In this document: positions 1 to 64,000 of the stretch, in pieces
How the letters are laid out: each line of letters begins with the position of its first letter
How positions within the stretch are numbered: position 1 is the first letter of the stretch
DNA from: Rhizophagus irregularis
Lineage: Eukaryota > Glomeromycota > Glomeromycetes > Glomerales > Glomeraceae
NCBI RefSeq assembly: GCF_026210795.1
Contig: NC_089452.1
Span: 1,674,001-1,738,000 of the forward strand
Reading direction: 5' to 3'
Length of the DNA stretch: 64,000 nucleotides
Program-made: the position numbers and the translations under genes
The notes under the pieces: generated by a model
The model's database searches: none
What the model saw: the letters and a program-made list of their open reading frames with translations, nothing else
Told to the model about the DNA's origin: nothing

Positions 1-920
1 TTATCAAATTTCAATTGCTTATGAACAGTAACATTACGATATCTACTATCATATAATACTAATTTTCGTAATTTCGTCAAATTTGTAAGAAGATTATTAT
101 AAAAAGATACGTTATTTTCGATAGTTAAATCCAAATAAGTAAGATCACGTTTTTCAACTATAGCATCACCAATCATTCCATATTGTTTTTCTAAACTAGT
201 ATTATTACTCTCATTAACATTATCTCTAATTATGATAGATTTCAATCTTAATTGAGCTTGAAAAAATTTACTAATTCCAGTAGGATTTGAACAAGTAAGA
301 TTAATATCAACTTTTTCTATTGATTTACATAATTCGGTCAAACTACTAATAAGTTGAATGAATTTATCATCTAAACGTAAATGATTGAGATTGGAAAGAT
401 TTTTATCAATATCAGGAAAGTCGGTTAATTTATAATTACAATTAGTTAAATCGATAAAAATGAGCGAGGAACATTTTTTAAAAAAAAATTTATAAACCTC
501 TTTTTTCAATTCACTTCTTTGAGATTCATTATAATTATTAAAAGCATAATTATAAATATCATTATCTTTTTTACCATCAGCTGAATATGTATGATTAATA
601 TATCTGAGATGACTAACATAATCGAATAAAGGTTTTGGAGGTTCTATTTTAATGTTTCTTCCCGCCAATATTTTTTTAGAATCATCAGGTAATTGAGATA
701 GAATAGTTCTAAAGAATGGTTTCGATTTTTCAAGTTTATCTTCATTTAAGAATAAGCTCCAAGGATCCTTCCATAAAATTCTCAACGAAGTTTGACACCA
801 AAGTCTATTAACGAATAAACAAGAAACTAAAGATTTCTTATCATCGTATAATCTTTCAAATATGAGAACAAGATTATCACTATTGAGAATATCAATATTG
901 AGTTTATTTTGTTTAGGCAT
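1..920 (-). CDS. F-box/LRR-like protein, 5' part (runs off the window)
   Basis: The reading frame is open from an ATG at 918-920 to the left edge without a stop (about 306 codons), so the C-terminal part lies outside the window. Residues about 8-60 carry an F-box-like segment: LIFERLYDDKKSLVSC, then LFVNRLWCQTSLRILWKDPW. This matches the N-termini of the F-box genes at 10099-11481 and 62282-63712. The rest is leucine-, isoleucine- and asparagine-rich and likely forms irregular LRR-type repeats. F-box proteins of this kind usually bind Skp1 in SCF ubiquitin ligases and select substrates through the C-terminal repeats; that role is inferred from the family. A long poly-T/A tract (929-974) sits immediately upstream, as upstream of the 62282 gene. 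The family is confident; the substrate is unknown. Confidence 0.85.
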   Translation of the reverse strand, partial: MPKQNKLNIDILNSDNLVLIFERLYDDKKSLVSCLFVNRLWCQTSLRILWKDPWSLFLNEDKLEKSKPFFRTILSQLPDDSKKILAGRNIKIEPPKPLFDYVSHLRYINHTYSADGKKDNDIYNYAFNNYNESQRSELKKEVYKFFFKKCSSLIFIDLTNCNYKLTDFPDIDKNLSNLNHLRLDDKFIQLISSLTELCKSIEKVDINLTCSNPTGISKFFQAQLRLKSIIIRDNVNESNNTSLEKQYGMIGDAIVEKRDLTYLDLTIENNVSFYNNLLTNLTKLRKLVLYDSRYRNVTVHKQLKFD

Positions 921-2539
921 TTTCGTTAAAAAAAAAAAAATTTTTTTTTATTAAAAAAATTTTTTTTTTTTTTTGCTTCTTTTTAATCTTTTTTTAATAA
1001 AAGAGGGAAATGCGTGGCAAGTTACACGTGAAAAAACAAAACGTAAACTTTAGTAAAAATAAGGGAAATGATTGACATATTTATATTGGCTTTACGCCGA
1101 GGTTTATCTAAAAATAGATTTGATCTGCGATTACGTATACCACAATGTTTACTATTGTGATTTTCTAACGCAGTAAAGAAATCAATGAAGAATTTCCTGA
1201 CCGAAATTTCTGATTATGTCAATAATATCACAAATTTTTTTATTAAGTTTAGCACATTTTATTATGTCTTATATTTGATAAAGATTGACAGTATTTACTT
1301 ATCTCTTTTAAGTTATTGTACAAAGAAACTTTTTTAAAAAAGTAAATAAATATACTGACTAAACAGGGGTTCATTTATACACAAGTATATCAAGTATATC
1401 TTTGAATGTAACGTTCTGGGAATGAATATACGTTAAATTTTAATATAAAATTTATAATTTACGATTAAAATTTATTTATTATAAAGTTGTGATAAAAAAA
1501 AAGTCGGGATTATTATTTAATTAAAATATTACATATCTGATATAGATATGCTTTTGCCAAATAAAATATTAATTTTTTTTTTAGCCAATTATTTTCTATA
1601 TCAAATTTTTTTTTCCAATGATTCTGTCGTAGTATTAAATATTTTCACACGTTAACTTGAACTAAAATTGTACACGTGATTTAATAAATAATTACGTAAG
1701 TTGTTAATTGACTATTCGTTATTATTTGATATATTGAAGGATCTAAAACAAAGCTTATCAATCGTCGTCTGACCAATAATTAGTTGCTTGATTATATAAG
1801 ATATGTGGCATTTGTGGGTTACAACACACTAACGCAGTCTTCGTTAATATTACGTTGTGAATTAACGTTAAAGTATTATTTAATAAAAGAAATCAATTAA
1901 AATAGTTCAATTATATGCAATATATTATTATATTATCCGCACGTTAGTCCGTCACTTACTTACATTGTTTAGTCATGATATTCCAGACTAAAATAATTTT
2001 ATGTCAAAGTAGATTGTAACTGATATATTAATGCAAATAAATAATAATTATTGGTTAGGGGGGTAAAATATCGGTCACCCCGAATAACTAGGTTATTGCG
2101 TTAGTCACGCAAGATCGCTATTATTATTGTAAGAGAATTAAAAAGTAAACTAAACTGTAAAACTTATTAAAGGATTAATTTGTAGTCATATTTAACCGAT
2201 AAAAAAAAAATATTAATTATTTAGCCATCAACAAAAAAATATCAGTCCATCAAAATCAGCATGATCCTAATTAAAAGTCAATATTAATCACAATCAAGTC
2301 ATATTGCATGTTTAAAAGAAATCTATCACATACTTTATAGTGAATGCAAAAAAATAAGTAAATGTATAAATCTAATATTGTAAAAATTGACTAATAGATA
2401 GAAGCTAAATAGTAATTAATTGTAATTAAATTAATACATTTTCCTATTTCAGGAATAAAATTCAAATTAAAAATAAATTTATAAATAAAATGTAAATAAT
2501 AATATATTGTAAGCATATAATATATATTTATTTAGCATT
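921..2539. other. AT-rich intergenic region, no gene seen
   Basis: Apart from the poly-T tract next to the F-box start and a few short G/C-containing islands (about 1015-1035 and 2050-2120), I see no extended coding frame, RNA gene or clear terminal repeats here. Confidence 0.5.
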
Positions 2540-2559
2540 ACTTTGAGCTTCAATATTCG

Positions 2560-5005
2560 ATTCTTCAAATATTACGCTTCCTTGGGACATTTACAGTTGA
2601 AATGAGTGCACTTAATGGTCTACTGGTATAAATTGCACCTGGATGCTGAGAAATTGTAGGATTTATATTTCTGAAGATGACCTAAATATTATACCTTGTC
2701 TTTGTATATCATTTATTCTCTTGATGTATATTCTGAAATGAAACAACAGAAAAATAATTTAATATACTTTTATAAAATTTAATATAAATGATATTATACC
2801 TTTAATGTTATAGGATTTTTCAATTGATGGCTCCAATTTATTATCTGGAAAAAAATATTATTATTTATTGTCTAGAATAAACCTAAAGTTAAATTGTATA
2901 CCTTGTTTTAGTATATCAAATATCATTGATTTGATAGATGAAGATTTAGAATCAATGATCTTAAATCTTAATGATCTGCTTGTATATATTGTATTTGGAT
3001 GACATCCTTTAGTAAATTCTGGTCCAAGTAATTTTTGTTGAGTCAAATCTAGTCTTTTATTCTCTGCTTGTTTAAGCTGTTTTGTGTCTATTAATATATT
3101 GAGACGCAACCAATACTCACATTTATCATGTAGAAGGCCTTTTCGTAGGATCAATTTCAACATCTTTTCATTAAATTAACAAAACATTCGGGAGTATCTT
3201 TTGTAATTTCAGTGCGTTTTCCAATCAATGATATTCTGTATTATGTTTAATATCAGCAAAGGGTTTACAACTTGTTGTAAATTCCCACATGACTATAAAT
3301 ATCTGATGCTTAAATATTTCTGGTGCAATATATTATTTAATTAAGTATTATTTCATTTATTTGCGGGCTGTGACAATCCAAAATCTCCAATTTTACAAGT
3401 CCGAGTTTCAATTATCCACTATGGAGATCACGATGTATAATATCATTATTATGAATATTAAAAAGTCTAAAGTAAATTACATGATTAAATGTATTATAAA
3501 TTATCAATAAATAATATAAATATATTTAAAATAAATACCCATCTGAAATTTGATAAAGAAAATTCATTTTATCTTTCCATGTAATATCAGCAAAATTTTT
3601 TTGTAAATAAATCATGTAAATTTCCTCTTGTTGCATATTCCATTATTAACATATATTCATCTGTATTAGGTTCTTTTGTAAGGCCAAAACATTGAAGAAT
3701 ATTTTTATTAAGCCGACAAGTATAATTTACTTTTAACTAAATTTTTTTTTTAAAAAAAAAATATTATAATATTGAATTAATAAAATTATGAAAATCTGAT
3801 GTTCGAATGTTTTAGTTTTACCAACATTTAAAAACTCTTTACAATTTTTTGTGATTTCTTAAGTCGCTTTAAAGCGACAACCTTATGAGATTCGTCAAAT
3901 AAAATTGCCTTATACATAATGATACCGAATCCTCCTTCGGCTAATTTTTCTAAGCTTACAATTTTAAGAATATGGAACATTAATATAAGAATAACCATAG
4001 TAATAACTTTTAATAAATGTATAAACATTTAATGGGTCAGTATTTCTGTCCTTATTATATAATAATTAACAATCTCATAATTACTTATAACCCTAAATCC
4101 TAGAATTTCATCTATATCATAATTACCACTAATAATATTTTTAAAATCAATAGAAACAACCAATATTCTTTTACATTTCTTACATTGAGTTGCCAAAAAT
4201 AATATTAGTTGTTAAACAATATCTACATCCAATCTCCGACTACAGACTGATCAAGTATTAAAAACATCCCACCATGGTAAATAAAGAACTGAAATAGGTT
4301 TTTCATATATTGAATTTGTCTGTTCTGAAGAAATTAGATAACAACCCGGGCACATTCTATATAGCCGAAATTTTTAGTATCTAGTAATTTTCCGCATAAC
4401 TTACATAATTTACAAAAATCTCTTTACGTAGTAGTATAAAATATCCAAACGCATAATAAGAGAAAATCTGTTTAAAGGATATTATAAATGAATAATTTTC
4501 GCACCACTCTTTAATATTATATGTTATAAACATTTCATTCATATTATTTGTTTTACGTTTTTGACACAATCAATGTGTACCTATACACACATCCAAGTAT
4601 TTATTATTGCAACTTTTGCAATATTTTTGATAATATATATGGGTCTTATCGTATTCATTTCCACAATAAAAACAAATTAACGTCATTTCGATTAAATGAA
4701 ACAAAGTTAATTTGATATTGGGCTAAGATTTTAATCTTGGTGTTGGGTCAAAAGAATTCTCATTTGCATTTATGAGTTCCATGTCGTAAAATGTTTGATA
4801 AAAAACATATAAAAATTTTGAGATGAATTTATAACATTTTATGTAACATTGTATTATTAATTTTTCAGCCTTTTTTTTTAACTCTTCACTTATTAAAGTT
4901 CTTGGTGTTGCCTTTAAGAAATTTCCAGAGTCCGCCTCATTATTTTGTAAAGGCAGTTCCTGTTTCGCAGCTATTTGTACAAGGTACCTTGCAATAAAAT
5001 TTAGT
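2560..5005 (-). pseudogene. Decayed TKL-like protein kinase gene
   Basis: Pieces of the lineage's expanded kinase family appear in order on the minus strand. At 4735-4990 is an N-terminal segment ending ENSFDPTPRLKS. At 4570-4690 is a zinc-ribbon-like C-Y-C-G-N-E-Y ... Y-C-K-S-C piece. At 3865-3950 is a glycine-loop segment, LEKLAEGGFGIIMYKAIL, with the invariant-lysine strand VVALKRLKK. At 3380-3460 is a catalytic loop, HRDLHSG, with a nearby GDFGLS-like piece. At 2861-3163 is the tail, with LLGPEF and YTSRSL. A second tail copy (HPGAIYTSRPLSALIS) lies at 2590-2650, so the 3' end was duplicated. The catalytic-loop frame runs into a stop just after HRDLHSG where N is expected, and neighbouring pieces lie in different frames. 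Introns may explain some jumps, but not that stop. Inferred to be a dead kinase gene. Confidence 0.7.
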
Positions 5006-6957
5006 GATTAATATTTGTGCAACATATAAATAAAATCTGGGCTTTGCGTTATCGTACAAAGCTTTCATGCAACTGTTAATTTTTACCATAACAAAAACCG
5101 GGTTCATATTTCTTGAATTATTATATCAAAAGATTGATAAACTTAAAATATTTCCAGCCAATCACAAAAGGTTAGTTACCGCAAAAAAAAAATACAAAAA
5201 AAAAATAACAAAAGGTGCTACAGAACTATTATTTACAAATTAACGTCGTAAAAGAACTCCATAGAAAATGTTGCTGATCAAAAGAAAGTCTTTGAAGAAG
5301 GATTCTGGTGTCACAAATTAACCAATATCAGTTGTACAAACTTTACTCCATGTAATTTTAAGCAGTATATATTTTTTTAAAAAAAAAATTTACCAAATCA
5401 GTGGTAAAACGTGGAAAAGATCACGTGGAAAAGAGTAATTATATCACAGTTCCTTATATTCTATTCAATAAAATTTTCAGAGAACCGAAAATTAGTTTTT
5501 TAAATAAATATTTATCTTTAATGCAGATGTTATCAATGTTCATCACATGAGCTGAATCAGCTGGATAATAAAGTTATAATAAAGTTATAATGAATTAAAT
5601 ACATAATAAAATGAATTTTGGTTGTACTCTTTCTGTGAAATAAAAATAAAAATAAAAGTACATAAATGAATTTTGTTAAATATTGTATGTTAAGGGATTC
5701 ATATATTAGATATAAAATATTTCACTCACTCACTCATGACAAATTTTCTTGACTCGTTGACCTCAATCTGAAATCATGTGATTTAGGATTAAGAATGACA
5801 TAAGATGGTGGCGCAAAGATATTCTTGAACGTTTTATGCTTTAGAAATCATTATGAGTTTGATTTAATTGAATTACAAGATGTATGCATATCAAGTTTGC
5901 GTTTACAATTAATTCTATTTCCTTTCATAAAATCCTTTGATATGCTAATATCTATTTATTCCTTAACTGTTAATAAAATGTTCCTTGTACTTAAAATTGT
6001 AAAATTAATGAAAGCAAATCTTGGTGATTGGTAGTGTGCCTTCTGGGACTTCTTGAACGGCTTAAGAAACGAAAGTAATATTCCTTGATATTTTTATTCA
6101 GTATTTTTCGATTCAGGTTAAATTCCAATAATTTACCTTGATACTACTTGATTAGATCGATTGGTTTTGAATTTTGATGTATTCATATGATCTTTTTATT
6201 GATATAAAAAAAAATTCCAAAATGAAAAATACTGTAACTGTATAAATATATAAATTTCGATAAACATTACCAAATATATATTGTTGATCATATATATAAA
6301 TAAGAACCTGATTTTTATTGTACAACATTAATTTCATATATAAATTCAAAATTTATCCGACTTTTTTCAATTTTTTTATATTAGAGAAGTTCGGATAAAA
6401 AGATTAAATTACAATCAGTGATTTATGCATAATAAACGAGTTTTATTCTAAAATTGGGTTTCACTATATTTTTTAAATATGGGTTATTGACAAATTTGAT
6501 TATAAGTGATTATGATGCCCTTTTAAAATCAAATTTGCACACGTAAAATGATACTTTATATTGTAATCGCGTCATATCAAATGCATTTTCTTTTCGCCTT
6601 TTCTTCATAACTTTAAAATACTTGTAAAAACAACTTTTCTTACAATATTTTCGATAAAAAATGGTGATCATTGAGATTTTAGATGAAGAACATACGATGT
6701 AAATAAGGACGCTCAAAATATTCAGGTGAGTTTTAAAAAAGGGTTGTTAAAATTATAGCTAAAACTAATCAAATTTTATTATATAGGTATTACCAACTAA
6801 CAGTGATTCTAGTAGTGATAATGAATGTATAAAGGAGACAGGAATAACATATTTTACGAAAAATCTTGGTGTATCAACAGTTATTTATTCAACTATACCT
6901 ATAGTAATATCCTGCAATATCTTCTGACGGTGTCGCAATAGTTTTTAGTATACAAGG
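5006..6957. other. AT-rich region without a supported gene
   Basis: Short open frames occur (for example 5825-6034 on plus and 6152-6349 on minus). They have no recognisable domain, and their composition matches the AT-rich background. A (CACT)n-type stretch lies near 5723-5738. I see no repeats with clear ends. Confidence 0.4.
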
Positions 6958-8755
6958 ATGGAAAATCATTTTGATGCATTTAATGATGTAAGTTAATATT
7001 TAAACCGGCTTATTTCAATTAATTAATTAAATGATTTATACTTTTTAGATACAGTATCTATTGGTAGCGGTGGTGGTTCTCCTATTCAAAAATGTCCTTT
7101 TTTTTGGTAACATTACTGTTACAAATTATGCAAGAGAGTGCCAAGGAATCAAACATTGTTCCTTTTCTAATTCTGCTTATAAATGCCTAACATTGTGAAG
7201 TAGACTTTGAATCTGATCTTTACAAACAAATTAATAAAGACAATAATGAAAATAATAAAGAAAATTATACATATGTAAGTAATGTTTAATTCAATTTTTG
7301 ATTAATTAGCATAATTAATTAATTCTTATTTAATTATAGTACAATTCTTGCTGCTCAAGATTCACAATGTAAATTTAAGCAAAATGGTATCACTTTTACG
7401 ATTATTTTGAAAAAGAATCTTACAAATATCGTTGGATTATTGGATGTACTAACTATAAGCCTCAAGAATAATGGCACAGATATATAGAGATTGATACTCA
7501 AAAATTGATATTGATTTATTACGCAAATTATTCAATGGAGAACTATTGTAAGTATGTTTGATTAGATTTTAATTTTTATTATTTAATTATTTTTTTATTT
7601 TTTATTTAAACATTCGTTTATTTATAACTTTGTTTGATGTTATCAACTTGAAAGTCCATTCAAGTTAAGCATATTTACGGTAATGAATGGAGTTGTATTT
7701 TAGGTGATCTTGATATGGGGCAGATGAAGGGTTTAGGATTGTCACCACATAGTTTAGATACAACATGTGAATGGGAAGTTCACATTATGAATATCTTTAA
7801 GTTATGTCATGTACATTTTCAAAGGTTAGAACTCAATAATTATAATTATTATTTTATTTATTTATTTTTATTTAATTTTTAATTCTTTTTTTTTTGATTT
7901 TAGAAATGTGAAATGTGAATAATAAACGTTTTAGCGATCCAATTAAAAAAAAGATGACTTCATTGCTAAAGCAGCAAGCAAAGTGGAATTAAATCAAATT
8001 TTTTCAGATATTGAAAAATCTGATGAAGATGGCGTGAAAGGTATATTGCTAAAATTTTTTTTTAAAAAAAAATCCGATTTCTAACTTTATTGTTTTAATT
8101 AGATTGGATCGACTATTATCAAATACTTCATATTTTAGCAACAATTAATTCTTCAGCATCATTAATGGATGTTGAAATATGGAATCGGTATGGAAATAAT
8201 ACCAACGCAGCAGAAGCAGCGCACTTTTTAGTTAATAGAACTCAGCTATTTTATGGTTAGTATTTAATATACAGTATTTTATATAGTAAAATTTAATTAA
8301 TTATTAAATACTTTTTAATCGAAATTAGATGAACGTCATTTAAAATAATTGAAATTCAAGATCTTTCAGCTTTTCCTTATACAAAACAAGATAAAAGCCA
8401 AGTTAAAAAGCAATTACTTGCAATAAATCGAAAAGGTAAACTTTTAATTTGAAATTTAATATTTATGCTAAAAACTAATATACTTTAAAATTTGCAGAAA
8501 TCGAATCAAAAGAATAATGAAGATAAAAATTCGGTTAAAAGGAAATATGGCCGATCCAAAAACCAATCTTATGAATTTACGATCAAAAAAGGTTGATATC
8601 GAAGAAAGACGTTTGCGTTTGGAGTTTGAAATAGAAGAACGAAAAATAATTTTAAGAAAACGTTGAGAAAAGCAGTGGCTGAGGTAGAGGCTATTGAAAT
8701 CGCTAATGAAGAAGCAAAATTAGCCTTAAAAAAAATGATTAGATTTGTGTACTGA
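6958..8755 (+). pseudogene. Decayed multi-exon MULE-like transposase gene
   Basis: A likely first exon begins MENHFDAFND at 6958, followed by a GTAAGT donor, and several intron-like breaks follow. Coding pieces recall MULE (Mutator-like) transposases. GDLDMGQMKGLGLSPHSLD (about 7704-7760) would hold the second catalytic aspartate. It is followed by IFKLCHVHFQR, the C-x2-H motif that follows it in MULEs. Further on, NTNAAEAAHFLVNRT (about 8196-8245) fits the T-N-x-x-E-x-x-H motif carrying the catalytic glutamate. A charged coiled-coil-like piece, EERRLRLEFEIEERK, is near 8600-8645. Several pieces are in different frames and contain stops, so I read it as dead. No matching terminal inverted repeats were found around it. 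The family call rests on motifs alone. Confidence 0.55.
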
Positions 8756-9229
8756 TAATGAAATAAATAAACCAGTTTATAATTAGTAAATACTTTGATT
8801 TAAATATCAATAATTTTCTTAACAAATTGAGATAATTTTCGACAAATACATAGTGTTAATTATTGGGATTTTATTTATCGGTTAATCATCGAGTTACAAT
8901 TATATATCGGTAATTATCACATTTTGATTTTAATAAGGATGCATTCTCGATAGAGGTGGAATAAGAATTAACGTCCCAAAATATACACTTATAATTCTGT
9001 ATATTTTCTGACTTTCTTTACAACTGAACACTGGCCATGATACGAACGTTTTTAAACATGATTTGAAAATGTCTGAGTATTCCCTTTATATGATAAATTA
9101 AAGCTTGTCGGAAAATCATATACAGTTAGCGACATAATTCACAACTATATTAGCGTCTTTAATTGTTACTATTACATGTTTAATTAAGCCTGAATTTTTT
9201 TTAGTAACGGTTGTACAATTCGGTGTTGA

Positions 9230-9418
9230 ATTGATCCATTTTGTGGAACGATTTTGATAAAAACAGCAGCGAATAAAATAGGAGATCAAGTTCCAATTCA
9301 ATCTTTCGCTCGATTATTTAAAGGCGAAGATACATACAGTATTCCACATTTAAATTTGTTGCAAGACGCATTATTCAAAGTTGAAGGCGCAGGACAGATC
9401 ACTGCTGTTAACTCATGA
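9230..9418 (+). CDS. Unrecognised coding-like fragment
   Basis: An open frame of 62 codons without an ATG has amino-acid usage unlike the AT background: GTILIKTAANKIGDQ, then FARLFKGEDTYSIPHLNLL, then KVEGAGQITAVNS before the stop. It reads like an exon or a truncated fragment of a real, possibly conserved protein, but I cannot name the family. No intact splice-site partner was identified upstream, and a stop lies just before it. It could be the terminal exon of a decayed gene or a duplicated fragment. Confidence 0.3.
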   Translation: MDPFCGTILIKTAANKIGDQVPIQSFARLFKGEDTYSIPHLNLLQDALFKVEGAGQITAVNS

Positions 9419-9959
9419 AATACCAGACGAAAAATCGTAATATAAAAAAATCTTACAACAGAATTCTCCAGGTTTCTTGCTTGAAACTTATTTATATATT
9501 TAAGTTTTTATTTGAAATATTTATAAATTTAGAAATTTCTAAGCCGTATAAATTTATGTTACATAACCATAACAAGATTAGGCCCACCAGCCGATATGTT
9601 TTAACGCGCTTCCATCTAAAAGTCTATTTAAAATCTAAATCATTCAGTTAAAATGATAAATTATCCCGCGCCCATACATTTCTAAAAAAAAAGAACAAAT
9701 GATTTAGTAAAATTAACAAAATAATTAAACAATTATAATTTTATAGTACATTCCGGTAACAAAATATAAAGTGAAAAGTTCAATTTTATTATTAATAGTA
9801 ATCACAGTTACAACTAATCAGAGTGTATTCAAATATAATAATTATACCGTAAATCCACCGTAATTGCTGAAAGTTCCTTTGTTAACATTTGTCTGATTAT
9901 ATTAGAACGTAAACATTACACGGTGCGATATTAATTAAATGTAATCTTCATAGCCATAA

Positions 9960-10140
9960 CACTCTTTCAAATCCTTCATCAAAAGAAATATCATTATTTA
10001 TATCCATTCAAATTCTTCAAATCCTTCATCAAAAGAAATATTATTATTTATATCTATTCAAATCCTTCACCAAAAGAAATATTATTATTTATATCCATTC
10101 AAATCCATTCAAATCCTTCACCAAAAGAAACATTATTATT
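9960..10140 (-). repeat. Tandem copies of the 3' coding end of the F-box gene
   Basis: Read on the minus strand, the final codons of the neighbouring F-box gene (N-N-N-V-S-F-G-E-G-F-E-W-I-stop) are followed by three further imperfect copies of about 45-50 nt. Each again spells a version of N-N-[ND]-I-S-F-[GD]-E-G-F-E. The copies run to about position 9960 and show a few substitutions, including GGT to GAT in the two copies furthest from the gene. Confidence 0.8.
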
Positions 10141-11481
10141 GAACTTTTTCACTATTCCTCTTGCTTTATATTCTTCTATCAAATCTTCTACATTTTCTAT
10201 ATGACCAAATTGTAATAACAGAGGACGTCTACCTTTCCAATTATCAAAAAATAATTTTAAGGATTCCAAACTGGGAGAATCACTAAATTTAAATTTAAAC
10301 AAATTAATTGGTGATGATTTAATTAATACACCAAATAATTCATCCCAATCAAACCCAACATTTCCAGTAATGAATAATCCATCTAAATAATGACATTTAA
10401 TTAATAAACTTTCGAATTCAGAGAGATTATTATCGTTATGTGTCAACATTATTTTAAGATACTGAAGTTTCGGACATTTTTGATGAATAACTTTGGTAAT
10501 TATTCTCTCATCATTTAATACATTAACGTTAAGTATGGTATTAGTTTTAATTTCAGTAAGAAGCCCATTCGTACTCTCTATTAAACTTATTAAAGCATTG
10601 AATGGAATTTTACTAACTCTTAAGATTTCTAAATAAGGTAAAGATACATCATCTAAATAATTCCATTCCAATACATCGTTAAGACAACCGCTCACTTCTA
10701 ATCCCCTTAAATTTACAAAAGATGAAATAATCTTTGTACTCGGTCTTTTAGTCAATTTAAAATATTGTACGGTATTTACATGTTCAATTAAAGAATTTTC
10801 AAGGGCTATACAAAAATATACATCGCTGTATGAATGAGTTGTTAAACAAATTTTCGATAAATTCCTTTGACCCCTGATTAATCTAATAATTCCATCATTA
10901 TTATTAAGAGCTTCTATAAAAAGATCCAAAACTTTAATCGATTTACATAATTTTATTAAACCATCTGAGAGTTCATTCTTTATGCTAGTACTACAATTAA
11001 GATATTGAATTCTTGAAAAGCAACTTTTGGCTCCAGGAAAAAGATGTAGTTGATAAGCAAATTGATAAGATATATAAAGATGTGTATAATATCTATTTTC
11101 ATTAACAAAAAGATTAATTATTTCATTTTCAATAATTGATAATTTTGATTTTTCTTGAAATGATTTAATCATTCTCTCAATTTTATTAAAATTTAGATGT
11201 CTACAAAAACTAATATAATCAAATAAAGGTTTACGATATAAATCTGTTAAAGAATCAAGTTCTAGTTCCATTTTTTTTTCATCTGAAAGGTGAGAAAGAA
11301 TTATATTTAATAATAACTTGTCTTGTTTCTTCTTTAAAGTTTTCCATGGATTTTTCCATAAAATTGGAAGAATTATTTTACACCAAACTTTATTAACTGT
11401 GAGGCATGAAAAAAGAATATTTTTATCATCTTGTAATTCTTCAAATATGATAAAAATGACATCGTCGCTTAGCTTAAACAT
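10099..11481 (-). CDS. F-box/LRR-like protein
   Basis: A single-exon gene of 460 aa. I place the start at the ATG for MFKLSDDVIFIIFEELQDD (11479-11481) and not at the ATG 63 nt upstream, because the family starts just before the F-box and the upstream stretch is translated poly-T/A. The F-box covers residues about 3-50 (IIFEELQDDKNILFSC, LTVNKVWCKIILPILWKNPW). The remainder is leucine-rich with irregular LRR-like strands, such as LRGLEVSGCLNDVLEWNYL, and ends at FGEGFEWI. The family role is substrate recognition in SCF ubiquitin ligases; the target is unknown. It is closely related to the 62282 gene, sharing the KNPWK motif and the ending. The stop codon lies at the border of tandem copies of its own 3' end, so its C-terminus may vary between strains. 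Confidence 0.88.
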   Translation of the reverse strand: MFKLSDDVIFIIFEELQDDKNILFSCLTVNKVWCKIILPILWKNPWKTLKKKQDKLLLNIILSHLSDEKKMELELDSLTDLYRKPLFDYISFCRHLNFNKIERMIKSFQEKSKLSIIENEIINLFVNENRYYTHLYISYQFAYQLHLFPGAKSCFSRIQYLNCSTSIKNELSDGLIKLCKSIKVLDLFIEALNNNDGIIRLIRGQRNLSKICLTTHSYSDVYFCIALENSLIEHVNTVQYFKLTKRPSTKIISSFVNLRGLEVSGCLNDVLEWNYLDDVSLPYLEILRVSKIPFNALISLIESTNGLLTEIKTNTILNVNVLNDERIITKVIHQKCPKLQYLKIMLTHNDNNLSEFESLLIKCHYLDGLFITGNVGFDWDELFGVLIKSSPINLFKFKFSDSPSLESLKLFFDNWKGRRPLLLQFGHIENVEDLIEEYKARGIVKKFNNNVSFGEGFEWI

Positions 11482-12215
11482 TTTTTTTTTTTTAGAAAAA
11501 AAAAAATTTCCAAAAATGATTAGCAAATATCTCCATTTCGTCATTTATTTATAAAATTATATTGTTGTACAGAATTGATTTTGCTTAGTAATTATTTAAG
11601 ACGATCTGAACAAAAAGTCCGTCACGCGGCCGATTTTTTGATTTTTTTTTCTCATTGACAAATCTATAATTAGAGTATAAGTGTTAGGAGGGCGCAGTGG
11701 GGTGTACGATATTAACGTACGAACTGACCCGAGTTTATTAAGGAACTCCCATTAAGTGTTATTTATACCTTACATATGTTTAAAAAGTAAGCCTATTTTC
11801 ATTTTGTTTTACTGATAAAAGGAATAAAGTTTTGTGAAATTTTAAACAAAAAAATAAAATTACTTTAATTACTTTAAAAAAGTTTGCCGTAGTATTTATT
11901 GATTGCTACTGCATACCGGAGTTAGACGGAATACACAAAGCTGCACGTTATATCAACAAAGGAATTCTATATTTTTGTCGATCAAAGAAGAAAGTCCTTA
12001 AAGAAAATAAAGAATTTCTAAAAACATGCATGTAAACTTTATTATATTATTTATTTCTATTTATAAATTTAACAATGACAGTATAATATAAATGACATAT
12101 GCGTGATAATAAATATGAATATGAGGAAAAATTTACACAAATATTTACAAAGAAAAAAAAAATTTCTCGTAAAAAACTATAAAATCTCGTAAAAATTCTT
12201 GAAATTTTTACCATA
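11482..12215. other. Intergenic region with a GC-richer patch
   Basis: No gene is seen. A patch at about 11595-11760 is richer in G/C (GTCACGCGGCCG, then a GGAGGGCGCAGTGGGGTGTA stretch) than its surroundings and may be a fragment of a dispersed repeat. The segment 12000-12215 begins the repeated 3' flank of the Smr-membrane array. Confidence 0.35.
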
Positions 12216-12686
12216 CTAATAAATAATATTTCTTATAAACAACAAGTTACATAATACGAAAACAAAAAGAAAGATAATAGTAATAGCAAAAATAAAAGTA
12301 ATAATGAATAATGATAATGTTATTAAACAATCTTTATAATCAAAATCATCAATAAGAAATTCAATAAAATCAAGAACATAATTAATGATAGGATATATAC
12401 GTTCAAAATCAAGGTATACTAAATAATATCCATCATATTTTTTACAATGTTCAATTAAATGTTTGATTTCATTATCTGACATCCATGATGGAAAAACTTC
12501 ATAAAGAACTCCTTTTTCTTCAATAGAATTTATATGATTTCCACTTCCTGTTATAAATTTTATAATTGTTATATTTTTGTAATAAGATTCTTTAATTGTA
12601 TTTATAACAAGACGTTTTGCCGTTTCACGTTGAAAATTATGAAGATCAACTTCAACTTCTTTTAATGATGAATAATAATGTGACAT
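12216..12686 (-). CDS. Smr-domain protein with C-terminal membrane segment, copy 1
   Basis: 156 aa. The Smr (small MutS-related) domain spans residues about 9-95. It starts with VDLHNFQRETAKRLVI, fitting the L/V-D-x-H motif, and contains FITGSGNHI, which fits the T-G-x-G motif. It ends near YYLVYLDF. A strongly hydrophobic segment (LITLSLFIITFIFAITIIF and on) occupies residues about 120-150 with almost nothing after it, so the protein may be tail-anchored with the Smr domain in the cytosol. Smr domains elsewhere are nucleic-acid endonucleases or nicking modules; activity here is inferred only. It has an insertion-like IEEKG where the other copies have TGERG, and is one of the more diverged members. 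It is the 3'-most copy in the direction of transcription. Confidence 0.8.
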   Translation of the reverse strand: MSHYYSSLKEVEVDLHNFQRETAKRLVINTIKESYYKNITIIKFITGSGNHINSIEEKGVLYEVFPSWMSDNEIKHLIEHCKKYDGYYLVYLDFERIYPIINYVLDFIEFLIDDFDYKDCLITLSLFIITFIFAITIIFLFVFVLCNLLFIRNIIY

Positions 12687-13545
12687 TGTTATTATATATT
12701 TGATTTAATATTTAATATGTTTTTTAAAAATTCCAAATATTAAAAAAATGGTTTAAAAAAATTTTTTTCGCTAATAGTGTTTGAAGGGTAAAGAAATTTA
12801 TCTTTGAAAATTTTCTTCAAAAAAATTCTTAAATTCTATGAATTTTGTAAGACAAATTTTGCACCTTTTATAAACATTTTTGAAACAACGAATGAAACAC
12901 AAAAAAAAGGATTTTCTTTATTTTCTTTCTTCATAGAGTGAAACAAACAACGAAAAGTGACGTGCCAATAAAAATCCTTTTTTACTATCAGTTAATGACA
13001 ATCATAAGACCACATGACTATAATACCACTACTTGTGACCCTGATGACGATCACCATTCACCACTATCAAAAATTAGGGAAAATTAGGGTGAAGTTCCGG
13101 GCAAAGTTGTGAAATTCTTCCTGAAATTTCTCCCTAATGCTAGTATGATCAATAATGAAGATTTAGCAATTTTTTAGAAATTTTCTATTCATTTTTGTAT
13201 TATCACAATATTTGAAAAAATTTTTCTTTTTTTATTGCTTGCACGAACATTTTTTTATTTTATCTTTTTCTTTTTTTTTAATTGCGACGGATCTAAATTC
13301 CGGAGTCCGGAGTTTATTTGATATGTAAGAATAAAAATATTAAAATATTTAATTTAAAAAAAATAAAAAATAAAATAACAATATGTAAATAAATGATAAA
13401 ATGACAATGTACAAATAAATAACAGGATATAAATAAAAGATAAGATACAATAAATGCAATAAATGTAATATAAACTAGTAGAACGTGAAACATTCCAATA
13501 TGTATTGTGCACTATTTATGAAACTAATAACTGTATTTAGTTATA

Positions 13546-13721
13546 CAGTTGACCCCCTTTATAGTCACCCCAGATATAGTCACATCCCCCCTTATAAGCA
13601 CATTTACATTACTAATAAGCTTATTAAAAAAAACCCCTATTTAGTCTCATCATATAGTATTTTTATAATCACACCAATTGTTTTTGGTCCCGAGGGGTGT
13701 GACTATATAGGGATTTGATTG
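13546..13721. mobile_element. Pogo/Tc1-like miniature element (MITE) in the 3' end of Smr copy 2
   Basis: A 176-bp element flanked by TA. The left end begins CAGTTGACCCCCTTTATAGT; the right end, inverted, begins CAATCAAATCCCTATATAGT. The two share the ending ...TATAGTCAC. TA target duplications lie at 13544-13545 and 13722-13723. It holds no transposase. The terminal-repeat style (CAGT..ACCCCC) and TA duplication resemble pogo/Tigger-type members of the Tc1/mariner superfamily. Its right end overlaps the last codons of the Smr gene. Confidence 0.75.
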
Positions 13722-14113
13722 TATACACTACGCATGTAAAAAACAAGAAGTAATATTAATATTAATAAAAAACATCCTGATCTTAATAAATGTTCAATAA
13801 TTAATTTTCTGATAAATAAAGGATTGGGAGTTAAATAAATATAAACTAAATAATATCCATCATGTTTTTTACAATGTTCGATAAAATATTTAACCTTAGA
13901 ATCTGTCATCCATGATGGAAAAGCTTCATAAATAACCCCTCGTTCTCCATTTGCATTTATATGATTTACTCGTCCTGTTATAAATTTTACGTGCGGTACT
14001 TTATTAGAATGACAATTTCTGATCGTTTGTATAACGACATCTTTTGCTTGTTCACTTGTAAGATAGAGCAAATCAATTTCAACTTCTCTCACTGGATAAT
14101 AACAGTCCGTCAT
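13703..14113 (-). CDS. Smr-domain protein with C-terminal membrane segment, copy 2
   Basis: 136 aa. The Smr-like fold is recognisable (VKFITGRVNHINANGERGV, EAFPSWM), but both hallmark motifs are altered: the VDLH of other copies is IDLL, so the histidine is missing, and TGRG is TGRV. It is therefore probably catalytically dead if the family is a nuclease. A hydrophobic stretch (SGCFLLILILLLVF) near residues 113-126 is followed by a short tail. The last five residues (NQIPI) and the TAG stop are encoded by the terminal inverted repeat of the miniature element at 13546-13721. The tail is shorter than in copies 3 and 5, in line with truncation by that insertion. Confidence 0.75.
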   Translation of the reverse strand: MTDCYYPVREVEIDLLYLTSEQAKDVVIQTIRNCHSNKVPHVKFITGRVNHINANGERGVIYEAFPSWMTDSKVKYFIEHCKKHDGYYLVYIYLTPNPLFIRKLIIEHLLRSGCFLLILILLLVFYMRSVYNQIPI

Positions 14114-14999
14114 TTTTTGTTGACTTTTGTTGAATGGGTTGGAGTTTTCTTTCTTTTTTTTTTTAAAAAAAAAATTGCAATAATTTTCAATTTTTAAATT
14201 TATTCCAAATTATTTTGATAAATTTCTAGAAATTTTCGTAACGATAATACAAGAAAATTTAATCTTTTTATGAACAAATCTAAAATGACGATCAGCAAAA
14301 AAAAAACTAAACCGTAAAAGAGGAATAATACTTTTTATCATGCATGAGCTTTATTTATAGGAATGAAACTCTTAAAAAAACAAAAGCGGCGTGATGATCT
14401 TTGAACAATAGTTTCGAATTTTGACGATCGTTTCAGAAACTCAATATGCAAATGATGCGCAACAGTAAAAATAAACAAAGTTTATTTCACACACAATAAC
14501 TTTATAATTTTCAAACATTTATTCATTTTGTACGTGCGTGCTAAACGTGCTATATTATTCGTATTAATGTACTCTGTTAAATGTATCAGAAATAATAGTT
14601 GAATGAAAATTTATAAAACAAAATCTTCAAAAAGGAAAAAAAAAGAGATATTGATAATAAAACTTGGTTTGAATAAAACTTTTTACGTTTTAATGTACGT
14701 ATTATCTTAAAAATAAATTTTTTTCTTAATTGTTATAAAATAATTTTATACTATAAATAAGTTCTAGTTATATATTATATAATACAAGTGTATCATATTA
14801 GCTCCTGTTCAATTCCGGTCGGTTCGATTCTTTCGGTCATATACATTCTATATAGACATTCTATTGATGAAACTGAAAATAAAAATTTCATGGGCCAAAA
14901 CTCAAAAGGTTGTGTTGATATTTCATGTGTTACACAAAAAATCAGACAAACAAACCCTAGTCGAAAAAATGCAACCGACCGGAATTGGAAGGATTAATT

Positions 15000-15516
15000 G
15001 ATCTATTTTTGTAATGAGATTCTTTAATTGTATCTATTAGGGAAACGGTTACCCTTTACGAGGTCCGGATCTTATCACATTGGAAATGATTATACAATAA
15101 TATGAAAGGTCAAAGATAAAAAAAGCAAACTGTCATATTTAATTTTTGATTTAGTATTTCGCATTTGTTGTACAAATAATTTATTTTGTTTTATATTTTG
15201 TCTATAAAATTTTACAAAATAATAAATTCTATCTATTTGGGTGCGTTGAAAAATTTTATATTGTAGATTTTCCAAAAATAAAAATGAAACAAAAAAATAT
15301 TCATTGATCAAAAAGCTAAAAATATCTAACACGAAAAAGGTAATTCAATCAATAACACATTTGTAATATATGAAGAACCAATTATATATCAGACTCAAAG
15401 GACATGCGGGCGGACATTTCCTCATCTAAAACACATAATGACAGTCCTTTTCTACACTCCGGACTAATCAAACGTTTTGCGGTTTTACGCTGAAGATTAT
15501 GAAAATCTGCTTCGTT
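15000..15516 (-). pseudogene. Relic Smr copy interrupted by a ~430-bp segment
   Basis: On the minus strand, 15466-15513 encodes EADFHNLQRKTAKRLI and 15003-15040 encodes IDTIKESHYKN. These are adjacent pieces of an Smr N-terminus like copy 1 (VDLHNFQRETAKRLVINTIKESYYKN). About 430 bp separates them, and the rest of the domain is missing. The same two pieces, more decayed, recur at about 17450-17490 with 17900-17925, and a single piece at about 21470-21512. The interrupted relic was therefore part of the repeat unit before it was amplified. Confidence 0.65.
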
Positions 15517-16078
15517 GTTATTAATTTGATTAATATGTTTTTTAAGAAATTGCAAGGATTAAAAAAACGTTTTTAAAATAATATAAAAAGGACTAAAAAA
15601 TTTCAAAAGATCTTGCGCTAAACAGTATTGGAAGATAAAGAAAGTTATCTTCAAAACAATTCTTAAGATTCTAGAAGTTTGTAATTTGAAACAGCGAGTG
15701 AAACACAAAAAATAGGATTAAACAATACATATTTTAAGAATTGAAACGACGACGATCTTTACCCGTATCAGTTAATAACATCATAACATACCACATGATT
15801 ATATAAATTAAAATATCACCCGCATGGAGTTTCGGGTAGAGTTAAAAATGTGAAATTAAATGATCATCATTTAGCAATTTTCATTGATAAATTTCGCAGT
15901 TTATTTGATAATAATAAAAAAAATATTTGATTTTTAAAAAAATAAATAAAATAACAAGATGCAAATAAAATGTATGATAAGATAAAATAAATGATAAGAT
16001 ATAAATACAAGATATAAATAAATAAAAATAAAAGACATAAAAACTAGTAGAACATGAAACATATGTAAAAATCTAGTA

Positions 16079-16540
16079 TTAATTGTTAGTGTTTGAATAC
16101 GTTATTTTATAATAATCCAAATAATCGCCCAATGAACTTGATAATAAGTTATAACTAATATCTGATATGTATAAAATAAAAATTACTACTAATACTACTA
16201 ATAATAATAAAACTAAAAATGATAATAATGCACATGATTTATTAGCACACGCTCCTTTATTCGAAGAATTAAGATAAACTAAATAATATCCATCATATAT
16301 TTCATAATCTTGGACCAAATATTTAATTTCAGAGTCTCTCATCCACGATGGAAATTTTTCATAAAGAACCCCTCGTTCTCCAGTTGAGTTTATATGATTT
16401 CCTCGTCCTGTTATAAATTTTACGCAGAGTATTTTTCTAGAATGAGATTTTTTAACAGAGTTTATAACGAGACGTCTTGCGTTTTCACGTGTAAGATAGT
16501 GCAAATCAACAACTTCTTGCTCCAATGAATCATAGTACAT
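16079..16540 (-). CDS. Smr-domain protein with C-terminal membrane segment, copy 3
   Basis: 153 aa. The Smr domain, residues about 8-95, has both motifs intact: VDLHYLTRENARRLVI and KFITGRGNHINSTGERG. These are followed by KFPSWMRDSEIKYLV and GYYLVYL. A single strong membrane segment (LLSFLVLLLLVVLVVIFILY) is at about residues 105-125. The tail after it (SDISYNLLSSSLGDYLDYY) is polar and shared with copies 4 and 5. The layout suggests a C-terminally anchored protein with the Smr domain facing the cytosol. Together with copy 5 it is the best candidate for an active member. The start is the only ATG before VDLH. Confidence 0.83.
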   Translation of the reverse strand: MYYDSLEQEVVDLHYLTRENARRLVINSVKKSHSRKILCVKFITGRGNHINSTGERGVLYEKFPSWMRDSEIKYLVQDYEIYDGYYLVYLNSSNKGACANKSCALLSFLVLLLLVVLVVIFILYISDISYNLLSSSLGDYLDYYKITYSNTNN

Positions 16541-17199
16541 ATTGAATAAGTTGGAGTTTATTTTTAAAAAAAATAATTGTCAATTTTTAAATTATTTCAA
16601 GAGCGTTCTTTTTGATAAATTTCTTGAAATTTTCATAAGAAAATTTAACCTTTTTATAAACAATCTAAAACGACGATCAGCAAAAAAAAACTAAACCGTA
16701 AAAGAGAAATAAAGCTCATCATGCATGAGGTTTATTTATAGGGAATGAAACCCTTAAAAAAACAAAGACCGAAAAAATTGTCGTGATGATGATCTTTAAC
16801 AATTGTTTCGAATAATTGATGATCAAACTATGAAATTTAAATATGCGCAATAGCAAAAACAAAGTTTATTACACAAATAGCTTTGTTGAATGTGCCATAG
16901 CAAATAGTTGATGAAAATTTATAAAACAAATCTGCAAAAGGAAGAAAGGAAACCTTGGTAACAAAACTTGTTTTGAATAAATTAATTATATACTTTTTAC
17001 GCCTTAATGTATAACCTTATAACAATTAAGAAAGAAAAAAAAAACATTTTATAAGTAATTTTATATATAGGATCAAAATATGGGTAAATAAGTTTCTCAT
17101 ATTAGCCTTGTTGTTCAATTCTGGTCGGTTGCACTTTTCGGTCATATACAAAATAGACCACCAAAAATTTTTGGGTCAAAAGGTCGGATATCCCATGTG

Positions 17200-17375
17200 G
17201 GATAATTTTACCACACCACCTCGCGTGTTACGAATATTAATAGTGTTGGTTACACTGCATAAAGTGTGTGACATTTTATGCGAGTGACAAATAGAGATCA
17301 GACCACAAAAAATTTTTAAACAACGCGGCCGCCACAAAGTCATCACCTGTACTACGCGAGGTGGTAAGATTTACC
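17200..17375. mobile_element. Miniature element with 9-bp target duplication (MULE-like MITE)
   Basis: A 176-bp insert present in only one array unit. It is flanked by the direct repeat TCCCATGTG (17191-17199 and 17376-17384). Its ends are inverted: the left reads GGATAATTTTACCACACCAC then CTCGCG, and the right, inverted, reads GGTAAATCTTACCACCTCGC. The sister units carry a single uninterrupted TTCATGTG or TTCCGTGTG at the same place (near 14921 and 21395), which are empty sites. A 9-bp duplication is typical of Mutator-like elements. It has no coding capacity, and its core holds a GCGGCCGCC island. Confidence 0.8.
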
Positions 17376-18442
17376 TCCCATGTGTTACACAAAAAATCAG
17401 ACAAACAAAATGAAAAATGCAACCGACCGGAATTGAAAGGATGAATTTAATAATTGATATATTTTTGTAATAAGATTCTTTGATTGTATCTATTAGGGAA
17501 ACGGTAACCGTTACGAAGTCCGGAGCTTATCACGTTGGAAATGATATGAGAGGTCTAAGATAAAAAAGCAAACTGACATATTTAATTTATTTAATTAACT
17601 TTATTTTTGATTTACTTCACATTTGTTGTACAAATAATTTATTTTTGTTTTATATTTGCTATAAAATTTTACAAAAATAATAAAAATTCTATCTATTTGG
17701 GTGTGTTGAAAAAAATTTATATCAAAGATTTTCAAAATAATCATTGATCAAAAAGTTAAAAATATCTAGCTAACACGAAAGAGGTAGTTCAATCATTAAC
17801 ACATTTGAAATCGGACTCAAAGGACATGCGGGCGTATAATGGACATTTTTTGTAATATCTCATCTAAAACATATATGTCAGTCCTTTGCTACGCTCCGGA
17901 CTAATAAAACGTTTTGCGGTTATACACCAAAGATTTACTCCAACTTAATTCAATGGCATTGTTGTTATCAATTTGATTAATATATTTTTTTAAGAAATTG
18001 CAAGGATTAAAAAAATGTTTTTAAAATAATATAAAAGGACTAAAAAATTTTCAAAAAATCTTGCGCTAACAGTATTGGAAGATAAAGTAAGTTATCTTCA
18101 AAAAAATTCTTAAGATTCTTGATTTGAAACAGTGAGTGAAACACAAAAAATAGGATTTCTTTCACAAACAATACATATTTTAAGAATTAAAACGATGACG
18201 ATCTTTATCCTATCAGTTACAACTATCGGGTAGAGTTATCATCACTGGTGAGATTTAGCAATTTTCATATAAATTTCGCAGTTTATTTGATATGTAATAT
18301 TTAATTTTAAAAAATAAATAAATAACAAGATGTAAATAAATGTATGATAAGATAAAAATAAATGACAAGATATAAATACAAGATAAAATAAATAAAAATA
18401 AAAGACATATAAACTAGTAGAACATGAAACATATGCATAAAT

Positions 18443-18865
18443 CTAGTATGTATTATGAATCTTTAAATACGTTATTTTAAGATCCATTAAATAATCGCTC
18501 ATTAAACTTAATTCTGAATCAATTATAACTAATAAGTATAAAATAATAATAATTGCTAATAATAATAAAACTAACAATGATATTTCTTTGAATGCGCGTA
18601 CAAAGAAATCAAGATAAACTATATAAAATCCATCACATGGATCATAATCTTTGACCAAATGTTTAATTTCAGTGTCTAGCATCCACGATGGAAATTCTTC
18701 ATAAAGAACCCCTCGTTCTCCAGTTGCATTTATATGATTTTCTCGTTCTGTTACAAATTTTACGTAGGGTATGCATTTAGAATGACTATCTCTGATCATT
18801 TCTATAGCGATAAGTCTTGCTTCTTCACGTGTAAGATTGTGCAAATCAACTTCATAGTACGCCAT
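18443..18865 (-). CDS. Smr-domain protein with C-terminal membrane segment, copy 4
   Basis: 140 aa from the ATG at 18863-18865 (MAYYEVDLHNLTREEAR). An in-frame ATG 66 nt further upstream would add residues with no counterpart in the paralogues, so I prefer the internal one. The D-x-H motif is kept, but the TGRG loop reads TEREN: both glycines are replaced by glutamate, which is expected to damage a nuclease or nucleic-acid-binding loop. ERGVLYEEFPSWML and FYIVYLDFF follow. The membrane segment (ISLLVLLLLAIIIILYLLVI) is near residues 98-118, followed by a polar tail. The rest of the protein is as conserved as in intact copies, so this may be a diverged function and not simple decay. Confidence 0.78.
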   Translation of the reverse strand: MAYYEVDLHNLTREEARLIAIEMIRDSHSKCIPYVKFVTERENHINATGERGVLYEEFPSWMLDTEIKHLVKDYDPCDGFYIVYLDFFVRAFKEISLLVLLLLAIIIILYLLVIIDSELSLMSDYLMDLKITYLKIHNTY

Positions 18866-20311
18866 TTTTTGTTGACTTTTTAATATTGAATAAATTGAAG
18901 TTTCTTTTAATAAAAATCGCAACAATTTCAATTTTTAAATTATTTCAAGAGCGTTCTTTAAAAGTTATTTTGATAAATTTCTTGAAATTTTCATAATACA
19001 AGAAAAATTTAACCTTTTTATAAACAATCATAACGACGATCGGCAAAAAAAACTAAACCGTAAAAGAGAAATAGAGCTCATCATGCATGAGCTTTATTTA
19101 TAGGGAATGAAACCCTTAAAAAAACAAAGACCGAAAAAATTGGCGTGATGATCTTTAACAATTGTTTCGAATTTTTGATGACCCGTTTTAGAAACTATGA
19201 AATTTAACATGCAAGTGATACGTAATTGCAAAAACAAAGTTTATTACACACACAAATAGCTTTGTTAAATGTGCCAGAGTAAATAGTTGATGAAAAATTT
19301 ATAAAAGAAATCTGCAAAAGGAAGAAAGGGACCTTGATAACAAAACTTGTTTTGAATAAATTAATTATATACTTTTTACGCTTTAATGTATAAATGAACC
19401 TTATAACAATTAAACGTTTTATAGGTAATTTTATATGTAAGATCAAAATATGCGTAAATAAATTCTCATATTAGCCTTGTTGTTCAATTCTGGTCGGTCG
19501 CATTTTTCGGTCATATACAAAGTAAACCATTCTATTGGCGAAATTAAATTTTTGGGTCAAAAAGGTCTGATATTACGCGAAAGATTTACTCCAACTTAAT
19601 TCAATGACATTGCTGTATCAATTTGATTAATATGTTTTTAAGAAATTGCAAGGATTAAAAAAATGTTTTTAAAATAATATAAAAGGACTAAAATATTTTC
19701 AAAAATCTTGCGCTAATAGTATTGAAAGATAAAAGAAAGTTATCTTCAAACAAATTCTTGAAGTTTGTAATTTGAAACAGCGAGTGAAACAAAAAATAGG
19801 ATGTCTTTTTCTCAAACAATAGTATTGAAACGACGACGATCTTTATCCGTATTAGTTAATAACATCATAACATACCACATGACTATCATATAAATTAAAA
19901 TATCACCCGCATGGAGTAAAAATGTGACATCACTGGCAATTTTCATATCACGACCTGATAAATTTCGCAGTTTATTTGATATGTAATAACAAAAAAAAAA
20001 AATATTTAATTTTTAAAAAAATAAATAAAATAACAAGATGTAAATAAATGTATGATAAGATAAAAACCACAACTATCACACTGGTGAGATTTAGCAATTT
20101 CATATCACAACCTGATAAGTTTCGCAGTTTATTTGATATGTAATAACAAAGAAAAAAAAATATTTAATTTTTAAAAAAATAAATAAAATAACAAGATGTA
20201 AATAAATGTATGATATAAAGATAAAAATAAATGACAAGATATAAATACAAGATATAAATAAATAAAATAAAAGAAATATAAACTAGTAGAACATGAAACA
20301 TATGTAAAAAT

Positions 20312-20767
20312 CTAGTATGAATCGTTAGTGTTTGAATACGTTATTTTATAATCCAAATAATCGCTCATTGAACTTAAAGTCGAATAAGTTACAACTAATA
20401 TGTATAAAATATAAGTAAATATTAATAATAATAAAACTAAAAATGATAATAATGCACATAATTGTTTGAATGAAGGAGCATGTGCTAATAAATCAAGATA
20501 AACTAAATAATATCCATTACATGGATCATAATCTTGGACCAAACGTTCAATCTCAGAGTCTAGCATCCACGATGGAAATTCTTCATAAAGAACCCCTCGT
20601 TCTCCAGTTGCATTTATATGATTTCCTCGTCCTGTTATAAATTTTACGCAGGGTATGCATCTAGAATGACAATCTCTGATCTTTTGTATAACGACAAGTC
20701 TTGCGCGTTCACGTGTAAGATAGTGCAAATCAACAACTTCTTGTTCCAATGAATCATAGTACGACAT
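20312..20767 (-). CDS. Smr-domain protein with C-terminal membrane segment, copy 5
   Basis: 151 aa. Nearly all family features are intact: VDLHYLTRERARLVVI, KFITGRGNHINATGERG, EEFPSWMLDSEI and GYYLVYLDL. A membrane segment (LLSFLVLLLLIFTYILYILV) is at about residues 108-128, and a polar tail ends DYLDYKITYSNTNDSY. It is closest to copies 3 and 4. The 3' flank contains a local duplication of about 140 bp (19930-20062 repeated at 20090-20215). Likely functional, with function unknown beyond the Smr fold. Confidence 0.83.
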   Translation of the reverse strand: MSYYDSLEQEVVDLHYLTRERARLVVIQKIRDCHSRCIPCVKFITGRGNHINATGERGVLYEEFPSWMLDSEIERLVQDYDPCNGYYLVYLDLLAHAPSFKQLCALLSFLVLLLLIFTYILYILVVTYSTLSSMSDYLDYKITYSNTNDSY

Positions 20768-22348
20768 TTTTTGTTAACTTTTGAATATTGAATAAGTTGG
20801 AGTTAATTTAAAAAAAAAATAATTGCAATAATTTTTAATTTTTAAATTATTTCAAGGGCGTTCTTTAAGTTATTTTGATAAATTTCTTGCAATTTTCATA
20901 ATTAAAATTTAACCTTTTTATAAACAATCTAAACGACGATCGGCAAAAATGCTCATCATGCATGAGCTTTATTTATAGGGAATGAAACCCTTAAAAAAAC
21001 AAAGACCGAAAAAATTGTCGTGATGATGATCTTTAACAATTGTTTCGAATTTTTGGTCAACTATGAAATTTAAACACGTAATAGCAAAAACAAAGTTTAT
21101 TACACACACAAATAGCTTTGTTAAATATACCAGAGCAAATAGTTGATGAAAATTTATAAACAAAATCTGCAAAAAGGAAGAAAGGGACCTTGATAGCAAA
21201 ACTTGTTTGAAATAAATTAATTACATACTTTTACGCCTTAATATATATAAGAATGTTAGAACAAATTGAAAATATGCGTAAATAAATTCTAGTTATATAC
21301 TGTATAGTATACAACTGTGTCATATTAGCCTTGTCGGTTGCATTTTTCGGTCATGTACAAAATAAACCCAAAAAATTTTTGGGTCAAAAGGTCTGATATT
21401 CCGTGTGTTACACAAAAAAAGACAAACAAAATGAAAACCCAAGAATTGAAAGGATAAATTTAATGATTGATGATATATTTTTGTAATGATATTCTTTGAT
21501 TGTATCTATTAGGGAAACGGTAACTGTAAGTCCGATCACGTTGGAAATGATACAATAAAGTCAAACAAAGATAAAAAAAGCAAGCTGATATATTTAATTC
21601 ACTTTATTTTTGATTCACTTTAATCTATTTCACATTTTTTTTGTAAATTTGTACAAATAATTTATTTTGTTTCATATTTGCTATAAAATTTTACAAAAAT
21701 AATAAAAATTCTATCTGTTTGGGTGCGTTAAAAAAAATTTTACATATTTTTACATCAAAGATTTTCAAAATATAAAATGAAACAAAAAAAAACTTAATTT
21801 GAAACAGAGAGTCACTGCGAGTGAAACACAAAAATAAGATTTTCTTTAATTTCTTTCTTTCTTTCTCAAACCGTACAATATTAAGAATTGAAACAACGAA
21901 AAAATGACGTGACGTCGTGACGATCTTCATCTTAATATACCACATGACTAATTATCCCCACTATCAAAATTAGGGAGGAGTTCTGACAAATTGTTGTCTG
22001 AAATTTCTCGCTAATGCTGATCATGATCATCACTGGTGAGATTTCTATCCTTCGGATCTACTATTTGATATGTAATAATAAAAAAAAAATATTTAAATAA
22101 TAAATGACAAGATATAAATACAAGATATAAATAAATAACAAGACGTAAATAAAATACAAAGATGAAACATACGAGTAAAAAATATGGAATTTTTATAGGA
22201 AAAGTTTAAATAAAAGCTTATAAAGTGAATGATATTTATGGTATGTGATAATTATTAAACGCATGATCGAACGATAACACTTTGAGCTACTATCGGGACC
22301 TTCATTAATTGGTTGGCCACTACGTGGCCCATTTATTTCATTATTTTA

Positions 22349-22712
22349 CAGTTAGACCCCTATATAGTCACACCCTATATAGTCACACCCATCCATTTTT
22401 ACAGAAACCGACTTAAAACATAATAAAAAAAATCTTTTCATATCAAATATTTTAACATACATATTATTTTTATTAATGATTAAACTTCTTTACAGTCACT
22501 TTTCTGATTTGTTGTAGATCTTCAATATGGAATTTTACACAAATTTTGACATATTAATTGTAACACACCATACAAAAATATGTAATTTCGCCACTTCAAA
22601 TAACAAAAACTAACCAACCAAATTGTATATTATCAGCACAGAGGTTCGTGATTACAGTCACTCCACTGTATTAATCAATACTTTTGGCCAAACCAACCTG
22701 GTGGTCTAACTG
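22349..22712. mobile_element. Pogo/Tc1-like miniature element in the 3' end of Smr copy 6
   Basis: A 364-bp element with perfect 10-bp inverted ends (CAGTTAGACC ... GGTCTAACTG), flanked by TA at 22347-22348 and 22713-22714. The subterminal CCCTATATAGTCACACCC resembles the element at 13546-13721, so it is the same or a related family. No transposase is encoded. Its right terminal repeat supplies the last serine codon and the TAG stop of the Smr gene. Confidence 0.8.
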
Positions 22713-23137
22713 TATAAATATAAAGATATATCTATGTATAAAATACAAGTAAATATTATAATTACTAATAAAATATAAATAAATATTAATAATAATAAAA
22801 GTGATAATAATGTTAATGAACATCCAAAAATTAATCTTCTGAATAATGAAGGAGCATGATTTAAATCAAGATAAACTAAATAATAACCATCATATTTTTG
22901 ACATTGTTCAATTAAGTGTCTAATCTCATTATCTAACATCCATGATGGAAAATCTTCATAAAGAACTTCTCGTTCCCCGGTTGCATTCACATGGTTTCCC
23001 CGTCTTGTTATAAATTTTACGCAGGGTATTTTTCTAAAATGACAATCTTTGATCGTTTGTATAACGAGAAGTTTTGTACGATAATGTAAATCAACTTCAA
23101 CTTCAGCTTCTTTCAATGAATAATAATAATATGACAT
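22706..23137 (-). CDS. Smr-domain protein with C-terminal membrane segment, copy 6
   Basis: 143 aa. The D-x-H motif is present (VDLHYRTKLLVIQTI), but about five residues of the first helix seen in other copies (LTRERAR-type) are deleted. The glycine loop reads TRRGNH in place of TGRGNH. The C-terminal half of the domain is kept (EDFPSWMLDNEIRHLIEQC, GYYLVYLDL). The hydrophobic segment (SLTLLSLLLLLIFIYILL and on) runs nearly to the end. The original polar tail is replaced by YIDISLYLYS, whose last codon and stop lie in the terminal repeat of the element at 22349-22712. It is possibly expressed but functionally degraded. Confidence 0.72.
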   Translation of the reverse strand: MSYYYYSLKEAEVEVDLHYRTKLLVIQTIKDCHFRKIPCVKFITRRGNHVNATGEREVLYEDFPSWMLDNEIRHLIEQCQKYDGYYLVYLDLNHAPSLFRRLIFGCSLTLLSLLLLLIFIYILLVIIIFTCILYIDISLYLYS

Positions 23138-23301
23138 TTTTTTGTTAACTTTTAAATATTGAATAAGTTGGAGTTTTAAAAAAAAATTAATTTTTAAATT
23201 ATTTTCAGTAAAAAGTTATTTTGACAAATTTCTTGAAATATTTATTTTTATGAGAAAAAATTTGATCTTTTTATGAACAATCTAAAATGACGCTCATCAT
23301 T

Positions 23302-23465
23302 CCTATAAAAAATTTTATCCGTTCGTAAAAATGAGCCTTTCCCGGATCCATTCACGGAAAATGTAAATTATTCGATAAATCCCGTGATATAAGGTTATTA
23401 AATCCGGAAATATGAGCCTTTTACGGAAAAAAAGATGAAAAAAAGTCGATCCATGTTTTTTATAT
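23302..23465. repeat. Dispersed repeat copy, related to the element at 28297-28481
   Basis: It shares long blocks with 28297-28481: CCTATAAAAAATTTTATCCG at the left, then GGATCCATTCACGGAAAATG, then ATATAAGGTTATTAA and ATATGAGCCTTTTACGGAAA. The right end is degraded and no target duplication is seen, so this is the older or truncated copy. Confidence 0.7.
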
Positions 23466-23949
23466 TCCCATGAGCTCTATTTATGGGGAATAAAAGACCG
23501 AAAATTAGCGTGATGATCTTCGAATAATCGTTTTAAATTTTGATGATCCGTTTCAGAAATTTCATATTAAAATAATTTAAACATGTGACAACAAAAAACA
23601 TTCATTTCCAATATTAATGTACTTTATTTATTAAATATGCCAAGCAAAAAAGTTGTATGAAACAAAATCTGCAAAAGGAAAACAAGAAATCTTGATAACA
23701 AAAATTTTGTAATAAATCACTTTTTATATAACCATATAATGAAAAAAATTTTATTGTATTATTATGAATTTAGTATGAGAGAATAAATTAAAGACGATCA
23801 AAATGAAGACGATCAAAATATGCACAAATGAACAAAAGAAAAGGGATCTACATTATATAGTACAGTTAAATAATCATGGTGTATCAGGTTTGTACAATTT
23901 ATCAAGACCAATCACTAGAATCACTAGAACCGGATGACATTCGCATAAG

Positions 23950-24333
23950 TTAATATATATAATAATAATAATAAAGATATAATGAAAATATCACAAATAA
24001 TAAAAATAATAATAAAATTATAATAATAATTAATGATTTATATGAACGAGATACATAATCTAAATTAATATAAACTAAATAATATCCATTATATGGTTCA
24101 AAATCTTGTACCAAATGTTCAATTTCAGTACCTATTACACATGATGGAAAAGCTTTATGAAGAACTCCTCGCTCTCCATTTGAATTTATATTATGATTTC
24201 CTTTTTCTGTTATAAATTTTATACAGGATATTTTTCTAGAATGAGATTTTTTAACAGATTTTATAACGAGACGTTTTGCGGATTTGCGGTTAAGTTTATG
24301 AAGATCAATTTCAGTTAATGTATTGGATAACAT
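23950..24333 (-). CDS. Smr-domain protein with C-terminal membrane segment, copy 7
   Basis: 127 aa; the first gene of the array in the direction of transcription and one of the most diverged. The D-x-H motif is present as IDLHKLNRKSAKRLVI. The loop reads TEKGNHNINSNGERG, with the first glycine replaced and one residue inserted. CVIGTEIEHLVQDF replaces the usual WMLDSEI segment, so the conserved tryptophan is lost. The C-terminus is a run of isoleucine, leucine and tyrosine (LIIIIILLLFLLFVIFSLYL) with no tail after it. It is an intact frame, possibly degenerate in function. Confidence 0.72.
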   Translation of the reverse strand: MLSNTLTEIDLHKLNRKSAKRLVIKSVKKSHSRKISCIKFITEKGNHNINSNGERGVLHKAFPSCVIGTEIEHLVQDFEPYNGYYLVYINLDYVSRSYKSLIIIIILLLFLLFVIFSLYLYYYYYIY

Positions 24334-24834
24334 TATTATTATTGATTATTGGTTAATTTGTTATTTTCTTTTAATTATTAATATTTGAAATTGAAAAAAT
24401 TATGTCGAAGTAAAATCAATTTCCACATTATTTATAAATGATTTGAAATAATACAAATATTACGGACAAAAAGGTATAATACGTATAATACGTATATATA
24501 TTTCTATTTTAATAAAAGTGTTTTCCTTTCTTGTTTTACGATCACTTTCATTGACAATCTCGTATCACAAAAAACGTCATACCTTGTAATCTTTGTTTGG
24601 CTACAAAATCAATGAATGAAATCATTGATAGTCAAATTTGGTTGATTGTTAAACCGGAAATCCGGAACTACGGAATATAAGATACCCTATTTTCTTTTTT
24701 TACATTGGTGTTTTAAAAGACTTATTAAGTATAAATGTTTACTTTTACAATGAACTTATTTAATAATCATCAATTTTTATTTCTCTTTTAATTCATGAAT
24801 AAACAAAAAAAAATTTTATTTATATTTCCTCTTT

Positions 24835-26695
24835 TTATTTTTTATTCTTTGTATAAAATAAACTTAATGAAATGCAAATACTTAATAAACAGGCGCATGA
24901 ACTAAAATAATAGACTGTTATATAACAATCGGTTCCTGTACATTCATTCCTTTTATGTTGATCATTATTATAACCGAACAATAAATTAAATAGTTGCCCT
25001 CCAAAAGCCGGAATCTATAAAATAAAATATGTTATTAATTTGTATGAATTTTGTATGAATTTGTATGTAAAATAAAATTAATAATAAAGTAAATATTTAC
25101 GCATGCAATCATTCCCCTAAAAATTTTTAAAAAAAAATTTCGATTAGAATTTTATATTTTAAATATTGTTTCTATTGTTTCTCTACTTTTATATTTAACT
25201 TACCAATTAGATCCAAATCTTTTAGTTCCAAACCATTCACTAACGATTATAGGAGTAATGGAATATAAATTTCCAAATCCAACTCCAACAAATATTGTAA
25301 CTATCAATAATTTATCCAAATCATCAACATAAAATAATATTAATAATTGAGCCAAAAATATCCAAACTCCGGATAATATAAAAAAGAATGATCTAGGTAT
25401 TTTAAATAATAATCTTGCCATATCCGATATAAATCCGATGGATAATCTTCCTAAACAAGAGAAAATAGATAGAATGAATACGTGCGTATTTTGTAATTTA
25501 TAAATTGGTGGTAAAGTAGAAGAAGAATGTGAAGAATATAATGATTCGATTATCGTTCCAACATTATTTATATACATCAATCCCGCACCAGAAAAAAAAA
25601 ACATTGTTATTGCTAATAATTTTGCATCAATATTATTAATAAAATCCCATCCACCAATATCAATTTCTTCGTTAATTTTATTTTGTAATAATGGTGTATC
25701 TTCAAATTTATCATTTTGTTTTGTGCTACAAGAAGATGAATTTCCTTCTTCGAGTGTTACAACGGTAGTATCCTGATTTATTGATGGTGGTACTACGACT
25801 AAAAACCAACTTCCAATAAATATACATAATCCTGTACTTATGGCTAAAAATAGTAAGAAATGATAATTATCATTCTTAAACCACAAACTATTTATTTCTG
25901 AATATATTGCTGCTGATAATCCGGATAACGCAATCGGTGCCCCGAGTGATATTCCTCTGAATGATGTAATGTTTTTTGCCTAATTATCAAAAAAAAAAAA
26001 ATTTCATTTCACGAGCGTTATTAAAATTTCTTATCATTTTTGACCAAAAAAGAATCCAATACATTTTTGACAAAAAAAGGATCCATTATTATTTTGCCAA
26101 AAAATGAATCCATTATCATTTTTATTTTTTTTAAAAAATATAAATCAAAGGCACTCACGACTATTACGAGACTTGACATTAAACCTGTAAAAAAAAAAGA
26201 AAAAGAAAAATTAATCAAAAATGAGCGACGACAATCAATGCAAGCAAACACAAAAATTTACCTGCAGCTGACGCCATTCCTGCTAAAAACATGTAAAAAG
26301 CACATAATAAGAATGATGGCCTAAGATTTCCTTCATAAGTCATTGCAAGGCAAAAGTATCCAATGAATATAATAAAAGCAGCAAAAAATGGTCTACATAT
26401 AAAAAGATAACCATTAAATCACGTGATTATGTGACGATTATGTGACATTAATTAATGAAATTATCAAATACCTTCTTCCTCCAAAATTATCAGCTATATA
26501 ACCAAAAATTGGTTTACCAAGATAAACACCATAATTTGCAGCACTTCCAATTGTATTTATTTGAATAGAACTAAAATTTAATCGTTCTGCCAATGTTGTG
26601 CTATACGCGGAGAAAAGATATTGTGTACCACATACTGAAGATATTAAAAGTGCTGCTATAAAACTTAATGTTAGTTTTATTACTCGTAAATTCAT
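24835..26695 (-). CDS. Major facilitator superfamily transporter (Mch1-like), six exons
   Basis: Spliced exons 26472-26695, 26262-26392, 26159-26184, 25204-25979, 25101-25116 and 24835-25014 give 450 aa in a continuous frame, each with GT/AG ends. Two exons are tiny (26 and 16 nt). The first segment (FIAALLISSVCGTQYLFSAY) starts helix 1, and YLGKPIFGYIADNFGGRR is the MFS loop between helices 2 and 3. A long hydrophilic central loop follows VVVPPS and includes DTPLLQ. The C-terminal half has LGRLSIGFISDMARL and a late FGTKRFGSNWGMIAC motif, like the monocarboxylate transporter-like (Mch1/nodulin-like) MFS group. It likely moves a small organic solute across a membrane, possibly vacuolar; the substrate cannot be read. 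Nothing looks broken. It lies immediately upstream of the Smr array on the same strand. Confidence 0.85.
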
Positions 26696-28062
26696 TTTAT
26701 TTCTTGCTAAACTTGAGCGATTAAAAATGAATCTAAAAGATCGATCGATTAATTATTATTTAAATTATAATTAGGGTAAAAATATGATTAAAATTTTGTT
26801 TTTTTTTACAAGCGATTAAAAAGTGAATGATCGAACAGATTATTATAATTTTAAGAAAAAAGGGTGAAGTATATGATTTAAATTTTGTTCTTTTTATAAT
26901 AAAATCAATAAAACAATTATAATTATTAAAAAAAAACTTACTGCAATCATAATAATTAGAAAAAAAAAATAAAATAGAATAACGTTTAAAACGATGCATA
27001 TTTATGATTTTCACCTGTGATAGCCTCGTCAATAATCCTGTAAGGGGATGATCGACATTATCTGAATGGGATGTGAATACGGAGCTTCATTAATGAATAA
27101 GGAGTTTCATTAAACTCTAATAAATAGAAATGTATGAACACAATAATTAATTTGTATTAGTGATTATTATATGGTAATATGACCATTAATGTGATCGATA
27201 ACACAATATTACTCCGATATTTCGAAAATGAACACAAAATAAAACATTCCGGTTTCCAGAACATAGATCGACATATTTCATGATGCTTTTTTGATCAATG
27301 GTTAATAAATCCACAACAATTGCGTCATATCAAATATCGAAAATAAGAAATTTGTATGAATTTGACTTTACATTATAACTATGAAAACACTAATTAGGTT
27401 ATTCACCAAACTTATTTGTTTTACTTGTCTATCTCTTGTTCAAAGAGGGGAATTGAGAGGTAAATTACCGTAGTACAGACTTATCGTAATAGATTACTTG
27501 GATATCGGTATACCATAAGCGGCAAAGTGATCGACTTGATTCCGGTGCGTGGTGTTGATTTGATGCTAGCGCAGGTCAAGTACGGTACATTTGCCCATAA
27601 GTGATTAGTGAACTACATTGATCGCTATGATGTGCTTGTTACGCAGAAATATCATTTAGATTAGGCCGTTCCAACATGGTTGTTTGTTTAACGTACCCCA
27701 CCCCTTCTATTTTTTTAAAAATCTAAATTTTGGTATATAGTAATAACACATATCAGTTATGTTTAAATGCCCCCTTAAATGGGTCTCTGAATTTTCCCGA
27801 ATTTTCCCAAAATTCTTAAAATTTTATTATGTTCATTTCATTTAGTTTATTTGGTGAAACCCCTTTCCCCAAGCTTTTCAGAAAATCTGGACGTTAAACC
27901 TGAAACAATCAAGTTGGATAGATCGGCCATAGTACTACACACTATAAAAATTAATGGTCACGGGTCGATGGTGTCATAGACACCCAATAAAAATCGCAAA
28001 TTTTAGTTTTATCGTGTCCATCTTTTTTTTTGCTCCGAACTCACAATGGATTCTGCTCCTAG
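26696..28062. other. Intergenic region with one coding-like patch
   Basis: Mostly AT-rich. A GC-richer patch at 27420-27660 reads in one plus frame as SGKVIDLIPVRGVDLMLAQV followed by KYGTFAHK, which looks like a decayed coding fragment of unknown family. A short perfect hairpin (GGTGTC-AT-AGACACC type) lies near 27968-27985. Confidence 0.3.
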
Positions 28063-28072
28063 TAGTTCTTAG

Positions 28073-28296
28073 TAGTGCTTCGATCCGTAGCGGTTTTATC
28101 CGGATTTTCATCCGGATTGAATTTCATTAAATTTCGCTGGCACTATGAGTTTGGCCAGAATTAGTATAAATTTTTGGGATAATAATACTTTAATGTTGAT
28201 TTAAATTATAGTCTGTTTAAATCTGAAATTCATAATCTTTCTCAGCCATAATCGTCACATGAAATTATTCAAGTTTTCATCCGGATCGAAGCACTA
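28073..28296. mobile_element. Inverted-repeat element, outer part of a composite
   Basis: It begins TAGTGCTTCGATCCG and ends CGGATCGAAGCACTA, a perfect 15-bp terminal inverted repeat. TAGTTCTTAG lies just before it (28063-28072) and again after the adjoining element (28483-28492). Both elements together are therefore bounded by a direct repeat of 10 bp. No coding capacity. Confidence 0.65.
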
Positions 28297-28481
28297 CCCT
28301 ATAAAAAATTTTATCCGTTATTTCTGTAAAAACTCCGTAAAAATGGGCCTTTCACGGATCCATTCACGGAAAATGTAAATAATTCGATAAATTCCGGGAT
28401 ATAAGGTTATTAATTCCGGAAATATGAGCCTTTTACGGAAAAAAGACGGAATATAAAAACGGATAGACTTTTTTTACAGGG
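28297..28481. mobile_element. Miniature inverted-repeat element beside or inside the 28073 element
   Basis: The left end is CCCTATAAAAAATTTTATCC; the right end, inverted, is CCCTGTAAAAAAAGTCTATC. CTA stands on both sides (28294-28296 and 28482-28484). The interior matches the degraded copy at 23302-23465, so this is a dispersed family. A three-base duplication would suit a Harbinger- or CACTA-type element, but the assignment is uncertain because CTA also belongs to the neighbouring repeat end. Confidence 0.65.
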
Positions 28482-29803
28482 CTAGTTCTTAGAATAACCC
28501 ATCCTTGAACAAAGATAACTAATAATAGGAAGTAAAAAGTAATATATGTATATCTTTAATTTATAATCGTTTTAGTAGTTTTAAAGTTTTAAGTCTTAGT
28601 CAACAATATCGTTTCCTAATTATTCCTTATAGTTATTTCTTTATTTATTATTATTGTATACAATCATTATTTATTTAGTAAAGCATACATTTATTATTCA
28701 CATTACATTCTATAAAATTATACTGTTAGAATCACATGCTAAAGCCGGAAGTGATGTTAACACTATCATCTCATTTCGTAGAAAAATCTTTTAGAGAAGA
28801 TCGTAGAAAATTGTTTTTTCGCGACTTTTGTTTAAAATGTTAAAATTATTATATAAAAATATTTTCGATTATGTTTATAAAATGTTAATTCGTTAGAACG
28901 TTAGAAATTGACATTAAGGCGACTGATCTAAAATAAAGATAGTTTTTGAAAAAAAAATATTTATACCAAATTTTTTTTTTTTTTGAAAAAATCTAATCGT
29001 TTTTAATGATTTTGAACTTCCCAGATCATAATCTTTAAATTTTTTAATTCGTTAAGTTTTTTTTTTTTATTTAAATATTGACCGTTTTTTATTATAATTA
29101 TCAAAAAGCATTTTTTTATAGCAATATGGAACACAAAATCATACGCCGCCGTTAGATTCGGAGCACACTGCAGACTTTTACCGAGTTTTACCAAGTAAGA
29201 GATAAAATGCCAAGTATGTAATTATTAATTTTCGAATATTAACAAACCGTAAGACCATCATATTGGCACCAATAGCCAAAACGTCCAAAGGTTGACATCG
29301 CCATAGGAGGACCAAGAGAACTCTGTTTAGAATATTTTTGCGGAACAATAACCTATCCACTTATCTATCTCCATAAAAAAGTTAACGTATTTTATTCCGT
29401 AAATGCAACATATTCTCGGAATTTAATTATAAAAAATTATTATTCGGTATAAATATTCGGGTCAAATTGTTTAATGACAAAAGATCGCAACAACGAATCA
29501 ATTAAATAAATGGATAAATCATCTTTTTTTTAAAAAAAATCGTGTTGTTTAGAAAATATACTGTATGGGTCTAAACACTTGCGTGGTTTATTGATCATTT
29601 TTTTTTTCCAATAATTAATAATATCTATATGCGTCGGTTTATATTATTACAGTGAACGTAACAGTTAAGCCAATAATATTAGTTATATTATTAAATAAAC
29701 ATCATTAACACGCTATAATGATTATATTTAAATTAAATAATAAATTGATTACTAGTTAGTTGTATTAGTCAGAAATTTCAAAGTCGACTGATTAAAAGTA
29801 CTT

Positions 29804-29923
29804 GTCGTCGGAATTAATTACGGCATATGAATCCGTAAATTTATATTGATGATTTGTTAGATATTTAAATGGTAAAATCCATATTTCGTAATGCCGTAAT
29901 TTCAATTCGGCAATTCCGACGGC
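29804..29923. repeat. Short inverted-repeat element
   Basis: The left arm has GTCGTCGGAATT then AATTACGGCAT. The right arm, inverted, has GCCGTCGGAATT, a short insertion, then AATTACGGCAT. It looks like a small non-autonomous element; no clear target duplication is seen. Confidence 0.45.
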
Positions 29924-29984
29924 ATTTATAGTCGCAATCTATTAAATACAAAAAAAATTAAGAATTATCAACTAATTTAAAAAA

Positions 29985-30140
29985 AAAATTTGAAGCTTTA
30001 TTACTTTCTTCATTATCGACATATGGAGTAATAATGGATTTAATGTTCTTCTAGTATATATAGAAGTTGAAATGTTTGGCAATTCTTTATCAGCTTCCTT
30101 AAATGTTTCTTTAATATCTTTTCCTCTATAACCAAGTTTC
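29985..30140 (-). pseudogene. Possible kinase-tail fragment
   Basis: The minus strand reads DIKETFKEADKELPNISTS then IYT, and in a neighbouring frame SIITPYVDNEESNKAS. The pattern (helical charged stretch, then a Y-T-x-R motif, then a serine-rich end) resembles the C-terminal tails of the kinase genes in this window (compare FYTSRLLNF in the 41282 gene). The match is short and frame-broken, so this is a weak call. Confidence 0.3.
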
Positions 30141-30278
30141 TTCATTTTATAATTTCTCATACATAGAATAATGCCAAAAATTACACCAAAACTATAATAT
30201 CTCCGTTCAAGACTTTTGACCTTATATCGTCGATTTTTGTTCATTTGCTAGTCCAGATAATTCAAAGTAATAAAAATA

Positions 30279-31333
30279 TGGTATCCGGACTTTTCGCTGA
30301 AGTCCTTTTCACCGAAATCCATTTCGCCGAGGCAATTTCACCGAAGGGATATTTCACCGAAGTACAGTCGCGTCGGAAAGTATCGCCCGATTCAAATTTT
30401 ATAGTAAAACATATAAAAAATTGAAAATTTCAGAAGGCTATATACATATTCAACTTTCTTTTAATAACCATTTCTAAATTTTATATCATTTTAAAGCCAA
30501 TACCATATTCTTTGAAATATTGATGTTTGAATTTTGGGAAAGTTAAAATGCAAGAGCTATTATTTATAAGGTAAAAAAGTTTTTTTTTATATGTTTTAGA
30601 TCCGAAAAATAAAATTTATATATAAAAATGAGCTGCATATATATTTATATTTCTTTTATTAATTATTTCTAAATTTTATATCACTATAAAGCCAATATAA
30701 TATTCTTTAAAATAACAATATTTGAACCTTGGGAAGGTTAAAATGCAAGAGCTGTTTTAATCTTAAAACTCAGTATTCATTTTTTATATGTAATTTACTA
30801 TGTAATAGTGAATCGGGCGATACTTTCCGACGCGACTGTACATTTCGCCGAAATGCCATTTCCTAAGTGGACATTTCGCTGAATGGCCATTTTACCGAAA
30901 CCCATTTCACCGAAACCAGTTCACCAGGACATTTCGCCGAAATTGTGGAATTTTTTAAAATTTTTTCTTTTTTTTGAGAAAATAAACGAATTATTTAATA
31001 CATTATATTAAGTCATGTTTATTTTAATAAAAAAGATAACAAAGTCATCATAAAATGAAAATGAAATAGTTTAGAGGGAATTTGTACTTTGAGCATTTTT
31101 TATTTTCTTTGTATCGAATTGTTAATTATCAAGGAAACATTTATCTGTTATAAGTTAATCACTAAACATTTTCTGCGAAATGTCCTTCGACGAAATGGAC
31201 GATTCAGGAGAAAAGGATTTGATGAAATGTCCACTCGATGACATCACATTCGGTGAAATATTCCTTCAGCAAAACTTCCCTTCGGCGAAATGGTTTTCGG
31301 CAAAATGAAATTCGGCGAAACGTACCGTAACCA
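30279..31333. mobile_element. Foldback-like element with CGAA-rich subterminal repeats
   Basis: Left end TGGTATCCGGACTTTTCGCT; the right end, inverted, reads TGGTTACGGTACGTTTCGCC. Both arms are packed with variants of TTTCGCCGAAAT and TTTCACCGAA, in opposite orientation in the two arms (left about 30292-30364 and 30839-30945, right about 31170-31322). The middle is plain AT-rich DNA without a gene. It is interrupted by the nested element at 30365-30838. Family unassigned; non-autonomous. Confidence 0.65.
30365..30838. mobile_element. Tc1/mariner-like MITE nested in the foldback element
   Basis: 474 bp, flanked by TA (30363-30364 and 30839-30840). It has a perfect inverted repeat of about 30 bp beginning CAGTCGCGTCGGAAAGTATC. 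Inside, a segment of about 115 bp occurs twice in direct orientation (about 30450-30565 and 30640-30755), both holding TTCTAAATTTTATATCA and GTTAAAATGCAAGAGCT. No transposase. The near-perfect ends suggest recent insertion. Confidence 0.85.
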
Positions 31334-31735
31334 AATTTTATTCCGCCATCTTTAAAACAAATTCCATCATCGTCCATCATCGTATTTTAAGCTATAATTT
31401 GCAAATAAAATTTTTTAAACAAAAATATTTTAATAATTCTTGATATTAAACAATAGAAACCAATAAAGTGAAACATCATCATATTAGAAATAATTTAATA
31501 TAGAATTAAAACGTAATACATTTAAATATTTGTGATATATATTCGTCCATTTTAACCTTTTCAAAGCAAAATTTCATAGGTCCATCATTATTTCACCAAT
31601 TTCCTTTATATCTTGTATATCTGTAAATCTATAAAATGGTCGAAATCTTGATTATATCTTCAAATAATACGAAAATTATTTAAAGCTTTTACCGAAGAAT
31701 AAAAAAAAAATGTGACCCATTAGAGTTAATAAGTA

Positions 31736-31811
31736 TGGACTAGTGGAAATCCCGATATTGATAAGTTTATAAAGGATACAATCATGCATTATGAAGATTA
31801 TGAAGGGTATT
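31736..31811 (+). pseudogene. Kinase N-terminal linker fragment
   Basis: The plus strand reads WTSGNPDIDKFIKDT then IMHYEDYEG. It matches the zinc-ribbon-to-kinase linker of the 41282 gene (NWTSGNKDIDEFIQQS ... HYTNYLEW). Nothing of the rest of the gene is found on either side within about 500 bp, so it is an isolated fragment. Confidence 0.55.
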
Positions 31812-32229
31812 TAATTTACTAAATTAGTTCTCGTTGGGTTAATGTATTATGAATATGACTAACCAAAAGTAGACCGATTTTTTTTCGGATATATTTTTTT
31901 CCGATGTATTTTACTGCATTATGATAATTATTGATTATTAAATAAATAAATATTGTGATATCGATATTCATGTGTTTCTCATAAAATAAGATTTTAATCG
32001 TTGTACAGTCGGTGTATTTAAAATAAATTATTCGTAAAAATAAAAAAATTTGATATAATCGGTTTTTACCATAACAATTCTTTTAGAATTTAGATTTTTT
32101 ATAAATATGGAAAAAGAATTTTTCCGTTAAAAATTAAGAAGTAACAAATTTTCTATTAATAATTAAAGAAAGAATCTGGAAACTGTAAAGAGTATTCATA
32201 AATAAAGAACATCAAAATATTACACATTT

Positions 32230-32390
32230 ATGATGTAATTTTATAAAATGACTTGACTATAAATAGGTTGCTTCTTCCTTGGCGGGTAATCTTCTTTAAT
32301 TTGTTATACAATACAAAACGTAAATAAATATCTTTGTTATCAGAACAAGACAAGGTGTGAATTTATAATTTATAATTGGCGCAGCAGACT
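32230..32390 (+). mobile_element. Possible LTR-element end (fossil)
   Basis: A short stretch has the order of parts seen in a retrotransposon long terminal repeat. A TATA-like CTATAAATAGG lies near 32259, a polyadenylation-like AATAAA near 32324, and then ATTGGCGCAGCAGACTCGTG, which could be a primer-binding-site-like sequence. No second copy and no internal region are seen in the window. It would be a remnant if real. Confidence 0.25.
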
Positions 32391-33223
32391 CGTGAAAACA
32401 ACGATTTATATAAATAAGTCTTTATTTGTTACACTCGAAAAAAAAAAAGTACTTACAATACAATATGATCATTTGATAAAAGTTGGATTGTCCATGCAAT
32501 GCAACGTGATGTGAATTATTTTCTTAGAAAAGTAGAAAAAAAGAAAAAAGAAGAAAAGAAGAAAAACAGAAAAAAAATAAAAAAAAATATTATGACTATT
32601 ATAATTTTGCAAAAAAATCGAAAAAAAAAGCTTGATATTCGGATAAAATCTAAATAATTTGAAATTTTTTAAAATTTTTATCTTAAAAAAACATCTTAAA
32701 TGAATATAGAATTCAATTGGATACAATATTAAAACAATGTACAATGTAATAGATACAATATCAAATAAAAATGTAACAATATAATTATAGATACAATATA
32801 CAACATAATAAACAAATATCTTTATTTATATATATAAAAATTTAACAAAAAAAAAACCAAAAGCTTAAAGGACTAAATGTCTATTTAACGAACTAATATA
32901 ATAATAATATTTAGTTCGCCTTAAAAAAAAAAAGCTTTCTAAGCTTTCTCTATAATCCTTAACGGCTTAACAGTTTTCTATACAAATGTGGTTTAGTTAA
33001 AATGTCCAATTTTCTAGCTTTATAAAATAATCTGAAAAATATATAATTGAAAAAAATGTTATTTTAAACCGCCATAAAACCCAAATAATCAAATAAGGTT
33101 ATAAGGTTATACTGATATCAGATAACAATTTTGTATCGTTCTTGAACGTAACCTTAAAATTCTCCATATAGTAAATTATGGAAAGTATTATCCATTGTAA
33201 CGACTATCATTCGTAAGTAATCA

Positions 33224-33705
33224 TTAGATTAGATTGTGCTTCTTCGCCGATGACGTCAATGAATTATCGATGTTGTCATCGTTCAGATTAACGTCGCAAT
33301 AATATCCGTCTATTCCTGAGGATGTAAGCCTTTTCTCAAGTATCGTTATCCTTTCTCTTAAGGATTTAATTTCTTTTTGCGCTGATTCGTAAAGCGTTTC
33401 AAGTTGTGAAGTTTTCGTTTCCAAAGTTCGTATATAATTACATTGACGAAATTTTCTTTTATCAGCTAAATTTTTAACTTGCTTTTCCTATTTGACGAAA
33501 AAAAAAAGTTCAGTAAAAAAAATCACATGTTTTCGCGTGTAACTATGATAATTCATAACTCTACCTTCAAGTTACGATGAAAATTACTATCTTTTTTTAA
33601 CTAATAAATGAGACTCACCGTTAAAGGCATCGTCATATATTTTCTACGCTTAATTAGAATTTGTTTTTCGACATGACTCGAATTTAGAGCTTGTTCTGTA
33701 AACAT
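33224..33705 (-). CDS. bZIP transcription factor (Yap/Pap1-like), short
   Basis: Two exons, 33619-33705 and 33224-33487, joined in phase with GTGAGT/ATAG ends, give 116 aa. The basic region is created across the splice: KQVKNLADKRKFRQCNY has the N-x7-R spacing of bZIP DNA-binding regions (N-LADKRKF-R). A leucine-zipper-like coiled coil follows (LETKTSQLETLYESAQKEIK, then SLRERITILEKRL). The tail is short, serine- and aspartate-rich, and ends AKKHNLI. It is likely a nuclear dimeric DNA-binding protein. The basic region departs from the usual NRxAQRxFR consensus (NLADKRKFR), so target preference may differ. At 116 aa it is very short, with no activation domain visible. An upstream exon cannot be excluded, but the ATG at 33703-33705 gives a complete frame. 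Confidence 0.8.
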
Positions 33706-35690
33706 AATATTCAAATAATAAAAAATAATGTTAAAGTTGTTACCATTTATTGTTAATATATATGTTTTCTAATATCGTACAATAATTGTGTATCTGAAAT
33801 AAAGTTTTTTTTTTTTTTTTTTGTCGCTTTTTTTCCGGTTGTTATACAATTATGAACAAAAATAAAAATACAAATATATGACATGATAATAAAGTCATTT
33901 TGAGGACTGTATTAGAATAAAATAATAATAATAATTTTTTATAAGATTTAAAAAGACGAAAAGGTACCATTATAAATTGGTCTTGACAAAGGTAAACTAA
34001 AACAAGCGGGCAACGATCGATTCTCATCCATTTTTCGAAAACGAATAAGTATGAAATTTGTTGCACGAAGAGCTCATCCTTTTCATTGTAATCGTATTTT
34101 TATATATAAAATTTTTTTAACCCGGAAATAATTACGGGAAATCACGAAATTGGTTATTTTTAATAATTAACCAAAATATAGGTAAAAGAAACGTGCCCAT
34201 TTAATTGGATGTCCTTAAAAAAATTCTAGCCAATGAAATATCTTATTTTAGACATCACTATTTGATCATCTTAACTTAAATAATATATAAGGTTGTAATC
34301 TGACTTAAAAATTAAAATGCATATGAAAAATAATGTAGGGTCTAACCATAATTCTAAAGTTCGTTTAACATATTTCTCATCACGTGATAATATTGTTTCA
34401 ATTAAAATAAATTTGAATAAATTTTGACGATTAAAATTTATAAAAAGAAAAGCCGTTAAAATATTAATTAAATTATTATATGGTTTCTATTTTATAAGTT
34501 TCAGATAAGGTTTATATTTAAAATTATCATTAGTATAAAAAAAAAAAATTTCTTGTTTCTTTTCCGAAAATAATTAATAATTATGATCTGCATCTGGATA
34601 TTCACTTGGTGTAATGATTCTTTTCCCACACAGACTGAATTAAAAATACTTGGTGGTCATACCCTAAAAAAAAAAATCTAGATATCGCGATAAACGTATT
34701 TCAGAAAAACGAGGTTTAATAATATTAATGTATTGGTTTTTGATTTCAATTATGGCGCAAAAGATATCATGTACAAGTTAAAAGATTAGATGTTTCAAAA
34801 TTCCTGATATTGGTTTGGATAAGATGATTTTTTTTTTTGTTTAAAATAATATTTTTTTGTGAGAACAAATATAAAAGGTATTTTCATTTATGTATTGTAC
34901 ATATTCTAAAATTGGGTAAAGTTTGTGGTCACAATATTTACTAACCAATAAAATTTGGGAAAAGTAAATAAAAACAATAAGTTTTATTATAGGTTAGTTA
35001 TTTTTTTTATTAATAACAAAATTTTTTTATTTATCTATTTTAGGAAATATTTTGTCGAATAAATTGCGTTAATATTTTCGCGCCGATTTTGTCACATTAA
35101 ACACAATTATCAAAAATCACGTGACGAATTTTAAATTTAAACTTTATTATCATACTACTTTGCAGAAATTTAAAATTTTTTAAGGTATCATTAAGCTACC
35201 TTAACTATACTGTCTATGAATCTTATAATGTGACGGTCAAATTTTTTTGGTATATCATCCCTATAATGAAATGGCATTTGGATGATATTTGATGTGGTCA
35301 TGTAACATTAATTTGCATGACATTTTAACTATACTGGACAGATATTTTTTACAATATTGTGAAATTGTTAAGAAGACATCTTTGTAGCATATTCACGATA
35401 TTCTAAATGCATTTTTTATATACAATTATTTTTTAAAAGATAAAATACTATTTTGCGTTGCTTATCATCATACAATCAGAAAAAAAAAATTTTTTTTGCA
35501 ATTATTTATTAATAAATATCAATATAATGCAGCTTTTAATTATAAATACATATTTATTGCATAAAAAATTTTTTTAAAGAGAAATAAATCATAGAGCCAG
35601 ATTCATAGCAACTTCAGTGTTGGAACCTCAGATTAACACTTCTAGCATGTGACTATCATATGACTATCTAGTGGAATCATAAACTTCATA
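33706..35690. other. AT-rich intergenic region
   Basis: No supported gene. The frame at 33842-34066 (minus) has background composition and no domain. Long A/T runs occur throughout. Confidence 0.45.
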
Positions 35691-35697
35691 GCCACGC

Positions 35698-36341
35698 TCA
35701 ATTAAGGGAATGTATTACTAGACCTACGCTAAAGATAACTTTAGCAAGGCTTTCTTTGTGATTTAAAAGAAATTTCATACACTTTGCCAGCTGATGGGAT
35801 AGCTCATGACCTCTAACTTCAAGTCTGATTATACAAATAATAATTTTATTTTTTGATCTTTCTTCATCATTTCTTAATTTTTCCAATTCTCTTGTATCAT
35901 CATTCTATCAGAATAAATAATAATGTCAGAAAATTTATTAACGAAAAGTTTTGCTATTATGTTAAAAGTTGTTATTTACCAAAGCAAAATCCAACCTATA
36001 AAAAGTATAGTTAAGGTACTTCAAAGAATTCCTAAAAAGAAAAAAATATAAATGAGCAAATTAAACATTCATCAAATTAAAATAAATACTTTTATTTTTG
36101 TTTATAATCACTTGTTTTTTTTTTTGAACTTTTCTTTTACGAGTTTGCTTTATTAGTAGCGCAGTTTGCATTTTATCTTAAAGAAAATGTCAAATTAATT
36201 ATTAAAGTTTAGTATAAAATTAAGATATTAATTTATATAGATTAGAAGATTGAAAATGCCAGGTAAATCATTTACAATATCTTCCTGTGTTATTACTTAT
36301 TCTTTTTGAGCATGACTACGGGTTTGTCTTTTTTGTGGCAT
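35698..36341 (-). pseudogene. Doubtful remnant or unspliced small gene
   Basis: Minus-strand pieces look coding: MPQKRQTRSHAQKE near 36300-36341, TALLIKQTRKRKVQKK near 36115-36170, and a helical segment at 35698-35900 (LEKLRNDEERSKNKIIICII, then ELSHQLAKCMKFLLNHKESL). They resemble a small basic-then-helical protein split by introns, but I could not find a consistent set of splice sites, and a stop follows the first piece. No family recognised. Confidence 0.25.
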
Positions 36342-37861
36342 AATTAATAAATATCTTTAATAAAAATTTATTGTAAAAGAAGTTAAAGGATTTGATCTTT
36401 GCAACTTTTTTAGCTTTTTATAGAATAAGCTATCGACTAATAAGATTATTGACTGCGTGATTGTATAACAAATCATTGATTACCATAAATGGTATTGCGT
36501 AAGAAAAAAAAGTTAAAAAAAAAGTTAAAAAAAAAGTTTAAAAAAAAAAGTTTAAAAAAAAAGTTTTTAAAAATTTCACATCTTAATATTTTTGAAAATG
36601 TAAGAGCTTGAATATTTTTCAAAAGATTTTAATTTACTGTTATTCCTTTAACAATTTTTAAATACTATTATCTGTAAAAACCTTATCTAGAGATGTATAA
36701 AATAATATTAACTATTAAATTCTTACATAAATTTAGGAAAAAAAAATATGAACTCGTTTCAACAATAATTCCGATATTAAATATTTAAATGTCAAAGTTC
36801 ATGTTAAAATAGATAAACAAGTTTATTGTCATCTGAAATCCCCAAAAAATTTTCTTTATATAGTATACGTATGCTTATTATATTATTAAATGAAATTTAA
36901 ATTTTTCGTTATTCTCAATTTTTATATTCAAATATATCTCAATATTTTTAGTAATGTCTGAATCAGTGTTCGGAAAATGATTTAAATGATAAAGATTCAT
37001 CATCTGTATTTTCAATCATTTAAATTATATTATTGCGCTTTTCAAAATTGTGCTACCCCCTGCAGGTCATCTAATAAAAAAGATTATGAGATTATGATTA
37101 TAGGACGATTACAGGACAAAAACTGGACAATTTTGTCCTGTAATCGTCCTATAATCATCCTATAATCGTCCTATAATCATAATCACTCAGTAATTGTCCA
37201 GTAATTGTCCTGTAATTGTCCTGTAATCATAATCATCAAGTAATTATAACGTATACAGAATTCTGAAAACTGCGATAAATAATATCGTGTATTCCAAATT
37301 TATTCCGCTTATTTTAAAATAAAGGTAAGTTATATTACCGTATATTATGTGTATAATAATAAAAAAAAGAAAAAAATTGCATCACGTGATTTATTATTTT
37401 ATATAATTATGTTTGACAAATCACGCGATAATGTGATTAAAATTGAATTATCCGAGCCATTTAATGTGGCTGTGAAATGAAAACAAATGGTAAAGATAAT
37501 AGTATGATGTCAATTATTCAAAACCAGCTAAAACATAATCCATTATGTAAAAATGTGGCATATTTACAATTATACACACAATATTTATTTTAAAAAAGAA
37601 ATTATCTATTTCCACATTATTAATTTAAAGTGGCACTGTTCGTTCCGATTGTGGCGCAATGGGCGCAATGGGCGCAATGTAAAAAATCGTGGCAAAAATA
37701 CACTTGTACGAATATAAAAAATATAACCATGAAATATTTGTCATTATAGAAAAACTTTCTTATAAAAACACCTTGAGACAATAAAAATTTCTTCAAACAA
37801 ATTAAACAAACAACGAATTAAAAAGTTATACATATCACGAAAAAATATATTATCTGAAATC
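36342..37861. other. Region upstream of the repeat-precursor gene
   Basis: No gene seen. It holds an A-rich minisatellite of the form GTT(T)A(n) at 36494-36570, the hairpin and tandem repeats at 37090-37240, and a 9-bp tandem repeat, GGGCGCAAT x3, near 37653-37680. The promoter of the downstream gene presumably lies in the last few hundred bases, but no motif stands out. Confidence 0.5.
37096..37240. repeat. Perfect 26-bp hairpin followed by ATCCTATAATCGTCC-type tandem repeats
   Basis: Arms 37096-37121 and 37131-37156 are perfect inverted copies (core GGACGATTACAGGACAAAA) with a 9-base loop. Imperfect repeats of GTCCTATAATCAT and GTCCTGTAATTGT continue to about 37240. It looks like the end of a dispersed repeat or a foldback. 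Confidence 0.75.
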
Positions 37862-38504
37862 ATGCAATTAAAACACTTACTATTGATTTTTGGCTTTACT
37901 ATGGCTTTAGCGAGTAAATAAATTATTAAAAAATTTTTTCTTTTTTATCAAATTAGTCAAACGAATTCTTTTAATAATATTTTAATTCACCATTGACGCA
38001 GACGCAGCACCAGAAGCCTATGGCTATAAACGTGACGCAGAACCAGAAGCCTATGGCTATAAACGTGACGCAGAACCAGAAGCCTATGGCTATAAACGTG
38101 ACGCAGAACCAGAAGCCTATGGCTATAAACGTGACGCAGAACCAGAAGCCTATGGCTATAAACGTGACGCAGAACCAGAAGCCTATGGATATAAACGTGA
38201 CGCAGAACCAGAAGCCTATGGATATAAACGTGACGCAGAACCAGAAGCCTATGGCTATAAACGTGACGCGGTACCAGAAGCCTATGGATATAAACGTGAC
38301 GCGGTACCAGAAGCCTATGGATATAAACGTGACGCGGTACCAGAAGCCTATGGATATAAACGTGACGCAGAACCAGAAGCCTATGGATATAAACGTGACG
38401 CAGAACCAGAAGCGTATGGCTATAAACGTGACGCAGAAGCTGAAGCCTATGGATATAAACGTGATGCAGAACCAGAAGCCCAACCAGGGAGAGCATGGTC
38501 GTGA
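37862..38504 (+). CDS. Secreted KEX2-processed repeat precursor (pheromone- or RiPP-like)
   Basis: Exon 1 (37862-37913) encodes a signal peptide, MQLKHLLLIFGFTMALA. After an 88-nt intron (GTAAAT...GACGCAG), exon 2 (38002-38504) continues in phase, giving 184 aa. After AAPEAYGYKR come 13 further 11-residue units: nine DAEPEAYGYKR, three DAVPEAYGYKR and one DAEAEAYGYKR. The final segment is DAEPEAQPGRAWS. Every unit ends in Lys-Arg, the kexin (KEX2) site. The six residues after each site are three dipeptides of X-Ala or X-Pro form, the substrates of Ste13-type dipeptidyl aminopeptidase, as in yeast alpha-factor. Processing would leave Y-G-Y, or a nonapeptide if untrimmed. Known relatives in logic are alpha-pheromone, Rep1/Ece1-type precursors and dikaritin RiPP precursors with tyrosine cores. 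No tailoring enzyme is in the window. An alternative acceptor 6 nt downstream also stays in frame. Confidence 0.82.
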
Positions 38505-40149
38505 TGCAGACGCGTGTGAGGCGCGCTCTATGGCTATTATAAACGTGACGCAGACGCAGAAGCTTAATTTTAAAATTCAAAAATTAACAAATTTTTATGT
38601 AAATTTATTTTATTCGGTAATATTGTATAATAATTAAAATATTCAATTTTTTACTTCATAATAAGGTATACTATATGATATTAGTTTAATAGAACTATTA
38701 TATTTTTACTGTCCCGACATAGATCAATTATATAATAAAATAAATTTCATACATTAAACCTTTTTTTTTTTTGATTATTGATATCATAGTAAATAAATTA
38801 AATTTAATATCATTCTACTTACTAATGGGTTGACAGTGTTCTTTTTTTTCCTACCTTCCTACCACTAGGCGTCACCTGTCGACATAATTAAACAAATAAA
38901 ACTCTTTCTCGTACCAAAAAACATTTTTAAGAGTTTTATGAACACTTTTATAACTTCTTTTCCATAAAAACTTTTATTTTCACACTTTTTCTTCATATTT
39001 CTATTTCGTGAAATTTTAGGTACAATTTTTTTATCGACCTGCTTCGCCCACTCAAAAGTTACTTAATAATATATGAAGGAAGTGTCCAACTCACATACAG
39101 AACAAGCCGTTTTACGGCTTTACAAACCACTTCGATTCTTTTCACAAATTTCGCTTAACCCTGTATTTCCGGAGTCGATACTCGGATTTTTTTAAAATTA
39201 TACTAATGTTCGTTGTTAATAAATAATAAGGTAAATTAAATAAATACATCATTATCCATAAATACACTCTATATACTGTTTTTTTTTAATTAAATAAATT
39301 CATTAAATTAATTAAAATATAAATAAAAAAGAAGGAATAACTATTACTCGAGGAGTGGACTTTTGACCTTGAGTCCAATATTTATTTTTCGCCTATATAT
39401 ATCCGTAGTTCCGTACAAATGAAAAAAAAAATGAAAATGGAATAAAGGCGCTCACCATAGCACTAGTCCGATCACTGACCTAAACCTAAAGGGGAAAAGG
39501 ACAAAAAATGAAAAATGAAAAAGAAAAAAAATAAATTAAAAATCCATTTTAAAAAACTGTGAAAGGAAAAAATCCAGTCTTAAAAGAACCGGAATGAAGG
39601 GGAAATTTTTTAATAAAAGAAAAAATCCATAAATCTGGTTTTCAAAGCCCGTAAAAAAGAAAGACGAAAAAATTTCTCGGTTTAACCGTTAAGGAAATAA
39701 CCAAAAAAAAAATAATTTTCAGTTTAATAAGAAACAATGGATAAATTCAGTTTAACCATGTCCTGAAATGATGGAAATGGCACCGTTAGCATTACTATCA
39801 CAACTGAAACTGGATTAGTGTTAGTCACAAGATTGGCTATCAGGACATGACCTCAATAGCCAATCAAATTACATGGAATAGACAATTCAAGAGGGTAATC
39901 TAAATATCACAATTATTCAGTGGACGTTAATATTGTCTTCTGATCAAAATAATTATCGTTAGTCGTTACCATTAATATTTGACACGACAAAAACACATAC
40001 TGGAGATGAACCAAGTTGATACACAACTCAAATCAAGAAAAAGAAGTATTCAGAATATATTTTTTTAAGAGTAATTCATAAATGAATTATAATTTAATAT
40101 TTACAATTGTTGTAAAATTTATTTATTTATTATTTTATAATAGTGAAAT
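38505..40149. other. Region downstream of the repeat-precursor gene
   Basis: 38505-38565 still resembles precursor coding sequence in other frames (RDADACEARSMAI, then KRDADAEA before a TAA), so the ancestral precursor probably extended further. Beyond it, 38570-40149 is AT-rich with no gene recognised. The stretch 39340-39720 is purine-rich (GAAAAAATCCA-type words). Confidence 0.4.
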
Positions 40150-40380
40150 TAATGTGACTAACCGTTACGAAGTCTGGAGCTTATCATATTGGAAATGATT
40201 CAATAACGAACAAGCTTATATATTTAATTTAATTTATTTCGCATTTGTTGTAAAATTTGTACAAAAATAATTTATTCTATTTCATATTTGGTATAAAATT
40301 TTACAATAATAAAAATCCTAAAACTTTACATCGATCGAATAGCTAAAAAATTATAATACGAAAGAAATAGACCAACACAT
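40150..40380. repeat. Left half of an Smr-array spacer element
   Basis: It matches the array spacer at about 15047-15355 and 17495-17800. Shared blocks include CCGTTACGAAGTC-GGAGCTTATCA, CATTTGTTGTA, ACAAATAATTTAT-like and ATAAAATTTTACAA, in the same order. The match stops near CAACACAT at 40380 and resumes at about 43507. Confidence 0.65.
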
Positions 40381-41281
40381 GGATTAATAGCAGATCGAGA
40401 TATTTTCTACTGAAATTTTGATCGAGTAGCTTAATAATGACTTTAAATTGTTTACAAGATAATGTTTATTATTTTTTTAAAGTAAGGAATTATCAAATTA
40501 TTTACATTGAAATAGCCCATTTACTATTTGAATATAATTTTTACACTTTATTCATTCATAATTTTTTTACGTTTCATCAAAGGTTAGTAAGATTAATGAA
40601 AAATGCATGGTTTCAATTCTTGATTCACGTATAAACAATAAAATTTTCGATCCTTCAATATTGGTCACCTTTGTAATAATAATAACTTCTATATACGGAT
40701 GGAATACCTTACATTTCTTTCATTTACCATATTTACTAGACAAGGTTCATTTGACCAACCATATAACTGATAATATTATTATTAATCTAAAAATTATTTT
40801 CCTAGTGTAATCCATCATCTAGCTTTGATTAAAATAAATTTTTTATTCAAACAATATTTATTTTGATATATAATTTGGCAATGGTTTTAGTATAAAGTTT
40901 TTATCATAGACTTGCTACTATTTTTATTTTTTTTAAAAAATTATATGATGTACGTATATATTATCGAAAAAATTAATACTGAAAAATGCATGAACTTTAC
41001 AAAACGCCTTATATGGCCATCATTTTAACCATTTCGGGTTAGATTTATTTTCTTTCTTTTTATGATCAGCTGTTGCTTACGAATTTTTGTCACAAAATCA
41101 CAAAAATAGTAATGTCTGTATAAAATAGTTGTACAAATTGTAATACAAATGGGCGCAATTTATAGAATTTCATAATTTTTTTTCTTTTTCTTTTAATAAT
41201 TCTGAAATTTATTTCGAGTAACAGTTTACTTATTTATATAACTAAATTAAAAATTATAATCCACAACTCAAATTAATTAAT

Positions 41282-43168
41282 ATGGATGAAAAGCCAAAAA
41301 ATTTATGGGAGGAAGCTGATACTAGTAAATATCAGGTAATAGCAATTTAATATGTTAATAATTATAATTATTTATTGAATTTTTGTAATTTAATTTTTTG
41401 TCTATTAAAAGGCATATGTTACAACTTCTACTATTAATCCAACTATTGAATCAGAAAATGTAGATGAAAAAATAGTTTATATAGAAGATTTAGAAAAAAG
41501 AAGACAAGCATATGGAATATGTGGAGAATGTAATGAACCTGGTACAGGATTTAAATGGTGTCAACCTTGTAATGCTAAAAGATTTAAGGATAACTTTAAA
41601 AATTGGACTAGTGGAAATAAAGATATTGATGAATTTATACAACAATCACAACTTAATGCTGTGCATTATACAAATTATCTTGAATGGATACCTTTTGAAA
41701 AATTTCAAAATGTCACTTATATTGCAGAAGGTGGTTTTGGTAAGGTTTATTCAGCAGAATGGCCTGAAGGAAATATTGAATATTGGGATATTGAAAATCA
41801 AAAGTGGTATAGATATAGTTATAAATATGCATTAAAAAGTTTGAATACTTTTTCTGATATATGTACAGATTTTATAAATGAGGTAATTTAAACTTGCTTT
41901 GTCTTATGTATAAAGATTGTTATTTGCATTTATTTATTAATAAATTTTTTCCTTTTTGATGATAATTAGATTAAATCTCATCTTCAGATTTATCTTAGTA
42001 ATATTGTTTACTGTTATGGAATTACTCAAGATCCAAATAATAAAGAGTATTTGATGGTTTTATATTATTGTGAATTTGGAAATTTGAGAAATTATTTAAA
42101 TAAATCTAAAAATTATATCAATTATAAATCAAAAATTGATTACTTACAACACATTGCAAGAGGACTCTTAAATATTCATAATGCTAAAAAAGTTCACAGA
42201 GATTTTCATTCAGGCAATATATTAGTTAATAATTCTTATTATTCATTTATAAGTGATTTAGGTATGTGTCAACCAGCAAGTATAAAGCAATCAGTTAAAG
42301 AAGAAGGAATCCATGGAGTATTACCATATATGGCACCAGAAGTTTTACGTGGATACCAATATACAAAAGCAGCAGATATTTACTCATTTGGAATAATAAT
42401 GAACGAATTTCTTTCTGAAGAAATTCCTTTTAATGATATTCCTCATGATGAATTTTTAGCTATTAAAATATGTAAAGGACTTAGACCAACAATTTCTAAA
42501 GACGTACCAAAGTTACTTAAAGATTTGATAATAAAATGTTGGGATGCTGAAATAAAAAATAGACCAACCACTAAAGAGGTATATCAAATACTAAATGAAT
42601 GGAATGATGGTGCCAATAGTCAAAATAGTGAAATTTATTTTCAAATAAAAGAATGTGATAAAATTGGAGAAGAAAAATTCAAAAACAGATTAAATGAACA
42701 TAAATGCAAAAAAAGCTTCCAAACACATCCACAAGCATTTTATACTAGTAGACTTTTAAATTTTAAAAATCTTCCAAAACCAGTAAATTTTTCAGATTTA
42801 TCATCTTTTCAAATCAGTTCAGGTAATTAAATATAATTTTATTTTATCATATAATTCATTTTACATTATTTATGTTATTTTATTTTTAATATATGCTAAC
42901 TATACTGCTCAATCAACATCAGCAAATCCAAGTAAGTATTCTCTTAATTATCATTATTATAATTATTCTATTTACATTTGTTAACAATTAAATACTATGA
43001 ATACATAATATACAGTTTCAGAATGCCTAGATGTTCAATTAAGTGAATTGGGTAAGTTATTATTTATTTGTAATTTATTAATATTTCCTTTCTAATTTAT
43101 CTAATCTATTTTGTTTTTTTATAGAACTAAATGAAATTTGTCAAGATAGTGAACATAATATTGAATGA
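41282..43168 (+). CDS. TKL-like protein kinase with N-terminal zinc ribbon, six exons
   Basis: Exons 41282-41335, 41412-41882, 41970-42822, 42923-42931, 43016-43051 and 43125-43168 give 488 aa in frame. Exon 4 is a 9-nt microexon needed to keep phase. A four-cysteine ribbon (CGECNEP...WCQPC) at residues about 53-70 is followed by the linker NWTSGNKDIDEFI. The kinase domain starts with IAEGGFGKVYSAEW and has the lysine strand YALKSL. Next come the catalytic loop HRDFHSGNILVN, DLG in place of DFG (SDLGMCQ), and MAPEVLRG. C-lobe residues CWDAEIKNRP follow. The tail carries FYTSRLLNF and LDVQLSELELNEICQDS. All catalytic residues are present, so it is probably active on Ser/Thr or Tyr; the pathway is unknown. 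This family is massively expanded in Rhizophagus. The whole gene sits in a 3.1-kb segment that splits a spacer repeat. Confidence 0.85.
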
Positions 43169-43506
43169 AGTTTTCTTTATATCAAAGTGTGTGTTGAAGT
43201 TAGTTTTACTTTTATTTATCTTTCATTATGATTTATAAATTATTATCTTTAGTTTTTTTATTTACGTAATATATTATAGTACATATATAGTGGATTTATT
43301 GGATTTTATATTTATGAATATTCTATATATAAAATAAAGATTTAAAACTTTTTTTTAAATGTAAAACTGTGATATATTTGCAACTGCCAATATTCCACTC
43401 AATGTATTTATGAAAATCATATTAATTATTGTGCGTAATAAATGTTTAGGTTGGGTTGATAGTTTTTGGCTGCGCCTCATCTTTAAATAACATAACTATC
43501 TCATAG

Positions 43507-43620
43507 TATATTTGTAATATATGAAAGAACTGATTATATATTGACTCAAATGGCGGACAAACGGAATGGTTTGTACCACCTCATCTAAATCATATAGTCC
43601 TTCATTATACTTCGGAATAA
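43507..43620. repeat. Right half of an Smr-array spacer element
   Basis: It matches array spacer 15358-15465: TTTGTAATATATGAA, then ATTATATAT, then GACTCAAA, then GGCGGACA, then CTCATCTAAA, then AGTCCTT, then CTTCGGA. The match begins almost exactly where the 40150-40380 match breaks off. Confidence 0.65.
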
Positions 43621-43642
43621 TAATAGTTGCTATAGTGTATTG

Positions 43643-45131
43643 TAGGGATGGCAAAAAACATGTTTTAAACGTGTTTTAAAACATTAAGCACTTACTTTAC
43701 GATGTAATACATTATTTGCAATAAAAATTTAAGCACTTTATTATATAATATATATTTAGAGTATAGCCGGACCGACCTTGTTGGGAATATAGCTTAGTGA
43801 TACTAGTGATTCGTTAAATAAAATGTGCGCTAACTCTTAAAAAAAAAAAATAATTATATAATATAATCTTCTAATCAATCAATTATATCAATAACTAATG
43901 TCATTTCCACAATAATTACACACTTTTGACGAGGTGTTTTTCGTAACTTTTCAAAGTGCTTACGGACGTCTTCCGATGATGGTTTTCCACGAGAATAATT
44001 CTAAAAAAAGGTTGCTTAAAAATACAAAAAAGGTCATTAAAAAATAATTACGCAATAATCATGCCGATCAATGTTTTAAAACAAAAAAAAACGTTTTAAA
44101 ACAATAAAAAACTGATTTAAATTGTTTTAAAACATCTTGTTTTAAATCACGTGCCATTGGGGTGGTCAGTCAACTAAGTAAATCAAAACTATATGTGGTT
44201 AACTAACTATAAGCTTATTTAAATTTTTTGATTGAAACTCATAATATTTATATAAATTCATATATAAACGTAAAGCTTATTTTTTTAGATGCCCAGGTTG
44301 AATAACAACTTCTTTCTCGGCTATTTTGGTATTAATTAATTTTTATGAACTATGACCATAAAGTTACGAAGCATTTTTTTACATTAACCATTAAATTTTC
44401 TAGTAATATAGACTAAAAATCCATCTATATGTCAAAGTTCAACTGTTCAAACCAAATATTAGGTATCTTGTATTAAATATAACAAATAGCTTCGTAACTT
44501 TGTTTATATGGTTGCATTAATGATTTTCATATAGTTTTTTTCTTAAGATACACAATAGTTAAAGCTGTACATCTAATTTAACAGTAAGATATAGGTATAT
44601 ATAAATAATACAAACGCCTGTTCCATTTTAAAAAAGCAAATAAAGCACATCTTGATAATATTGGAAAACTAATGAAAAGGCATCATCTACCAGTGAAGAT
44701 GTATATTCTGTCAATGAAGAGGTGTTTTATGACGAAGAAGTGTTATCTATTAATGAAGAGGGGCCTATTGACGATAAGAATCCACAAAAATCCCATTTAA
44801 TTTCAATGATACAATAATTACCTGAGAAAGATATATCTCAAGCAAGAAATCTTATTTCAATTATGTGATATCCAAAAGGGCCAAATAAAGGGAAGATATT
44901 TTCGTCATATTTGCAACAAAAAACATAGCTATTTTTTATAAGCATCATTCTTCTCATCAATTTTTAAAAGACTCAAATTCAACAATTTACGATGATATTG
45001 CTACCTCAATATTACATAATCAAGGATCGACATTTTTGTTTCACAAAAAAATTCGATAATAAGTTTTTATATGGTACCACATATAGTTTTGATTTACTTA
45101 GTTGACTGACCACCCCAACGTGCCATCCCTA
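43643..45131. mobile_element. hAT element, interrupted, with 8-bp target duplication
   Basis: The ends are inverted (TAGGGATGGCA ... TGCCATCCCTA) and flanked by GTGTATTG on both sides (43635-43642 and 45132-45139). The 8-bp duplication and this terminal repeat are typical of the hAT superfamily. On the minus strand, 43890-44000 encodes a BED-finger-like start: SRGKPSSEDVRKHFEKL, then PRQKCV, then NYCGND in a shifted frame. A remnant of the transposase N-terminus survives, but the remainder is missing. A second element is inserted near its right end. Confidence 0.85.
44158..45117. mobile_element. MULE-like element nested in the hAT element
   Basis: 960 bp with a perfect 42-bp terminal inverted repeat beginning TGGGGTGGTCAGTCAACTAA. 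It is flanked by ACGTGCCAT at 44149-44157 and 45118-45126, a 9-bp target duplication cut from the hAT right end. The interior holds decayed plus-strand coding sequence (TSEDVYSVNEEVFYDEEVL, about 44685-44750) of unknown family. Identical ends argue for a young insertion. Confidence 0.88.
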
Positions 45132-45372
45132 GTGTATTGGTTTAAAAACATCATTTCATATCTTCCTAAGAACAAGTTCTAGTTTATAAATAAAACTTCA
45201 AATTATGAATAAAGTAAAATTTCGATATTTGAAAATTTTTCAAATCGTAATAACATTTCTCATTCGTTTAATTGGTAATATATAATTAAATTGGAGTCGC
45301 TTATTTTAGTGGAAATTTATATATACATATTTTTTTTTTAAAAAAAAAGAAACATCGAATAATTTTTATACC

Positions 45373-46207
45373 ATGATTGTTATTACCTCATTATTTTCAT
45401 TAGGTAAATAATTATTATGTTTTATACAACTTGTACGTAAATATTAATAATAATAATAATAAAATATTCTAATATTCTTTATAATTTTTTCGTCACTTTT
45501 CAAAATATGATAGCATATAATTTATTTATAGCAGAGAATCCAGAATTCGTGAATCGGTCTTTGAGATTAGTATTTAATATGTATGATAATAATCTTGATT
45601 CGTACGTATATTTTTATTAATTTTAATTAAACGAAAATTTTGTCAAAAATATTAATAATTTATAAATATTTATATTATTTTATATATTAGAATATTATTG
45701 ATTGTTTGATTTTTTGCAGGTAAGGAAATATATAAATTTTTATTTAAAATACTTTTCTTTTTTTTATTTTTAACCTCTCTTATTATAGTTATTATAAACA
45801 CTCTTACATTCTTTACAAGTTGGAATGATATGTGTTATGTATTTAGTGTAATTCGCTGTATGAGTCATATAATTGGTTATTTATGTTTGATAATGTTCCT
45901 TTCATGTGTTATTAGGATGGATACCAAATCTGAACATAATTCTCAACAAAATGTTGACGAGAAAACTCCTTTATTAAATGATGATGTTGATGTGAAATTA
46001 ATTGATGATGAAGAAATTAACGTGAGATGTATTGAAGCTGATAATAAAGAAACTGAAGTTGATGTAATCGATGTTGATGTGGAACTAATTAATGATAATG
46101 AAATTGACGTGAAATGTATTGAAGCTGACAAGAAAGAAACTGAAGTTGATGTAGTTGATGCGAAGTTGATTAAAATTGATAATTCAAAAGGACAACATAA
46201 AGTATAA
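45373..46207 (+). CDS. Small membrane protein with acidic repeat tail; exon structure uncertain
   Basis: The firmest part is the frame 45789-46207. It holds a hydrophobic N-terminal part (VIRCMSHIIGYLCLIMFLSC, probably one membrane segment), the motif DEKTPLLND, and an acidic tail. The tail contains two imperfect copies of a 29-residue unit (DVDVKLIDDEEINVRC..., then DVDVELINDNEIDVKC...). Upstream, MIVITSLFSLG (45373), ENPEFVNRSLRLVFNMYD (45535-45605) and a possible 29-nt exon near 45690-45718 look like earlier exons with good GT/AG ends. I could not join them to the last frame in phase. E-K-T-P-L-L resembles an acidic dileucine sorting signal, suggesting endosomal or vacuolar targeting. No family recognised. 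Confidence 0.45.
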
Positions 46208-49200
46208 ATTGAAATTGATATTTTTATTTTATATCTAGAGAATTGTATAAGACAAAAATTCGTTAGTAGTGTCTGTGGTGAACCAATTAGTTATAAACAT
46301 AGTGATGTAGGCTAAAAATTCGAAATTATGTGATCTGAGTGGCTTCACTGTGCAATGTGAAACTAAGATAGTTTACAATAAAGCGTAAAGGTTGATTATC
46401 CATTTGATAGATAACTCTTATTAATAAAGACCGGTCATTGCTAAAGACTAACATGGAAAGTAGCTAGAAGATAAATATTTAAGGCAAGTAATAACTTTTA
46501 GTTAAAAATGGTGTCAAAAGGACTCGTTTGATTCTTTATCATTAAGGCCACTTGATGATACACAAAACAAGTGATGAGTTGGTAGTCTAATATTCGAAAC
46601 TGCTTGACTTTTAGGGTAGGAAAATAAACTAATTAAGAGTATTGCTCAATTTCTTGAATCTTTACCAAGCAATGTAACAAAACCATCGCTAAGACGGAAT
46701 TGAAAGGATGAGCGCAAATCGACTCAATGCAACATTTAATGCTAAATCTCCAAAAAAAAGTATTCCAAGGACGGATAATATCATTCAAAAGAGATAGGGT
46801 CCTTAATCATGAACAGTTATATAGCTATATAAAAAAAAAATAAATTATGAACATTACTTTTTATGACTTCTGAGGGAGTACCTTCAATTGGTAGATCATT
46901 TTTAAATAAGGATTACATTGAAGTGAATAAAGATTCTAATCAAGAAGAATCTGAAGGAATCTAAAGGATTAATGTAATAAACTCATTTGAAGTCAGCAGA
47001 ATTTCAACCACCTAGGACATGAAAACTTGGCTAAGGTAGTTAATAGACCATTTGCTGGCGATTTTCTTAGTGATAGTTGGTATTTTGGTCGCTTGGGTTG
47101 AGCATATTTTATTTTTTCTTTCTTTTTCTTTTTCTTTTTTTTTCTTTCGGCGTTCTCCTATAAATTCCTTGGAATTGGGTCTAGATAATGATATCTAATA
47201 AATAACCATTGGTAAGGAAGCTCAGCAGCAGTGAGTTTACATTTCCTATTTCTATTTAAATAAATGGGAGTCATCCTAATAATAACTTGTAAATCATTGG
47301 TAACTCTAAAGGTATAAAGTATCTGTAAGGTGTGCTTTTGGTGAAATGAACTTAGAATAGATTGTTGAGGGTTTGCTATTGAGCTGTTCAATATTTAAGA
47401 TCCGATTTGTCCAACTATAATTTAGCATTACTACCAAACCACGCATTTTTTAAGTTACAATACAAAGAATCTACCTCATAAGTATTCATATTTTAGTTGT
47501 CTATATATTTTAAGTTACGCTAATGCAACGACTTTTAAGATTAATATATTCATTATATTGTATACATAATTCTCATTTATAATAGTGGATATAATACTAA
47601 AATATAATGAAGGACCAAAAAAAATTACTATTAGCTGTACGCATTTTTTTAGAGACAGAATTACGATAATTTTGGTTAATTTCCAAAAAAGATAATAGGT
47701 TTCACCAGAATTATCTAAGAAAGGAAAGATTTTCTTGATTCATTGGCTGTAAACTGTAATGCTGTATAATATATTTCGGGAATCCTTCAATAATTTTTGT
47801 TTGATTAAGTAAAATGAACTAAAAGCATTTTTATCCTTTTCAATGAAATTAGGATTTCCGCACCTTGCTGCAGGATGAACAAAATATCCAAGATCTAACT
47901 ACTTTTAGAACTTTGCGACTGCGTTGTTAGCCGCAAGTTTACATTATAATTTTACAACTATTAAATTATTCGAACTGAAATATTACTAATTTCTAGACAT
48001 TAAATTTTTAAATTTATATTTAAATAATTATTCTGTATGTTTCTAAATATATGGTAAAGATGTTCCTAGTTTTCAATTTAATATTTATTGCATCTACGAA
48101 ACTAAAAAATAAAAGTAATAAACCAAATATAAAGCTAAATAAAGAATAAACATGTTATAAATATCTTTCAAGTAAATTTCATAGTAAAATTAGTGTAATG
48201 AGTAATCAGTAAGGATACGATGTTTGATAGTATCTATTTATAATAATACTAAATATATATTATATATTACTCTTAACTAAACATTATCTTTGATATCTAA
48301 ATATATTGTATATATTGTATAAAGTTTTTAACCTAAAAAATTTCTTTATGGAATAAAATTACAAAAAAAAGAAAATAAGTTTTGCCTAAAATTTTCCACT
48401 GTTGAAGTATAATATGATATACTTTGTTTGAAATGACGTTTGAAACTTAAAAAAAACTGACAATAAATTTTTTTTACTTCATGTAATGTTCAGCACTTAA
48501 ATACTTTTAATTCAAATAATACTCTCAAAAATGATATCTGATTTAAACGGGTTACCAGATGTTATTCTACAGCCAAATAGGATCATGCTTTTTTCATCAT
48601 GCTGATATTTTTAGATAAACTACCATTGCATAATTATTATTGATATTTTTGACGTTGTTTAATCAATAGTTTATTGTATTTATAAGATGATCATTGGCGG
48701 CTGCAGAATAACATAGTTATTTGATAGGGGTGTTAAAATATCATCCGAACTTGCTTCGCAGTTCGGTGATATTCTAACCCCATCAAATAACTAATACATA
48801 TTAATTACAGGATGAAAACTGATCAAATTTTTGCATTCAAATGTAGTAAAATGGGTTAATCATTTTAGATATTCATAACATATTTATTAAAATTTATACA
48901 ATTTAAATGAATAATAATTTTTATTGTAAACGCCAATATGTGTTACACAATTACTTTGCTGTCACATAATAATTTATAATAAATTTATAATTTATTCGAT
49001 AATTGAAAATTCCTATAAAAAAATAGAGAATTGAATTATTTAAATTGCAAAACTAAGAATCATTTTACTACTCTAATCTTAGCGTTCAAATAATTCCAAA
49101 TAAAATAATAAATAATAAAAATGAATTTGTTTCAAGTAAATTATTGATTTAAAATCCATCTAAAGAGAATAAATATATTAGTAAATATAATATATTAACT

Positions 49201-49231
49201 GATCATTACTATAAATAATTTATTTCACTTA
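46208..49231. other. Gene-poor, repeat-like region
   Basis: 46210-47460 has a more balanced base composition than its neighbours and reads like old repeat sequence. A minus-strand stretch at 47158-47391 (CKLTAAELPYQWLFIRYHYL) may be a decayed coding fragment. 47460-49231 is AT-rich with no gene seen, apart from the palindrome at 48714-48793. Confidence 0.35.
48714..48793. repeat. Long imperfect palindrome
   Basis: TAGTTATTTGATAGGGGTG at the left is matched by its inverse at the right. The arms of about 34 bp meet at ATCCGAACT-TGCTTCGC-AGTTCGGTGAT, giving a strong hairpin. It may be a tiny foldback element or a terminator-like structure; no gene ends next to it. Confidence 0.65.
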
Positions 49232-49381
49232 GGTGGTGACATTTATTACGTAATATCCATTTACTATAAGCCCATACCCCACCCCCATGTAATATGAAAA
49301 ATCTTACGTTACACTTATATGTTATATGACCTTTAAATACCCTCCCACCCCTAAAATATTACGTAATAAATGTCACTGCCC
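49232..49381. mobile_element. Harbinger-like MITE
   Basis: 150 bp flanked by TTA (49229-49231 and 49382-49384). The left end is GGTGGTGACATTTATTACGT; the right end, inverted, is GGGCAGTGACATTTATTACG. The TTA duplication and GG-rich ends fit the PIF/Harbinger superfamily. No coding capacity. Confidence 0.75.
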
Positions 49382-49519
49382 TTACCACTAATACTAATAT
49401 TTGATCGTTGCTGCATTATTTCTCTCTCATAGTCATTTTGAACGTCTACTTTTATTTAATAAATCAAATTTAATAAAGTATTAATTCTTATATTCAACGA
49501 AAATTAGAATTAAATATTT

Positions 49520-50890
49520 AAGGCTTTACCATTATCCATTTTCAATTTTTTAAATAATCTGGATGACTCTTTGCTATCATTATCTATAATCAAGATATTA
49601 ATAAATTAGTATTTATTTCATTATAAAATTACCTTTAAAATTAATTGATGTATATTGATTACTTGATTTACTAAGATTACTAGCTATAATGTTTTATTTA
49701 TACTATAAAATTTAATATTGTTTTAATAAATACTTACTATTATCAGAAATACTAAAATCATATGATCTAGTGGTATAAAATACTATTTAAAAAAAAAGAT
49801 TATTTCAATCTATTCATTAATTAAAGGATTTATATATATACTAAGAGTCTAAGTCATTATTATTAAATTTATATCACCTTTTTGCTCTTCTATTATTATT
49901 TAATTAAAAAAAAAAAGATATCATTAATTATAATATTAAAGAAAAAAAATTAAATAGTTAATAAACATTAAAAAAGCATACCTTCTGTTGCATTTTTTGG
50001 TTCAGGTAGATTTTCAAAATTATGAATTTTACTTGTAAATATTTTACTACTCATTATACTATTGATTGTTTTTTATCTACTTTTATTATTGATCGAGGTA
50101 GTTCATCAGGTTTATTTTGATAATATAATTTAATTTCGTTTATTTTATTAAAGAGTGTATAAATATCAGGTCTTTTTACTGGATCAGCATCCCAACATTG
50201 TTCCATTAGACTTTTATATTCGGAAGGAATTTCTGATATAATTTTAGGTCTTATACCATCAATGATATTAATTGCAAGAATATAATCATGTTCATAATTC
50301 ATAAATGGAGGTTGCCCAAATGAAATTTCCCACATAAGCATTGCAATACTATAAATATCAGATTTATAAGTATACCCTTTTCCATTAATAACTTCAGGAG
50401 CTATGTAAGGAAGATTTCCATATATACTTGTTGATGGTTTGTCTACAGGGCCACAAAATCCAAGATCACTAATACGCCAAGAATCATTAAACTGTGAATA
50501 TAATATATTTCCAGAATGCAAATCTCTATGAATTGAATTCTCTTTATGAATATAATAAAGTTTATCAATAATTAAATAAGTAATTTTAATTCTTTCATTC
50601 CATGTAAGTTGATTATGATTTTGTTGTAAATATTCTCTTAAATTCATATCAAACTTTCTGATTACAAGTAAATAATTTTCATTTGATGGATTTTGTGTTA
50701 AACCAAAAATTGAACGATAGATGATTGTTTGTTGCCTAAAGTTAAATGTGATTCAGCCTTTAAAAAATGATAAATATTATTAACAATTAAATTTAAAATT
50801 AAGTTCTTTAAATATTTTTACTTACAAACCTCTTCAAACCAACTGTGACTATATCTATTTGATGAGTGACTCAATAAAATGATCCTTATT
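49520..50890 (-). pseudogene. 5'-truncated TKL-like kinase gene
   Basis: The main exon (50054 to about 50730) encodes the part after the glycine loop: IFGLTQNPSNENYLLVI, then MNLREYLQQ. It has the catalytic loop HRDLHSGNILYS, then SDLGFCGP, YIAPEVINGK, WEISFGQPPF and CWDADPVKRP. A short upstream exon (SHSSNRYSHSWFEE) is at about 50832-50885. No N-lobe glycine loop or lysine is found further upstream, so the gene lost its 5' part. Downstream tail exons are recognisable: SSKIFTSKIHNFENLPEPKN (49985-50047), VFYTTRSYDFSISDN (about 49740-49790), SNLSKSSNQYTSINF (about 49633-49680) and SSRLFKKLKMDNGKALNI (49523-49580). The main frame reaches a stop just before the SSKIF tail, which lies in another frame. 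Without the ATP-binding lobe it cannot be an active kinase. Confidence 0.72.
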
Positions 50891-50949
50891 TAAAAAAAAA
50901 GTTCAACTTGTAATCATAAATAAAAATGTGATAATACTGTCTAAATAAG

Positions 50950-52965
50950 ACTTCAGCAGCTCGAAGGATATGGAAATAGAAGCGACGAAGAACTCCGACA
51001 AATACTAGAAAATGTGGGGTTCAAATAAATGACAAAAATAGAGCTATCGCAGAATGTCCTAACACGAATAAAATACTTGGAAGCTTAATAACCAAATGCC
51101 TCGAAATACAAGAAAAGCAGCTCAACGAATTTTTCAGGCAAAAGAAACGGTAATCATACAAAATCAAATAAACAGAGAAGGTTGTTCAAACAAGAAGTCA
51201 TGAATTTTATTACCCAAAAACAAGGGAACTAGCGTATAGAAATAAAGAATATTACAGTATAGTAGTCCCAAGAATACCTAACAGCAGAAGAAAAAGGTAT
51301 ATACGAACAATATGATACAGACCGACGATGGATAGAAAATAAACAAGCATCTTCGAGCTACAGTGAAGTGAGCATGAGCGATAGTTTCACATCCAACGAT
51401 ACTTTAAACGAACAATATATTGATAATAGATATCGTAATCTATCTAATAGAATGGAGGATGTGAGGAAAACGGCGCTGCTGAAAATGATGAGAATACCAA
51501 TCAAAACTATGGAATGCAAAATAAAACGAAAAAGGAAAATATGTTAAAACAAAATAACATAGAACAAGACACTGAAAACTGAAATGGAATATTTAGAAGA
51601 TGCATGCGTGGTATAAACATTTCAAACCATAGACCAAAAGGAGCTAAGGCACTCAAGTACTATACAGGAACCATCAGAAGTACAATCAAAATGGATCAAT
51701 CGATTATAGATTATATAAACACAGAGAGATAATTGAATATTCATTCGGACCTGTGGATTTATTTCGGCTGGACTCATTTGCTTAGGGTTGTCTCTTGTAG
51801 ATTAATGGATCGTCAACATCCTCGGCGGGTGTTCGAACATGAATCAGCCTCGGGGTTTGGCTTCAGCGCACGAATTACTCAGTCTCTAGGTTTTGTAGGA
51901 AGGCGTAGGTATGGGCGTACCATTGCACTAAAAGTCCGTGAAAATTCCCTAGATAGTTGGCGAGGGGAGGAAGAGCAGAGTTTAGGTAATTGGTTATTAG
52001 TTCTATTATTAGTAGTTTTAGTTTAAATAGTTTTTTTTAATTATTGGATGGCGTCTAGTGTTTTTATAGTTTTCTTTATTTATTGTAGATAGACTGGATA
52101 GCTATAGGGTTTTCGTCGTCCGACGTCACCTCTATGTATATTTTTATACGTGTTCTGTACTTTCGTACTTATCCGTAAATAAAGATGCGATGCTAATTTT
52201 TTTTAAAAAAACATGATAATGAATATCACTTAGGCAAGAAAATGAATCAACGGCAATCAACAAATATTCATTGGTCCTTCACGGAACACGAGAGAAATAA
52301 CTTCTTAAACAATGAAAATATCAAAAAAAAAGTGGGTAAGTTTAGACCATTTTACTGGATGGACAGTGTAAACCAGAAATAAAGCGTAACATTCACAAAT
52401 ATCGAGAAAAATTATAACAAAGATAATTTGAATAACGCTATTATGGGAACATTCGGAAGACAAGAAGCTGAGAGTATGGCGGTGAATTGTGTATGAGAGT
52501 GGAAATATTTGTCACGTGCTCCAAATAAACACGTGGGGATTAATAGTTAGATGGCAACAGCACACAAGTAAAGTCAGACTCCATACTTAAAAACATCATC
52601 AACGAAAGAGGGTGACAAATCAAAGCAGAAATAATAAAAATTCCAGATAATATAAATTCACAGAATTCTTCAACAAATTAAACGAAACGACACATACAGA
52701 ATAATATGCGTATTTAACAATCATAACGAGAGAACAAGAGCAATCAATGAAAAAATAACAATTAAGAACAACTACTTTACATGGATATTTGATGAAGGAA
52801 ACCAGAAAAAAGAGAACCTAGACACAAAAGACGCTTTGATGAAAGATCAAGATCAAGAAATAGATCACGAGAAGAAATACAGTGTGACATATGTAAGATG
52901 AAAAATCACTCAACGGACGACTGCAGAACCATATATTGCGCCAGAAGCCTCATTGCCGTTTTCGA
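50950..52965 (+). mobile_element. Broken gag-like retroelement region (fossil)
   Basis: Coding-like sequence differs in composition from the flanks. The first part holds a charged stretch (EEKGIYEQYDTDRRWIENKQ, about 51292-51352, then YIDNRYRNLSNRMEDVRK). The last part has an arginine/serine-rich run followed by CDICKMKNHSTDDC (about 52884-52926), a CCHC zinc knuckle as in Gag proteins. No polymerase domain and no paired terminal repeats are visible. The element is broken at several places and interrupted by the retroposed repeat at 51744-52214. Family (LTR or LINE-type ORF1) not settled. Confidence 0.5.
51744..52214 (+). mobile_element. Retroposed GC-richer repeat inserted in the gag-like region
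   Basis: A block of about 470 bp is much richer in G/C than everything around it. It ends with AATAAAGATGCGATGC and a T/A-rich run. It is bounded by the near-identical sequences GATAATTGAATATTCA (51728-51743) and GATAATGAATATCA (52215-52228), which look like an aged target duplication. The 3' A/T tail, polyadenylation-like signal and long duplication suggest copying through RNA (SINE or processed LINE 3' end). It contains an open frame of about 97 codons with no recognised domain. Confidence 0.5.
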
Positions 52966-53935
52966 AAATATTGATAAAATCCGATTTGCGAGGTTGTCTT
53001 GTAATTTTCATGATGTGAATCACCTTTTTAATATTTTAATCTCAGAATTTCTATTTTTTAGTGTATCATCAATTCAATACCTAAAAATATCCTTCCAAAG
53101 ACATATTTTATATTGAAAATTATTTTTTTTTTCTGTATTTTACTACTTTTTTTGTTTTTTTATATAAAAATTATTTGAATCATCTTTTTACATGAATTTT
53201 TAATGTTTTTGTTTAAGAAACGATGAAATTGAATGTTTAAAAATATTTTATCCTATAGTTTTATATATATTTCACATTAAAAAAAATATTGTTTTTTTTA
53301 TATTCTCATTGATACAGTGAGGTAACAGAAGTAGATTTTTTTGAATATTAAACCACATTATAAATCATTGCCCAGTAGGACCCAGAAATATAAATATAGG
53401 GATTAGGTGGTGAAAATTTTTTTTACTATGAGCTAGCTGTACACAAAGTTTACACTTGATACTGCAAAAATATGCAAATAAAATTTCAGACATCAAGTTC
53501 ATGTTATTCATTTTATCATAGCTTCTATATTTTTTTGCCATTACAAAAAAAAAATTTATAAATCTTGTATGAATTATTTAGATTATCTATCACATAAAGT
53601 ATTTATAAAACCAAATATAGTGAAAAAATAAAATTTACCCTAAATTATCATTTTTTATTTTTATTAAATCATATTATTATTATTATTACTATAAATATTA
53701 TTATTTAATCATTTTTTTTGCAATCAATATTGCCTATGACATCTATTAAACATTTTCAAAATAGTCAAAATTTCGCTTTTCAACCCTTAGAATATTTTCT
53801 TTAATTAATGCTAAATATTGCAATGTGATAAGCTAAATAAGTACATACAAATGAAATACTAAATAATGTAATATTATACTCTTCATCGAAATTCTAAAAT
53901 ATTTCCACTAACAAGTTCACAGTATCTTTAGTGAA
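52966..53935. other. AT-rich intergenic region
   Basis: No gene or repeat with clear ends was recognised. Confidence 0.4.
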
Positions 53936-55430
53936 TAAGCCTATTCTTCAAACAATAATTGTTGAATATCATATCCAGACTTCCATTGGTACTAATTAAT
54001 TAAAACTATTGATTATTTTAATTCATTATTTTAATTCAGGGTGTTAAATTAAAAGGATTTTGTCATTGCTATTATATTTTGTAAAATATATGAACAGGTT
54101 GTTAATAGTAGCATATTGTATTCTGGAACTCTCATCAGTAATTAATGGCAAAAGCCAAAAGGTTCAGATTATTCAGATATTTTTATTCTAAGTAATACAG
54201 AAAATAATAATAATATTAGCTTAGAATTAAAATATATTTCTTTATTTGATTTTAATATAAATCAGAAAAAAAGTGGACTGGAAAATCTAGACAAGATACT
54301 TCTGAGCTAAAATAGTTAATGGCTCTTCCCTTTGATGTTGTATTTATACACGAACTTAGTTAATCAATTTCCATTATTTAGTATTTCACCTATAGTTCAT
54401 TTTTAGATTTGTTTTTTTATCCTCTTCATCGTCATCAAAATCTATGCTTTCTATCATTGTTGGAATTAGCAATTATTGGTTCAGCATGGACATGAAATCT
54501 TTCTTGAAGGTTATTTGATTATATAACTTCTTATGTGAAGAAAAAACCTTTGTTTTGTGAAACAAATCTGATGTACAATTCATATAAAAAATAACACTTC
54601 TTTGAAACTGCTATTTTTATATGAGTATGGTCTTTACAGATTCTATATTTTCCTTTTCAAGTATCTCAAATATTTGATGAACATGTTAAAATAGCCAAAT
54701 CAAATTCTAATAAGTTAAAAGGATTTGTTATCTTATTAGTAATTAATATTTTTTGGAGATTTGCTGATAAAGTAGCAACTGACTGACCATAAATATAATA
54801 AGGTTAAAATATTTTTGGTAACTTAGCGTAAAGTGAGGTAAAATAGATCCTTGAAAAAGAAAATGAAGAATTTTGCTAAAAAGATTATATATATTAGTCA
54901 TAAAGACAGCTATAAATTAAATATTAAATAACGGATTGAGAACATATATGAATATAATAATTTCAAAAGGAAAACTATTATTGATTATTATTCCAGTTAA
55001 AGTTGATAAATGGATTAAAATAACTAAATCAAATCTAATTGGTTTTCATTATGTTTTATTATCCCACCATATGGAGTAAAGATGATATTAGAAAGATTGA
55101 AAGAATATCACGGAAATCCGTCTCTTTAATTAGATTTTATAATATTGAACATATAAATAAGGTTTAAAGTATTTTTAAGTTCTTCAGGTAACAACCATTT
55201 ATAGAAAGAAAGTGCTTGTGATTGAAAGATCTTTGGTTAAGTAAATCCATAGTTTCAAAATATAAAATGTGTTTAATAAATGAAAAATTTTTAATGAGAA
55301 ATATAGGTGTTGTTTTCTTTGTTAGGAGATCGATCAATTAAGGAGGAATTAATTTCAAAGAATTTCAAGAATCTCTTTGTTTCACAAGATTAATCTCCAA
55401 AAATAAATCGTTCAGTGTTACTCATTTTTT
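53936..55430 (+). pseudogene. Unrecognised locus, decayed tandem copy A
   Basis: It is a diverged copy of 55431-56735, aligned at several anchors: CAGACTTCCATTGGTA (53979 and 55480), ATATATGAACA-GTTGTTAATAGTA, GCCAAAAGGTTCAGAT (54153 and 55649), and ATCTCTTTGTTTCAC with ATAAATCGTTCAGT at the end. Pieces of the protein survive (HVKIAKSNSNKLKGFVIL, about 54680-54735), but several stops interrupt it. The segment 54400-54632 is inverted relative to copy B. Dead copy. Confidence 0.6.
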
Positions 55431-55811
55431 TCTATTCTTCAAACAATTGTTGAAAACTATTAAAATATCATATTCCAGACTTCCATTGGTAATTTTAGAG
55501 TTATAAAAACCATTGATTAAATTAATTTAGGATGTCCTTGCTATTATATTTTGTGAAATATATGAACAAGTTGTTAATAGTACTTTTTATGTTACTTCAG
55601 CATATTGCATTCCAGAACTCTCATTATTAGTAATGAATGGCAAAAAGCCAAAAGGTTCAGATAATTCTGTATTTTTGAATTAAAATATATTTCTTTAGTT
55701 GATCTTAATATAAATCAGAAAAATAATTTAGGTTCAAATGAACTGGTAAATCTAAATGTAGATTCTATAATGACCATATTCATATTAGTCAAAAATAGGA
55801 GTATCTAAAAA

Positions 55812-56294
55812 GTGATGTTTTTTATGAATTGTACATCAGATTTGTACAAAACAAAGTATATAACATTATCTATTTTGGATCACATAAGAAGTTATATAAT
55901 CGATGGAAACTTCCAGAAAGATTTCATGTCATTTGCTTCTCAGATCATAGAGGATGAAATAAGATACTATTCTGAACCAATAATTGCTAATTCTGACAGT
56001 GATGCGGAAAACGTATACTGTAATGATGTTGAAGAGGATAAAAAAATAAATCTAACAACTATAGGTGAAATATTAAATAATAGAATTGATCAATTAAGTC
56101 CATATATGAATACAATTTCAAAGGGAAGAGCTATTAATTATTTTAGCTCGGAAGTATTTGATGAATGTGTTAAAATAACCAAATCAAATTCTAGTAAGTT
56201 TAAAGGATTTATTATCTTAGTAATTGGTTTTCATTATTTTTTTTGGAGATTTGCTGATATAGTAACAGCTGACTATAAATATAATAAGGTTTAA
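55812..56294 (+). CDS. Unrecognised protein, copy B of a tandem duplicate
   Basis: An open frame of 160 aa with uniform, coding-like composition: LSILDHIRSYIIDGNFQKDF, then DEIRYYSEPIIANSDSDAEN, an acidic stretch, INLTTIGEILNNRIDQL, then a hydrophobic end GFIILVIGFHYFFWRFADIV. It may be followed by another exon at about 56494-56695 (FYLTKWNKDDITKIERILWK, then SIPLIRFYNIENIRFK). One hydrophobic segment near residues 133-150 could cross a membrane. No family recognised. It is less damaged than copy A, but the upstream exons and true start are not established. Confidence 0.4.
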   Translation: MMFFMNCTSDLYKTKYITLSILDHIRSYIIDGNFQKDFMSFASQIIEDEIRYYSEPIIANSDSDAENVYCNDVEEDKKINLTTIGEILNNRIDQLSPYMNTISKGRAINYFSSEVFDECVKITKSNSSKFKGFIILVIGFHYFFWRFADIVTADYKYNKV

Positions 56295-56735
56295 AATATT
56301 TTTAGCTTTGTGTAAAGTGAGGTAAAATAGATCCTTGAAAAAGAAATTGAAGAATTTTTTCTAAAAAGATTACATATATTGGTCATAAAGATAACTATAG
56401 ATTAAATATTAGATGAATATAATAACTATTATTGATTATTATTCCAGTTAAAAGGTGTTTGATAAATGATTTAGCTGAGATCTAATTGATTTTCACTGTA
56501 TTTTATCTCACCAAATGGAATAAAGATGATATTACAAAGATTGAAAGAATATTATGGAAATCCATTCCTTTAATTAGATTTTATAATATTGAAAATATAA
56601 GGTTTAAAGTATTATTAAGTCTTCAGGAGGTGTTATTTTCTTTGTTACCGGTGGACTCAGCAGGAAAGAATTTCAAGAATCTCTTTGCTTCATAAGATTG
56701 ATCTCCAGAAATAAATCGTTTAGTGTTAACTCATT

Positions 56736-57700
56736 TTTTCGAGAATCTCTTCGTTTCACGGGATAAATAAGTCGATTTCCCAAAATAAATTGTTCAGTTT
56801 AATGCGTGGAAAAATAAATTTGTTTGTTTCAAAAAAAAATAAAGTTTAACATGTATTGAGAGGGGTCTTAAATAAAAAAAATTTTGTTGTAGATAGTATA
56901 ACTTGGACTGACACATTGAAATATCAACGTGAAACATGATTCAAAAAATTAATCATCGAATCTATTCTTTGTCATATTGACAAGACTGAAAAATTGTAAT
57001 TTTTCTTATGAAATTCTGAATAAAATTGCATCAGACTGACATTTTAAACAGAATATCTTCTTGTGACTAACTATAATTTGAAATTACAAAGTAACTTGGT
57101 TGGTCGCAGTAAAATTGTACAGCCAAAACTAGATGAAAATCGAAACCTCTCGCCATTTCTAGTCAATGAGAATTAATAAAAAACACGTAATAATATATAA
57201 CTTAGGATAATATTAATTCATGTATGTTTTAGTAAGTGACACAACTTTTGTCATTCTGACCTATTTGGACACGAAAAAACGGAAGTTGTATACATGTATA
57301 CATGAAACAATTGAATTATTGAAGCATGTAGTGTACGGTTGATCTTAAATATGTAGGTGTTACAGCAATATGTAGAATGTGTTTTGACGAAAGTATGTAA
57401 TATAAATTGCATGAATAAAATATCAAATAGGAATGTTTTCTATAAATAGAAAAAAAAACAAAAATGGATTTTTAATAGTTATACAAACCTAGGCGTTTTT
57501 TAATGATAATAAATGTAATAAAAAAAAACAACAAATACTTATAATAAATAAAAAATAATAAAGATAGCACTAGATAAAAATAAAAAGAACTATACAATTT
57601 GGCAGCGCCGTTCCAGATAGAGGTTGATTAATCATTTTCTTTTTGAATCCATTAAAAGAATATCCATATAAATCCTTATCATAAAATTTAATTATTTAAT
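56736..57700. other. Intergenic region
   Basis: The first 60 bp still carry extra copies of the duplicate's 3' words (GAATCTCTTCGTTTCAC, AATAAATTGTTCAGT). Beyond that, no gene was found. A perfect short palindrome (GTATACATGTATAC) lies near 57289. Confidence 0.4.
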
Positions 57701-57714
57701 TTATATTTTTCAAT

Positions 57715-59079
57715 TAAATTTTATACCCATCTAATGGAAAGTTCTAATAACATAGGATTTCTACCTTTCCAATTATCAAAGAATATATAATTTAAAGTTT
57801 CTAATTTAATTACATAATAATTAAAATTCAATATAAACTATTAGGTGATGAATCTGTTAAAATTTCAAATAATTTACCCCAATTTAATTCTTCTATAGAA
57901 GCATTATGTATAAATAATCCAATTAAATTTTTGACATATAATTAATAATTTATTAAATTCTAAAATATCATTATTCTTGATTGAAAATTTAAGATATTTA
58001 AGATTTATACATTTTTGATAAATTGATTGAATTAATCTTTTATTATTACCTTCATAATATTTATCATAAAGGCTAATTTCAATAAGGTAACCTTTTGTAT
58101 TTTCAATTAAATTCGCTAAAATATTAAATGGAACCCATCGAGTTTTAAGAATCTTTAAAAATGGTAAAAGAAATATTTTCTAAATTACTCCAATACTTGG
58201 ATTAATTTCCAAACTTACTAAATTTACGAGATAATCGTATTACGTTTTCTACCTATTTTTAAATGTTTAATAGTATCTACATGTTTAATTAAAGATTCTT
58301 CAATTGTATTATTAAATGATTCATCATTTATAATATAAATCAAATGAACGTCATTTAGATTTTTTTTGAGATTCAATTAATTAATTATTCCAATATTATT
58401 ATAATGTTCAATATTAATTTCCAATTTTTTAATTGAATTATTTATTCTTCAAATATATTTTGATCGGAATTATTATGACATTTAAGATATTCAAGTTCCG
58501 AAAGACAATATTCAACTCCAGGTATATCGTCCTGGTATATAAAGATTAGTGAATTTCATATTATTATTAATAAACAATTTAAATATTTCATTTCTTATGA
58601 TATTTAATTTTGATTCCTCAATATAATTTATTGTATAAATTATCTTTTCTAATTTATACAAATCTAAATAATTACAAAAAACTGATATAATTAAATAAAG
58701 GCTTTCGTTTAATTCCTGTCAACATATTTATTCCTTTATTTATTAAATCTTCTTTTATCTCATTTGATAAATGTGAAATTATTACATTAAGTTGTGATTT
58801 CTCTTTCTTATCTTCTTCTAAATATTTCCAAGGATTTTTCCATAAAATTGGAACGATAATTTCACACCAAGTCTTATTAACTAGAAGACATGAATGAAGG
58901 GAATTCCTATCCCCTTTAAATTCTTCTAATATTATAAAAAGTACGTCTTTAAAATGAGTGGCACCATTTTTGATTAAGAAGTAAAAAAAATATGCATTAA
59001 AATTTGAAAGAAGAACGTTTAAAACAAAAAAAAAATTATACTTTAAAAAGTGACACGAATTTATAATATCCGCTACCAT
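57715..59079 (-). pseudogene. F-box pseudogene
   Basis: The N-terminal part is open (58672-59079) and contains the F-box: DVLFIILEEFKGDRNSLHSC, LLVNKTWCEIIVPILWKNPW. It is closely related to the 62282 gene, which shares LLVNKT, PILWKNPWKY and the SHLSNE/SHLSDK segment. After NYISFL the frame is broken, and the remainder of the LRR-like region (to about 57715) is spread over several frames with stops. The usual ATG just before the F-box is absent: the sequence there reads through from an upstream AT-rich stretch. Dead by every sign I can see. Confidence 0.75.
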
Positions 59080-62000
59080 GAATCATGATTATTAGTGTAA
59101 CCGGATCGGAGAATGTCGATATTATTTTTCTCTAAATTTTATTTATTCGTAAAAAAAAATATATATATAAAAATATCAATATAAACATAATTTCGTTTAT
59201 AGTAGTAGTTTATAATAACGAATTGAATATATCATAAAATAAAATTTATGAATGTTATGATCATATTAAGGAACGAGAGAAAAAAAATTCAAATACGATT
59301 CTTCTAATTCAAATCGTTATTTAAAAACATAATTTCAATATTTCAAAGTTTCAAGGAAATTGTCGTTTTTTTTATGTTTAATACATATTTTCAAACATTA
59401 ATATGTCCAAAAAAAAAAATGTATATATTTTAGCAAATATCGATGAATATTAAAAATTTTTAACATTTATTCTTATTAAAATTATTTTGTGAAAATCCAT
59501 AATAAATTTTTTTTAAAAAGAATAATTAAAAAGAATAGTATATATTTTATATTTGACACGGTCAAAAATTTTTTTTTTTAACAAATTTTATGGAAATGAA
59601 AAATAAAATGCGTTAGTAGCGTATTATTAATGATTGTCACGACAGATCTGTGTGCAATTCCTATTCAATAATGACATTCCTTTTTGGAGAAAGTTTAAAA
59701 AAATGATTGTATAATTCAACAATCAATTTTATTCAATAATGACATGCCTTTTTAGAGAAAGTTTAGGATATATTGAATAAAAGCTAATTCTAAATAATTA
59801 ACTATAATCAGCCAAGGTTGAGAATAAATAATGTATTTCGTAATGATTTAAAATATCCAATCGATATCAGGAATTTGAATAAAATCAAATTTTGGTATTT
59901 GTTAACCGTAATAATTATGGATCATCACAGCAATGTTCCGGTGCGATGTTTCACTACTAGGGGTCATCATATAATGAGAAATGTACGACATTTTAAGTTA
60001 AATAAATAAATGTATATATATAAAATTATTTGTCGTACAATTCAAAAATAATTTTTTTTTAAGATATGTATGACGATTCTTTTAAATAATTATTCTCATT
60101 TTTCAACTATTTTATTTTTGATAAGAGCTTGACATATTTGCGTAGATCAAAATCTTTCAAACTAATGCATAATGTTAATCATTTCTAAGATTTAACTGGT
60201 AAAGTTTTTGAAATATACTAAGAACCCGTGAGAATGATAAGAGCTGCATTTCAATTTTTTATTTTGGGAATGAATGGCTTTTATTTGGGCACGAAACATT
60301 TTAGTATTAAGCTCATTTTTATTTACGGAATCTTGGCAAATGCTATTTGTTTTATTTTAAGAATGATATTTATTTTTTTAACAAAATTTAAGGGATTTTT
60401 CTATTATAAGAATGGCATTTTAACGAAGATAAGGTATTTTTTATCATTATCAAGGAAGATAAGATACCGTATGTTCTATTATAAGGATAATATTTTCGAC
60501 GATGATAAGAGATTGTTTCTTTCTTTTAGGACATTTCGGCGTACCCTTATCTATTGTAAGATACCATTTTTGTAGTTAAGATTAATTTTTTAAAAAATTT
60601 GTATAATTTTAAATTTTATTAAAATTATTAAAATTTAAAATTAATAAATTTTATCAAATTTATAAAAAAAAAAAAAAAAATTAATTAATTTAATTTGATA
60701 ATTTTTCATTGCTAATTTTATTCAGCTGAGATTTTATCTCATTAAAATGAATGTATATAAAACGTACGACAAATAAAAGTTGTAACACCGCTAACACGTG
60801 ATACCTAAAAAAAGGAAATTGTATAAACGTTCTACATTACACCAATGCAAACGTGTAACACTACTTACTATTTTAATACAAACCATTCTGTTTGATGTCG
60901 CCCAAAATTTACCAAAATAAAAGAGTTGTGCGACAAAGATTCTTGATAGAGAGTATTCAGGGGCTCCTCGTCAAATTTTCAAAATTTGAAACTCCAAATT
61001 TTTTTTTTTAAAAAAAAAAGAAAAAAATCGCGGGAACTATTACTATGTAATAATTAATTCGAGATATTCGTCATCTTATAAATAATTTTTTTTATCGTTA
61101 ATCATGTCATCGAAATTTTTTTATAAAAATTGTGTATGAAAAAAAAAATAATGTAATTCTTTTTATTAAAAACGAATAAAGAAATTGAAAAGAAATCAAT
61201 TAAACAATTAAAACAAAGAAAAATTTTTTATATTACCGAAACTTGATAAATAAAGACGGAAAATACTTTTTAATGTCACACACGTTACACTGTTCGAACG
61301 CCAACGGAGTTTGTAAAAAATATATTACAAATGCATCACTTATCGCTTATAATATAATTATTATTTAACCATCTCTTTTGTACATTAAAAACTTTTTTTT
61401 TAAATGCAAAAAAAAAAATCCAAAATAAAATAAGAAGATATTCCTCTTTCATACTTGAAGAATTATTATGATGATCATTTTTGATGCGAGACTGAGCGCT
61501 CATTAAAAAGAATCCACGTATTGTTTTTAGAAATTCGTGTCGAAAACTCCAAGTCCTTCTATTTGATTTTATTCACTCTTATGTATGTGTATTAAGAAAA
61601 TTAAGACTGTATTATATAGTACAATACTTATCAATGCTTTGAGCAGAACGTAACGTTATTTTTTCATTTTCAGAACTTAAATTGATATAGTAATTCAATT
61701 TGGTCATTTTACTTTTAAGATTCTTATTTGCATCGTCAATATATATTATAACGCCCTTTCGAAATATACAGTGAAACAACATGCGATTTTAAGAAAAAAT
61801 TCTCAAAATGTTTAATAAGACGAAGTCGTTTAAGGTAATTAAAATTTTTAAATTATTAGTAGATTTTTGTTACAAGTTATAACGATAAAAAAATTTGATT
61901 TAATTAATTAAAACTTGTTTGTGTATTTAGAATTTGATAAGGAATTCAATGCCCGCCCAAATGTCCAAATATTGTTAAAAATATTTTTTTTAATAGTGAT

Positions 62001-62281
62001 GATTGATGCTTATCATTTATTTAAAGGTAATATTAATTTTAGATTTGTAAAACTGCACAGCAGCCCTTCTATTATTACAATGATTCACATCCCGGAACGG
62101 GATTTTGCATATTCCGATCAGCGTTATTACAAATATGAAACTTTATGCATTTTTATGTTGCACAGCCCGTCACCAGCATGATTTTATCAATTACTGAATT
62201 TTTTTTTTTTTTTTTTTTTGTTTAATCTTCTTCTTCTCCCTTATTCGTTACAAAAAAAAAAAAAATTTTTTTCTTATTAAA
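59080..62281. other. Gene-poor AT-rich region with doubtful small frames
   Basis: 60228-60575 (plus) is an open frame of 115 codons rich in phenylalanine, isoleucine and lysine (RAAFQFFILGMNGFYLGTKH). 61915-62181 is another of 88 codons, preceded at 61807-61833 by a possible small exon, MFNKTKSFK with a GTAATT donor. Neither has a recognised domain and both may be chance. A direct duplication lies at 59664-59695 and 59732-59764 (TTCAATAATGACAT, then CTTTTT-GAGAAAGTTTA). Poly-T/poly-A runs at 62195-62275 precede the F-box gene. Confidence 0.35.
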
Positions 62282-63712
62282 ATGTTACGACTCAATAAAG
62301 ATGTATTAATATTAATTCTTGAAGAATTAAAAGAAGATGGAAATTCACTTTATTCTTGTCTTTTGGTTAATAAAACTTTATGCGATATCGCCGTTCTAAT
62401 TTTATGGAAGAATCCTTGGAAATACGTAAAAAAAGACCAACCATTATTTAATGTGATCGTTTCACATTTATCAGATAAATCAAAAATGGAATTATATAAT
62501 AATGGAATTGATTTATTCACGAATTCATGTGAGAGACTTACGTATAATTATATTAGTTTTTGTAGAAATTTATGCTTAAACGGGTTAAGTCAAATAATTT
62601 ATACTAGTCATATTGCTGAACCTTTTAAGCGTATGATTGTAAAAGATGAATTATTGAAATTATTTATTAATAATAACACAAAATTTACGAGTCTTTCATT
62701 ACCGGATCAATTAGGAGATAAAATACATCGTATCACGGGCGCCGAACAATGTTTTTCAGAACTTGAATATCTTTATTGTAGTACTAATACAAGTCAGGAG
62801 ATATTGGAAGGATTTTCTACGATAAGTAGGTCCATCAAAAAATTGGAATTCGATGTTTCACAGATACATTATAATGCTGGAATTATTAAATTAATTGAAT
62901 CTCAGAGAAATTTAAATTATTTAAGTGGTAATCTAGGAAAAAAGGACGTTTCTTTTTGTAAGGTTTTGGAAGATACTTTAATTAAGCATGCAAATAATAT
63001 TCAATATTTAAAAATTAGTTGGGAACCCGTTACAAAAATTCTTTCATATCTTGGGAATTTAAAAAGTTTAGAAATTAATTCACGTCACATCACAAATTGG
63101 GATCATTTAGTGAACGCTTCTACACCAAATTTAAAAATTTTAAGAACTCAAAATATTCCGTCTAAAATTTTGGCAAATTTTATTAAAAATACAAAAGGTC
63201 ATCTTACGGAAATATCGATTCAATTTCCAATGTACGATAGAGAGGATAAATATCCTGGGGAGAATAATAATTCTTTAATTCGTTCTATTTATGAAAATTG
63301 TTTAAAACTTCAATATCTTAAATTATCAATTAATAATGATGATATTGCGGAATTTGAAAAATTATTTATTAATTGTCAACATTTAGATGGTTTGATTTTA
63401 AATAATTCTACAAGAGAAAATTTTAATTGGGTGGATTTATTTAATTCGTTAACGAGATCTGCGCCCGCTAGTTTATATAAATTCAAATTTATTTTTAATG
63501 GCGATATTCTTTTAAGTACTTTTAGTTCATTTTTCGATAATTGGAAGAGAAATCGAAAGGATAGTAAACCAATTTTATTAAAAATATTTTATAGAATGGA
63601 TTTCACTCAAAATCATAAAGTATTATTTAATGAATATAAAAATGAGGGAATAATTAAAACGTTTAGTTATGATCCTGCAGAATTTGGATTTGATGAATTT
63701 GAGTGGACTTAA
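62282..63712 (+). CDS. F-box/LRR-like protein
   Basis: A single-exon gene of 476 aa; the ATG follows poly-T/poly-A runs and directly precedes the F-box, as in its relatives. F-box residues are about 5-50 (LNKDVLILILEELKEDGNSL, YSCLLVNKTLCDIAVLILWK, NPWK). The remainder is made of irregular leucine-rich strands (LKSLEINSRHITNWDHLV, LKILRTQNIPSKILANFI, LQYLKLSINNDD). It ends in a DNWK segment and FGFDEFEWT, matching the ending of the 10099 gene. It is likely a substrate adaptor of an SCF ubiquitin ligase (role inferred from family). The frame is intact and of normal length. Confidence 0.88.
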   Translation: MLRLNKDVLILILEELKEDGNSLYSCLLVNKTLCDIAVLILWKNPWKYVKKDQPLFNVIVSHLSDKSKMELYNNGIDLFTNSCERLTYNYISFCRNLCLNGLSQIIYTSHIAEPFKRMIVKDELLKLFINNNTKFTSLSLPDQLGDKIHRITGAEQCFSELEYLYCSTNTSQEILEGFSTISRSIKKLEFDVSQIHYNAGIIKLIESQRNLNYLSGNLGKKDVSFCKVLEDTLIKHANNIQYLKISWEPVTKILSYLGNLKSLEINSRHITNWDHLVNASTPNLKILRTQNIPSKILANFIKNTKGHLTEISIQFPMYDREDKYPGENNNSLIRSIYENCLKLQYLKLSINNDDIAEFEKLFINCQHLDGLILNNSTRENFNWVDLFNSLTRSAPASLYKFKFIFNGDILLSTFSSFFDNWKRNRKDSKPILLKIFYRMDFTQNHKVLFNEYKNEGIIKTFSYDPAEFGFDEFEWT

Positions 63713-64000
63713 GATATGTTGTATGATATGTGTATTTTATTATTATGTATTTATTATATCCTTTTTATACTATTTTATATATATATATAAATATATATTA
63801 TATATATGGGGGTGTATATATATATATTTTTTAATAACATTTTCAAAAATATGTATTTTTTTTTCTTATTTTTTTTTTCAGCGCCTTAATTGTAGCTGAT
63901 ATTAAGCAAATATTAAGATATTAAGCGAATTTTTAAGTTAGAATCTATATTAATTAGATAATAAATTTCTTTTTTTTTCTTTATTCGTAAAAAAATATAG
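63713..64000. other. 3' flank of the F-box gene
   Basis: AT-rich, with a (TA)n microsatellite at about 63775-63825. No gene seen. Confidence 0.5.

Follow-up and report, generated by a model that had tools for sequence, protein, structure and literature searches.

A predicted KEX2-processed repeat precursor of Rhizophagus irregularis and its place in a family of shared leaders with differing payloads

In the window, the whole 64,000-nt stretch of Rhizophagus irregularis DNA analyzed here, positions 37862-38504 hold what looks like an intact gene for a secreted KEX2-processed repeat protein. We consider it probable that its product is a secreted precursor trimmed to the tripeptide Tyr-Gly-Tyr (YGY) and that the peptide has a signaling role. 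Genome-wide comparison showed the predicted gene to be one of at least 62 leader loci that join a shared 5′ module to differing second exons. The earlier note on this DNA missed this family of loci and its many different predicted payloads. The locus is organized as follows.

37862-38504 (+): coding region, from the ATG at 37862 to a stop ending at 38504; predicted spliced protein of 184 residues.
37757-37778 (+): promoter-like motif TTCTTATAAAAACACCTTGAGA, 105 nt upstream of the ATG, matching the family motif at 20 of 22 positions; putative function.
37862-37913 (+): exon 1, coding for a leader that resembles a signal peptide, MQLKHLLLIFGFTMALA, and ending with the first base of the following codon.
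37914-38001 (+): intron of 88 nt, phase 1, GT-AG; its donor GTAAATAA contains an in-frame stop.
38002-38504 (+): exon 2, with 14 YGYKR units and XA/XP dipeptide spacers, then DAEPEAQPGRAWS and the stop TGA at 38502-38504.
38505-38567 (+): 3′ relic past the present stop, reading CRRV-stop-GALYGYYKRDADAEA-stop in the repeat frame; a remnant of the ancestral 3′ end, to which two paralogues align with their own 3′ ends.

Re-reading of the sequence reproduced the coordinates, the 88-nt intron, the leader and the 14 YGYKR units that had been proposed, and the prediction of a hidden spliced gene with a secretory-type leader and a short tyrosine peptide is supported by this structure and by the family at 62 loci. 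As read from the sequence, the leader has a Lys near its N terminus, a hydrophobic core and the residues ALA preceding the mature part. An unspliced message would terminate after 19 residues at the in-frame stop in the donor, which stands directly after the leader, so that splicing would be needed for any peptide to be made. The predicted splicing at 37914-38001 is supported by the relatives, most of which share the exon 1 length and donor position. A second acceptor, likewise in frame, lies 6 nt further on (intron end at 38007 instead of 38001), and the choice between the two would alter just the first residues of the mature part. Among the 65 tandem-repeat rows of the window, this repeat scores highest (834, for 14.5 copies of 33 bp with 96% matches); to the 184 residues it contributes an initial partial unit and 13 complete units of 11 residues each. 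The C terminus of this copy is disturbed, ending in DAEPEAQPGRAWS with the relic frame beyond the stop. As a separate observation on the donor (37914-37921) and those of the relatives, intron retention could serve as a switch.

All relatives described here are loci of one genome, that of R. irregularis (146,748,485 bases in 32 contigs). Searching with DNA that spans the promoter, the leader and the intron (window 37600-38020) yielded 69 matches, and queries from relatives yielded 49, 54 and 40; each search scored its best 40 candidates, and the locus count is therefore a lower bound of at least 62. A leader profile run over the retrieved stretches found 71 matches at 62 separate loci, and the third relative query added nine leader-like matches, all outside these loci. 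An ATG stands at the expected place in 54 of the 62, 49 have a spliced model and 33 have a Lys-Arg model above the score, a count that leans towards the precursor reading because the score rewards KR and an XA-XP start. The remaining eight leader loci are without the ATG, and many family loci look broken or gave no model. When the same score was applied to a shorter stretch, with 20 rounds in which the downstream DNA was shuffled, Lys-Arg models arose at 32 of 54 real loci, compared with 2.4 on average and at most 7 among 54 shuffled ones. Models with at least two XA/XP dipeptides after a Lys-Arg were found at 30 of the 54 real loci and at none of 54 in each shuffled round. The loci are also clustered: 31 of the 62 lie no more than 50 kb from a second one, as against 2.6 on average and at most 12 under random placing that assumed equal-sized chromosomes.

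Among the 33 precursor models, exon 1 measures 52 nt in 28, 55 nt in three and 49 nt in two; the donor reads GTAAAT in 28, and the intron spans 62-106 nt in 30. For the 54 ATG-bearing loci, the distance from the ATG to a GTA is exactly 52 nt in 38, and GTAAAT occupies this position in 33. Further upstream, a 22-nt TATA-type motif, counted when at least 17 of 22 positions match, occurs at 37 of 54 loci and in none of 54 shuffled upstream sequences, starting at a median of 101 nt before the ATG. Mean identity over the 378 pairs formed by 28 relatives is 82% in exon 1, 73% in the intron, 71% in the 5′ flank and 66% at the start of exon 2 (61%, 64%, 65% and 58%, respectively, in shuffled pairs). 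In 54 of these pairs, picked for intron identity below 0.65 (mean 0.61; shuffled introns, 0.64), exon 1 identity still averages 0.81, and the donor position is retained even where the intron sequence has decayed.

The pattern EAYGYKR gave 64 matches at six places in the genome: the window, C24:1.408 Mb, C20:2.223 Mb, C2:1.755 Mb, C20:1.900 Mb and C22:3.314 Mb (reversed-pattern control: none). The last of these is a frame-broken two-unit fragment, at which the leader query found no match. Spacers around YGY vary mostly as whole dipeptides (DA, EA, DAEPEA, DAEAEA, DAVPEA) while the core stays constant, which is the strongest point that the sequence offers in favor of dipeptidyl trimming. The main exception is the seven DAEPVYGYKR units of locus L013, which would yield VYGY, not YGY. 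L013 and L015 terminate exactly in YGY-stop, the predicted mature C terminus; this may be a mature C terminus laid bare or a frame accident. The locus at C20:1.900 Mb (L012) has diverged, with an exon 1 one codon shorter and the GTAAAT donor after the first codon base, like the others. It carries a dual payload (3309-4494) of 11 YGYKR units followed by a long QEE array, with 47 Lys-Arg in total, and its 208-nt intron model may conceal another small exon.

Payload cores across the family comprise YGY; QHY and QRY; QNF, QEY, QSF and QEF; FNY, AVAF, GVGF and VEY; LVAV and WGAF; and EDFN. Tyr, Phe or Trp ends 32 of the 62 distinct non-terminal cores, whose other residues are 11% aromatic. Another trait is the N-terminal Gln of 14 of these 62 cores, which could give pyroglutamate peptides by analogy with Coprinopsis, where many peptides from KEX2-processed repeat proteins (KEPs) are pyroglutamated (PMC9769878). 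At least two XA/XP dipeptides open 72% of 83 non-redundant post-Lys-Arg fragments (shuffled mean 7%, maximum 16%); such a dipeptide is absent from 12 of the 83, and EDFN and QEE are among the payloads with no XA/XP spacer. L023 (C16:3.899 Mb), a precursor of 195 residues, contains 28 Lys-Arg; its cores are EDFN/KDFN, and the majority of its units are without the spacer. L029 and L030 (C7:5.327 and C7:4.446 Mb) are near-identical and combine the shared leader with a cysteine-bearing payload and no Lys-Arg; the leader may thus also carry cargo of another kind.

The anatomy of the precursor and the presence of the protease families suggest a route of processing. Once the message is spliced and translated, the leader would direct the precursor into the secretory pathway. 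Kexin would then cleave behind every Lys-Arg, the Lys-Arg would be stripped by a Kex1-type carboxypeptidase, and stepwise trimming by a Ste13-type dipeptidyl peptidase would take off DA-EP-EA (or DA-VP-EA, DA-EA-EA). Up to 14 linear Tyr-Gly-Tyr tripeptides would be released, and their most likely role would be extracellular peptide signaling, to the fungus itself or to the host. All 14 Lys-Arg sites are followed by at least three XA/XP dipeptides, a STE13-type spacer, in agreement with the three X-Ala/X-Pro dipeptides per site reported by the earlier note; the kexin plus dipeptidyl-aminopeptidase layout that it described is supported. The genome contains one proprotein-convertase P-domain locus whose C-terminal part has a hydrophobic segment and then an acidic tail, a layout that fits kexin, along with two loci with DPPIV_N and Peptidase_S9 pieces as Ste13-like candidates and several serine carboxypeptidase S10 loci. 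A search for UstYa-type, Kex2 and Ste13 genes had been suggested; the kexin-type and DPPIV_N/Peptidase_S9 loci are present, but UstYa (DUF3328) had no match in the whole genome, a weak negative since control genomes also gave none.

KEX2-processed repeat proteins with STE13 signatures and tyrosine peptides are already known for R. irregularis. Le Marquer et al. 2019 described many KEPs in this fungus, most with STE13 signatures, and tyrosine-rich peptides (PMC6339444), and the same source mentions seven R. irregularis KEPs differentially expressed in earlier work. The window gene shares with them a putative signal peptide, KR-bounded repeats, XA/XP after KR, tyrosine-rich peptides and the species. 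That survey required at least four KR/RR fragments, at least three of them similar; the window gene has 14 KR and 14 YGY units, and its repeats make up at least 15% of the protein, a further KEP criterion. The claim of a new secreted peptide needs qualifying, since the kind was already reported in this species, possibly with this very gene included. Elsewhere, agaricomycete KEPs give linear peptides, with STE13 motifs present in the Pleurotus and Lentinula ones (PMC9769878), and possible Kex2 sites were noted in RIC proteins of Geosiphon (PMC8786786).

The family differs from what was surveyed in two respects. One or two Lys-Arg are present in 20 of its 33 precursor models (at most two [KR]R sites in 19), below the four-fragment threshold, which suggests that a survey under the PMC6339444 criteria would miss about 20 of the 33. 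Second, a leader exon, intron and upstream motif common to different payloads are not described in the available text of PMC6339444, nor was a shared leader module with variable payloads found in the literature searched (titles and abstract starts, with few subscription journals). The shared-leader, many-payload architecture is therefore new as far as this literature reaches. The string AYGYKR was absent from the article texts searched, figures and supplements aside. We tentatively propose that in this mycorrhizal fungus, long regarded as asexual, these loci might form a modular peptide vocabulary, in which one 5′ module copied to more than 60 places and fast-changing second exons would supply signals of mostly three to six residues (YGY, Q-x-[FY], FNY, WGAF and others) under one kexin/dipeptidyl-peptidase code, to be used in recognition either among fungi or between fungus and host plant. 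The family supplies tens of candidate ligands whose short predicted sequences lend themselves to synthesis, so that secretion, perception and effects on symbiosis are directly testable.

Two more specific roles for the peptides deserve weighing. Symbiosis effectors acting on the host plant would accord with a clustered multigene family of diverse payloads and with the group of putatively Kex2-cleaved proteins, having very short repeated motifs and mostly in planta expression, reported by Kamel et al. 2017 (PMC5293756). On balance we rate such a role as unlikely. Tripeptides are weak candidates for specific binding, and we know of no plant target for such peptides.

The alpha-factor-like layout raises instead the idea of sexual or nonself-recognition pheromones read by the fungus' own receptor, which we regard as rather doubtful. 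Like yeast and other ascomycete MF-alpha precursors, the predicted protein has a leader, KR, EA/DA-type dipeptides and a repeated peptide; unlike them, it has no long pro-region and no Pfam MF_alpha match at E up to 1, and its core of three residues compares with 9-24 in alpha-type pheromones (PMC6339444). One STE3 receptor gene is present in the genome, in line with Halary et al. 2013, who reported a pheromone-sensing pathway with one STE3 and, in the text available, no peptide-pheromone genes (PMC3834313); it is because of this gap that tens of candidate ligands matter. The STE2 search of the genome was empty, which is weak evidence given that control genomes also gave none, although the same type of search did find STE3. 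In other fungi, STE3 senses lipidated a-type peptides, and tens of payloads are hard to match to one receptor. Upon co-inoculation of two isolates, genes for mating pheromones were not upregulated, according to the text available (PMC7490403).

The preferred reading, linear signaling peptides, also fits the spacers better than a cyclized RiPP like ustiloxin does. Dikaritins (ustiloxin, phomopsin) resemble the window gene in their Kex2-cut repeats with tyrosine cores, and cyclization was raised for R. irregularis in PMC6339444 itself, but the XA/XP spacers of the window gene are typical of linear alpha-type peptides (PMC6339444). The kinship with dikaritins put forward in the earlier note finds no backing in the UstYa search, weak as that negative is, and none of the 357 Mucoromycota KEPs listed by Umemura 2020 has a DUF3328 neighbor in the part of that article available (PMC7329392). 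Neither UstYa nor tyrosinase matched in four scanned neighboring ORFs of the window (41970-42827, kinase; 50057-50752, kinase; 45710-46204, unmatched; 25203-25979, MFS-like). We deem cyclized products very improbable.

Codon changes among the repeats identify the YGYKR frame as the constrained one. Repeat units were chosen solely on DNA identity, with 26 of 33 bases as the minimum, giving 48 units of 33 nt from four paralogous arrays including that of the window; units of other lengths, namely the seven DAEPVYGYKR of L013 and nine short KREAYGY of L013 and L015, fall outside this sample. Synonymous changes outnumber non-synonymous ones by 55 to 17 in the YGYKR frame, as opposed to 1 vs 73 and 0 vs 67 in the two other forward frames and 0 vs 72, 16 vs 51 and 10 vs 64 in the three reverse frames. 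Third codon positions take 59 of the 76 base changes in the YGYKR frame. The seven distinct replacements all fall within D-A-E-P, leaving E-A-Y-G-Y-K-R untouched, and two of them are Pro to Ala, which preserves the XA/XP rule. Because the synonymous changes are frame-specific, the antisense and shifted open frames read as shadows, as had been supposed, and 37993-38637 (+), 37971-38483 (-) and 37987-38580 (-) are rejected as genes. That a 33-bp tandem satellite yields several long open frames by chance, with no protein function, can hardly be credited against the frame-specific synonymous changes and a leader, donor and spacer grammar preserved over diverged relatives. The leader codons discriminate poorly (pN/pS 0.43 in frame vs 0.44 and 1.07 in the shifted frames).

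Several database matches were set aside. A Pfam Antistasin match is a low-complexity artefact whose stretches fail on their own, and the NCBIfam matches, far under cut-off, are artefacts of the same kind. A 38%-identity match in a Saccharofermentans MAG was not accepted as kinship, and a scan for bacterial-type promoters and terminators is uninformative for a fungus.

Elsewhere in the window, protein-kinase ORFs lie nearby at 41409-42830 and 50054-50752. Seven similar ORFs stand in a row at 12216-24345 on the minus strand (12216-12704, 13703-14209, 16079-16579, 18443-18934, 20312-20773, 22706-23215 and 23950-24345), a local gene expansion. Its members share a hydrophobic stretch at the C terminus and a region resembling Smr, with Pfam Smr matching two of the three ORFs that were scanned.
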